In this document: positions 1 to 34,816 of the stretch, in pieces
Numbering within the stretch: position 1 is the first letter of the stretch
How the letters are laid out: the number at the start of each line of letters is the position of its first letter
DNA from: Candidatus Eisenbacteria bacterium
Lineage (GTDB): Bacteria > Eisenbacteria > RBG-16-71-46
Assembly: GCA_013140805.1 (NCBI GenBank)
Contig: JABFRW010000041.1
Coordinates: 1-34,816, forward strand
Reading direction: 5' to 3'
Length of the DNA: 34,816 nucleotides
Position numbers and translations under genes: made by a program
The notes under the pieces: model-generated
Told to the model about the DNA's origin: nothing
Seen by the model: only the letters and a program-made list of their open reading frames with translations
The model's database searches: none

Positions 1-1
1 G

Positions 2-655
2 GCGGGTGCGCGCGTCACGGTGCCGCACGCGCAGACCTGCTGCGGCGCGCTGCAGGCTCACGCCGGGCTGCGCGACACCTCGCGCGCGCTCATCACCGAG
101 AACGCACGCGTGTTCGCGCGCGGTTCGGCCGCCGGCTGCGAGGCGATCGTCACGAACTCGGCCGGCTGCGGGGCGGCACTGCGCGAGAGCGCGCACCTGA
201 GCGGCGACGTCGCGTTCGGCGCGCTGGCGCGCGACGTGTCGGAAGTCCTGGCGGCGCTCGGACTGCCGGCCGGAGCGCAGGCGCAACACGCTCCGCTCGA
301 CGCGTCCGCGCCGTTGCGAGTCGCCTACCACGATGCCTGTCATCTCGCGCACGCGCAGAAGGTGCGAAGCGCACCGCGCGAGCTGCTGCGCGGGCTGCCC
401 GGCGTGGCGCTGGTCGAACTCGCGAACAGCGACTGGTGTTGCGGGAGTGCCGGGGTCTACAACCTGACGCAGCCCGATCTCGCCGACGCGCAGCTCACCG
501 GCAAGCTCGACACCATCGAGGCGGCGCGGGCGCACCTGACCGTCGCCTCGAATCCCGGCTGCCTGCTCCACATGCGGCGCGGCGCGGCGGCGCGCGGCTC
601 GAGCGGCGCGATCGAGCACCTGGTGGACGTGATCGCACGCGCGTATCCGGCGTAG
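2..655 (+). CDS. glcF: GlcF-like (Fe-S)-binding protein, 3' part
   Basis: Partial gene: the reading frame is open to the left edge, and 217 residues plus the stop are present. It carries two CCG-type cysteine-rich modules. The first has TCCGALQAHAG near the left edge, followed by SAGCGA. The second has HDACHLAHAQK, then WCCGSAGVYNL, then NPGCLLH. This spacing and wording match the C-terminal half of the glycolate oxidase iron-sulfur subunit GlcF, which passes electrons from the flavin subunit GlcD. The N-terminal 4Fe-4S ferredoxin part would lie outside the window. Other CCG proteins (LldE, GlpC, HdrB) are alternatives, but the CCGSAGxYxLTxPDLA wording favours GlcF. It converges with the minus-strand ABC permease gene 13 nt away. 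Confidence 0.8.
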   Translation, partial: AGARVTVPHAQTCCGALQAHAGLRDTSRALITENARVFARGSAAGCEAIVTNSAGCGAALRESAHLSGDVAFGALARDVSEVLAALGLPAGAQAQHAPLDASAPLRVAYHDACHLAHAQKVRSAPRELLRGLPGVALVELANSDWCCGSAGVYNLTQPDLADAQLTGKLDTIEAARAHLTVASNPGCLLHMRRGAAARGSSGAIEHLVDVIARAYPA

Positions 656-668
656 CGCGTTTCGGCCG

Positions 669-1907
669 CTAGTCCTTCTCCCGCATCCAGCGCAGGATCT
701 CGGGCATCGTCATGTCTTTCCCGTAGAGCAGCATGCCGAGCCGGAAGATCCGCCCCGCGGCGCGGCGCATGTAGAAGCACGCCCCGATCAGCACCCCGAG
801 CGCCAGCACCACCTCCCACCACGTGATCGCCTGCATCACGAGGCGCACCGGCACCATGCTGGGCGTGAGCGGCGGGATCAGCGTGGCCACCGCAAGCCAC
901 GCGGCATCGGGGTCGTCGCGCAGCGGGTCGAGCAGGAAGAACGGCGCGAACGGCAGCATGAAAAACCAGGTCTGCGAGCCCGACGACGACTGCATGCTGC
1001 GGATCGACGCCATGATGCCCGCAAACATCGCGTTGTACAGGTAGAGACCGCAGGTCGCGAACACCAGCGTCACCGCCAGCACCCCCGGCTGCACGCCGCT
1101 CGGCAGCGGAAAGCGCAGCAGCACAGCGGCGACCAGCAGCGACGCGCCCCACACCACCGCCATCAGCAGGCCGATCACGGTGAAGCCAAGGATCTTGCCG
1201 TCCATCCAGGCCTGCGGCGGGATCGCGGAGACGACCACCTCGGTCACGCGGGCCTGTTTCTCGGCGCCGATGCCGGCAATCAGGTACGAGATGCTCGAGA
1301 ACACCACCATCATCATGAGCATCAGGATTCCGAACACGATCAGGAATCCGCCCAATTTGGTGCTCCCGCCTTCTGAGAGCGGTCGCAGCTCGACCGAAAC
1401 ATCGGCGTCGAGCGCCTCGAGCGAGCCGGCCGGCAACCCGAGCCGCGCGGCCCGCGCCGCGCGCGCGTCCTCACGGAACATTCCGGCAAGCCCGCCGGCC
1501 CAGCCCGGCGCACCGCGCTTGACCCACACCCGCACCTCGCCGCCTTCTGCATAGTCCGCCGGCACCAGCAGGGCGCCGGCGAGCTTGCCGCTCGCCACGC
1601 GCTCCTTCAGTTGCACGGTGTCGCGAGGCACGTCGGCGTCCGGCACCCACGCGATGTGCTGTGCGCGCGCGAGTGCGTGCGGCCCGGTCTCGGTGATCTC
1701 GCCGACCGTGTTCGTCCACGCGACCGCGACCCGCGGCGGATTGCGATGGCCGAGCTTGCTGATCAGCCACGGCGTGCCGACCGCGAGCAGCGGCGTGATG
1801 AGCAGGGAGACCACGAACGTCGGCTGTCGCAGGATGCGCAGGACCTCCCAGCGCATCACCACCAGCCACGCCGGGGTGGCGCGGCGATAGGGCGTCGCCG
1901 GGATCAC
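669..1907 (-). CDS. ABC-2 type transporter permease (NatB-like)
   Basis: 412-residue membrane component of an ABC exporter. It has one N-terminal hydrophobic segment (around residues 20-45, after MRWEVLRILRQP), a large extracytoplasmic region, and a C-terminal block of about five membrane segments. That is the ABC2_membrane_3 (NatB/YhaP) layout. The start is taken as the GTG giving MIPATPYRRA, because AGGAGG lies about 7 nt upstream and the GTGA overlaps the stop of the ATP-binding gene by 4 nt. A longer open frame continues upstream but runs antiparallel through the ATPase gene and is not protein-like. The substrate cannot be told from the sequence; sodium or drug export is only a family precedent. 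Confidence 0.88.
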   Translation of the reverse strand: MIPATPYRRATPAWLVVMRWEVLRILRQPTFVVSLLITPLLAVGTPWLISKLGHRNPPRVAVAWTNTVGEITETGPHALARAQHIAWVPDADVPRDTVQLKERVASGKLAGALLVPADYAEGGEVRVWVKRGAPGWAGGLAGMFREDARAARAARLGLPAGSLEALDADVSVELRPLSEGGSTKLGGFLIVFGILMLMMMVVFSSISYLIAGIGAEKQARVTEVVVSAIPPQAWMDGKILGFTVIGLLMAVVWGASLLVAAVLLRFPLPSGVQPGVLAVTLVFATCGLYLYNAMFAGIMASIRSMQSSSGSQTWFFMLPFAPFFLLDPLRDDPDAAWLAVATLIPPLTPSMVPVRLVMQAITWWEVVLALGVLIGACFYMRRAAGRIFRLGMLLYGKDMTMPEILRWMREKD

Positions 1908-2863
1908 GACTCCACCTCCTCGCCCACCGCGCGCAGGTAGATCTCGTGGAGCCTGAGTCGTCGCGACTCGGCCGCGCGCACGCGCGCGTGCGGGGCCACC
2001 GCCGCCACCCAGGGCGCGAGGTCGCTGCCGGCCGCCAGCGGCGCTTCGAGCGTGAGCGAACCGTCGCCCGCATGCCGGATCGTCGCCTCGGCGCCGGCGA
2101 GCGGGCCGGCGACCGCACGGTGCACCGCGTCGGCATCGAGGGTGGCGCCCGGGTGCGGATCGAGCCGCAGCGCCAGCACTTCGGCGGCGCCGCCGGCTGC
2201 GTCGTGACGGATCTCGTCGAGAGTGCCCTGCAACACGGCGCGCCCGCGCGAGATCAGCAGGAAGCGATGCGCGAGCCGTTCGACCAGATCGAGCTGGTGG
2301 GCTGACAGCAGCACCGCGCTGCCGGAGGCACACAGCTCGTTCAACACTCCGAACAGCAGCTCCTGATTGAGCGGATCGAGGCCCGAGAACGGTTCGTCGA
2401 GCACCGCGAGCGCCGGGCGATGCAGCAGCGCCGCTGCGAGCTGAACCTTCTGCTGATTGCCCTTGGAGAGGATGCCGAGCCGGGTGCGTGCCCGATCGGC
2501 GAGCCCGAAGCGGTCGAGCCACGTCGTCGCTTCCGTTCGTGCGTCGGAGGCGCGCATGCCGTGCAGCTCGCCGAGATAGACGAGTGTCTCGAGGATCGGC
2601 ATGTCGTCGAACAGGCCGCGCTCTTCGGGCAGATAGCCGGCGCGCATCGGATCGAGTCCTCGCGCGCCGTCGAAGCGCACCTCACCGCCGTCCGGGCGGG
2701 TGATGCCGAGCAGCATGCGCAGCGTGGTGGTCTTGCCGGCGCCATTCGGGCCCAGGAAGCCGAAGATCTCGCCGCGTCGCACCTCGAACGTGAGCGGATG
2801 CACGGCCTGAAGGTCGCCGTAGCGCTTGGCGATCGATCGAACTTCTAGAAGTGCGGGCGTCAT
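1904..2863 (-). CDS. ABC transporter ATP-binding protein (NatA-like)
   Basis: 319-residue ABC ATPase starting MTPALLEVRSIAKRYG. Walker A is GPNGAGKTTT (around residues 36-45), the signature is LSKGNQQK, and Walker B is LAVLDEPFSGLD. The roughly 100-residue C-terminal extension after the nucleotide-binding domain is typical of NatA/YhaQ-type ATPases paired with ABC-2 permeases. Its stop overlaps the permease start (GTGA), so the pair is translationally coupled. An in-frame ATG 18 nt upstream (MRACRP) is an alternative start. Neither start has a strong ribosome binding site. It is transcribed divergently from the CapA-family gene across about 90 bp. Confidence 0.9.
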   Translation of the reverse strand: MTPALLEVRSIAKRYGDLQAVHPLTFEVRRGEIFGFLGPNGAGKTTTLRMLLGITRPDGGEVRFDGARGLDPMRAGYLPEERGLFDDMPILETLVYLGELHGMRASDARTEATTWLDRFGLADRARTRLGILSKGNQQKVQLAAALLHRPALAVLDEPFSGLDPLNQELLFGVLNELCASGSAVLLSAHQLDLVERLAHRFLLISRGRAVLQGTLDEIRHDAAGGAAEVLALRLDPHPGATLDADAVHRAVAGPLAGAEATIRHAGDGSLTLEAPLAAGSDLAPWVAAVAPHARVRAAESRRLRLHEIYLRAVGEEVES

Positions 2864-2953
2864 CGGCCGGCACGCTCGCATGACTTGCGCCGCAGGGTCA
2901 ATCGTGTGGTTCAATGCCCGCGCCGGCGGTGCCCCGGCGCCCGAACTTCCTCC

Positions 2954-4180
2954 ATGCGATCGATCCCACGCCGAAGTTTTCTCGCCCGTTCGCTCGCCGC
3001 CGCGGCCGGCCTCGCGCTGCCCGCATGGGCGCGCAACGGCCTCGCGCAGCCCGGCGAGAGCGCCCCCACGCCCGCGGCTGCGTTCGATTCGTTGCGCGTC
3101 GAGCGCCCGAGTGCGCCACCCGACTCGCTGCGCGAGGGGTTCCCGAGCGTCCTGCTGGCCGCGGCGGGCGACACGGTGCTCGGCTACAACCTGCAGGATC
3201 ACTTCGACGCCCAGCTCGCCGCCGGCCAGACGCGCGAGCAGCTGTGGCCTCTCTACTTCGCGTGCGTGCGCCAGCTTCTCGACCAGGCTGATCTCTCGAT
3301 CGTGAACCTCGAGTGCGGATTCACCGAGCGCGGCGAGAAGCTGGCGAAGAACTTCAACTTCCGGGCGCGGCCGGAACTGGTCGAGATCCTGAAGCACGGC
3401 GGCGTCGACGTGGTGTCGCTCGCCAACAATCACATTCGCGACTACGGACGCGCGGGAGTCGAGGACACGATCGCGACGCTCGACCGCTCGGGAATCCGGC
3501 ACTTCGGGGCCGGCCGCAACCTGCGGGTCGCCCGCCGCCCCTGCATCCTCGAGCGTCAGGGCCTGCGCGTGGGCCTGCTCGGCTATTACTTCCAGGCCCC
3601 GCCCGACATGCTGGAGCCCGCCCAGATCTACGCGACCGCGAAGCGCTGGGGTGCGGCGGGCTGCTATCAGAATCTCGACTGCATCCGCGCCATGGTGCGC
3701 GCGGACGTCGAGGAGTTGATCCCGCGGGTGGACATCGCCGTTCCATTCTTCCACTGGGGCAAGGAAGGCTCGTACGAGGTGCGCGACTATCAGATCGAAC
3801 TCGCGCACCTGTGCGTCGACCTGGGCTGCAAGGCGGTGCTGGGCGCTCATCCGCATCGGCTGCAGGGCGTCGAGCTGTACCGGGGCGCTCCGATCTTCTA
3901 TTCGCTCGGCAATTTCGTGTACGGCGGCATCAAGGAACCGAGCGATCGACTGTCGGCCCTCGCGCGCATGCGGATCGGTCGCGCGGGCTCGATCGAAGCC
4001 GATCTGGTTCCGTTGCACTTCACCACCTGGCCCGAGCGCGCGTTTCAGCCGTCGGTGCTCGACGGCGTCGAGCGCGAGGACGCCTTGAGGCGCATCGCCG
4101 AGCTGTCGCGCTCGTTTCCGGCCACGCTGCCGCAACTTGCGACCTACCTCGGAGACGCCCAACCGGTGCCGGGGCGATGA
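2954..4180 (+). CDS. CapA family protein, Tat-exported
   Basis: 408-residue protein of the CapA/PGA_cap metallophosphatase-like family (poly-gamma-glutamate biosynthesis type). The start is placed at MRSIPRRSFLARS because this yields a twin-arginine signal (PRRSFL followed by an Ala-rich hydrophobic stretch to about residue 30). Family landmarks run in order: AAAGDTVLGYN, NLECGFTERGEK, VVSLANNHIRDYG, VPFFHWGKE, VLGAHPHRLQGVE and IFYSLGNFVYGG. These carry the Asp, Asn and His positions expected of the metal site. Export by Tat suggests folding and cofactor loading in the cytoplasm, with function in the periplasm or cell surface. ATGA overlap couples it to the DNA glycosylase gene, which is functionally unrelated. 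No other capsule gene is nearby, so a role in polymer synthesis is not implied by context. Confidence 0.87.
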   Translation: MRSIPRRSFLARSLAAAAGLALPAWARNGLAQPGESAPTPAAAFDSLRVERPSAPPDSLREGFPSVLLAAAGDTVLGYNLQDHFDAQLAAGQTREQLWPLYFACVRQLLDQADLSIVNLECGFTERGEKLAKNFNFRARPELVEILKHGGVDVVSLANNHIRDYGRAGVEDTIATLDRSGIRHFGAGRNLRVARRPCILERQGLRVGLLGYYFQAPPDMLEPAQIYATAKRWGAAGCYQNLDCIRAMVRADVEELIPRVDIAVPFFHWGKEGSYEVRDYQIELAHLCVDLGCKAVLGAHPHRLQGVELYRGAPIFYSLGNFVYGGIKEPSDRLSALARMRIGRAGSIEADLVPLHFTTWPERAFQPSVLDGVEREDALRRIAELSRSFPATLPQLATYLGDAQPVPGR

Positions 4181-5493
4181 GCGCGATCCCCGAGGTCTCG
4201 CTCAAGGCGGTCGCCGCGCTGTTCCTGGAGCGTCAGCACCTCAAGCGACCACGCGCACGATCGCTCTCGCCTCGACGGCTGGTGCAGTTCGTCGAAGCGG
4301 TGGGCGGATTGCAGCTCGATTCGATCAACGTCATCGAACGCGCGCACTACCTCACGCTGTTCAGCCGTTTCGGGCCCTACGACCGCGAGCGACTCGATCG
4401 GCTCGTCTACCGCCGCCGTCTGCTGTTCGACTACTGGGCTCATGCCGCGTGCCTGGTGAGCCGAGGCGATCTCGCCGGATGGCGACGCGCGATGCTCGAC
4501 TACAGCGTCACGTCGCGCGGGTGGGTCACGTGGTTGCAGAAGAACGAACCGATCCTGCGCCAGGTCGAAGCCGAGTTGCGCGCCGGCGGCCCGCTCGGGA
4601 GTGCCGATTTCGGTGAGGGCAAGAGTGGCGGTGCCGCCGGGTGGTGGAACTGGAAGCCCACCACCCACGCGCTCGACTATCTGTGGATGACCGGCACGAC
4701 GCTGGTGCACTCGCGCCGGCACTTTCACAAGCGCTATCACCTGGCCGAGCGCGTGCTGCCCGAGATCGCGACCGTCTCGCCGCCCGACTCCGAGGAGTTT
4801 CAGCGCTGGCGCATCCGACGCTCGCTGCTTGCGATGGGTGCAGCGACCGAGACCGACCTGCGACTCTATCTGACGTTTCCGCGCACTCCGGCCACCGTTC
4901 GACGCCGCGCGCTCGATTCGATGCGGAAGAGCGGCGAAGTCGTGGAGCTGCGGGTGCGCAGTGCGGCAACGCGCGCAGCGGGCGCGACGCGCTGGTACGC
5001 GCTGGCTGCCGATCTGCCGGCGCTCGCGCGTGCGGGGCGCCGGGGCGTGGCCTCGACGGGCACCACGCTGCTGTCGCCGTTCGACTCGTTCCTGTGGCAT
5101 CGCGATCGCACGCGCAAGCTGTTCGGCTTCGACTACACGCTCGAGGTCTACACGCCGGGGCACAAACGCGTGCACGGTTACTACTCGCTGCCGATTCTTC
5201 ACGACGGTCAGCTGGTCGGACGCGTCGATGCCAAGAACCATCGCGCCACGCGCCTGCTCGAACTGGTTCACGTGCATCTCGAGCCGTGGGCGGTGACGCA
5301 CGGCGAGCCGCCCGCCGCCGGCTGGGGAAACGTCACGGCGGCCGCCGTGATCTCGGGACTCGGAGAGGCCGTGGGCGCGCTCGCCACCTTCACGGGCGCC
5401 GAGCGAATTCGCGTCAAGCGAGTGACGCCGGCCAAACGGTCGCGTGAGGTCAAACAGGCGAGCGAGAGAGGAGCTGTTTCGCGTGGGGCGTGA
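4177..5493 (+). CDS. YcaQ/AlkX-type winged-helix DNA glycosylase
   Basis: 438-residue member of the HTH_42 (YcaQ) superfamily, which in characterised members unhooks interstrand crosslinks or removes bulky alkylated bases. The catalytic-type QxD motif is QLDSIN at residues 46-51. It is followed by ERAHYLTLFSRFGPY, the DYWAHAACL segment, and the C-terminal block LLSPFDSFLWHRDRT, LFGFDYTLEVY, HGYYSLPIL and GRVDAKNHR, all hallmarks of the family. The start ATG overlaps the capA stop (ATGA). The gene is followed by the DUF3052-like gene with an 11-nt overlap. The substrate cannot be assigned: members with QxD are associated with crosslink repair, whereas QxQ members are often biosynthetic-cluster self-resistance enzymes. 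Confidence 0.87.
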   Translation: MSAIPEVSLKAVAALFLERQHLKRPRARSLSPRRLVQFVEAVGGLQLDSINVIERAHYLTLFSRFGPYDRERLDRLVYRRRLLFDYWAHAACLVSRGDLAGWRRAMLDYSVTSRGWVTWLQKNEPILRQVEAELRAGGPLGSADFGEGKSGGAAGWWNWKPTTHALDYLWMTGTTLVHSRRHFHKRYHLAERVLPEIATVSPPDSEEFQRWRIRRSLLAMGAATETDLRLYLTFPRTPATVRRRALDSMRKSGEVVELRVRSAATRAAGATRWYALAADLPALARAGRRGVASTGTTLLSPFDSFLWHRDRTRKLFGFDYTLEVYTPGHKRVHGYYSLPILHDGQLVGRVDAKNHRATRLLELVHVHLEPWAVTHGEPPAAGWGNVTAAAVISGLGEAVGALATFTGAERIRVKRVTPAKRSREVKQASERGAVSRGA

Positions 5494-6106
5494 GAAGGCG
5501 TGCACCGCGGTGTGGCGGCGCCAGCGATCCCAGGGACGCGCGCTGCTCGAGAGCAGCGAGCTGATCTTTCGCGGCGAGTTCCGGGTCCGCGCGGCGTTCT
5601 CGACGCTGCGAGGGATCACCGTGAGAGCGGGAATGCTCAAGCTCGACACTCCCGAGGGAGTGCTGTCGTTGGAACTCGGTGACGAGGCGGAGCGCTGGGC
5701 CGACCGCATTCGCAACCCGAAGTCGGTGCTCGACAAGCTCGGGGTCAAGCCTGCGCACACGGTCGCGGTGATCGGCGTAAGCGATGCCGGATTCCTCGCC
5801 GATCTCAGCGCACGCGCGGCCACGGTGTCGCGCGGACGCGTCAAGTCCGGCAGCGACCTGGTGTTCCTCGGCGTCGAGCGGCTCGCGGATCTTGCGCGGC
5901 TCACCACACTGCGTGAGGCGATCGCCGCGGCCGGCGGCGTCTGGGTGGTGTGGGCGAAGGGCCGGCGCGAGCTCAACGAAGACCACGTACGCGCGGCCGC
6001 CCTGCGGGCGCGACTCGTGGACGTCAAAGTCGTCGCGTTCTCGCCCACCCACAGTGCCCTCAAGCTGGTGATCCCGCTCGCGCAACGGACGACCCACGTG
6101 CGCTAG
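5483..6106 (+). CDS. DUF3052-like protein
   Basis: 207-residue soluble protein with two parts. The N-terminal half (around residues 10-75) is beta-rich: SSELIFRGEFRVRAAF, then GVLSLELGDEAERWADRI. The C-terminal half carries the DUF3052 pattern: KLGVKPAHTVAVIGV, DLVFLGVERLADLARL, GGVWVVWAKGR, then LVDVKVVAFSPTHSALKLVIP. No enzymatic motif is evident and the function is unknown. The start was chosen at GTG (VGREKA) because GAGAGGAG sits 9 nt upstream. An ATG 39 nt earlier would lengthen the overlap with the glycosylase gene. It ends the three-gene operon begun by capA. Confidence 0.75.
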   Translation: MGREKACTAVWRRQRSQGRALLESSELIFRGEFRVRAAFSTLRGITVRAGMLKLDTPEGVLSLELGDEAERWADRIRNPKSVLDKLGVKPAHTVAVIGVSDAGFLADLSARAATVSRGRVKSGSDLVFLGVERLADLARLTTLREAIAAAGGVWVVWAKGRRELNEDHVRAAALRARLVDVKVVAFSPTHSALKLVIPLAQRTTHVR

Positions 6107-6130
6107 ACTGCGCCTCATTCCCACTCCCGC

Positions 6131-6154
6131 CGCGGCGCCGTGGTCGGCGCCGCG
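6131..6154 (+). other. GC-rich stem-loop in the 5' region of the DinB-like gene
   Basis: Perfect 9-bp inverted repeat CGCGGCGCC / GGCGCCGCG with a 6-nt loop (GTGGTC), 24 nt after the DUF3052 stop and about 30 nt before the next start codon. There is no T-run, so it is not a canonical intrinsic terminator. It could be an mRNA-stabilising or attenuating hairpin. Confidence 0.4.
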
Positions 6155-6183
6155 CTCATCCCCGCATCGACCAGGAGGGTTTC

Positions 6184-6777
6184 ATGCATCGATTCGTCCG
6201 TTTCCTCACCGCGTGTACCGCGCTCTCGCTCATCGCCGCCCCCGCATTCGCCGACTCGCACATGGGTGGCGCCGAGATGCCTGCGGGCGTCAAGGGCGAG
6301 ATGCTGATGTGGATCAGCGACGCCGAGAGCAAGCTCAACGATCTCGCCGAAGCGACGCCGGAGAAGGGCTACGCGTGGACGCCCGGCAAGGGCGTGCGCT
6401 CGACCGGCCAGGTGTTCATGCACGTCGCGGCGGCGAACTTCGGCATTCCGTCGTTCATGGGCGTGGCGCCGCCGGCGGGCTTCGACTTCATGAAGTACGA
6501 AGGCTCGCTGACCAAGAAGGCCGACATTCAGAAGGCGCTCAAGGAGTCGTTCGTGCACGTGAAGGCCGCGGTCGTGAATGCATCCGACGCCGACCTGGAA
6601 AAGCCGGTCGACCTGTTCGGCATGAAGACCACGGCGCGTGGCGCCTACATGCTGGTGCTGTCGCACTGCCACGAGCACCTCGGTCAGTCGATCGCGTATG
6701 CGCGCATGAACAAGATCACGCCTCCCTGGACCGCGCGGCAGGAAGCGGAAGCCGCGAAGGCGAAGGGCGGAAAGTAG
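6184..6777 (+). CDS. exported DinB family protein
   Basis: 197-residue protein. An N-terminal signal peptide (MHRFVRFLTACTALSL then IAAPAFA, cleavage likely after AFA) is followed by a DinB-like four-helix bundle. The metal-binding triad typical of DinB/YfiT proteins is visible as His in VFMHVAAANF and two His in LSHCHEHLGQ. The Lys/Ala-rich tail is short. DinB-fold proteins include thiol-dependent transferases and many uncharacterised members; exported ones are usually annotated only as damage-inducible-like, so no reaction is assigned. AGGAGG lies 6-7 nt before the ATG, a strong ribosome binding site. It stands alone between an upstream hairpin and a downstream terminator-like stem. Confidence 0.83.
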   Translation: MHRFVRFLTACTALSLIAAPAFADSHMGGAEMPAGVKGEMLMWISDAESKLNDLAEATPEKGYAWTPGKGVRSTGQVFMHVAAANFGIPSFMGVAPPAGFDFMKYEGSLTKKADIQKALKESFVHVKAAVVNASDADLEKPVDLFGMKTTARGAYMLVLSHCHEHLGQSIAYARMNKITPPWTARQEAEAAKAKGGK

Positions 6778-6805
6778 CCGCCTCGCTCCTCACCGAGTCG
6801 AATCG

Positions 6806-6833
6806 AGGGGTCGCTCCGAAACGGGGCGCCCCT
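6806..6833 (+). terminator. terminator-like hairpin after the DinB-like gene
   Basis: AGGGG-(T bulge)-CGCTCC pairs with GGGGCGCCCCT around a 5-nt loop (GAAAC). This gives an 11-bp GC-rich stem with one bulged base and one G-T pair. It begins 28 nt after the stop codon. The 3' tail (TTCGTTG) has few T residues, so termination strength is uncertain. Confidence 0.5.
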
Positions 6834-6862
6834 TCGTTGCCCCACGCACCTTCGGAGTCCGC

Positions 6863-9517
6863 ATGACGCATCGCTCGACTCGGTTTCGGTTGTGGTCGGC
6901 CGCGCTCGCCGTGCTCGGCGTCGCGGCGATCTGGCTCGGCCCGCGCCTGCTTCCAGCCTCGCGTCCGAGCGCCATGCACGCCGAGCGCGCCGACAAAGGC
7001 GGGAAGGACGAGGGCGGGCAATACCCCGGCGAGTGGTTCGCGCTGCAGCGCGCGTGGCCGTACGCCGAGATCCCGCAGGAGAAGTGGCACGCCGCGGTCG
7101 CTCGTGCGCGGCAGGATCGCGCCGGCCTGCCGAACAAGGCCGGTGGCGATCGCATCGCCGCCAGCTTGAACTGGACCAGCAGCGGGCCCTACAACATCGG
7201 CGGGCGCGTCACTGCGCTCGCGGTCGCACCGGGCGGAGCGAATGTCTATCTCGGCGCAGCCAACGGCGGCGTCTTCAAGTCGGTCAACGCAGGTGTGAAC
7301 TGGACGCCGATCTTCGACGAGTTCGGCATCTACTCGATCGGGGCACTCGAGCTGGATCCCTCCGACGCCAACGTGCTGTACGTGGGGACCGGCGAAGCGA
7401 ACTCGGCGGTCGATTCCTACGACGGCGCCGGTGTGTTCAAGAGCACGAACGCCGGCACCAGCTGGCAGCCGCTCGGCCTCGCGGAGACGCGCCGTATCGG
7501 CGCGATCGAGGTCGACCCGTCGAATCCCAATCGGGTCTACGTGGCGGCGATGGGAACCCAGTTCTCGACCAACTCGGACCGCGGGCTCTATCGCAGCGAG
7601 GACGGCGGGGCGAGCTGGTCCAAGACCCTGTTCCTCAACGACAGCACCGGGGTGATCGACATCGCGATCAATCCCGCGCATCCTGAAACGGTCTACTGCG
7701 CAACCTGGGAGCGGGTACGCCACTTCACCTATCGCCGCGCCTTCGGCCCGAGTTGCGGGATCTGGCGAAGCACCAATTTCGGCACCACCTGGACCCGGCT
7801 CCAGAACGGACTGCCGGCGCCGTCCGACGACGTGGGCCGCATCGGGCTTGCGATCGCGGCATCGAGTCCCTCGACGCTCTACGCGCAGATCATCCAGGGT
7901 GCGGCGCTCGGCTACAACGGTCTCGGCTTCTATCGCACCACCGACGCGGGTGAGAGCTGGACGCGCCGCGACACCGGTGCGGCGTTTCTCAATGCGTTCG
8001 GCGGCTTCGGCTGGTACTTCGGCGAGACCGTGGTGACGCCGACCAATCCCAGCATCGTCTATGCAACGGGCGTGAACTTTCTGCGTTCCACCGACGGCGG
8101 CGTGACGTGGGTGAACCGCACCGGTTCCGCGCACGTCGATCAGCACGCGCTGTGGATCGATCCCGCGAATCCCGCGCAACTCTACCTGGGCAACGACGGC
8201 GGATTCTTCTCGAGCATCAACTCCGGCGCCAACTGGACCAAGTCGCTCGACCTGCCGATCACGCAGTTCTACGCCGGCACCATCGATCCGTTCTTTCCCG
8301 AACGCCTGTTCGGTGGCACCCAGGACAACAATTCGATCCGTACTCCGACCGGCGCCACCAACGACTGGCTGCCGATGCTCGGGGGAGACGGCTTCTACGT
8401 GCTGGTCGATCCGACCAACAACGCGATCGTGTTCGCGGAGTCTCAGTACGCGTCGGGAGGCGCGGGTTTGCTGCGGTCCACGAACTTCGGCTTCTCTGGC
8501 TCGTTCATCGGACCTTCCGGCCTCTTCATCTCCGATCGCTTCAACTGGAGCACGCCCGCCGTGATGAGCCCGCACGATCACAACGTGCTGCTGCTTGGAA
8601 GCCAGCGCGTCTACAAGAGCACCGACAACGGCATCAGCTATTCGGTGGTGAGCTCCGACCTGACGCGCAACAACACCACCTCGTTGCTGTCCTTCAGCAC
8701 CCTGACGACGCTCGACATCTCGCCGGTCACCCCCCACCTCTACTACGCGGGTACGGACGACGGCCGCGTCTGGCGCTCTTCGAACGGCGGTACCGGCTGG
8801 ACCGAGATCACCGCCGGGCTGCCGATCCGATGGGTCACCCGCGTCACCGCGGATCCGGCGGATTCGAACGTGGTGTACGTGACGCATTCGGGCTTCGGCC
8901 AGGACGAGCACCTGGCGCACGTCCATCGCAGCACCAATCGCGGCGCGAGCTGGAGCGACATCGCGGCCGACCTGCCGGACGTGCCCGCGAACGACCTGCT
9001 GGTCGACCCCGCGAATCCCCAGCGCCTGTTCCTCGCCACCGACGTCGGGGTCTATACCACGGCGAATCGAGGCACGACCTGGTATCCGCTCGGTCAGGGA
9101 ATGCCGGTGCAGACCGTGTTCGACCTGGCGCTCGAGCCCTTCACTCGCAAGCTGGTGGCGTTCACTCACGGACGCTCGAGCTGGTCGCTGGCGCTCGCCG
9201 AGCTGCCGGTCGAGGTCGCGTCACGTGGCGAGCGCGGGCGCTTCGCGCTCGGCTCCGCGACTCCCAATCCGTTCCGCGGCCTCACCCGCATCGAACTGGA
9301 ACTGCCGAGCACGACCGTCGCCCAGGTGCGAGCGTTCGACGGCGCGGGGCGCGCGATCCGGGAACTGCATCGCGGCTCGCTCGCGGCCGGCCGTCATGCG
9401 ATCGAGTGGAACGGTCGCGACGATGCGGGCCGCCCGGTCTCTGCCGGGGTTTACTTCGTGCGCGCGACCCGCGCCGGTGGTGAGACGCGAACCACTCGGG
9501 TGGTGAAGCTTCGTTGA
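6863..9517 (+). CDS. secreted sortilin/BNR-repeat protein with FlgD-Ig-like C-terminal domain
   Basis: 884-residue exported protein. Residues 10-30 form a hydrophobic signal or anchor segment. From about residue 100 it is a beta-propeller-type array with many Asp-box (BNR) signatures: SVNAGVNW, STNAGTSW, SEDGGASW, STNFGTTW, TTDAGESW, STDGGVTW, SINSGANW, SSNGGTGW, STNRGASW and TANRGTTW. These alternate with DPxxxxxxYxG elements, as in VPS10/sortilin and xyloglucanase-like glycosyl hydrolases. The last 90 residues (from FALGSATPNPF to GVYFVRATRAGGE and a basic end) are a FlgD-Ig/type-A-sorting-like module, with SATPNPF in place of the usual LxxNPFNP. No catalytic pair can be identified by eye, so it may be an adhesin, a propeller scaffold or a glycosidase. 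Confidence 0.85.
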   Translation: MTHRSTRFRLWSAALAVLGVAAIWLGPRLLPASRPSAMHAERADKGGKDEGGQYPGEWFALQRAWPYAEIPQEKWHAAVARARQDRAGLPNKAGGDRIAASLNWTSSGPYNIGGRVTALAVAPGGANVYLGAANGGVFKSVNAGVNWTPIFDEFGIYSIGALELDPSDANVLYVGTGEANSAVDSYDGAGVFKSTNAGTSWQPLGLAETRRIGAIEVDPSNPNRVYVAAMGTQFSTNSDRGLYRSEDGGASWSKTLFLNDSTGVIDIAINPAHPETVYCATWERVRHFTYRRAFGPSCGIWRSTNFGTTWTRLQNGLPAPSDDVGRIGLAIAASSPSTLYAQIIQGAALGYNGLGFYRTTDAGESWTRRDTGAAFLNAFGGFGWYFGETVVTPTNPSIVYATGVNFLRSTDGGVTWVNRTGSAHVDQHALWIDPANPAQLYLGNDGGFFSSINSGANWTKSLDLPITQFYAGTIDPFFPERLFGGTQDNNSIRTPTGATNDWLPMLGGDGFYVLVDPTNNAIVFAESQYASGGAGLLRSTNFGFSGSFIGPSGLFISDRFNWSTPAVMSPHDHNVLLLGSQRVYKSTDNGISYSVVSSDLTRNNTTSLLSFSTLTTLDISPVTPHLYYAGTDDGRVWRSSNGGTGWTEITAGLPIRWVTRVTADPADSNVVYVTHSGFGQDEHLAHVHRSTNRGASWSDIAADLPDVPANDLLVDPANPQRLFLATDVGVYTTANRGTTWYPLGQGMPVQTVFDLALEPFTRKLVAFTHGRSSWSLALAELPVEVASRGERGRFALGSATPNPFRGLTRIELELPSTTVAQVRAFDGAGRAIRELHRGSLAAGRHAIEWNGRDDAGRPVSAGVYFVRATRAGGETRTTRVVKLR

Positions 9518-9578
9518 AGTGTTGCAGCGACTTGGCGGCGCAGCCGCATGTATCGCGGTCGCGGGCCATGTGAGGGCA

Positions 9579-9642
9579 TTTCCGACCGCGGTTGGAGCGG
9601 CCCGGATGTTGCAACGTTTCCGACCGCTCTGGACGCGGCCGG
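9579..9642 (+). repeat. imperfect direct repeats upstream of the HU promoter
   Basis: TTTCCGACCGC occurs at 9579-9589 and 9617-9627 (38-nt periodicity). Each copy continues with a similar TGGA and a GCGG-rich segment. A further pair, TGTTGCAGCG at 9520-9529 and TGTTGCAACG at 9607-9616, lies in the same gap. They precede the -35 element and could be operator-like. Confidence 0.4.
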
Positions 9643-9668
9643 AACGCGGGTGGGCGCGAGAAATCCCT

Positions 9669-9696
9669 TTGAAATCATGCACGGCGCTGCTATACA
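9669..9696 (+). promoter_or_regulatory. sigma-70-type promoter of the HU gene
   Basis: TTGAAA (-35) and TATACA (-10) are separated by 16 nt, in an otherwise GC-rich gap. Predicted transcription start is near 9703, giving a leader of about 75 nt before the HU start codon. Confidence 0.6.
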
Positions 9697-9776
9697 CACG
9701 CAGGGAAGGCGCACAGAGCGCTGATCCGTCCCTGAGGCTCGTACCATTTCCAAGGACAGGAAGGAGAGCGTCACTG

Positions 9777-10058
9777 ATGGCAAAGATGATGACGAAGTCG
9801 CAGATCGCCGCTCACATCGCGACCAAATTTGAGCTCACGAAGAAGACCGGCACCGCGATTCTCGAAGAGCTCGCGACGCTGGCCGCCAAGCAGGCGAAGA
9901 ATGGCTTCGTGTTCCCGGGCGTCGGCAAGCTCGTGGTCGTGAAGCGCAAGGCCCGCATGGGTCGCAACCCGCAGACCGGCGAAGCGATCAAGATTCCGGC
10001 GAAGACCGTGCTCAAGTTCCGGATCGCCAAGGCAATGAAGGAGCTGGCACTCAAGTAG
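9777..10058 (+). CDS. hup: HU/IHF-family DNA-binding protein
   Basis: 93-residue histone-like protein, the usual HU length. The N-terminal helices (MTKSQIAAHIATKFELTK then TAILEELATLAAK) form the dimer core. The DNA-binding arm is VFPGVGKLVVVKRKARMGRNPQTGEAIKIPAKTV by position (residues 45-78); it contains the GRNPxTGE signature with the intercalating proline. FRIAKAMKELAL closes the fold. AAGGAG sits 10 nt before the ATG. It has its own promoter and a strong intrinsic terminator, so it is monocistronic. It shapes the nucleoid and could assist loop formation at nearby promoters. HU and IHF subunits cannot be separated by eye, but the neighbourhood favours a single HU-like protein. Confidence 0.93.
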   Translation: MAKMMTKSQIAAHIATKFELTKKTGTAILEELATLAAKQAKNGFVFPGVGKLVVVKRKARMGRNPQTGEAIKIPAKTVLKFRIAKAMKELALK

Positions 10059-10078
10059 GCGGCTCCATTTGTACGATC

Positions 10079-10117
10079 GACGGCCCCGGGACTCACGCTC
10101 CGGGGCCGTCGTTTTTT
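10079..10117 (+). terminator. intrinsic terminator of the HU gene
   Basis: GACGGCCCCGG / CCGGGGCCGTC forms a perfect 11-bp stem with a 10-nt loop, followed by G and six T residues. It starts 20 nt after the HU stop. The opposite strand lacks a T-run, so it serves the rightward transcript only. Confidence 0.92.
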
Positions 10118-10148
10118 GCCTGGTGATGGGGTTCGCGCCGACTCGCGG

Positions 10149-11006
10149 CTAGAACAGCGTCTTGACCTGTTGCACCTCGTCCTCGATGTCCACCAGCAAC
10201 TCCGCCAGCTCCAGCTCGTCGAGCCCGCAGTGGTCGACCGCCGGAACGAGCGTCAGATCCAGGTCCGGCTCGGGGTGCAGGTGGAGACCGATCTTGCGTG
10301 CGATCGCATCGGCGGCCTGCACGCGTAGGGTGAGCCGATCGAGCGCGGCGTCGGTCGGATCGTGATGGCGACGCGCGACCACGCAGATCGGCTCCGGAAT
10401 CCGCCATTCGCGCAGGACCCGTTCGCCGAGCTCGGTGTGCAGCGCGTCGAACAGCTCATCGACCGTCGTGGTGGTGATCGGCGCCTCGCCCTCGCGTTCC
10501 AGCTCGTCGACCGCCTTGAGCACCAGCAGGCAGCCGCTGTCGTGAAGGAGCCCGGCGAGAAACGCCTCGGTCCGCTCTTCCCCCGCTCGCACCGCGAGCT
10601 GACGCGCGGCCACTGCGGTGGCGATCGACTGGTCCCACAGGCGATGCAGCAGCTCGGCACGGCGCGGATCCGACGAGACGAACTGATCGCGTTGAACGCT
10701 CACGGTGACGAGCGAGGTGATCTGCCGCAGGCCGAGGCGTGCGACCGACTCGCTCAGGTCCTGCACCGCACGCAGGCCGCCGAACGATGCGGAGTTCGCG
10801 AGCCGCAGCACCGACGAGGCGAGTGCCGGGTCGTTCTGAATCAGTTCCGCCACTCCGCGCGGATCCGCGGAATTCTCGTTCTGCAGCAGCTCGAGCAGCC
10901 GCTGCGCGATCTCGGGTAGCGGTGGCAATCCGAAACGCCCCGACGTGGTGAGCGAGCGGACGCGCTCGACCAGCGTCAGTGTGTCGGCATCTTTGCGAGC
11001 AGTCAT
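10149..11006 (-). CDS. HDOD domain signalling protein (copy 1)
   Basis: 285-residue single-domain HDOD protein. The HDOD core spans about residues 25-215: LPPLPEIAQRLLELL, then VAELIQNDPALASSVLRLANSASFG, the SVARLGLRQI segment, AGLLHDSGCLLVLK, and VARRHHDPTDAA. HDOD proteins lack the full HD phosphohydrolase site and act as output or scaffold modules in chemotaxis, virulence and surface-motility signalling. There is no fused receiver or GGDEF domain. Its start overlaps the stop of the PilB-like gene (ATGA), so it is co-translated with a pilus/secretion ATPase. That suggests it modulates that ATPase or a shared signalling pathway. Confidence 0.88.
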   Translation of the reverse strand: MTARKDADTLTLVERVRSLTTSGRFGLPPLPEIAQRLLELLQNENSADPRGVAELIQNDPALASSVLRLANSASFGGLRAVQDLSESVARLGLRQITSLVTVSVQRDQFVSSDPRRAELLHRLWDQSIATAVAARQLAVRAGEERTEAFLAGLLHDSGCLLVLKAVDELEREGEAPITTTTVDELFDALHTELGERVLREWRIPEPICVVARRHHDPTDAALDRLTLRVQAADAIARKIGLHLHPEPDLDLTLVPAVDHCGLDELELAELLVDIEDEVQQVKTLF

Positions 11007-12922
11007 CGAGGGCCTCCGGAGCGGATGAGTTCGAGCAGCACAGTGGGGCGTCGAGCGTCCGGGTCGCGCGGCGCATTCGCGACGATTTCGGACAGCGAGG
11101 TGTCCCCCTGCAGCGCCCGCATGACTCCGGACTCCTGAAGGGTCGAGAACACCGGAAGGTGGCGCGCCAGCGAACGCAATTCACGCGACGCGGCGCGACG
11201 CAGCACCGCATCGCGCAGGTCGTCGCTCGGCACCAGCACCTCGTGGATCGCGACGCGACCCTTGTATCCGGTGCCGTTGCAATTGGCGCATCCGCGGCCG
11301 GCCATCAGGCTGAGACCGGCGAGGTCGGCGCGTTCGATGTCGAGATAGCGCAGATCCTCGCGCAACGGCTCGACCGGCGAGGTGCAGTTCGGACACACGC
11401 GCCGCACCAGCCGCTGGGCCACGATCGCACTGATCGTCGAAGACACGAGGTAGGGCTCGACTCCGAGGTCGATCAGGCGGATGAGCGCCCCGACCGCGTC
11501 TTCGGTGTGAAGCGTCGAGAACACCTGATGACCGGTGAGCGCCGCCTCGACCGCCAGTGCGGCGGTTTCGCCGTCTCGGATCTCGCCGACCACGATGATG
11601 TCGGGATCCTGGCGCACGATCGCGCGCAGCGATTGCGCGAAGGTCGGCCCGGTCTTGCTGTTGATCGAGCACTGCGCCACGCCGGGGATCATGTATTCCA
11701 CCGGGTCCTCGGCGCTGATCACCTTGATGCCCGGATCATTCACGTAGTCCACGAACGAGTAGAGCGTCGTGGTCTTGCCGCTGCCGGTCGGGCCGGTCAC
11801 CAGGATGCAGCCCGCGTTCGCGCGCAACACGACGTCGCGCAACATCGAGAGCGGCCGCGCCTCGAAGCCGAGATCCTCGAGCGACACCAGCCCGCGACGG
11901 CGATCGAGCAGTCGCAGCACCGCGGTCTCGCCGAACATGCTGGCGTAGGTCGAAACACGAATGTCGATCTCGCCGCCGTCGAGCTTGACGCGGAAGCGGC
12001 CGTCCTGATGCAGGCGCCGTTCGGCGATGTCGGCGTCGGCCAGCACCTTGATGCGCGAGATGAGCTGCGGCGCGAACGCGGCGGGCAGTCCGGTGAGCGT
12101 CTGCATGACGCCGTCGACTCGCACCCGCACGCGCACCGTGCGCTCGAGCGGTTCGACGTGCAGATCGCTGGCACGCATCTGGATCGCGCGCATCAGCAGA
12201 TCGTCGAGAATTCCGATCGCGCCACGGCCCGATGGATCGTCGCTGGTGGTCTCGCGGATCTCGCGGTACTGGAGCGTGGTCCCGGCCGCGGGCACGTGGC
12301 CGTCGCGCAGGCGCTCCACCGTTTTGAGCGTCGCGACGATCTTCTCTTCGGCGGCGAGACAGGGGCGCACCGGCATGCGATAGATGCGCTCGAGTTCGGC
12401 CACGCACGCGACATCGAGCGGATCGGACATGGCGACCGACAGCTCCTCGTCGGCGACCCGCAGTGGCAGGACCCGATTGCGAACCAGGTACGGCACCGAG
12501 ACGTCGGCGAGCAGCGCCGGATCCACGAGTCCGGCATCGGGCTCGACGATCGGGAGGTCGTGCTTGAGCGAGACCGCGTTCATGAACTGCGCCTCGGTCA
12601 CGAGGCGCCGGCCGACCAGCACCTCACGCTCGGATCCGTCGGGATTCTGCGATCGCGCCAGCTGGTAAGCGGCGCGGCCCTCGGGGTCGAGCGCTCGATT
12701 GGCGACCAGGATCTCGTCGAGCGAGAGCGTCGCCTGATGCACGCGCAACACGCGTTCGTACTCGGAGCGTGCCAGCTGTCCGGTCGAAACCAGGATCTCG
12801 ACCGGCGACTTCGGCTGCTTCAGATGGGCCGAGACGCGGCGCGCGCGCGCCAGCTGGACTTCGCTGACGATGCCCTCGGCCAGCAGCTTCGACTCGAACG
12901 CATCCAGTTCGGCGTTGGGCAC
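11003..12922 (-). CDS. PilB/GspE-type secretion or pilus assembly ATPase
   Basis: 639-residue type II secretion/type IV pilus extension ATPase. The N-terminal 250 residues include T2SSE_N/MshEN-like segments (LVGRRLVTEAQFMNAV, then PYLVRNRVLPLRVADEELSVAMSDPLDV), but the RLG motif of c-di-GMP-binding MshEN domains is not conserved. The catalytic half carries SDLHVEP, Walker A GPTGSGKTTT, VEYMIPGVAQ, Walker B PDIIVVGEIRD with the catalytic Glu, the TGHQVFSTLHTEDA His box, and the tetracysteine zinc site CPNC and CANCNGTGYKG. The chosen start is GTG because GGGAGGGGAG sits just upstream; an upstream ATG would add 20 residues. No pilC, pilT, pilin or gsp gene is in the window, so it is an orphan here. 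PilB and GspE cannot be separated by sequence alone. Confidence 0.9.
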   Translation of the reverse strand: MPNAELDAFESKLLAEGIVSEVQLARARRVSAHLKQPKSPVEILVSTGQLARSEYERVLRVHQATLSLDEILVANRALDPEGRAAYQLARSQNPDGSEREVLVGRRLVTEAQFMNAVSLKHDLPIVEPDAGLVDPALLADVSVPYLVRNRVLPLRVADEELSVAMSDPLDVACVAELERIYRMPVRPCLAAEEKIVATLKTVERLRDGHVPAAGTTLQYREIRETTSDDPSGRGAIGILDDLLMRAIQMRASDLHVEPLERTVRVRVRVDGVMQTLTGLPAAFAPQLISRIKVLADADIAERRLHQDGRFRVKLDGGEIDIRVSTYASMFGETAVLRLLDRRRGLVSLEDLGFEARPLSMLRDVVLRANAGCILVTGPTGSGKTTTLYSFVDYVNDPGIKVISAEDPVEYMIPGVAQCSINSKTGPTFAQSLRAIVRQDPDIIVVGEIRDGETAALAVEAALTGHQVFSTLHTEDAVGALIRLIDLGVEPYLVSSTISAIVAQRLVRRVCPNCTSPVEPLREDLRYLDIERADLAGLSLMAGRGCANCNGTGYKGRVAIHEVLVPSDDLRDAVLRRAASRELRSLARHLPVFSTLQESGVMRALQGDTSLSEIVANAPRDPDARRPTVLLELIRSGGPR

Positions 12923-13023
12923 GACTCCCCTCCCTAGGTGGCGGCCGCAGGGGCTCCGCTCGCCGGCTTCCGTGCTCGGCATGAAACAACTCGAAACCGC
13001 GCAGAGGGCGGCTTCGGGGCAAA

Positions 13024-13050
13024 GTGTCGGCCGGAAGTGCTCTCAATTGA
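13024..13050 (-). promoter_or_regulatory. sigma-28-like promoter, leftward (PilB-HDOD operon)
   Basis: Read on the minus strand, TCAA (13050-13047), exactly 15 nt, then GCCGACAC (13031-13024). This resembles the FliA consensus TAAA-N15-GCCGATAA and the TCAAG-type variant known in some bacteria. Expected start near 13017, giving a leader of about 95 nt before the PilB-like GTG. It mirrors the rightward site at 13061-13087. FliA itself is encoded at 26908-27666. Confidence 0.6.
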
Positions 13051-13060
13051 ACGTGCCCCC

Positions 13061-13087
13061 TCAAACTCCGGGCGCGGCGGCCGACAC
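13061..13087 (+). promoter_or_regulatory. sigma-28-like promoter, rightward (HDOD-sthA-motAB operon)
   Basis: TCAA (13061-13064), 15 nt, then GCCGACAC (13080-13087). The spacing and core are identical to the leftward site. Predicted start near 13094 leaves a leader of about 37 nt, with GAGG before the ATG. Control of stator genes by sigma-28 is the rule in many flagellated bacteria, which supports the call. Confidence 0.65.
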
Positions 13088-13130
13088 TTGGACCTGTCAG
13101 CCGGTCCACCCCGGGTCCCTCGAGGAATTC

Positions 13131-13991
13131 ATGTCGTCCGCCACCCCGCTTCCTGTCCCCATGGATGAGGACTCGCTCGCGTCGGCGTTGCGCGCGCGCC
13201 TGGAGTCCGGCCCCATCGAACTGCCGCTGCTGCCGGAGACGGCCACGGCAGTGCTCGCCGCGTGTCGTCGCGACGAGAGCGGTACCCGCGAAGTCGCGCA
13301 GATCATGCAGCGCGACCCCGCGTTGACCGCGAACGTGCTGCGGATCGCGAACAGCGCGCTCTACTCGCGCGGCGCCGCGATCGTTTCGCTGCCCCACGCG
13401 GTCGGCCGGCTCGGGATCTCGACGGTCGGCGAAATCGCGGCGGCCGCGGTCATGCGCACCACGCTGTTCACCAACGCTCCGGAGGAAGTCTCGATCGAGG
13501 AGCTGTGGCGCCACTCCGCATGCTGCGCGAACTGGGCACGCGAGATCGCGCGCTATCGCCGCCACAGTGTCGAAGGCGCATTCCTGGCCGGACTGCTGCA
13601 CGATGTCGGAAAGCCGGTGCTCCACCATCTGATCGCGCAGGACAACGCGCACGCGCGGCATGCGATTCCGATCGAGGTCACGCGCAGGGTGGTCGAAGAC
13701 ATGCACGGCGAGATCGGCGGCCTGCTGGCCGAGCGCTGGAATCTGGCCGAGTGGATCGCGATCGCGATCGCGCACCATCACCACCCCGAGAACGCGCCTT
13801 CACATCCGTCCGAGGTGCACACGGTGGCACTCGCGAATCACTTCGCGCACGTGGTTTCGGATTCCAGTTTCACGAACATCTCCCATATCGCTCATCCGTC
13901 GGTCGATGTGCTCGACCTCTATGTCGAGGACCTCGAGGCGCTCGCCGAGCGTCGTGACGACGTGCACTCTGCCGTGGAGGCAATGCCGTGA
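13131..13991 (+). CDS. HDOD domain signalling protein (copy 2)
   Basis: 286-residue HDOD protein, a diverged paralogue of copy 1. Order of landmarks: IELPLLPETATAVLAA, QIMQRDPALTANVLRIANSALYS, HAVGRLGISTVGEIA, LWRHSACCANWAREIAR, FLAGLLHDVGKPVLHHL, HGEIGGLLAERWNL, and IAHHHHPENA. It keeps more HD-like residues (HDVGK and the HHHH cluster) than copy 1, so residual metal binding is possible. It is the first gene of the stator operon and overlaps sthA by 4 nt (GTGA). The start ATG is preceded by GAGG. A role in gating motility or late flagellar signalling is inferred from position only. Confidence 0.87.
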   Translation: MSSATPLPVPMDEDSLASALRARLESGPIELPLLPETATAVLAACRRDESGTREVAQIMQRDPALTANVLRIANSALYSRGAAIVSLPHAVGRLGISTVGEIAAAAVMRTTLFTNAPEEVSIEELWRHSACCANWAREIARYRRHSVEGAFLAGLLHDVGKPVLHHLIAQDNAHARHAIPIEVTRRVVEDMHGEIGGLLAERWNLAEWIAIAIAHHHHPENAPSHPSEVHTVALANHFAHVVSDSSFTNISHIAHPSVDVLDLYVEDLEALAERRDDVHSAVEAMP

Positions 13992-15400
13992 TCGACACCT
14001 CAGGACGTTTCGACGTGGTGGTGATCGGCGGCGGCCCCGCAGGTCAGAAGGCGGCGATCCAGACCTCGAAGGCGGGCTTTCGAGCGCTGGTCGTCGAACG
14101 CGGCAGCGCGATCGGCGGCGAGTGCGTTCACCGCGGCACGATTCCGAGCAAGACACTGCGGGAGACCGCCGCTGCCCTCGCGGGCCTGCGGATGCGATCG
14201 ACGGTCGACTTCCGCCGGCCGTTGCCGGCAAACCTGCGCGTCGAACTCATGCTCCAGCGTCAGCGCGAAGTCTGCAACGCGCACGAGCGCTTCATCGGCA
14301 ATCAACTCGAGCGCAACGGCGTCGACTGGCTGCACGGGCTCGCCCGCTTCACCGATCCGCACACGCTCGAAGTGCGACTGCCGGGCGGTTCGCGCCGCAC
14401 GATTCAGGCGAACGCGTTCGTGATCGCGACCGGCTCGCGACCGCGGACGCCCGATGACATTCCGGTCGATCACGATCACGTGCTCGACAGCGATTCCGTG
14501 CTCTCGATGGCGTACCTGCCGACTTCGATGGTGGTGCTGGGCGGCGGGGTGATCGCGAGCGAATTCGCCTCGATCTTCACCGCACTCGACGTGGCCGTCA
14601 CGATCATCGACAAGGCGCCGCGGCCGCTGGCGTTCCTCGAACCCGAGCTCTCGCGTGCATTCGTCGACGACTTCGAGCAGCGCGGTGGCACCTACCTGGG
14701 TGGTCGCTCGATCGCGCGCTTCGAGGTCGATCCGCTGCAGGGCGTCACCGTGACGCTCGATGACGGCCGCGTGGTCAAGGCCCAGAAGGCGTTGTGTGCC
14801 GTGGGGCGCGTGGCCGCGGTGCGCGAACTGCACCTCTCGGCCGCCGGCATCGCGCTGTCGGCGCGCGGACACATCCCCGTCAACGAGTTCTTCCAGACTT
14901 CGGCGCCGCACATCTACGCGGTCGGCGACGTGATCGGACCCCCGGCCCTCGCCGCCACCGCGATGGAGCAGGGCCGCCGCGCCGCACGTCACGCGCTCGG
15001 CCTTCCGCATCCGGCCACCGAGCCGGTGGTTCCAGTGGGCATCTACACCATTCCCGAACTCGCCACCGTCGGCATGACCGAAGCCGAAGCGCTGGCCAAG
15101 TTCGGCGACGTGGTGGTCGGCCGCGCCAAGTTCTCCGAAGTGGCGCGCGGCTGGATCTCGGGCGACACCTCGGGATTCCTCAAGCTGGTGGCCGCTCCCG
15201 ACGGGCGCATCGTGGGTGCGCACATGGCGGGCGAGAACGTGACCGACTACATCCATGTCGCGCAGATGGCGATCCTCGGCGGGCTCGGCGTGGACGCCCT
15301 GATCGACAACATCTTCAACTTCCCGACCATGTCGGAGTCCTACCGCGTCGCCGCGTTGAGCCTGTCCGGACAGCTCGAGCAAAAGCGACTCGCGGCCTAG
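13988..15400 (+). CDS. sthA: soluble pyridine nucleotide transhydrogenase
   Basis: 470-residue two-dinucleotide-binding flavoprotein, the usual SthA length. The FAD motif is VVVIGGGPAGQKAA (residues 10-23), the NAD(P) motif is VVLGGGVIASEFASI, and the second FAD motif is IYAVGDVIG. Instead of the redox-active CxxxxC of dihydrolipoamide dehydrogenase it has GGECVHRGTIPSKTLR: the second Cys is Thr, exactly as in SthA (GTIPSK). The C-terminal dimerisation domain ends with the NFPTMSESYRVAAL signature. SthA exchanges reducing equivalents between NADPH and NAD+ in the cytoplasm without using the membrane potential. The GTG start overlaps the HDOD stop by 4 nt, and motA follows after 21 nt, so it is embedded in a motility operon. 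Confidence 0.92.
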   Translation: MIDTSGRFDVVVIGGGPAGQKAAIQTSKAGFRALVVERGSAIGGECVHRGTIPSKTLRETAAALAGLRMRSTVDFRRPLPANLRVELMLQRQREVCNAHERFIGNQLERNGVDWLHGLARFTDPHTLEVRLPGGSRRTIQANAFVIATGSRPRTPDDIPVDHDHVLDSDSVLSMAYLPTSMVVLGGGVIASEFASIFTALDVAVTIIDKAPRPLAFLEPELSRAFVDDFEQRGGTYLGGRSIARFEVDPLQGVTVTLDDGRVVKAQKALCAVGRVAAVRELHLSAAGIALSARGHIPVNEFFQTSAPHIYAVGDVIGPPALAATAMEQGRRAARHALGLPHPATEPVVPVGIYTIPELATVGMTEAEALAKFGDVVVGRAKFSEVARGWISGDTSGFLKLVAAPDGRIVGAHMAGENVTDYIHVAQMAILGGLGVDALIDNIFNFPTMSESYRVAALSLSGQLEQKRLAA

Positions 15401-15421
15401 CTCGCGGAGCTCCATCTCGTC

Positions 15422-16282
15422 ATGTTCACCATCATCGGCCTCGTGATCGTCATCGGATCGGTGCTCGGCGGCTTCACGATCGCGGGCGGCAGCATTCCGG
15501 TGCTGTTCCAGGTCTCCGAGATCATCGTGATCTGCGGCACCGCACTCGGCACCGTGTTCATCTCGACGCCGCTCGAAGTGTTGATGCGGATGGTCAACCG
15601 CGTCATCAACCTGTTCTCGCCCTCGCCGTTCAACAAGGGGCTGTACCTCGACGCACTCAAGCTGCTGTTCGAGCTGTTCCAGACCGCGCGACGCGACGGG
15701 CTGGTGGCGATCGAGTCGCACATCGAGAACCCCGACAAGAGTCCGGTTTTCAAGAAGTATCCGGCGATTCTCAAACAGCATCATGCGATGGAGTTCCTCA
15801 GCGACTCGTTGCGACTGGTCCTGATGGGCAGCGTGCCGCCTTACGACCTCGAATCGTTGATGGACGGCGAGATCGAGGTCCATCACGAAGCCGAAACGCG
15901 TCCGGTCTCGGCCCTGCAGAAGGTCGGCGACGCGCTGCCTGGCATCGGCATCGTGGCTGCCGTGCTCGGCATCGTCGTCACGATGGGATCGATCGCGGGA
16001 CCGGTCGAGGAGATCGGTCACCACGTCGCAGCGGCACTCACCGGAACTTTCCTCGGTGTGCTGCTGGCGTACGGATTCCTCGGACCGCTGTCGTCCGGAA
16101 TGGAGGCTGTGAACCAGGCCGAGACGCGCTTCTACAACGTGCTCAAGGCCGGCGTGGTCGCTTTCGCCAAGGGTTTCTCGCCGATCGTGGCGGTCGAATT
16201 CGCGCGCCGCGCGATCTTCGCCGATCAGCGCCCGTCCTTCACCGAGATGGAGCAGTCGGTCAAGGGCAAGGCGAAGAGCTGA
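15422..16282 (+). CDS. motA: flagellar motor stator protein MotA
   Basis: 286-residue MotA-type stator subunit. Two N-terminal membrane helices (IIGLVIVIGSVLGGFTIAG, then SEIIVICGTALGTVFI) are followed by a cytoplasmic loop of about 110 residues with the charged torque-contact region (FQTARRDGLVAIESHIENP). Two further helices carry the conserved prolines: VGDALPGIGIVAAVLGIVVTM and the AALTGTFLGVLLAYG segment. It forms a pentamer around a MotB dimer in the inner membrane and converts ion flow into torque. GGAG lies about 10 nt upstream of the ATG. motB follows after 15 nt. Confidence 0.95.
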   Translation: MFTIIGLVIVIGSVLGGFTIAGGSIPVLFQVSEIIVICGTALGTVFISTPLEVLMRMVNRVINLFSPSPFNKGLYLDALKLLFELFQTARRDGLVAIESHIENPDKSPVFKKYPAILKQHHAMEFLSDSLRLVLMGSVPPYDLESLMDGEIEVHHEAETRPVSALQKVGDALPGIGIVAAVLGIVVTMGSIAGPVEEIGHHVAAALTGTFLGVLLAYGFLGPLSSGMEAVNQAETRFYNVLKAGVVAFAKGFSPIVAVEFARRAIFADQRPSFTEMEQSVKGKAKS

Positions 16283-16297
16283 CCGGGGGCGTGAGCC

Positions 16298-17314
16298 ATG
16301 AACAAGGATCGCGAAATCCCGGTTCGCATCATCATCAAGAAGCGGGGTCATGCGGGCGGACACCATGGTGGTGCCTGGAAGGTGGCGTTCGCGGACTTCA
16401 TGACCGCGATGTTCGCGCTGTTCCTGGTGCTGTGGCTCGTGAATCAGAGTTCGGACGTGAAGTCGGCGATCGCCGGCTACTTCCAGGACCCGCTCGGCCG
16501 GGCCGACGAGTTCGGCAGCTCGATCCTTCCCGGTGAGGGCGCGCAGGCGGCGCAGGTGCGCCCTCTGAGTCCCGCGGACGTCATCGACCTGCGTCGCAAT
16601 CGCCTCACGCGCCTGTCCGAGGAGCTGAAGCACGAACTCGAAGGCGTGCCGGAACTGACCGAGGTGATGAAGAACGTCGAGATCACGCTCACCAACGACG
16701 GCCTTCAGATCGAACTGCTCGAGGACTCGATCGGCGTGTTCTTCGAGACCGGCGTCCCGACGCCGAGCGCGAGGGGTCAGAAGGCGATCGCGGTGCTGGG
16801 CGAGCAGCTCGGCAAGCTGCCGAATCCGCTGCGCATCGAAGGGCACACCGACGCACGGCCGTATTCCAGATCCGGGCCCTACGGCAATTGGGAGTTGAGC
16901 GCCGACCGCGCGAATGCCGCGCGCCGCATCCTGACGTCGAACGGCGTACCGGCCGCTCGCATCGCCGAAGTGCGGGGGCTGGCGGACCGTCAGCCGCGCG
17001 ATCCGGAGCATCCGTTCGCGGCACGCAATCGACGCATCTCGATTCTCGTGATGCTCGGCGAACCGGTGGTGGGCGAAGGAGAACTCACCGATCTCGCGGC
17101 CGGTGACTCCGCCGTCGATGCCCCGGCAACCGATGTGGCAGGCAATCGCGTGGCGGGCGCTTCGCAGGCCGTGACCATTCGGCCTATTCCCGCCGGAGCC
17201 CTGCGGGCCGCGGCCGAACGTGCCGCGGCGAATCGCGAGGCAGCGCGTGCGGCAGCCGAGCGCGCACGGCTCGAAGCTCCGAGCGCACCCGACTCCGGAG
17301 GTCATCTGCCATGA
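16298..17314 (+). CDS. motB: flagellar motor stator protein MotB
   Basis: 338-residue MotB. The short basic, His/Gly-rich cytoplasmic N-terminus is followed by a single membrane helix (AFADFMTAMFALFLVLWLV) containing the essential ion-binding Asp at residue 33. Then come a plug/linker region and a C-terminal OmpA-like peptidoglycan-binding domain with EGHTDARPYS, WELSADRANAARRIL and NRRISILVM. After the OmpA domain there is an unusual Ala/Arg/Glu-rich tail of about 80 residues. Neither the tail nor the pore sequence allows a firm choice between proton and sodium coupling. It overlaps the next gene by 4 nt (ATGA). Confidence 0.95.
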   Translation: MNKDREIPVRIIIKKRGHAGGHHGGAWKVAFADFMTAMFALFLVLWLVNQSSDVKSAIAGYFQDPLGRADEFGSSILPGEGAQAAQVRPLSPADVIDLRRNRLTRLSEELKHELEGVPELTEVMKNVEITLTNDGLQIELLEDSIGVFFETGVPTPSARGQKAIAVLGEQLGKLPNPLRIEGHTDARPYSRSGPYGNWELSADRANAARRILTSNGVPAARIAEVRGLADRQPRDPEHPFAARNRRISILVMLGEPVVGEGELTDLAAGDSAVDAPATDVAGNRVAGASQAVTIRPIPAGALRAAAERAAANREAARAAAERARLEAPSAPDSGGHLP

Positions 17315-18474
17315 GCGAGCGGTGTCGCGTGCTGCTGATTCCCGACGTCGACGAGGACGGCTCGCTGCTGCGCGGGGCACTCGAACGCGAAGAGAACCTC
17401 GAGCTTTCGATCGCAACCGCGTGGACCGATCCGCACGGCGGTGAAGTGCGCTCGCGCGCCGACGTGGTGATCGTGGCGCGCTCGCTGCCGCCCGAGACCG
17501 TGACAGCCTGGCATGCGGCGCGTACCTCGGGATCCTTTACCCCGCAACTGCTGGTCGGCGCCAATCTCGGCGACGCCACTCAGGGCACCGCGTTGCTGCG
17601 TGCCGGTGCCGACGACCTGGTCGCCCTGCCGCTCGACCCCATCGACGTGCTCGCGCGATTGCGCGCTGCGGTGGCGCGCCACCAGCTCGCGCGTGCGCTC
17701 GAGCGCTCGCATCGCGCGACCGAAGCGCTGCAGGAGCGCGAGCGCGATCGACTCGATCGCGTGGTCGATCTGCTGGTGGCGTGGATCGAGCACGTGCGCC
17801 CCGGAGCCACCAATCGCGGTCGTCGTGCGGCCGAACTGTCGGCGCGGCTCGCCGAGCGTTTCGGCATTCCGTTCGGGCTGCGGCGTGACATGCACCTGGC
17901 TGCACGCCTCGCCGAGCTGGGACCGGCGGCGATCGATGCCGCAGATCGCAGGGACGAGGACCCCGGCCACATGTCTCTGGTCGCGCAAAATGTGCTCTCG
18001 CACCTGTCTGAGTTCGCCGACGCGGCGCAATTGCTGTCGGAGACGCAGGAGAACTGGGACGGCACCGGCGGCCCGCAGCACCTGTTGCAGGGGCAGATCC
18101 CGCTCCGGTCGCGCATCGTGCGAGCGACTCACGATCTGCTCGCGATGCTCGAAACCACGAACGATCCCACCGGCACCGACGCACTCGAGCGACTCGCCTC
18201 GCACGCCGGGACCTTCTACGACCCGATGGTCGTCGTGCATCTGCGAGCGCTGATGGGAATGCCGGACGCCGGGACGTTCGTCGCGGACCGGGTGACGTTG
18301 CCGGTCGCTCAGCTCAAGGAAGGCATGGTGCTCGCCGAGGACCTGTGTTCGGACGGCGGCGTGAAGCTGCTGGCCTCGGGTACGCGCTTCACCGGCGACA
18401 TCCTCGAGACCATCCGCCGCCGCCATCGCTCGGAGCCGCTGTCGGGCGCGATGGTGCGAAGGGACTCGCTGTAG
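17311..18474 (+). CDS. receiver-like plus degenerate HD-GYP-like protein
   Basis: 387-residue protein. Residues 1-125 have a response-regulator-like alternation (VLLIPDVDEDG, VVIVARSLPP, LLRAGADDLVALPLDPIDVLARLRAAV) without an obvious phospho-Asp site. A linker helix (AALERSHRATEALQERERDRLDRV region) leads into an HD-GYP-like fold around residues 150-300. Its catalytic residues are lost: the expected LLHDIGK is ARLAELG, the HHE motif is TQE, and GYP is GGP within NWDGTGGP. The later SRIVRATHDLLAM helix retains the shape of the family. A C-terminal tail of about 70 residues (LKEGMVLAEDLCSDGGVKLLASG) resembles segments found in other HD-GYP and HDOD regulators. It probably acts as a non-enzymatic binding or scaffold protein tied to the stator. 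Last gene of the operon. Confidence 0.75.
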   Translation: MSERCRVLLIPDVDEDGSLLRGALEREENLELSIATAWTDPHGGEVRSRADVVIVARSLPPETVTAWHAARTSGSFTPQLLVGANLGDATQGTALLRAGADDLVALPLDPIDVLARLRAAVARHQLARALERSHRATEALQERERDRLDRVVDLLVAWIEHVRPGATNRGRRAAELSARLAERFGIPFGLRRDMHLAARLAELGPAAIDAADRRDEDPGHMSLVAQNVLSHLSEFADAAQLLSETQENWDGTGGPQHLLQGQIPLRSRIVRATHDLLAMLETTNDPTGTDALERLASHAGTFYDPMVVVHLRALMGMPDAGTFVADRVTLPVAQLKEGMVLAEDLCSDGGVKLLASGTRFTGDILETIRRRHRSEPLSGAMVRRDSL

Positions 18475-18802
18475 GGGCGTGCCGTGCGGTCCTCCTCGAA
18501 CCGCCGATGATGCCCGTGAGCTGCAACCCATGTCCCCGGTCTGATCTGTTACCAGTGTGCCCGGTCCGTACCCAACATTTCGCTTGACGACTTTCGGGCG
18601 CGACATCGCCGCGATGCACGGCTGGCCTGCTGATCTCGCTCCAGCGCTCGCCACGTGCGCGGAGCTGCACGCAACTCGCGCGGCGCTGAATCGTTTTCGC
18701 GCGACCCGCCGCGAGGCGCCGTGCCGGCCTGCAATTGCGCCGCGAACACGCATGATATGAAGAGACCTGCCCCCGCGACTCTCACAGCCGCGGAGACCCG
18801 TC
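18475..18802. other. non-coding gap between the stator operon and the HNH gene
   Basis: 328 nt with no credible gene. It contains two IS-end-like repeats (18526-18570) and, near its right end, a weak promoter candidate: TTGCGC at 18735 and TATGAA at 18756, 15 nt apart. No intrinsic terminator for the stator operon is evident. Confidence 0.6.
18526..18570. mobile_element. possible remnant insertion-sequence end
   Basis: Two related 20-mers, 18526-18545 and 18551-18570 (25-nt spacing), match at 14 of 20 positions around ACC..TGT.CCCGGTC. Repeated TGTCCCCGGTCTG-type motifs joined by CTGATCTGTTACC are reminiscent of multi-repeat ends of IS481- or IS21-like elements. No transposase gene is nearby, so at most this is a relic. 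Confidence 0.35.
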
Positions 18803-20104
18803 ATGCCTTCCTACTCGCTTTCGCACCTCGCCGATCGGGTGCTGCTGCGCGATCTCGCCTCGCTCGTCGCCACCGATCGCGTCACGACTGCCGCACTCCT
18901 CGCTCATCTCGCCGAAGTCGAGGTGCGCCAGCTCTACCGGCCCGCGGCGTACTCCTCGATGCTCGCCTACTGTGTGGGTGAGCTGCGGCTGTCCGAGTCC
19001 GCGGCGCTGAGACGCATCCGCGCGGCTCGCATCGCCCGCAAGTTCCCGGTGCTGTTCCCGGCCATCGCCGATGGACGGATCCATCTCACCACCGTGCTGC
19101 TGCTCGCGACCCACCTGACTCCTGAGTCGGTGGAAGAACTCGTCGCGGTCACCACCCATAAGACCAGGGAAGAAGTGGAGCAGCTGCTGGCGGAGCGCTT
19201 CCCGCAGCCCGATCTCCCGACGAGCTTGCAGGCCATGGGGTTGCCGGCTCCGCCCATGGCGAGAGTCGCGAACGAACACACTGCCGAGGTGGCGCTGGAG
19301 CTACTTCAAAATGAAACACTTCTGGCGGCGCCAGTGGCTGCAGCCCCGGTTGGACGAGCGAGGGTCGCTCCGCTCTCCGCCGACCGCTATGCGCTGCAGG
19401 TCACACTCGCGAAGGAAACGCATGACCAGCTGCGCTACGCCCAGGCGCTGCTGAACCATGCGGTTCCCTCGGGCGACCTGGCACAGGTGCTCGACCGGGC
19501 GCTCAAGGCGCTGGTGCGTCAGCTCGAACAGCGCAAGTTCGGAGCCGCCGCGCGCACCTGTCCTCGACGCGGCAAGCCGCAGGGTCGCTACGTGCCCGCA
19601 CCGGTGCGGAAGACGGTATGGCTGCGCGATGGCGGCCACTGCACGTTCGTAGGTGAGAACGGGCGGCGCTGCGAGGAGCGAGCGCGCCTGGAATTCGATC
19701 ACATCGAGCCGGTCGCACGAGGAGGGACTACCACCGCGGCGAACCTGCGGCTGCGCTGCCGGGCGCACAATCAGTACGAGGCCGAGCAGCTGTACGGAGT
19801 GGCATTCATGCGCGACAAGCGGGAGAAGTCGCAGCGCGGCGCTGTGAGAGCAAAGCCCGCAGCGAGTGCGACTGCAGGGCCGCGTGCGACCGCGGAGCCG
19901 AACACAGCCGCGCCCACTCCCGACAACGACGTGATCCCGTGGCTGCGGCGACTGGGGTTTCGCGCGGAAGAGGCGCGTCGCGGGGCGGCGTGCTGCGACG
20001 CCATCCCCGAGGCGTCGCTCGAGGAGCGAGTTCGGCGGGCGCTGACTCATCTCGCGCCGAGCTGCCGGCGTGACGGCCCTCAGGCGACGAGAAGTCCGGC
20101 GTGA
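18803..20104 (+). CDS. HNH endonuclease-containing protein
   Basis: 433-residue protein. The N-terminal two-thirds (1-260) is helical: LADRVLLRDLASLVATDR, ELRLSESAALRRIRAARIARKFP, then a paired-helix segment ETHDQLRYAQALLNHAVPSGD. The HNH nuclease core follows: RKTVWLRDGGHCTFVG, LEFDHIEPVARGGTTTAANLRLRCRAHNQYEAE, with the DH, N and H residues intact. The tail IPWLRRLGFRAEEARRGA resembles RuvA C-terminal helices. This architecture belongs to a multicopy HNH family of unknown role found in high-GC environmental bacteria. Start ATG chosen by homology-like onset; only a weak ribosome binding site is seen. It converges on flgK with a 14-nt gap, in the place where flgL would be expected. Confidence 0.8.
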   Translation: MPSYSLSHLADRVLLRDLASLVATDRVTTAALLAHLAEVEVRQLYRPAAYSSMLAYCVGELRLSESAALRRIRAARIARKFPVLFPAIADGRIHLTTVLLLATHLTPESVEELVAVTTHKTREEVEQLLAERFPQPDLPTSLQAMGLPAPPMARVANEHTAEVALELLQNETLLAAPVAAAPVGRARVAPLSADRYALQVTLAKETHDQLRYAQALLNHAVPSGDLAQVLDRALKALVRQLEQRKFGAAARTCPRRGKPQGRYVPAPVRKTVWLRDGGHCTFVGENGRRCEERARLEFDHIEPVARGGTTTAANLRLRCRAHNQYEAEQLYGVAFMRDKREKSQRGAVRAKPAASATAGPRATAEPNTAAPTPDNDVIPWLRRLGFRAEEARRGAACCDAIPEASLEERVRRALTHLAPSCRRDGPQATRSPA

Positions 20105-20118
20105 GGGCGACGTGTCTC

Positions 20119-21480
20119 CTACACCATGTCCAGCACGCTCTGGATCATCTCGTCTGCGACATTCACGAGGCGCGCCGCGGCCTGGTAGGCGCGTTGCTGC
20201 CCCACGAGCAGCACCATCTCTTCGTCGACCGACACGCCGGACTCGCTCTGGCGCCTCACGTCGGCCTGAGTGACGAGGGTGTCCCAGGTCGCCACATCGT
20301 CACTCGCGCCACGCACCTGCATGGCGACGTCGCTCACCAGCGTGCCATACATGCCACGCATCGAGCGTCCGCCAAATGCGGTGAGGCTCAGGTTGTGAAG
20401 ACCCGCGAGCTGAAGTGCGATCGCGCCATCGCCACCGGCGCCGCTCGAGGACGCCGCGATCATGCTGGGATTTCCCGAGACCGTCGCCGACAACTCGATG
20501 GTTCCGGCGGTGAGACCCGCGCCGTCGAAGAAGTCCACGCCCACTGCGCCATTCTGGGTGTAGCCGTTCTGATGAATCGCGTTGGTTTCGGTCACGACCG
20601 CTCGTACCAGTTCGTCGAGCTTGGCGCGAACCGCCGGGTAGGTGGTGTTCGCGAGCGTCTCGGCAGCCTTCAGCGTGCCGCCGCCGACGTCGACCGCGGC
20701 GCCGCCCACGAGACCGATCTGCCAGCCGCCGCTCCCGTTGCCACGCACTTCCAGCGTGCGAGCCGAGGCGTTGTCGACCAGCGTCGTGCTGCCGGCCAGG
20801 ATCCCGATCGTGCCGTCGGTGCGTTCGATCACACGCACGCTGACGAGCTGTGAGAGTTCGTCGATCAGGCGATCGCGCTGGTCCATCAGGTCCGGCGCCG
20901 AACCGGCCGGGCCGGCTGCGCCGATCTGCGCGTTGAGCGCCGCGATGCGGCGCGTCAGGTCGTTCACCTGCTGCACACCGCCGGTCGCGGCCGAGCGCGC
21001 CTCCTCTTCGAGTCCCGAAATCGCGGCATCGACGCGACGCAGTTCGTTCACGAACCGTGACGCCGCGTTGAGCACCTGGGTGCGGTTGGTGACGTTCGCC
21101 GGATCGTTCGCGAGCTCACCGAATGCGGTGAACATCTCCTGCATGGATTCGCCGATTCCGCTCGAGCCGGCCGCGCCGAGCGCACCTTCGAGCGCGCCGA
21201 GCGAACCCGCCATTTGTCCCGAGAATCCGAGCGAGCCGGAGTTGCGACGATAGCCACCGTCGAGCAGCGTGTTGCGCAGTCGCATGAACTCCCCGATCTC
21301 GACACCACGACCCAGGTAACCCTGCGGCGTACGTGTCGGGACCGCCTGCACCAGTTCGAGACGCTGCCGCGAATAGCCGGGCGTCTGTGCATTCGCGATG
21401 TTGTGACCCGTCACCTCGATCGCGCGCTGATGCGCGAACAGGGCGGAGCGAGCGATGCTCAGCAGACTCTGGAGCGACAT
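20119..21480 (-). CDS. flgK: flagellar hook-filament junction protein FlgK
   Basis: 453-residue FlgK (hook-associated protein 1), which links the hook to the filament. The N-terminal D0 region has the axial-protein signature ALFAHQRAIEVTGHNIANAQTPGYSRQR by position (residues 13-40). The D1 region has GRGVEIGEFMRLRNTLLD and MQEMFTAFGELANDP, and the central part carries DLMDQRDRLIDELSQL. The C-terminal helix is QSESGVSVDEEMVLLVGQQRAYQAAARLV with the terminal MIQSVLDMV. It starts 1 nt after the flgN stop. It is the last gene of the flagellar operon; flgL, its usual partner, does not follow. Confidence 0.95.
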   Translation of the reverse strand: MSLQSLLSIARSALFAHQRAIEVTGHNIANAQTPGYSRQRLELVQAVPTRTPQGYLGRGVEIGEFMRLRNTLLDGGYRRNSGSLGFSGQMAGSLGALEGALGAAGSSGIGESMQEMFTAFGELANDPANVTNRTQVLNAASRFVNELRRVDAAISGLEEEARSAATGGVQQVNDLTRRIAALNAQIGAAGPAGSAPDLMDQRDRLIDELSQLVSVRVIERTDGTIGILAGSTTLVDNASARTLEVRGNGSGGWQIGLVGGAAVDVGGGTLKAAETLANTTYPAVRAKLDELVRAVVTETNAIHQNGYTQNGAVGVDFFDGAGLTAGTIELSATVSGNPSMIAASSSGAGGDGAIALQLAGLHNLSLTAFGGRSMRGMYGTLVSDVAMQVRGASDDVATWDTLVTQADVRRQSESGVSVDEEMVLLVGQQRAYQAAARLVNVADEMIQSVLDMV

Positions 21481-21481
21481 C

Positions 21482-22015
21482 TCAGGCCCTCCGGTCGAAC
21501 AGGGCGCCCTGCCTCACCAAGGCTTCGTGCGGCTCGGGCGAGGCGGGGTACACGCTTGGAGTATCGGCGGAAAACAGCGTGGCAATGAACGAGTGATGGG
21601 CTTCCTGGGCCGCGGCAATGACCTTCTTGTTGATCGCGGCCTCGCGTGCGGCGTCGGCTGAAGCTTTGCGCAGCAGCGCACATGCGGCCGCGACTCGGCC
21701 GCTCGAATCGGCGGCCGCGGTGCGCGTGAGCGCCTTCGAGTCCTCGGGGTCGGCGCCCATTCCCCTCACGCAATCCGCACGATGACGGCGCGCCTCCTCG
21801 AGTGCGGACAGCACCCGGGTCGCGTTCTGGGATTCGGCTTCCAGCTCGTCGGTCGCGTCGCGCGACAGGTGCGTGCGCTGGCGACCGAGCGTCGCCGCCA
21901 GCTCCCGAAGCGCCGTACTTTCGCGTTCGAGGGCCGCGACCAGGCGGGCCAGCGGGGTCGCGACCGCGGGTCGCGGTGCGGGTTCGAAGGGCGGAGGCGC
22001 AGGCGGCATGTTCAT
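21482..22015 (-). CDS. flgN: FlgN-like export chaperone
   Basis: 177-residue, mostly helical protein beginning MNMPPAPPP. The core resembles FlgN: ARLVAALERESTALRELAATLGRQRTHLS, then DELEAESQNATRVLSALEEARR, then VAAACALLRKASADAAREAAINKKVIAAAQEAHHSF by position. FlgN chaperones bind FlgK and FlgL C-termini and deliver them to the export gate. Short and divergent, so the call leans on its place directly before flgK and after the rod-binding gene. Its ATG overlaps the stop of flgJ by 4 nt. Confidence 0.78.
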   Translation of the reverse strand: MNMPPAPPPFEPAPRPAVATPLARLVAALERESTALRELAATLGRQRTHLSRDATDELEAESQNATRVLSALEEARRHRADCVRGMGADPEDSKALTRTAAADSSGRVAAACALLRKASADAAREAAINKKVIAAAQEAHHSFIATLFSADTPSVYPASPEPHEALVRQGALFDRRA

Positions 22016-22326
22016 TTCACGACCTCCTCGGGCGCGAGGTGTCGCAGCAATTGCCGATACAGCGCCTTCGACACCACGCCGTCGAGCTTGTCGGCGGCGA
22101 GCGTCGAGACCTGCTGATCGAGCATCGACTGGAACATCTGCTGAGCGGAGTCCTGCGATTCCTCGCCGAGCGATCCGGTGGCCGAACGCATGGCCTGGAA
22201 CATCTGGTTCATGAACACGCTCTCGAGCTGGTGCGCGAGCTTCTGGACTTCCGCCTTCGCGTCGCGCGTCGGGGTGGCTCCCATTGCGCTCACGCCCGCG
22301 GGTGCAACCGGACCGATCAGGCTCAT
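22012..22326 (-). CDS. flgJ: FlgJ-type rod-binding protein (N-terminal domain only)
   Basis: 104-residue protein matching the rod-binding half of FlgJ: KLAHQLESVFMNQMFQAMRSAT, then DSAQQMFQSMLDQQVSTLAADK and GVVSKALYRQLLRHL. The muramidase domain present in enterobacterial FlgJ is absent, as in many other lineages, so rod penetration of the peptidoglycan needs a separate hydrolase. Overlaps flgI and flgN by 4 nt each. Confidence 0.88.
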   Translation of the reverse strand: MSLIGPVAPAGVSAMGATPTRDAKAEVQKLAHQLESVFMNQMFQAMRSATGSLGEESQDSAQQMFQSMLDQQVSTLAADKLDGVVSKALYRQLLRHLAPEEVVK

Positions 22327-23441
22327 CGCACCACCAGCTCGACGTCGAGCGCGCCGACGGCACGAAGCGCTTCGAAGATCGCCACCAGGTCCTCGGCGGT
22401 CGCGCCCGCGGCGTGCAGACCTGCGACCACGTCCTGAACCCGCGAGCCTTCGTTCACGCGCACCAGGCCCTCGGCCGTCGTGCCCGTTCCTCCGCCGACC
22501 TGCAGCGTGAAATTGCGGTGATGCACCACCGCGGGTCCGATCTGAAGTTCGCCTCCCGCCACCACGGTGCCGTCGCGCGCGGTGACCACCAGGCGCGCGG
22601 GTGTCGCCATCGGGACCGACACCGTGTCGACCGCTGCCAGGAATCGCATGGGTTCCGATGAACGCACCGAGTCTGCACGGAGCGAGATCGAGCCGGGATC
22701 GAGCGGGCGGGCGGTGCCGACACCGAACGTGCGATTGATCGCGCGTGCGATCGCCTCGGCAACCCGTGCGTCGGGACGCACCAGCAGCAGTCGGTCGGCG
22801 ACCAGCGCCTCGACCTCGGGATCCACCTCGATCACGCCGCCATCGCTGACCCGCGCCGAGTTGGAGCGCAGCGCGCCGTAGCTGCGACCGTTGGGCGCGT
22901 CGGGCGACAGCAGCGTCCCCTGGGCACTGGCGATCGCCGGCGAGTCGGGGCCTTCGACGAGCGGGGTCGTCCACAGCACGCCGCCGCGCAGTGAACTCGC
23001 ATCGCCCATCGCGGATACCTGCACGTCGAAGCGCCCGCCGGCGCGCAGCCACGGCGAGACCTCGGCGGTCACCAGGACGGCCGCGACGTTTCGAATGCGA
23101 AGCTGCTCGGCCGGTACTTCGACGCCGAAGCGTCTCAACAGATTGACCACCGAGCGCACCGTCTGGGTGCCGCCCGAAAGTGAGCCCAGGCTGCGGTCTC
23201 CGCTGCCGTCGAGCCCGGTGACGAGCCCGTAGCCCACCAGTCGACGCGGCACGTCGCCGGCGTGGCGCGTGAGGTCGGCGACGCGCGGTGCCGCGCAGGC
23301 AGCACGCGCGACTCCGAGCACCACGAACACCGTGAGCAGCGCGAGTGCGGTCGCGATCACGAAGTGGCGGCCTCGGTGCGAGGGCCGCACTCCGCGTGAG
23401 GCGCGGCGAGATTCGAGCCGGAACGGCATCACGCGGCTCAT
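22323..23441 (-). CDS. flgI: flagellar P-ring protein FlgI
   Basis: 372-residue FlgI. A long basic N-terminus leads to a signal peptide (FVIATALALLTVFVVLGVARAACA). The mature protein begins RVADLTRHAGDVPRRLVGYGLVTGLDGSGD by position and has the conserved SVVNLLRRFGV, VRNVAAVLVTAEVSPWLRAG-like segment, SAMGDASSLRGGVLWTTPL, and the C-terminal VQDVVAGLHAAGATAEDLVAIFEALRAVGAL. It assembles around the rod in the periplasm at the peptidoglycan layer. An in-frame ATG four codons later is an alternative start. 4-nt overlap with flgH and flgJ. Confidence 0.94.
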   Translation of the reverse strand: MSRVMPFRLESRRASRGVRPSHRGRHFVIATALALLTVFVVLGVARAACAAPRVADLTRHAGDVPRRLVGYGLVTGLDGSGDRSLGSLSGGTQTVRSVVNLLRRFGVEVPAEQLRIRNVAAVLVTAEVSPWLRAGGRFDVQVSAMGDASSLRGGVLWTTPLVEGPDSPAIASAQGTLLSPDAPNGRSYGALRSNSARVSDGGVIEVDPEVEALVADRLLLVRPDARVAEAIARAINRTFGVGTARPLDPGSISLRADSVRSSEPMRFLAAVDTVSVPMATPARLVVTARDGTVVAGGELQIGPAVVHHRNFTLQVGGGTGTTAEGLVRVNEGSRVQDVVAGLHAAGATAEDLVAIFEALRAVGALDVELVVR

Positions 23442-24121
23442 GGCCAGATCATCCCGATCAGACCACCGAGCATGCCCTTGCGCGGTCCGATCTTCTTGCC
23501 CTTGAGGGTGATATTCGCTTCGGCGATGCGATCCGACGAGACCAGATTGCGAGCCGAGACGTCTTCTGCGCGCACCAGCCCCGTCAACGTCACTTCCTGG
23601 AGCCGCCCGTCCACCGTGACCTTCTTGTTGCCGGTCACGCGTGCGACGCCATTCGGCTCGACTGACTCGACACGCACCGTGACCACCGCGGTCAGGTCCC
23701 CGCTGCGGCCCGCCTCTCCAACGTCGCGCGAGCTGTTGTCGGCGCCCGAGTTGAGGGTCCCCGCCATGGTGGTGGGATTGCTTCCGGTGTCCATGTTCAG
23801 GCTGAAGCCGTTGCGCATCTCACGCTTGGCGGTCGCCACGGTGGAGAAACGCTCCCGCGCCATGGTGCGTTCGTCGACCACGATGGTGAGCAAGTCGCCA
23901 ACCCGCAGCGGCAGCCGATCTGAAGTCCACGACGCGCGCGCGGGTTTGGCCGGGCGCACGGGAGCAGCGACCGCCGTGTCGGCCGGTGCCGCAGCGTCGG
24001 TCGCCGCTGCACCCGGGTCTTGCGCGAACGCGATGCCGCCGAGCGACATCGATCCCAGCACGGTGACCACCCATACGAACGCGCGGCCCCACCGCATGCG
24101 AACTGCTCGCGATGTGTTCAC
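23438..24121 (-). CDS. flgH: flagellar L-ring protein FlgH, no lipobox
   Basis: 227-residue FlgH. Conserved segments: LRVGDLLTIVVDERTMARERFST, MAGTLNSGADNSS, GRSGDLTAVVTVRVESVEPNGVARVTGNKKV, LTGLVRAEDVSARNLVSSDRIAEANI, and GLIGMIWP at the end. The N-terminus is a signal peptide (VWVVTVLGSMSLGGIAFA, cleavage likely before QDPG). It contains no cysteine, so the lipid anchor of classical FlgH is missing. GTG start chosen because it overlaps the flgA stop (GTGA) and yields a compact signal peptide. Forms the outer-membrane bushing with FlgI. Confidence 0.92.
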   Translation of the reverse strand: MNTSRAVRMRWGRAFVWVVTVLGSMSLGGIAFAQDPGAAATDAAAPADTAVAAPVRPAKPARASWTSDRLPLRVGDLLTIVVDERTMARERFSTVATAKREMRNGFSLNMDTGSNPTTMAGTLNSGADNSSRDVGEAGRSGDLTAVVTVRVESVEPNGVARVTGNKKVTVDGRLQEVTLTGLVRAEDVSARNLVSSDRIAEANITLKGKKIGPRKGMLGGLIGMIWP

Positions 24122-24780
24122 GAATCCTCCTTCGCGATCGCGACTTCGCCGCGTCCGCTCACGGTTCCCATCAGTGTCGAATGATCCACACGAACCCGCA
24201 CTTTCTCGCCCCGCCCGGCGTCCGCGAGCGCGATCCCCGAGCGCTCGATCACCACGCCGGGGCGCGACCACGAAACCCGCACCGCATCTCCGGCGCGGAC
24301 CAGCGCCGGCGGCAACAGCGCCGGTGCCCGCAACGCTTCACCGGCCGAGATCGCGCAGCGCACGGCGCTGCCGAGCTCCGGCGTCAACACCTCGTGCGTC
24401 GGCGGTTCGCCCCACATCAAACGCGATTCGAGCCTTGCATCGCCGTCCTGCAGCACCGAGCCGGGCGACAGCGGTCGCGCCGCCACCCACACGCCGAGCC
24501 GCACACCGGCACGCAGCCGCACCGCACTCGAGCGCCCGTCACGGGCGCGCGCGAGCACCACCCACCAGCCGTCACGCCCTCGTCCCTGCAGGCGAAACGC
24601 CGAGCGGTCGTCGAGTGCCTCGCGCGCCACCGAGTCGGGCCACGCGAGTGCGACGTGCGACACCGGCACGCGCCAGATGTCGGCGATGCGCAGCGCCAGT
24701 CGCGTATCGAGCCCCGCCCCGGGTGACGCGGCGAGCGCGAGCCCGCACACCGCTCTGAGCACTTCAGCGGATGAGGTCAC
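24118..24780 (-). CDS. flgA: P-ring assembly chaperone FlgA
   Basis: 220-residue periplasmic chaperone required for FlgI ring assembly. A short hydrophobic N-terminus (VCGLALAASPGAG) may be a signal peptide. The SAF-like C-terminal half carries GVWVAARPLSPGSVLQDGDARLE, then GSAVRCAISAGEALRAPALLPPALVRAGDAVRV by position, and ends with a beta domain (VRVDHSTLMGTVSGRGE). The N-terminal domain is divergent. Placed between flgG and flgH, its common position. It overlaps flgG by 17 nt. Confidence 0.85.
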   Translation of the reverse strand: MTSSAEVLRAVCGLALAASPGAGLDTRLALRIADIWRVPVSHVALAWPDSVAREALDDRSAFRLQGRGRDGWWVVLARARDGRSSAVRLRAGVRLGVWVAARPLSPGSVLQDGDARLESRLMWGEPPTHEVLTPELGSAVRCAISAGEALRAPALLPPALVRAGDAVRVSWSRPGVVIERSGIALADAGRGEKVRVRVDHSTLMGTVSGRGEVAIAKEDS

Positions 24781-25552
24781 TGGTCGCCTGCATCATGTCC
24801 TCACCCACGCGGATCGCGCGGGCGTTGATCTCGTAGGCGCGCTGCGCCGCGATCATGTCGGTCATCTCCTGCACGATTTCCACGTTGCTCGATTCGAGCG
24901 AGCCCTGAATCACGCGGCCGAATCCTTCGTCCTGAGGCAGCCCTTCGATCGGATCGCCCGAAGCCGGCGTCTGCAGGTACTGGTTCTCGCCGATCGCGAG
25001 CAGCCCGTTGGGATTGAGAAACCGCGCCACCTCGATGCGCCCGACTTCGACGGGATCCGCCGCACCCGGCGTCATCACGCTCACGATTCCGCTCGGTCCG
25101 ATCGAGACCTGCGCCGAGTCGCGCGGCACGTTGATCTCGGGGACGATCGGGTAGCCGCCATTCGTCACCAGGGCACCGCTCTCCGACAGCGACAGATTGC
25201 CGTCGCGCGTGTACGCGGTATTGCCGTCGGGGCGTCTCACCTGCAGGAAACCGTCGCCTTCGATCGACAGGTCGAGCGGCCGGCCGGTCTGTTCGACCGC
25301 GCCCTGACCGTGCTGGCGCAGGATCGCCGCCACCCGCACGCCCTTGCCGACCTGCACCGGACCGACGTTCTCCGCGCCCGGCTGATTGACGATGCGAGTG
25401 CCCTGCAGCGTCTCGTAGAGCATGTCTTCGAAGCTCACGCGGCTGCGTTTGAAGCCGGTGGTGTTCACGTTTGCGAGGTTGTCGGCGATCACGTCGATCA
25501 TGCGCTGCTGCGCGATCATTCCGGTCGCCGAAGTTCGAAGGCTCGAGTTCAT
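24764..25552 (-). CDS. flgG: flagellar distal rod protein FlgG
   Basis: 262-residue FlgG, the usual length. Signatures: MNSSLRTSATGMIAQQ, VIADNLANVNTTGFKRSR, QTGRPLDLSIEGDGFLQV, YTRDGNLSLSESGALVTNGGYPI, and the C-terminal VIQGSLESSNVEIVQEMTDMI then AQRAYEINARAI. The distal rod crosses the periplasm inside the P and L rings. A ribosome binding site (GGAG) lies about 10 nt before the ATG. A 60-nt gap with a palindrome separates it from flgF. Confidence 0.96.
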   Translation of the reverse strand: MNSSLRTSATGMIAQQRMIDVIADNLANVNTTGFKRSRVSFEDMLYETLQGTRIVNQPGAENVGPVQVGKGVRVAAILRQHGQGAVEQTGRPLDLSIEGDGFLQVRRPDGNTAYTRDGNLSLSESGALVTNGGYPIVPEINVPRDSAQVSIGPSGIVSVMTPGAADPVEVGRIEVARFLNPNGLLAIGENQYLQTPASGDPIEGLPQDEGFGRVIQGSLESSNVEIVQEMTDMIAAQRAYEINARAIRVGEDMMQATSDLIR

Positions 25553-25578
25553 GGGTTTGCGCTCCGTCCTTGAGAGCG

Positions 25579-25593
25579 GACGCCCGCGGCGTC
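25579..25593. promoter_or_regulatory. palindrome between flgF and flgG
   Basis: GACGCC-CGC-GGCGTC, a 6-bp perfect stem with 3-nt spacer, in the 60-nt flgF-flgG gap. A near copy is found at 26331-26347 on the other side of flgF. Could be an mRNA hairpin setting stability or a protein site. No T-run, so not a terminator. Confidence 0.5.
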
Positions 25594-25612
25594 TCGCGTT
25601 GTGCTCACCGAC

Positions 25613-26311
25613 CTAGTTCGGCAGGCGTCCGACCTCGTTCGTCACCGTGCCGAGCACGCTGTCCAGCGTGCGCAGCGCATCCACATTGGCCTGATACGCG
25701 CGCTGAATCGCGATCAGGTCGACCATCGACAACATCGGATCAACGTTCGGCTCTTCGACCGCACCCTGACGCACGCGCGTCACTTCGGAGTCCGCGATGC
25801 CGCGCTCGCCGACCGGCACGAAGCGGCCCGCGGCTTCCTTCAGCAATCGCTGCGGTTCGGCGACGGTTTCGCGGCGCAGTTGACCGACGCCGACGCCGTC
25901 CACCCACACGGTACCGTCCACTTCGAGTTCGACTTTCGATCCCTGAATCACGATCGGACCCTCGATGCCGAGCAGCGGATCGCCGTGCACGTCGGTGAGC
26001 CGGCCGAGCGTGTCGAGTCGCATCGAGCCACCCCGCGTGAGCCGCTCGCCATTGGGTGTCCCCACCACGAAGAAACCGGGCCCGTCGAGCGACACGTCGA
26101 GCGGACGCCCGGTCTCGCGAAACGCCCCCTGGTGCAGGTCGAGCGTGCGCACCGGCACCGGGAAGCGCTCACCCGGGCGCCGCTCGGCGCTCAGGTGATC
26201 GCTCTTGAACGAATCGGTGTTCGCGTTCGCCAGGTTGTTCGCCGTCACCTCCTGCAGGCGCAGGTAGAACCCGAGCGAGCGGGCGGTGTTGACGATGCCG
26301 TTCAGTGGCAT
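25613..26311 (-). CDS. flgF: flagellar basal-body rod protein FlgF
   Basis: 232-residue rod protein homologous to FlgG but shorter and lacking its long central domain. Signatures: LRLQEVTANNLANANTDSFKSDH, ETGRPLDVSLDGPGFFVVG, LTRGGSMRLDTLGRLTDVHGDPLLG, and the C-terminal QGAVEEPNVDPMLSMVDLIAIQRAYQANVDAL by position. FlgF forms part of the proximal rod. GGAGG is only 4 nt from the ATG. Assigned FlgF rather than a second FlgG from order (before flgG) and size. Confidence 0.92.
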   Translation of the reverse strand: MPLNGIVNTARSLGFYLRLQEVTANNLANANTDSFKSDHLSAERRPGERFPVPVRTLDLHQGAFRETGRPLDVSLDGPGFFVVGTPNGERLTRGGSMRLDTLGRLTDVHGDPLLGIEGPIVIQGSKVELEVDGTVWVDGVGVGQLRRETVAEPQRLLKEAAGRFVPVGERGIADSEVTRVRQGAVEEPNVDPMLSMVDLIAIQRAYQANVDALRTLDSVLGTVTNEVGRLPN

Positions 26312-26329
26312 GGCTCCTCCGTGAGCAGT

Positions 26330-26348
26330 CGACGCCCTCGCGGCGTCG
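26330..26348. promoter_or_regulatory. palindrome upstream of flgF
   Basis: CGACGCC-CTCGC-GGCGTCG, a 7-bp perfect stem in the 57-nt gap before flgF. Core bases match the palindrome at 25579-25593. Confidence 0.5.
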
Positions 26349-26368
26349 TGAGGCAGATCATCACTGCG

Positions 26369-26908
26369 TCAAGCAATCCATGTGCCTTGAGTGCCTCGCG
26401 CGTCTCGGGTCGCATTGGCTACGACTTGCGCGCGCGTGAGCCGTGGCTCGGGTCGGCGAGCTCCGGTGTGTGCCGGAACTTTGTTCCGGTTTTGCGGAGC
26501 ACTCTTCCGCTTGCGAGGTCGCTCGAGCGTCTGCGTCCACAGCACCATGCGCACGGCGTCCTGAGCCAGCCGCGTGCGGCGCGCGATCGAGGCGACCGAG
26601 TGTCCGTCGCGTACCAGGCGCAGCACACGGTCGCGCGAGACCGTCGAACGAGCCGGTCCGAGCGCGTGAGTGCGACGAATCGATGCGATCAGAGCGAACA
26701 CCAGCACCGCGAGAAGTGCGGCGGCCACCGACGGTGCGATCGCCAGCAGGTCGGCGCCGTTGAGCGACACCGACGCGCCGTGCCAGCGCAGGAATCGCCA
26801 CATGGCCGAAGCCGAGTAGAGCGCCGCCATGACGTGACCGCTCACCAGCCCCGCCGCTGCGAAGATCACCACCGTGCCCGCGAGTGCCGCCAGTAATTGT
26901 CGGTTCAT
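26369..26908 (-). CDS. membrane-anchored protein with HTH-like tail (DUF6115-like)
   Basis: 179-residue protein. Two membrane segments (residues 7-30, AALAGTVVIFAAAGLVSG; and about 52-75, LLAIAPSVAAALLAVLVFALIAS) are followed by a cytoplasmic helix-turn-helix-like stretch, STVSRDRVLRLVRDGHSVASIARRTRLAQDAVRMVLW by position (around residues 88-124). The tail of about 50 residues is rich in Arg and Lys. Small membrane proteins with a sigma-factor-like HTH are found directly after fliA in other diderm flagellar operons (DUF6115). The ATG shares one base with the fliA stop (TGATG), so it is coupled to sigma-28 translation. Its function is not known. Confidence 0.7.
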   Translation of the reverse strand: MNRQLLAALAGTVVIFAAAGLVSGHVMAALYSASAMWRFLRWHGASVSLNGADLLAIAPSVAAALLAVLVFALIASIRRTHALGPARSTVSRDRVLRLVRDGHSVASIARRTRLAQDAVRMVLWTQTLERPRKRKSAPQNRNKVPAHTGARRPEPRLTRAQVVANATRDARGTQGTWIA

Positions 26909-27666
26909 CACGCCGCCTCCCGGATTTCGATTTCCGAGCGCAGCCGCAGCAACGCTCGGGTGCGGATCTGAGAGACCCGCGACTCGGTGATGTGAAGCAC
27001 CGCGCCGATCTCGCGGTGACTCAACCCTTCGTAGTACGACAGCGAGAGCACCAGGCGATCGCGCTCGCTCAAAGAATCGAAGGCCTCGCGCAGGCACGTC
27101 AGCGTTTCGGCGTGCTCGATGCGAGCACCCGGCAGCTCGTTGCGCTCGTCCGCCAGTGTTTCCGACAACGGCGCGCGATTGCCGGCCTCATTGACCGGCG
27201 AGTCGAACGCGAGCATCGGCGCTCCCGGCAAATTGCGACTCCACTTCCAGAACATGTCCAGGTCCACTTCGAGCGCATCCGCCATCTCCTGCGGGTGAGG
27301 TGCCCGGCCGAGCTTCTGTTCGAGCCTGGCGTGCGTGCGCGACAGCAGCGATTGACGCTCGCGCACCGTGCGGGGCACCCAGTCCTGCGCGCGCAGTTCG
27401 TCGACGATCGAGCCGCGGATGCGCGGCATCGCGTAGGTGCTGAATGCCAGTCCCCGAGCGGGTTCGAAGCCTTCGAGCGCCTGGACCAGCCCAACCGTGC
27501 CGGCGCTCAACAGATCGCCGAGTTCGATGTGGCGCGGACTGCGGCGCACGTATTCGTGCGCGGCGCGGTGAACCAGCCCCAGGTAGTGCGCGAGCAGGGC
27601 GCTGCGCGCCGTGAGGTCGTTGTTCCCGCGATAGCGCTGCCACAGCGCGTCGGTGATCGGATTCAT
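26908..27666 (-). CDS. fliA: flagellar sigma factor sigma-28 (FliA)
   Basis: 252-residue FliA/WhiG-type sigma. Region 2: LVHRAAHEYVRRSPRHIELGDLLSAGTVGLVQALEGFEP by position, then FSTYAMPRIRGSIVDELRAQDWVPR, the -10 recognition helix with the family's RIRG and DELR wording. Region 3: LSRTHARLEQKLGRAPHPQEMADAL. Region 4: LSERDRLVLSLSYYEGLSHREIGAVLHITESRVSQIRTRAL by position, the -35 reader. It directs RNA polymerase to late flagellar and stator promoters. ATGA overlap with flhG. No flgM is present in the window. Two matching promoter sites occur at 13024-13087. Confidence 0.95.
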   Translation of the reverse strand: MNPITDALWQRYRGNNDLTARSALLAHYLGLVHRAAHEYVRRSPRHIELGDLLSAGTVGLVQALEGFEPARGLAFSTYAMPRIRGSIVDELRAQDWVPRTVRERQSLLSRTHARLEQKLGRAPHPQEMADALEVDLDMFWKWSRNLPGAPMLAFDSPVNEAGNRAPLSETLADERNELPGARIEHAETLTCLREAFDSLSERDRLVLSLSYYEGLSHREIGAVLHITESRVSQIRTRALLRLRSEIEIREAA

Positions 27667-28481
27667 CGCGACTCTCCCACCGGGGCCGTGAGACCGAGCC
27701 GGGTGGCGAGCGTTTGGGTCGCGATCGCAAGTCCGGGTGGTGCTTCGGCGAGCAGCGCGCCGGGCCGGCGCACCGCACGTCCGAGTGCCGCATGCTCGTG
27801 CACCGCACCGAGCCAGGTGATCGGGTGGCCGAGGAAGCGGCCGACCGCGAGCTCGAGGCGCGCGAACGAATCGCGCGCTTCGTCGTCGTGAGCGACTCGA
27901 TTGACCAGCACGTCGACCGGGAGCCCGGGAAGCTCTCGCACGATCAGCTTGAGCACCACGTAGGCATCGCACAGCGCGGCCGGTTCCGGGATCAGCACCA
28001 GCACGACGCGGTCGGCTCTCACCGCGGCGGCGCGCAACACGTCGTCGGGGCCCGGACCTGCGTCGACCAGCGAGACATCGAACGCGTCGTGAAGGTGCGA
28101 CATGCGCAGCTCGTGCCGCGCACGATCCACCGCCGAGAGCCCGCGCAATGCTTCGGCTCCGCCGGCTCCCGGCAGCAACCACATGTGATCGCGAACCCGC
28201 GTGAGCATCTCCCCCGGCCGCCGCTCGGCAGTCAGGACCGCTTCGAGCGTCACCGGCGTGCGTGCGCCGAGCAGCAGGTGAAGGTGCCCGAACGCATGCC
28301 CCGCGTCCGACACCAGCGTGCGGAGCCCGCGCGCCGCGAGTGTCGCGCCCATCAGTCCGATGAGCGCCGACTGGCCGACGCCACCCTTCCCGCTCGCGAA
28401 CACCACCGTGCGTCCCTGTCGGGTCGCGGTTTCGCGCGCGCCGCCGGACGGCGTTCCGTATTCGACCGCTGCGCGCGTCAC
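27663..28481 (-). CDS. flhG: FlhG/MinD-like ATPase with altered P-loop
   Basis: 272-residue ParA/MinD family protein in the flhF-flhG-fliA position, where FlhG controls flagellar number with FlhF. The deviant Walker A is SGKGGVGQSAL (residues 30-40): the signature Lys of KGG is kept, but the canonical P-loop Lys (KGGVGKT/S) is Gln at residue 37. The usual DADLGxxN becomes DAGHAFGH (residues 59-66), removing the second Asp and the Asn. The Walker B strand keeps its Asp (VSLVDAGPGPDD). The C-terminal part keeps the VLVLIPEPAALCDAYVVLKLI and DVLVNRV segments of FlhG. Likely reduced or absent ATPase activity. Overlaps flhF and fliA by 4 nt each. Confidence 0.88.
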   Translation of the reverse strand: MTRAAVEYGTPSGGARETATRQGRTVVFASGKGGVGQSALIGLMGATLAARGLRTLVSDAGHAFGHLHLLLGARTPVTLEAVLTAERRPGEMLTRVRDHMWLLPGAGGAEALRGLSAVDRARHELRMSHLHDAFDVSLVDAGPGPDDVLRAAAVRADRVVLVLIPEPAALCDAYVVLKLIVRELPGLPVDVLVNRVAHDDEARDSFARLELAVGRFLGHPITWLGAVHEHAALGRAVRRPGALLAEAPPGLAIATQTLATRLGLTAPVGESR

Positions 28482-29440
28482 GACACCAGCTCCAGTCTCG
28501 CCGCCGAAGCCGAACGATCTCCGCTCGGCGCGGTCGCGCCGCGCGGGGATCGCGCGTCGCGCATCGCCCCTTCGAGCCCCATTGCACGCAGATCCGAAGG
28601 GATCTCCTGCCCATCTCCGTACCAGCGGACCGGCAGCGCCAGCGATTCGGCCAGCTCGAACGCGATCCGATCGTTCGGATGCTCATCGAGCTTGGTCGGC
28701 AACACGTGCGTTGCGCCCAGGTCGCGCACCCGTTCGAGCGCCACCGCCGCCGCCGCGCGCGAAAGGCCCGCGGGAATCACGGCGTGCGTCTCGAGTGGAT
28801 ACAGCACGTGCAACAAGCCGCGCAGCGTGTCGTGATCCTCGCGCCGGCGCGGTCCGCGTCCCGGCGTGTCGACCAGCACCACATCGCAACGGCGCAGGTG
28901 CTTGAGCGCGCGCGGAACGTCCTCCGCGCGATGCGCGAACTCGACCGGCGTGCGCGCCAGCGCGCCCAGCGAGCGCAGCTCCTCGACCGCGCCCGCCCGG
29001 AAGGTGTCGAGCCCGAGCACGCCGACCACCAGTCCGCCCAGCACGTCCGGGTGACTCGCCAGCTTGGCGAGCGTGGTGGTCTTGCCGCCACCGGTCGGGC
29101 CGACCAGCGCGATGACGGGCGGGAACTCGTCGCGACGCGCGGCGAGCGCGAGCGGTGACAGCGTCCGCGCCGCGAGTGACGCGCGTGCGATGTGCGAGAG
29201 CCGGGGCGAGTCGGCCGTGCGTGACTCGCCGGCGCCCGGCGTGACCGCGCGCGGCGGGCCGATGCGCTTCACTCCGGCGCGCGGTGCGAACGCATGGGGA
29301 TCGCCCGGTCGCACGGCAGTCAGCGCGAGTTCGCGCCCTTCGCGCCCGACCGACAGCACGATGGCGTCAGGCCCCAGTGCTGCGCGCGCGCGCGCGAGCA
29401 GGGTGTGGAGTTCGGGTCCGGTAAAGGTCTCAGGCGGCAC
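28478..29440 (-). CDS. flhF: flagellar SRP-like GTPase FlhF
   Basis: 320-residue SRP-family GTPase that sets flagellar position. A shortened N-terminal B domain (residues 1-60, ELHTLLARARAALGPDAIVLS) is followed by the NG domain. G1 is ALVGPTGGGKTTTLAKLA, then GVLGLDTFRAGAVEELRSLG, G3 is VVLVDTPGRG, the HAVIPAGLSR segment follows, and G4 is LPTKLDE. The usual long acidic linker is short. GTG start chosen because GGGAG lies 7 nt upstream; an ATG 21 nt earlier is possible. Overlaps flhA by 11 nt. Confidence 0.92.
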   Translation of the reverse strand: MPPETFTGPELHTLLARARAALGPDAIVLSVGREGRELALTAVRPGDPHAFAPRAGVKRIGPPRAVTPGAGESRTADSPRLSHIARASLAARTLSPLALAARRDEFPPVIALVGPTGGGKTTTLAKLASHPDVLGGLVVGVLGLDTFRAGAVEELRSLGALARTPVEFAHRAEDVPRALKHLRRCDVVLVDTPGRGPRRREDHDTLRGLLHVLYPLETHAVIPAGLSRAAAAVALERVRDLGATHVLPTKLDEHPNDRIAFELAESLALPVRWYGDGQEIPSDLRAMGLEGAMRDARSPRGATAPSGDRSASAARLELVS

Positions 29441-31604
29441 GTTCGAGCTCCCACAGGGCAAGGGTTTCGATCGGGGTCTGCGGCGGCAGCTCGGCGAGCG
29501 AGATCACCGGCAACCGGGGCAGCAGCGGTTCGACCAGACGGCGGATTCCGACACGCAGCGCCGGCGGGGTGACGAGCGGCGGCAGCCGCCCGTCGCTGCG
29601 CTGCGACTGCGCGAGGTTCGTGAGCGATTGCAACGCCCGCGTGAGCTGCGCGGGATCGAGCGGTGATTGCCCCTCACGGGCGCGCGCGGTGAAGAGCTGC
29701 ATCAGTGACACTTCGAGGCGCGGTCCCACCGCCAGCGCCCGCACCGGTCCACGGCTCGAGCCGAGCTGCTGAGCGATCTGGGCACCGAGTGCTCGGCGCG
29801 CGACTTCCGTGAGCGCTTCCGGATCCTTGGTCTGCTCGCCGGCGTCGGACAGCGCCTCGAGAATCACGACCAGGTCGCGCACCGCCACGCCCTCGCGCAG
29901 CAGGCGCTGCAGCACGCGATGCACCGCGCCGAGCGACAGCTTGTTCGGCACCACGTCCTCGATCAGCGCCGGATGCGTCTCTTTCAAACCGTCGAGCATC
30001 TGACGCACGCCCTGCCGGGTGAGCAGCTCGGCCGCATGGGTGCGGATGGTTTCGAGCAGATGCGTGATCATCACGGTCGCGGGTTCCACCACCACGTAGC
30101 CGGCGGCTTCCGCCTCGACGCGCTGCGACGGATCGATCCACACCCCGCGCATGCCGAAGCTCGGGTCCTCGGCCGGAACGCCATCGAGCGGCGCCGCGGT
30201 GCCACGCAGGTCGAGCGCGAACAGATGGCGCGCCAGCAGATCGCCGCCGCCGACGCGCGCGCCGCGCAGCTTGATCACGTACTCGCCGTGGCCGAGCTGC
30301 ACGTTGTCGCGGATGCGAGTGGGCGGCACCAGCAGTCCGATCTCGAACGCAATCTGCTTGCGAAGCACGCCGATGCGTTGCAACAGGTCACCGCCCTGCG
30401 CGGCATCGGCGAGCGGCACCAGCCCGTAACCGATCTCGATTTCGAGCGGCTCGATCGACAGCATCTCCGACATCGCGGGCGGCTCCTCGCCGACCGTGGC
30501 CGCGTCCTTCGCAGTGGCCTCGGTCTCGGCGAGCTCGGCGGCTTCGGTCGCGCGGCGGCTGCGCAGCACGAACGCGGTCGCGGCGAGAACTCCGGAGAGC
30601 CCGAGGAACGGCAGCATCGGCAACCCCGGCACCAGCGCGAACACGCCGAGGATCCCCGATGCGGTCCACAACGGACGCACGTTGCGGGTGAGCTGGCTCG
30701 CGACCGACGGTGCCATCGAACCGCCGCCCGAGCCGTAGGTCACCAGCAGGCCGGCCGCGGTGCTCACGATCAGCGCCGGGATTTGCGTCACCAGTCCGTC
30801 GCCGATCGTGAGCGCCGAGTAGGTGTGGAACGCCTCGCCGGCCGCGAGCCCGCGCTGCGTCATGCCGATGATCACGCCGCCGACCAGATTGATGATCGTG
30901 ATCACGAGCCCCGCGACCGCGTCGCCGCGCACGAACTTGGCGGCGCCGTCCATCGCGCCGTAGAAGTCGGCGTAGCGGGCGATCTCCTCGCGGCGCCGGC
31001 GCGCCTCGTGTTCGTCGATGAGCCCGGCGCTCAGATCCGCGTCGATGCTCATCTGGCGGCCGGGCATCGCGTCCAACGTGAAACGTGCCGCCACCTCGGC
31101 GATGCGTCCCGCACCCTTGGTGATGACCATGAAGTTGATCACGACCAGGATCAGGAAGATGACGAGCCCCACCACCACGTTTCCGCCGATCACGAAGTTT
31201 CCGAACGCCCGGATCACTTCGCCGGCGTGGCCGGTGCTGAGAATCAGTCGGGTACTGCTGACGTTGAGGCCCAGTCGCAGCAGCGTGAGCAACAGCAGAA
31301 GGCTCGGGAACACGCTGAACTCGAGCGGGTCGCGAGTCGCGACCGTGACCAGCATCACGACCAGCGAGAGCGCGAGGCTCATGGCGAGCAGGATGTCGAG
31401 CATCAGCGGCGGAAGCGGCACCACCAGCAGCGCCACCACCGCGACCACACCGATCGCGAGCACCGTCTCGGCGGTGCCCGGGATCTTCGGCAGCGAGAAG
31501 CCGTTCCCGGGCCGCACCGTGCGCGGCGCAGGCGCGCCGATCGCGCGTCCCCCCGGCGAGGTGCGCACGCCGGCGGCGCCGCCCGGCATCGAGACCGCGC
31601 TCAT
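29430..31604 (-). CDS. flhA: flagellar export gate protein FlhA
   Basis: 724-residue FlhA. After a Pro/Gly-rich N-terminal extension of about 35 residues come seven to eight membrane helices. They start at TAETVLAIGVVAVVALLVVPLP and include the highly conserved GLNVSSTRLIL, FLILVVINFMVITKGAGRIAEVAARFTLDAMPGRQMSIDADLSAGLI (FHIPEP signature, by position) and YGAMDGAAKFVRGDAVAG. The cytoplasmic half begins near residue 350 and has the LEIEIGYGLVPLAD region, PPTRIRDN, and the C-terminal SVLVTPP-like VISLAELPP end. It forms the nonameric ring that docks substrate-chaperone complexes. Overlaps flhB by 4 nt. Confidence 0.97.
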   Translation of the reverse strand: MSAVSMPGGAAGVRTSPGGRAIGAPAPRTVRPGNGFSLPKIPGTAETVLAIGVVAVVALLVVPLPPLMLDILLAMSLALSLVVMLVTVATRDPLEFSVFPSLLLLLTLLRLGLNVSSTRLILSTGHAGEVIRAFGNFVIGGNVVVGLVIFLILVVINFMVITKGAGRIAEVAARFTLDAMPGRQMSIDADLSAGLIDEHEARRRREEIARYADFYGAMDGAAKFVRGDAVAGLVITIINLVGGVIIGMTQRGLAAGEAFHTYSALTIGDGLVTQIPALIVSTAAGLLVTYGSGGGSMAPSVASQLTRNVRPLWTASGILGVFALVPGLPMLPFLGLSGVLAATAFVLRSRRATEAAELAETEATAKDAATVGEEPPAMSEMLSIEPLEIEIGYGLVPLADAAQGGDLLQRIGVLRKQIAFEIGLLVPPTRIRDNVQLGHGEYVIKLRGARVGGGDLLARHLFALDLRGTAAPLDGVPAEDPSFGMRGVWIDPSQRVEAEAAGYVVVEPATVMITHLLETIRTHAAELLTRQGVRQMLDGLKETHPALIEDVVPNKLSLGAVHRVLQRLLREGVAVRDLVVILEALSDAGEQTKDPEALTEVARRALGAQIAQQLGSSRGPVRALAVGPRLEVSLMQLFTARAREGQSPLDPAQLTRALQSLTNLAQSQRSDGRLPPLVTPPALRVGIRRLVEPLLPRLPVISLAELPPQTPIETLALWELERAA

Positions 31605-32710
31605 CGAATGCTCCGATCAAGTCCCGGAAGCGCGCCGCCGGCAGCGAGCCGTTTGCGGTAGACGAAGGCGAGGATTTCGGCGATCGCGCCGAACAGCACC
31701 GGCGGCACCATGCGGCCGACCCTGGCAGTCGCGAACAGCGCGCGCGCCACGGCCACGTTCTCCACCACCGGCACGTTGGCCTTGAGGGCGATCTCCTTGA
31801 TGCGGACCGCGAGCTTGCGCTGACCCATCGCGACCACCAGCGGTGCCGGCGCTTCGTCGGGGTCGTAGCTCAGAGCCACCGCGATGTGGACCGGGTTCAC
31901 CACCACCACGTCGGCGGTGCGAACCGCGTGCAGCATGTGCTGGCGGGCGCGCGCGCGCGCCACCGACTGCATGCGCGCCCTGACCATCGGGTCGCCTTCG
32001 GCCTCGCGATTCTCGCGCACGATTTCGTCGCGACTCATGCGCAGCCCGCGCTCGTGCTTCCACCACTGGATGCCGTAGTCGGCGGCCGCGAGCACCAGGT
32101 AGGCGAGCCCGCAACTCATCATGACGCGCATCAGCGCGTGTCCCGCGACCTGCAGCACCTGCGCCGGAGACGCACCCGACAGCACCGCGAGCTCGGGACG
32201 CGTCTGGTCGAGCGAGCGCCACGCGACGAGCCCCAGGACGCTCAGCTTGAGGATCGACTTGGCGAGCGTCCACAGCGCCTCGGGCTGCAGCAAGCGCTGG
32301 ACGCCCTGGAGCGGATTCAGATTCGAGAACTTGGGCAGCAGCGGCTTCATCGAGATCACGCCGCGCGTCTGTGCGAGGTGCACCAGCACGATGATCGCCG
32401 CCAGCGCTCCGCCGAACGGCAACAGCGTCGAAGTGAATCGCATCGTGAGTGCCCGCAGCATCGCCACGGCGCCCATCAGCGTCATGGGATCCGAGCTGAT
32501 CGCCGAGGCGCTCATGTGCAGCGTGGACTCGATCAGACGTGCGAACTCGCGCGCACCGCCGCTGGCGAGCAATGCCGCTCCACCCAGCAGCGACGCGGCC
32601 GCCGTCAGTTCCGCGCTGCGCGCGACCTGACCCTCGGAGCGCGACTGTTCGCGCCGCCTCGCGGTCGGGGCTTCGGTCCGTTCCTGTTCGGAGCGCTGTC
32701 CGTCGGCCAT
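31601..32710 (-). CDS. flhB: export specificity switch protein FlhB (NPVH variant)
   Basis: 369-residue FlhB. The basic N-terminus (ERTEAPTARRREQSRSEGQVARS) is the family entry signature. Four membrane helices follow, with LLPKFSNLNPLQGVQRL between them, as expected. The cytoplasmic domain has MSRDEIVRENREAEGDP. The autocleavage motif reads NPVH (residues 272-275) where the family has NPTH; Asn and Pro, which form the cleaved bond, are retained. Cleavage in FlhB switches export from rod/hook to filament proteins. The gene starts 3 nt after fliR ends. Confidence 0.94.
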   Translation of the reverse strand: MADGQRSEQERTEAPTARRREQSRSEGQVARSAELTAAASLLGGAALLASGGAREFARLIESTLHMSASAISSDPMTLMGAVAMLRALTMRFTSTLLPFGGALAAIIVLVHLAQTRGVISMKPLLPKFSNLNPLQGVQRLLQPEALWTLAKSILKLSVLGLVAWRSLDQTRPELAVLSGASPAQVLQVAGHALMRVMMSCGLAYLVLAAADYGIQWWKHERGLRMSRDEIVRENREAEGDPMVRARMQSVARARARQHMLHAVRTADVVVVNPVHIAVALSYDPDEAPAPLVVAMGQRKLAVRIKEIALKANVPVVENVAVARALFATARVGRMVPPVLFGAIAEILAFVYRKRLAAGGALPGLDRSIR

Positions 32711-32713
32711 GGC

Positions 32714-33502
32714 TCAGTGCCCGCCCGCGGTCAGGGCCGCCACGCTGCGTTCGATCGCGAACGGAAGATTCGAGAAGCCGTGCTCGAGTGCGCCCGCGGT
32801 CCACGGCAGCAGAGCGCCGGTGATCACGAAGCCGACGGCCGTCGAGATCGGCAGCGAGACCATCATGGCGTTCAGGTGCGGTACCGCGCGGCTCAACACC
32901 ACCAGCGCGACGTTGGCCAGCAGCAGCGCGACGATCACCGGCGCGGCGGTTGCGACGGCCGCTTCGAACAGCGTGCGGCCCAGCGCCACCAGCGCGACAC
33001 CGTTGCCGGGATCGAGCGGCGTTCCGGGCGGCAGCTGCGTGAGACTCTCGGCAACCCCGCGCAGCAGCGCGACGTGGCCGCCGAGCTGCACGTAGATGCC
33101 GAGCGCCAGGAACGATTGAATCTGCGCGAGCCCCGGTGATTCGAGCTCCGGCATCGGTGCGAGAGCCGGCCCGAGCGAGAGGCCCATCTGCGTCGACACC
33201 ACTTCACCGGCCAGCGATGCGCCGTACACGATGAGTGCGGCCGAGAGCCCGATCACCACTCCGATCGAGAGTTCGCCCGCCATCATCATGGGCAGTTCGA
33301 GCGCATGGGGCGCCGTCGAGAGCGGCGGGCAGGTCGGCAACAGTGCGGCCGAGAACACCACGATCGCCGCCGCTCGCACACGCCGCGGCACACTCGCCAT
33401 CGACCACAACGGCGCGATCAGGAACAGACCCGAGAAGCGTGCACTCACACACGCGAAGGCCGGCCATCGATCGGGTGCGAACAACGCCTCGAGCCCGTTC
33501 AT
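32714..33502 (-). CDS. fliR: flagellar export gate protein FliR
   Basis: 262-residue multi-spanning protein starting MNGLEALFAPDRWPAFACVSARFSGLFLIAPLW by position. Family features: RVRAAAIVVFSAALLP, MMMAGELSIGVVIGLSAALIVYGASLAGEVVSTQMGLSLG by position, and the C-terminal VALVVLSRAVPHLNAMMVSLPISTAVGF. It completes the FliP5-FliQ4-FliR1 gate. ATGA overlap with fliQ. An ATG 66 nt earlier lies inside fliQ and is unlikely. Confidence 0.93.
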   Translation of the reverse strand: MNGLEALFAPDRWPAFACVSARFSGLFLIAPLWSMASVPRRVRAAAIVVFSAALLPTCPPLSTAPHALELPMMMAGELSIGVVIGLSAALIVYGASLAGEVVSTQMGLSLGPALAPMPELESPGLAQIQSFLALGIYVQLGGHVALLRGVAESLTQLPPGTPLDPGNGVALVALGRTLFEAAVATAAPVIVALLLANVALVVLSRAVPHLNAMMVSLPISTAVGFVITGALLPWTAGALEHGFSNLPFAIERSVAALTAGGH

Positions 33503-33768
33503 GCCGCGAGGCTCGGAAGGCTGCGGATCATCTGGACGACGTAGCCCACCAGGGTTCCGAGCACCCACGGCAGCGTGATCGCGAACACCAAAGCCATCAG
33601 CACCAGCTTGGGCAGGAACGTGAGCGTCTGCTCCTGGAGCTGCGTCACGGCCTGCACCACGCTGACCGCCACGCCGACCAGCAGCGCGGTGAGCAGCAGC
33701 GGTGCCGCGACGGTGAGCGACATCGTCAGCGAGTGCCGAATGAGATCGACCGCAAACGAGGAGTTCAT
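33499..33768 (-). CDS. fliQ: flagellar export gate protein FliQ
   Basis: 89-residue protein of normal FliQ length with two membrane helices (LTMSLTVAAPLLLTALLVGVAVSVVQAVTQLQEQTLTFLPKLV by position, then MALVFAITLPWVLGTLVGYV). The QxxTQLQEQTLTFLPK loop is the family signature. It forms the helical hairpin ring of the export gate. Starts 4 nt after fliP. Confidence 0.95.
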   Translation of the reverse strand: MNSSFAVDLIRHSLTMSLTVAAPLLLTALLVGVAVSVVQAVTQLQEQTLTFLPKLVLMALVFAITLPWVLGTLVGYVVQMIRSLPSLAA

Positions 33769-33772
33769 GGCG

Positions 33773-34777
33773 TCACCGGAAGCTCTGGACGAGGTTCTGG
33801 ACCACCAGCACCCAGCCGTCTGCGAGCACGAACAGCAACAGCTTGAGCGGCAGCGAGATCATCATGGGCGGCAGCATGAACATGCCGAGGCTCATGAGGA
33901 CCGAGGCGACCACCAGATCCACCACCACGAACGGCAGGAAGATCACGAAGCCCATCTGGAAGGCGGTGCGCAGCTCGCTGGTCACGAATGCCGAGACCAC
34001 CGTGACGACCGGGAGCTCCTCGACGGCGAGCGACGAGTCGACGCCGGTGAGCTCGGCGAACGTCTCGAGGTCCTGGGTGCGCGTGTTCGAGAGCATGAAC
34101 TCGCGCATCGGCCCGAACCCGCGCGTGTAGGCGTCGGCCTGCGGAAGTTGACCCGCGATGTAAGGCTGGATCGCCTCGCGATTCACCTGATCGAGCACCG
34201 GGTGCATGACCACGCCGGTGAGCAGCACCGACAGAGCCACCAGCAACTGCGTAGGTGGCGCGGTCTGGGTGCCGAGTGCGGTGCGCAGGAAGTGCAGCAC
34301 GATCAGAATGCGCGTGAAACTGGTCATGAGCAGGAACAGCGCGGGCAACAGCGTGAGCGCACCCAGGAACACTACGAGCCCGACCATGCCGTCCAGTTGC
34401 ACGCCGTTCGCGCCGTCACCGATCGAGATCTGCACTTGAGGCGGCTGAGGTACGACGATGTGCAGAGCTCCCGGCGAGAGCACCGGCGGCGAACCGGTGC
34501 GCAGCGTCGGCGCCGAGGTCGAAGGCTGCGGCACGGTCGTGTTGATGGGACGCGGCGCCAGTGCGGCCGGCGCGGTCGCCGCGTTGGGCGTGGCCGCCGC
34601 AGCCGCCTGCTTCGCGAGCGCCAGTGCTGCGGCCCGCGTGGGTGAAGTCGCGGTCTGCTGCGCGAGCACCGGTGCGGCTGCCGCGAGCGTCAGCGTGAGT
34701 GCGACTCCTGCAACCAGCACCGCCGCTCCACTGCGCGAGCCGCGCGAAAACGCTTCGCGCAGCTTCTGCGCGAGCAT
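33773..34777 (-). CDS. fliP: flagellar export gate protein FliP with long N-terminal linker
   Basis: 334 residues from the ATG given here; typical FliP proteins are about 245. Residues 15-40 look like a signal peptide (AAVLVAGVALTLTLAAAAPVLAQ). Residues 41-115 are an extra Ala/Pro/Thr-rich linker. The core then matches FliP closely: FLGALTLLPALFLLMTSFTRILIVLHFLRTALGTQTAPPTQLLVAL by position, HPVLDQVNREAIQPY, VVSAFVTSELRTAFQMGFVIFLPFVVVDLVVASVLMSLGM by position, and LADGWVLVVQNLVQSF. The reading frame stays open upstream to the window edge, so the true start could lie further right. Confidence 0.92.
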   Translation of the reverse strand: MLAQKLREAFSRGSRSGAAVLVAGVALTLTLAAAAPVLAQQTATSPTRAAALALAKQAAAAATPNAATAPAALAPRPINTTVPQPSTSAPTLRTGSPPVLSPGALHIVVPQPPQVQISIGDGANGVQLDGMVGLVVFLGALTLLPALFLLMTSFTRILIVLHFLRTALGTQTAPPTQLLVALSVLLTGVVMHPVLDQVNREAIQPYIAGQLPQADAYTRGFGPMREFMLSNTRTQDLETFAELTGVDSSLAVEELPVVTVVSAFVTSELRTAFQMGFVIFLPFVVVDLVVASVLMSLGMFMLPPMMISLPLKLLLFVLADGWVLVVQNLVQSFR

Positions 34778-34816
34778 GGCGGCCGGCGCCGGAGTCGCCT
34801 GCAGGCGCGCGAGCAG

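Follow-up and report, generated by a model that had tools for sequence, protein, structure and literature searches.

What drives the two gene runs, a stator operon and a pilus-type ATPase operon, that diverge from one short gap in a Candidatus Eisenbacteria genome, and what accounts for the inverted repeat that lies between them? The locus falls within a 34,816-nucleotide stretch of DNA, all of which was analysed (the window), from a draft genome of 3.8 Mb in 215 contigs (G000). Given GTG 12922 as the start of pilB and ATG 13131 as that of HDOD1, the gap extends over 208 bp (12923-13130). From sequence comparison we consider it very probable (about 0.9) that it contains two independent, outward-facing sigma-28 promoters, read by FliA, that drive both operons.

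The divergent gap and its flanking operons

The features on which the argument turns are as follows.

10149-11006, minus strand: HDOD2 (HDOD, 155.2 bits), with a 4-bp overlap with the pilB stop
11003-12922, minus strand: PilB/GspE-type ATPase with an MshEN domain (T2SSE, 384.8 bits; MshEN, 61.9 bits)
13022-13050, minus strand: predicted leftward sigma-28-type promoter, TCAA-N15-GCCGACACTT, exact motif, upstream of the pilB-HDOD2 operon
13061-13089, plus strand: predicted rightward sigma-28-type promoter, TCAA-N15-GCCGACACTT, exact motif, upstream of HDOD1-sthA-motA-motB-HD-GYP
13131-13991, plus strand: HDOD1, which opens the rightward operon (HDOD, 158.6 bits, scored on the longer frame 12870-13991)
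13988-15400, plus strand: sthA, Si-specific NAD(P)+ transhydrogenase (NF003585, 502.5 bits, cut-off 465)
15422-16282, plus strand: motA (MotA_N, 86.2 bits)
16298-17314, plus strand: motB (MotB_plug and OmpA domains)
17311-18474, plus strand: HD-GYP-like protein (HD_5, 56.2 bits), end of the rightward gene run
26908-27654, minus strand: fliA, sigma-28 (TIGR02479, 209.8 bits, cut-off 189.6; start approximate)

The five rightward genes, HDOD1, sthA, motA, motB and the HD-GYP-like gene, overlap or are closely spaced, with a GAGG 5 nt ahead of the HDOD1 ATG. MotA shares 64-72% identity with its counterparts in flagellated relatives of the family, and the HD-GYP-like protein scores 113 bits against the NosR-like c-di-GMP phosphodiesterase family, under that family's cut-off, its metal-binding HD/HH residues looking degenerate by eye. 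On the left the start of pilB was taken at GTG 12922, which is preceded by GGGAGGGGAG. Its product has a canonical Walker A sequence (GPTGSGKTTT) and is named a PilB/GspE-type ATPase only, since it falls under the equivalog cut-offs for both PilB (TIGR02538, 475.6 bits vs 675.65) and GspE (TIGR02533, 489.3 bits vs 630.25). A gene 46% identical to HDOD2 is divergent from motA in the relative G008.

A reading of the window made from the sequence alone had placed fliA within it, and the assignment holds, above the FliA/WhiG subfamily cut-off. The gene is the C-terminal part of a long frame (26908-28686, minus strand) and belongs to a flagellar cluster with flgK, flgN, flgI, flgH, flgG and flgF, past which the frames follow the order expected for flhG, flhF, flhA, flhB, fliR and fliP (named by position, not by HMM). 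Between the motAB operon and flgK lies an HNH-domain gene (18803-20104, plus strand) with a weak, sub-cut-off IscB-like match.

The same sequence-only reading had described outward-facing TCAA-N15 sites on both strands of the gap, 10 bp apart and forming a perfect 12-bp repeat, and we find them exactly so. On the minus strand the -35 element TCAA (13050-13047) is separated by a 15-nt spacer from the -10 element GCCGACACTT (13031-13022), and on the plus strand TCAA (13061-13064) and GCCGACACTT (13080-13089) flank a spacer of the same length (13065-13079). The -35 elements are separated by 13051-13060, and the arms of the repeat, 13022-13033 and 13078-13089, can be extended to 17 nt at 88%. A promoter sequence repeated on the opposite strand yields such an inverted repeat by itself, and nothing more is needed to account for it. 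Elements of the TAAA and GCCGATAA type are thus found on both strands, as TCAA and GCCGACACTT; a point against the sigma-28 reading is that the -10 sequence here, GCCGACAC, differs from the classical GCCGATAA.

In a search of the whole window no further place matches the motif at 0, 1 or 2 mismatches, and a limit of 3 mismatches yields 7 matches vs 2.25 expected. A weight matrix built from the relatives only ranks the plus-strand site first and the minus-strand site second in the 34.8-kb window; the minus-strand score of 15.4 is reached by a few of 60 simulated windows, so that support for this site rests also on the exact match and its context. Directly after the expected leftward start, in the ~90-nt leader of pilB, there is a terminator-like stem-loop (13016-12992, minus strand), possibly an attenuator or a product of chance.

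Motif sites in the genome and in flagellated relatives

Genome-wide counts were obtained by pattern searches. There are three exact copies of the 14-base motif, the two window sites and C75:8823, vs an estimated ~0.01 expected from base composition, and this count, together with the mismatch scan of the window, places the pair far beyond chance. That the motif should recur at late flagellar genes, as expected of sigma-28 promoters, is borne out, with an exact copy before a FlgM-like gene and recognisable sites before flgL (C75:5988, two mismatches) and fliC (TCAA-N15-TCCGACTCTA), which with the motAB operon make up the late flagellar genes with sites in this genome. On contig C75 the relatives-only matrix gives its three highest ranks to the FlgM-like, flgL and fliC sites, in that order. 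The exact C75 copy follows closely on fliC-flbT-flaF, 67 nt ahead of a 127-aa gene (C75:8918-9301) that matches a single family, FlgM, and does so weakly; because it stays under the family cut-offs (PF04316, 14 bits vs 25; TIGR03824, 15 bits vs 40.75) we call it FlgM-like only, on context. FlbT and FlaF, familiar mainly from Alphaproteobacteria, are encoded at L010 8034-8805, after fliC and before the FlgM-like gene.

Only two sites genome-wide have one mismatch, C19:43570, 36 nt ahead of an HDOD gene, and C189:4048, 61 nt ahead of a response-regulator-HDOD gene, while those with two mismatches include, besides flgL, sites at a NosP gene (C172; NF041558, 472.7 bits, cut-off 450) and at an EAL-HDOD gene (C173). 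With HDOD1 as query, all four of the HDOD loci found sit behind such a site, as does the EAL-HDOD gene; for HDOD2 this is indirect, as the second gene of the pilB operon, and for the other HDOD loci direct. A relaxed pattern, TCAA-N16-CCGANNCT, gives 21 matches vs 13 for reversed controls, the extra ones being mostly intragenic. Further matches lie near a carbonic anhydrase (C195) and near a protein of no assigned function (C202), and those near LptC/LptB (C20) and PhoH (C55) were set aside as chance.

The family includes eight flagellated genomes with a close MotA, the present one among them. In all seven relatives TCAA-N15-[ACGT]CCGA[TG]ACT precedes motA, in most of them 82-87 nt from its start, with elements of the form TCAA(G) at -35 and nCCGATACT at -10, so that the motA-upstream sites are kept in the flagellated genomes, as had been anticipated for functional promoters. 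The site is weak in G004 (TTCA at -35), and in G008 a good one is at -536, separated from motA by a small open frame. A second, opposed site is present at the motA locus of three relatives. In G010 it is 50 bp from the first, as against 10 in the present genome, and points to a CheY-like gene together with other frames resembling chemotaxis genes; in G004 it points to a response-regulator-like gene; and in G008 a weaker version (16-nt spacer, poorer -10) points to the HDOD2 homolog. Divergent sites of apparent sigma-28 type thus recur at the mot operon, and the left-hand genes differ among genomes. In G013, G018 and G019 motA is preceded by a gene whose product starts as EAL-HDOD proteins do (FxARQPIFD), and the G016 contig begins inside a similar EAL-HDOD-like frame ahead of motA.

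In order to relate the motif to flagella, TCAA-N16-CCGAYACT was searched in all 47 genomes of the class, 20 of them members of the family. Of the matches in the family, 30 fall in the eight flagellated members and 2 in the 12 members that lack MotA, both of these in G011 (79% complete), where one is ahead of a response-regulator-HDOD-type gene; the other 11 have none, and a reversed-pattern control gives 1 match in the family. Presence in 8/8 flagellated genomes vs 1/12 without MotA corresponds to a Fisher p of ~7e-5, a value that ignores kinship between genomes that are not independent. The pattern was modelled on the relatives' motA sites, which account for 7 of the 26 matches outside the present genome. 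Others are at genes for flagellin (G004), flgL (G010), an MshEN protein (G004), a FIST-like protein (G016) and response-regulator-HDOD-type proteins (G016, G018), targets named from their N-termini or from neighbouring HDOD matches, and some of the remaining matches, at genes with no flagellar link, may be chance. Two similar genes (~185-230 aa) with an apparent membrane segment, in G013 (C107, L120) and G018 (C22, L113), each lie directly behind a sigma-28-like site.

Among 27 distinct flgL/fliC upstream regions, N15 sites over threshold occur in 17, vs 5 of 1872 random stretches, and if either N15 or N16 is accepted the count is 23/27 vs 72/1849. The spacing is fixed at about 15 nt, with 17 regions at N15, 6 at N16 and 0-1 at N12-N14, N17 and N18.

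Choice of sigma factor and alternative readings of the repeat

Two proteins of the genome exceed the FliA/WhiG cut-off, the FliA of the window and one on contig C108 (247.6 bits), and the promoters could be real and yet be read by the latter. In many related genomes, indeed, a C108-type sigma gene has a relative of HDOD1 close by. However, this type of sigma factor occurs in every one of the 20 family members, regardless of flagella, whereas the motif is confined to the flagellated ones and G011, and the sites precede flagellin, flgL and motA, making the C108 protein an unlikely reader. The flagellar-cluster type of FliA is found in the flagellated genomes, plus G025 and G036 (both with MotA), and on this comparison it is the flagellar-cluster FliA that the motif tracks, not the universal C108-type FliA/WhiG-like factor. 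Separately, several members of the class without MotA have an HDOD gene no more than about 150 bp from the universal sigma gene (e.g. G027 C38, G030 C295, G035 C118, G023 C13, G033 C73, G039 C143), possibly a sigma-HDOD module with no flagellar connection in those genomes.

The perfect 12-bp arms, symmetric about the gap, would also suit an operator at which a dimeric or looping transcription factor controls both operons from promoters located elsewhere. We regard this as very unlikely: the same sequence stands singly, with no second arm, ahead of the FlgM-like gene and the HDOD paralogs, what is conserved are TCAA and CCGA.ACT blocks a constant distance apart, the layout of a bipartite promoter, the opposed sites of G010 are not 10 bp apart, and a scan of the gap found no sigma-70-like promoter. 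Least credible of all is an RNA hairpin or bidirectional terminator. Although the segment, as RNA, folds better than its shuffles (z -2.85), the flanking genes diverge, so that neither mRNA would hold both arms; moreover, the arms are 44 nt apart, the terminator scan found none there (its single match being the separate stem in the pilB leader) and related sites occur without a second arm. The original suspicion that no hairpin role explains the repeat well is therefore one that we share.

Two FliA-dependent promoters are, in turn, supported by the late-gene sites, the conserved motA sites and the co-occurrence with flagellar FliA, and genome comparison shows the motif to be real, regularly spaced, conserved and associated with FliA and flagella. 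FliA, whose gene lies 14 kb from the gap within the same flagellar cluster, would direct RNA polymerase to TCAA-N15-GCCGACACTT on each strand, the complex binding each site separately and transcribing outward to produce HDOD1-sthA-motAB-HD-GYP on the right and pilB-HDOD2 on the left, from start positions that we infer. Both operons would then be late, silent up to hook completion and export of the FlgM-like anti-sigma factor. The exact promoter copy ahead of the FlgM-like gene itself suggests the familiar checkpoint and its feedback.

A predicted extended late regulon and the possible control of swimming

In E. coli and Salmonella sigma-28 (FliA) promoters have the form TAAA-N15-GCCGATAA and serve motAB, flagellin, hook-associated genes and flgM. 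The sites described here share the bipartite form, the spacing and the late flagellar targets, and differ in their elements (TCAA at -35, GCCGAYACT at -10), in the outward-facing arrangement of two promoters in one gap and in targets that reach HDOD, NosP, sthA and PilB/GspE-type genes. The proposal of a broader late regulon than usual thus gains ground from sites at further HDOD genes, at the NosP gene and at an MshEN protein. The same switch appears, from the positions of its predicted sites, also to run a large set of signalling and pilus-type ATPase genes; that the HDOD, PilB/GspE-type and NosP proteins signal via c-di-GMP or NO is a guess.

Wide FliA regulons have precedents. In Bdellovibrio bacteriovorus a sigma-28-like sequence, TTAAG-N16-CCGATA, precedes many non-flagellar genes and FliA has been proposed as a wider regulator (PMC3627812); there too the regulon reaches far past flagella, but it serves the attack-phase programme of a predator and includes chemotaxis proteins, whereas the additional genes here are mainly HDOD, MshEN and NO-sensing ones. 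In Pseudomonas putida the c-di-GMP phosphodiesterase gene bifA is under partial FliA control (PMC5300878), likewise a c-di-GMP-related gene under sigma-28, in that case a single gene with neither a divergent pair nor an HDOD set. A search of the open-access literature (HDOD with FliA, NosP with HDOD, MshEN) returned no title or abstract describing the present regulon. What is new is therefore the gene set and the lineage, sigma-28 promoters and wide FliA regulons being known already, and the predicted regulon is unusual in its content of HDOD, NO-sensing and MshEN proteins.

Profile searches of the present draft genome detected neither CheW nor any MCP over cut-off, and the flagellated drafts G004 and G008 also lack a CheW match; CheW is present in flagellated G010, G013, G016, G018 and G019. 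Chemotaxis may have been lost in the three CheW-less flagellated genomes, all of them drafts. Among the genomes searched it is only these three that have close relatives of a second GspE/PilB-like MshEN protein (G000:C79:1535-2626, minus strand, L142; counterparts G008 C126, L143, and G004 C170, L144), which is 41-44% identical to the G008 and G004 proteins and ~25% to others. All three have lost the Walker A lysine (GSGTSTT, GSGCSTT, GSGCSTT) and keep sequence resembling the MshEN motif, and a sigma-28-like site lies upstream of the gene in each genome, weak in the present one.

A joint reading, speculative and in our judgement probably not correct as a whole, would have one branch of the family keep the flagellum and lose CheA/CheW, with FliA driving instead a motor-control module of HDOD, NosP (NO-sensing) and MshEN proteins, one MshEN protein being a pseudo-ATPase. 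The slot that fires a chemotaxis operon in CheW-bearing G010 would here fire HDOD or pilB-HDOD, and it would be the binding of second messengers, in place of CheY, that steers or brakes swimming. With three cases in draft genomes, replacement of chemotaxis is a lead.

For a lineage known here only from draft genomes, the comparison provides a usable sigma-28 consensus, TCAA(G)-N14/15-nCCGAYACT, from which late-gene sets can be read in sequence, and it links HDOD proteins to late flagellar expression. If the joint reading is true, these genomes show how a flagellated cell might be controlled without CheA/CheW.

Follow-up and report, generated by a model that had tools for sequence, protein, structure and literature searches.

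The soluble transhydrogenases (STH), exemplified by SthA/UdhA (E. coli; PDB 9n4y), supply NADH to the respiratory chain and are defined by the motif CxxxxT, as against the CxxxxC of the disulfide reductases, together with a terminal YxxxxE (PMC9460512). HDOD proteins are known from a different context: on their own they alter swimming in pseudomonads, Xanthomonas and Campylobacter (PMC11813219, PMC11004494), and one of them, SadB, binds c-di-GMP (PMC6543031). The HDOD motility regulators SadB, GsmR, Cj0248 and PSPTO_4229, known examples of which change swimming, have the HDOD domain in common with the protein considered here, but they have no known pairing to a transhydrogenase. In the open-access collection searched we found no paper holding both 'HDOD' and 'transhydrogenase', and a literature search for motAB with a transhydrogenase, or for a transhydrogenase with swimming, likewise returned nothing relevant. 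The combination of an HDOD gene with an sthA-like gene is a widespread gene pair, previously unremarked, which in the DNA described here stands at the head of a flagellar stator operon.

The window, by which we mean the whole stretch of 34,816 nucleotides that was analysed, derives from a metagenome-assembled genome (MAG) of 3.8 Mb belonging to Candidatus Eisenbacteria. It contains the following features.

13025..13050, minus strand: divergent copy of the sigma-28-like motif, facing the PilB-like/HDOD2 operon (pattern search)
13061..13086, plus strand: TCAA-N16-CCGACA, a putative sigma-28-like promoter motif preceding HDOD-sthA-motAB-HD (pattern search)
13131..13991, plus strand: HDOD protein, 286 aa (PF08668, E=9e-47; 159.6 bits against a Pfam gathering score of 22.9)
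13988..15400, plus strand: HDOD-linked STH-subfamily flavoprotein (sthA-like), 470 aa, with C46xxxxT51 and F445xxxxE450 (NF003585, subfamily-invariant columns, tree)
15422..16282, plus strand: motA, flagellar stator (TIGR03818, MotA1, 364 bits over a cut-off of 304; 63-72% identity to seven same-family relatives)
16298..17314, plus strand: motB, flagellar stator (PF13677 MotB_plug and PF00691 OmpA domains present; below the MotB equivalog cut-off of NF006548, 201 against 277)
17311..18474, plus strand: conserved third member of the stator operon, a degenerate HD-GYP-like protein whose N-terminus is receiver-like (PF13487 HD_5; orthologue after motB in seven relatives)
26908..28686, minus strand: ORF holding a FliA/WhiG family sigma factor (sigma-28), within the adjoining flagellar cluster (TIGR02479, 210 bits, over cut-off)

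The five genes are collinear on the plus strand and are spaced as an earlier note on this DNA had described: the HDOD stop (13991) and the sthA GTG (13988) overlap by 4 nt in GTGA, the sthA stop (15400) and the motA ATG (15422) are separated by 21 nt, the motA stop (16282) and the motB ATG (16298) by 15 nt, and the motB stop (17314) again overlaps the ATG of the HD gene (17311) by 4 nt, in ATGA. The description of this last gene as HD-GYP-like holds only in a restricted sense, since HD_5 matches at 56 bits and NF053512 at only 113 bits, far under its cut-off, and, in the translation read by eye, AELGPA replaces HDIGK, HHE is lacking and GGP replaces GYP; it is a degenerate relative of the HD-GYP proteins. 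Opposite the operon lies a flagellar cluster in which FlgK, FliA, FlhF-like and FlhA are confirmed by profile, flgN, flgI, flgH, flgA, flgG, flgF, flhB and fliR being named from gene order and sequence reading. FliA is thus encoded within the window itself.

The linked enzyme has in common with SthA/UdhA the fold family, the length, the CxxxxT motif (C46 and T51 in the window, 88/88 subfamily members) and a score above the NCBIfam NF003585 equivalog cut-off (502.5 against 465 bits), and in the PDB it matches, at sequence level, the soluble transhydrogenase 9n4y best. It differs in being only 36-44% identical to the classical-type copies in the sampled genomes, in its further subfamily-invariant columns H99, P213 and K267, in its obligate HDOD partner gene, and in the terminal motif, in which F replaces Y in all 88 subfamily members, whereas Y is kept in 51 of 58 classical-type rows. 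Because CxxxxT is kept and the cut-off is passed but F stands for Y, the enzyme belongs, by its sequence, to a sister subfamily of classical STH and is a putative transhydrogenase, so that the identification as sthA is retained for the family and not for the classical type. In practice the protein could instead be a related NAD(P)H-dependent flavoprotein, an oxidase or diaphorase serving, for example, oxygen or ROS sensing, in keeping with the uniform change to FxxxxE and with the oxidase side activity of E. coli SthA (PMC9460512); the universal CxxxxT, the equivalog score and the PDB match all argue for a transhydrogenase and make such a function improbable.

When GTDB genomes were searched with the window protein, 80 homologues at 48-57% identity were obtained, from Nitrospirota, Myxococcota, Planctomycetota, Verrucomicrobiota (as labelled), Pseudomonadota, Binatota, Nitrospinota and Rhodothermota. 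Wherever the flank was long enough, the gene immediately upstream encodes an HDOD protein, and in most pairs the two genes overlap by 4 nt. In the pooled loci an adjacent HDOD was found for 110/110 subfamily members whose upstream flank is 900 nt or longer, against 0/77 other STH-like loci. The 77 also take in STH-like copies that score below the NCBIfam STH cut-off, lipoamide-dehydrogenase-like ones among them, and the HDOD model was built from paired HDODs, so that it could overlook HDODs of strong divergence beside classical copies. The two sets of loci do not overlap in score (635-836 against 278-557), and in the tree the linked subfamily is split from the classical type by one branch with a support of 100. 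The conservation in all 110 places the HDOD-sthA junction far from chance: as judged from these comparisons, HDOD and sthA form a unit of their own, deeply conserved and patchily distributed over about nine phyla. Each of 58 carrier genomes holds exactly one linked copy, and a specialised role for this copy is likely because most of them also hold a classical-type copy; in the genome of the window a second sthA, of classical type, lies elsewhere (C33:29481-30851, 600 bits). The HDOD partner, whose kin in the PDB are 3i7a, 3hc1 and Cj0248 (1vqr), keeps H157 and D158 in the window. Of 79 paired HDODs only 14 retain D158, a metal ligand in the HD motif; an intact metal site is therefore not conserved across the paired family, and we would not expect the family to be phosphohydrolases.

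The setting of the pair is far less constant than the pair itself. The phylum of the window was represented by 47 genomes, of which seven of the same family (G019, G020, G022, G023, G024, G026 and G032) have a closely related motA. All seven keep the order motA-motB-HD opposite flgK, the HD gene being 34-44% identical, and none has a window-type sthA; conservation of the five-gene operon across the family is accordingly rejected. Since the relatives keep motA-motB-HD without sthA, the stator operon, with its third, regulatory gene, goes back to the ancestor of the family, and the lineage of the window most likely gained HDOD-sthA later; among the relatives compared, the position directly before motAB is peculiar to this lineage. 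Only the window places HDOD-sthA between the promoter motif and motA. The slot before motA has HDOD-type genes as a recurring feature: in four relatives an EAL-HDOD gene directly precedes motA (in one contig the gene end only), and in G026 a divergent HDOD gene occupies this place, resembling HDOD2 of the window (43% identity). Such occupants, together with the swimming effects of HDOD proteins alone, would fit a role of the HDOD protein as the motility regulator, with sthA a housekeeping gene passively carried as a long-standing translational partner. This we consider unlikely, the strictness of the pairing and the enzyme's own subfamily-invariant residues suggesting that HDOD and enzyme work together.

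Since the window is a MAG contig and the arrangement was met once, the sthA-motA junction could in principle be a chimera of metagenome assembly, a possibility we regard as very remote. HDOD2, which flanks the insertion on its other side, also adjoins motA in G026 (L156), so that both flanks of the insertion are syntenic within the family; the GC3 values of HDOD1 (0.84) and sthA (0.86) equal those of their neighbours, and the spacing, with its 21-nt gap and its tight overlaps, resembles that of ordinary genes. Composition gives no signal of a recent foreign origin of HDOD-sthA.

A sigma-28-like motif that stands before motA in relatives stands before HDOD in the window. The pattern TMAA-N16-CCGAYA has two matches in the window, against 0.01 expected from shuffling, and both sit in the 148 nt that separate the PilB-like operon from the HDOD operon, which diverges from it. 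Compared with the FliA (sigma-28) consensus TAAAGTTT-N11-GCCGATAA (PMC7286023), the window form has the right spacing and a partly matched core, while the relatives show the CCGATACT form; in six of eight relatives TCAA-N16/17-CCGATA occurs 62-112 nt upstream of motA. No sigma-28-like motif lies between sthA and motA in the window, and none was found upstream of HDOD in 111 other HDOD-sthA pairs, which argues that the promoter capture is specific to the lineage of the window. The motif before HDOD may act as a putative sigma-28-type promoter and, because the pair lies between this flagellar-type motif and motA, stators and enzyme would fall into one putative transcription unit. An inverted repeat (13017-13033 / 13078-13094) carries the -10 parts of the two motifs in its arms; owing to this partial coincidence the two copies are not independent, and the motif pair might be a regulator site instead of a promoter.

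Flagellar genes occur within about 10 kb of the pair in six lineages, namely that of the window, Binatia, two in Myxococcota and two groups of Nitrospira. The Binatia loci (L080/L097/L148) have the order motA-motB-HDOD-sthA, convergent with a second MotA/MotB-like pair, which is followed by csrA in two of the three, and flgL and flgK are present; the junction of sthA with motA is found in the window only. In Myxococcota and Nitrospira the flagellar clusters lie about 2-10 kb from the pair, comprising in Myxococcota G281 matches to flgF, fliA, flhF, flhA, flhB and fliR of the window, in Myxococcota G230 fliS, fliD, a flagellin-like gene, csrA, flgL and flgK, in Nitrospira group A csrA-flgL-flgK, and in group B flgB, flgC, fliF, fliG, fliI and a FleSR-like pair. 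Among 395 genomes of the phylum of the Binatia locus G072, a search for further motAB-linked pairs gave one more subfamily member only. Some candidates were discarded: weak MotA/MotB matches (about 28 bits for MotA) in the vicinity of certain Nitrospirota pairs are probable Tol-Pal/ExbB-type genes, a FliI-like gene beside the L083 pair encodes an ATPase of flagellar/T3SS type and its genome has no MotA_N match, and FliI matches near a classical sthA (L165) were taken as rotary ATPase subunits.

HDOD-sthA could be a general redox-signalling module with no special tie to motility, which arrived horizontally in the stator operon by chance and is read from a flagellar promoter only incidentally. 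We hold this to be a substantial possibility, in view of the absence of the pair from the seven close relatives, its varying neighbours across phyla, the lack of a common sigma-28-like motif, and the fact that for most pairs in other phyla no flagellar gene was detected within the 10-20 kb examined. Against it stand the six separate lineages, including the second stator linkage in Binatia, and the classical-type controls (20 Nitrospirota copies and seven others), none of whose 27 copies is near flagellar genes. A rough binomial test of flagellar proximity (6/~32 lineages, or 5/31 without the window) gives p of 4e-5 to 0.02, and p of 0.01-0.12 for the non-Nitrospirota lineages without the window (3/24), values which are suggestive only because both the assumed base rate (2-5% of random loci) and the lineage count are estimates. 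Carriers are, moreover, enriched for motA: MotA_N is matched in 29 of 32 carrier genomes, and motA is present in 67/72 carriers versus 114/223 non-carriers in Nitrospirota (p=7e-12, phylogeny ignored; the named carriers are largely Nitrospira and kin) and in 6/6 versus 67/229 in Myxococcota (p=8e-4, phylogeny ignored; the weak MotA_N matches there may not all be flagellar). The recurrence at flagellar loci in other phyla suggests that serving flagella is a usual role of the pair, if not its only one; the capture by the stator operon is specific to the lineage of the window, and yet a stator linkage as such is not unique.

In this context the earlier note's proposal of a dedicated energy-motility module survives in part. 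A conserved HDOD-sthA unit that recurs at stator or flagellar genes in other phyla, in carriers enriched for motA, and that in the window follows a sigma-28-like motif placed before the whole operon, speaks for it; the five-gene set as such is not conserved. Of the associations for which a neighbourhood survey of sthA had been proposed, that with HDOD is universal among the assessable members of the subfamily, and adjacency to motAB is, among the loci examined, confined to the window and, in the other order, Binatia. In close relatives sthA does stand apart from motAB, a classical sthA lying elsewhere and the window-type copy being absent. The note had equated such an outcome with a chance local arrangement, a conclusion that is not warranted, since it is HDOD-sthA that forms the relevant unit and this unit recurs at stator and flagellar loci.

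The reading that we tentatively prefer, without according it an even chance, is that HDOD-sthA is a redox-signalling pair captured by the stator operon, supplying NADH and hence proton motive force to MotAB under sigma-28-type control. The translationally coupled pair would be co-transcribed with motA-motB-HD from the flagellar-type promoter, making the enzyme available while motors are powered; the STH-like enzyme would transfer hydride from NADPH to NAD+, and the resulting NADH would feed the respiratory chain and so the proton motive force driving MotAB. HDOD could assist the enzyme in signalling or as a scaffold and might, like SadB, respond to c-di-GMP. Both the coupling of redox to motor and the control of the enzyme by HDOD are proposed here from sequence. 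A bolder version, which we rate as rather unlikely, is an unrecognised signalling-redox module in which HDOD, as a degenerate HD protein, would recognise a nucleotide messenger, perhaps c-di-GMP, and gate the dedicated transhydrogenase directly, NADPH/NADH exchange being switched with flagellar motor use. Against a module reading count the seven relatives with the same stator operon and no pair, the fact that most carriers in other lineages show no flagellar gene within the 10-20 kb surveyed, the 111 pairs not preceded by the motif, the three of 32 carriers without a MotA_N match, and the change from YxxxxE to FxxxxE, which bears on whether the enzyme is a transhydrogenase.

If the preferred reading of a captured redox-signalling pair is true, the locus would tie the redox balance of the cell to flagellar power in a dedicated way, by means of a pair conserved in about nine phyla, the carriers of which include the nitrite oxidiser Nitrospira. 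HDOD proteins, whose partners are mostly unknown, would thereby gain a candidate enzymatic partner.

Divergent from the HDOD-sthA-motA-motB-HD operon of the window lies a second operon, with a separate sigma-28-like motif of the same type upstream of it. Its two genes overlap by 4 nt, and the ATPase carries an MshEN domain, a domain that binds c-di-GMP in known examples.

10149-12982 (-), PilB/GspE-like ATPase and second HDOD gene
18803-20104 (+), gene for an HNH endonuclease, lying between motA-motB-HD and flgK
6863-9517 (+), large repetitive secreted-type protein

The repetitive protein ends in a C-terminal sorting-like tail, and the 817-codon ORF running antisense through its gene is probably spurious.

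Beyond the window, the following features adjoin HDOD-sthA or motA-motB-HD loci.

L080 (Binatia) 4497-6300 and L148 (Binatia) 11451-13491, second MotB/MotA-like pair, convergent with motA-motB-HDOD-sthA
L083 (Myxococcales) 7372-8949, flagellar/T3SS-type ATPase (T3SS_ATPase_C), immediately 5' of HDOD-sthA
L152 (same-family relative) 3903-5126, EAL-HDOD gene, same strand as motA

Because the second Binatia pair converges on motA-motB-HDOD-sthA, HDOD-sthA is there flanked by two stator-like pairs; the Myxococcales genome has no MotA_N match. Since an EAL-HDOD gene immediately precedes motA on the same strand in four same-family relatives (L152, L153, L155 and L157), HDOD-type proteins are recurrent at the motA-motB-HD stator operon.

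Follow-up and report, generated by a model that had tools for sequence, protein, structure and literature searches.

A candidate pseudo-ATPase FlhG, altered at its ATP-binding and hydrolysis sites, in a flagellar operon of Candidatus Eisenbacteria

The FlhG protein encoded in a flagellar operon of a Candidatus Eisenbacteria bacterium has lost the P-loop lysine, the catalytic aspartate and the FlhF-activating motif. By descent, fold and place the protein is an FlhG; it lacks the features of an ATP switch and of an FlhF activator. We favor, with confidence and doubt in about equal measure, the reading that it is a stepwise-eroded pseudo-ATPase of the operon kind that we call B-type, with residual nucleotide-independent docking to the C-ring. 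It looks like an enzyme that is becoming a passive part, or one that is on its way out.

Results

The window analyzed here, 34,816 nucleotides in length, is the whole of contig C41; the draft genome has 3.80 Mb in 215 contigs and is 96% complete. The flhG gene (27663..28481, minus strand; 272 aa, GTG start) was identified by open reading frame call, alignment and fold, and sits in a flagellar operon with flhF before it and fliA after it, the placement typical of FlhG and FleN. It shares bases with both neighbors: its start with the stop of flhF (28478..29440), its stop with the start of a sigma factor gene of the fliA/whiG type (26908..27666, 252 aa). The operon genes given here with coordinates are all on the minus strand. 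FlhF, an SRP-type GTPase, has intact G motifs (GPTGGGKTT, VDTPGR, TKLDE), and its GAVEQ motif reads GAVEE. Upstream are fliP (33773..34777), fliQ (33499..33768), fliR (32714..33568, which as listed overlaps fliQ and whose true start may be further in), flhB (31601..32710) and flhA (29430..31604), the sole FHIPEP gene found in the genome. Downstream are a flgF-like rod gene (25613..26311), flgG (24764..25552), flgA, flgH, flgI, flgN and flgK. Codon-position GC of flhG (0.81/0.53/0.81) resembles that of neighboring genes, and two flagellin-domain genes are present in the genome. The flhG frame has no interruption, and overlaps couple it to both neighbors.

About 600 bases (26312-26907) separate fliA and flgF, with no Pfam match in the frame at 26369-27097; locus L069 has a gap of comparable size, and the interval may hold a small unnamed gene. 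Elsewhere, the window encodes a Sortilin/Vps10-like repeat protein (6863-9517), whose C-terminal domain is FlgD Ig-like, adjoining an HU-type gene (9519-10058), a type II/IV secretion ATPase with an MshEN domain and an HDOD gene on each side (10149-13991), and an open reading frame adjoining flgK with a weak HNH endonuclease match (18803-20104).

Both replacements first noticed in the raw sequence were confirmed. The P-loop reads KGGVGQS in place of KGGVGK(T/S), with glutamine encoded by CAG at residue 37 (28371..28373, minus strand), a position occupied by lysine in 80/80 outside relatives from a set not selected on it. Switch I reads DAGHAFGH (residues 59-66; 28284..28307, minus strand) in place of DADLGxxN. 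Gly61 stands at the catalytic aspartate position and His66 at the asparagine position; in an alignment of 36 outside FlhG these are aspartate and asparagine in every sequence. That alignment (A3; 36 of 39 loci passed motif and length filters) required SGKGGVGK[ST] by script, so its lysine column is lysine by construction.

The remainder of the protein, previously described as intact, has also changed. The DQAxxLR helix that activates FlhF is replaced by TRAAVEY at residues 2-8 (28458..28478, minus strand). At a conservation of 85% or more, the 36 outside FlhG have 38 columns in common. Of these the window protein keeps 26 and changes 12, including the mild change T38S, and eight of the 12 are residues 37, 38 and 61-66 of the P-loop and switch I. 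The nucleotide pocket is not fully dismantled, since D59 (the first aspartate of DAD), the signature lysine K32, S38, the switch-II residue D140 and N194 are retained.

An AlphaFold2 model of the window FlhG, with the 36 outside FlhG, gave a pLDDT of 89.5 and a pTM of 0.86; residues 1-13 are unreliable, and a helix is predicted at 249-261, a candidate for the C-terminal membrane-targeting helix of FlhG. The best solved match was FleN-AMPPNP (5j1j; Foldseek E 4.3e-18; VIA Z 29.7, rmsd 2.4 over 246 residues, 26% identity). FlhG 4rz3 (Z 28.7, rmsd 2.2 over 240 residues) ranked above MinD. A profile of the B clade matched FleN/FlhG at E of about 1e-43 and MinD entries at no better than about 1e-21. 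In fold and profile, FlhG/FleN are thus the best matches, above MinD/ParA.

The window genome's family (f1; 20 genomes, all with an FlhG match) carries two types of FlhG-like gene. In a tree of 81 FlhG, rooted at the midpoint with no MinD outgroup, the A and B types each fell on one side of a branch with support of 100/99, and the B type formed one clade beside the other FlhG; the program flagged two long B branches. B-type FlhG was present in seven of the 20 family members and in genome G036 of another family, with the order flhA-flhF-flhG-fliA wherever the contig shows it. The flhA gene was found in seven family genomes, six of the seven with B-type FlhG plus G016, whose contig ends inside flhF and leaves its B-type FlhG unread; the G013 contig begins inside flhF. 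The comparisons covered 47 genomes of the class, a single one of the genus, and outside FlhG sets. A first scan of a named genome collection with the window protein returned no relatives. A second scan with the alignment of the eight B-type FlhG (A1; seven from the family plus G036) returned 80 loci with a best identity of 36%, and the B-type switch I was found in none of them.

Alignment A1 separated the two losses. None of the eight proteins has aspartate at the catalytic position (glycine in the window, alanine in four, serine in two, cysteine in one), so that four carry naturally the laboratory 'D60A' state. Switch I is DGAQNQGN or a close variant in six of the eight, and no new conserved acid was seen there in the clade. 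At the P-loop position lysine is kept in seven, with glutamine only in the window FlhG; at the switch-I asparagine position the same seven have asparagine and only the window protein has histidine. By this pattern of sharing the losses differ in age, that of aspartate being clade-wide (8/8) and that of lysine private (1/8). The same-clade alignment proposed in the preliminary description gave a split answer: seven relatives do keep the lysine, as a sequencing error or strain-specific mutation would predict, and all of them lack the aspartate.

The DQAxxLR motif is retained in five of the eight and missing in the window FlhG, G008 and G036. It is also missing by regular expression in many FlhG-like loci of outside genomes and is thus not universal in FlhG. 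In an alignment of FlhF (A2; seven of nine proteins, those of G013 and G016 being left out because they are cut by contig ends), the glutamine of GxVEQ is replaced by glutamate or alanine in the window genome and G008 and kept in the other five. Loss of DQAxxLR in FlhG may thus parallel loss of this glutamine in FlhF, a hint only, as G036 has lost the FlhG motif yet keeps the FlhF glutamine.

Terminal branches of the window genome were compared with the median of its relatives under a single substitution model, each ratio being based on between 5 and 12 taxa. B-type flhG was 3.6-fold (6 taxa) or 2.2-fold (5 taxa) longer, flhF 2.7-fold, and fliA 3.1-fold or 1.8-fold. The ratio was 1.6 for flhA, 1.7 for flhB and 0.9 for both flgF and flgG; an earlier flgG estimate that included a G018 paralogue was discarded and replaced in the final set. 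At the A-type locus, ratios were 3.9 for flhG, 1.6 for the neighboring sigma factor gene, 1.4 for NtrC and 2.1 for the hybrid kinase. G008, the family's other genome without DQAxxLR, ranked next fastest in flhG and flhF.

Genome G025, of another family in the same class, has a B-type operon (flhA 61%, flhF 39% and fliA 44% identical) in which no flhG lies between flhF and fliA. The flhF stop overlaps the fliA start (TAATG at 1831 of L091; L091:1040-2676). Profile search of this genome, which is 88% complete, found no FlhG-level match: the best score was 58.8 bits, against 229 bits for the window flhG and 279 bits for an A-type gene. G025 offers a natural flagellar system with FlhF and without FlhG. 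A second flhA in G028 (L090) reaches an identity of only 40%, and the 19 kb read there contain no FlhG; this locus is probably another system.

Predicted residues for docking to the C-ring are kept in the window FlhG. K177, R207 and F215 of Geobacillus FlhG are reported to be needed to bind the C-ring protein FliY, and this binding to occur without ATP (PMC12327844, whose text prints the second residue also as 277). The equivalents by alignment are Lys178 (27948..27950), Arg208 (27858..27860; arginine in 7/8 B-type FlhG) and Phe216 (27834..27836; phenylalanine in 8/8), all on the minus strand, giving the window FlhG the marks of a C-ring binder at the level of sequence. Retention of Lys178 and of the glycine-rich loop is weak evidence for function, since both are near-universal in the family; among the docking residues Arg208 alone is not shared across the family, and its position among the 36 outside FlhG is threonine in 14 and arginine in 10. 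The FliM of the genome, on contig C205, has an EIDAL-like N-terminal motif (LTQRDIDRLL), as do 7/7 FliM found in the family. EIDAL of FliM is described as the CheY site as well (PMC6946799), and the motif is therefore no proof of FlhG docking. FliM of G018 (L183), G016 (L184) and G004 (L187) have two tandem EIDAL-like N-terminal motifs, for example NQRDVDSLL and TQREIDAIL, and that of G019 (L185) has a single such motif with a weaker second copy.

The second FlhG of the window genome, on contig C108 (L042:4396-5460), is of the A type. An intact second copy had been suggested as a check; only this A copy was found, and it is not intact. It reads RGGVGRS, with arginine at both the signature and the P-loop lysine, encoded by CGC and CGT, at least two changes away from lysine. 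It keeps the catalytic aspartate (DLDLAQAS) and occupies the longest A-type branch. It is the sole A-type FlhG with P-loop arginine: the other 33 of 34 have lysine, 32 by script and that of G011 as read from the sequence. In one genus (L036 of G015, L049 of G017), A-type FlhG have lost the signature lysine (SGRNGVGKS, SGGGGVGKS) and kept that of the P-loop. Other ParA-type proteins of the window genome, Mrp (C95), a Soj-like (C52) and a ParA-like protein (C201), keep the P-loop lysine, so that its loss is no general bias of the assembly. Considered as a spare FlhG, these three were rejected, as they keep the lysine but are not FlhG.

A-type FlhG was found in 20/20 family genomes, only seven of which have an flhA found; 13 show none. 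Its locus in the family holds two-component regulators, some of the NtrC type, along with a second sigma factor of the FliA/WhiG type, and in f1 loci such as L034, L030 and L042 the FlhG-like gene adjoins NtrC-type regulators, a sigma factor and a hybrid kinase. No flhA, flhB or flhF stands beside it in the family loci examined. Outside the family (G020, G024, G028, G031) the A type is the usual flagellar FlhG, flanked by flhF and a sigma gene. By analogy with FleN and FleQ, the family's A-type FlhG may perhaps have been cut loose from flagella to act on an NtrC-type activator. That both paralogues of one genome lost the P-loop lysine is suggestive of a shared loss of the need for ATP control, no more, as the chance probability is about 1 in 7 when, in each FlhG family, the lysine is lost at random by one of the seven f1 genomes that have both copies.

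Discussion

Mutants of other FlhG and of FleN guide our predictions of nucleotide behavior. In Vibrio FlhG, D60A is reported to abolish ATPase activity, to keep ATP binding and to affect function only slightly, and Walker A mutants to fail in localization and to make too many flagella (PMC7226244). Geobacillus FlhG is reported to keep an ATP-dependent partner with D60A and to lose it with K36A, and D65A of B. subtilis FlhG to leave hook distribution not discernibly changed (PMC12327844). FleN K19A reportedly loses dimerization and has about 16% of its ATPase left (PMC10723142). From these, the B clade overall should bind ATP and not hydrolyze it, and the window FlhG should do neither well. A literature search for K36Q found nothing. 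A search by titles and opening lines of abstracts returned no natural FlhG without the P-loop lysine or with a degenerate ATPase; we do not claim its absence from print.

Erosion would have proceeded in steps, with the later order suggested by the sharing pattern of the losses rather than by dating. In the ancestor of all eight B-type FlhG the catalytic aspartate would have been lost; by the D60A and D65A mutants, such a protein may bind ATP and hardly hydrolyze it. In the window genome only, the P-loop lysine and switch-I asparagine would then have been lost, and ATP-driven dimerization would not be expected. The FlhF-activating helix would have gone here as well, as in two other lineages. 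What remains would be a monomeric, nucleotide-independent protein, probably docking to FliM of the C-ring by the K178/R208/F216 surface, and FlhF would work without FlhG stimulation. G025 may represent a stage past the loss of flhG itself, the window genome standing at that of a pseudo-ATPase.

The preliminary description had proposed a possible pseudo-ATPase that regulates FlhF or sigma-28 without cycling. Its first half is the likeliest reading, because two independent sites of ATP binding or hydrolysis are gone from a protein with an open, coupled frame and a confident predicted fold. Control of FlhF by the known route found no support, as the helix that stimulates FlhF in other FlhG (DQAxxLR; PMC12826062) is lost as well.

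The strongest rival, doubtful but serious, is that this lineage has ceased to need the FlhF-FlhG switch and that flhG is decaying without function, drifting to loss. Faster evolution of flhG (2.2 to 3.6-fold) and flhF (2.7-fold) than of flhA, flhB, flgF and flgG is consistent with such decay; it is also expected from relaxed selection alone and counts against a docking factor. The second copy is likewise accelerated and has lost its P-loop lysine, and G025 has the same type of operon without any flhG. Decay is harder to reconcile with a frame still open over 272 codons, overlaps kept on both sides, codon-position GC in keeping with the neighbors, a confident FlhG fold and 26 of 38 widely conserved columns. 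On balance, with a single genome to judge from, we rate a working docking factor as slightly more probable than decay.

A working ATPase with relocated chemistry, in which the signature K32 acts in trans and Gln37 serves as a weak phosphate ligand, is improbable: K32, S38, D59, D140 and N194 are all there, but the catalytic aspartate and P-loop lysine are both gone and the clade has gained no conserved acid at switch I. It is very unlikely that the A copy supplies the ATPase function for the flagellum. It adjoins an NtrC-type regulator and a sigma factor of the FliA/WhiG type and keeps its catalytic aspartate; against this, it reads RGGVGRS, lies outside the flagellar operon, and belongs to a type present in all 20 f1 genomes, seven of which have a detected flhA. 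A sequencing or assembly error at codon 37, raised in the preliminary description and made conceivable by a 215-contig draft of a single strain and a codon one base from lysine, is hardly credible, given that the aspartate, asparagine and DQAxxLR sites are altered too, that the second copy independently has arginine codons, and that other ParA-type genes of the genome read lysine.

Tentatively, one flagellar lineage may be dismantling its FlhF-FlhG switch piece by piece, losing hydrolysis (8/8), FlhF activation (3/8), ATP binding (the window genome) and the gene itself (G025), with FlhG transiently a nucleotide-free docking factor. FlhF, the C-ring and the export gate would, on the same tentative footing, persist throughout. 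If so, a flagellar system could go on using FlhF with no need of the ATPase cycle or, finally, of FlhG. Mutants made in the laboratory suggest that FlhG must bind ATP and has hardly any need to hydrolyze it, and the B-type lineage would repeat that experiment in nature: none of the eight proteins has the hydrolysis residue, one is predicted no longer to bind ATP, and another operon of the same type lacks flhG. Natural FlhG at successive stages could show which goes first, the ATP cycle, FlhF activation or C-ring docking.

Known systems resemble the window FlhG in different respects. TadZ/CpaE is a precedent for an atypical Walker A. MinD shares the P-loop fold family (Z of about 25). NCBIfam NF047398, a KGGVGR-motif variant AAA ATPase, has its P-loop lysine replaced by arginine, as in the A copy, which at 47.0 bits against a cut-off of 90 is not a member; nor is the window FlhG, which is not listed among its matches.

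Pseudomonas FleN (5j1j, 7ejw, 8p53) is the closest match in fold, and the reported P. putida order flhF-fleN-fliA is that of the window operon. FleN is known to differ in that it forms dimers with ATP and is an inhibitor of FleQ, a sigma-54 activator. Geobacillus/Bacillus FlhG/YlxH (4rz2, 4rz3) shares with the window protein its fold (Z 28.4-28.7), the order flhF-flhG, the C-ring docking residues and motifs found across the family, DAYxxxK among them. In Geobacillus the protein is switched by ATP between monomer and dimer and has Lys36, Asp60 and the activator helix; the window FlhG has none of the three. Opposite residue 61 of the window protein in the alignment, the 4rz3 chain has alanine and 4rz2 has aspartate, and this D60A state of the laboratory protein is the natural state of four of the eight B-type FlhG.
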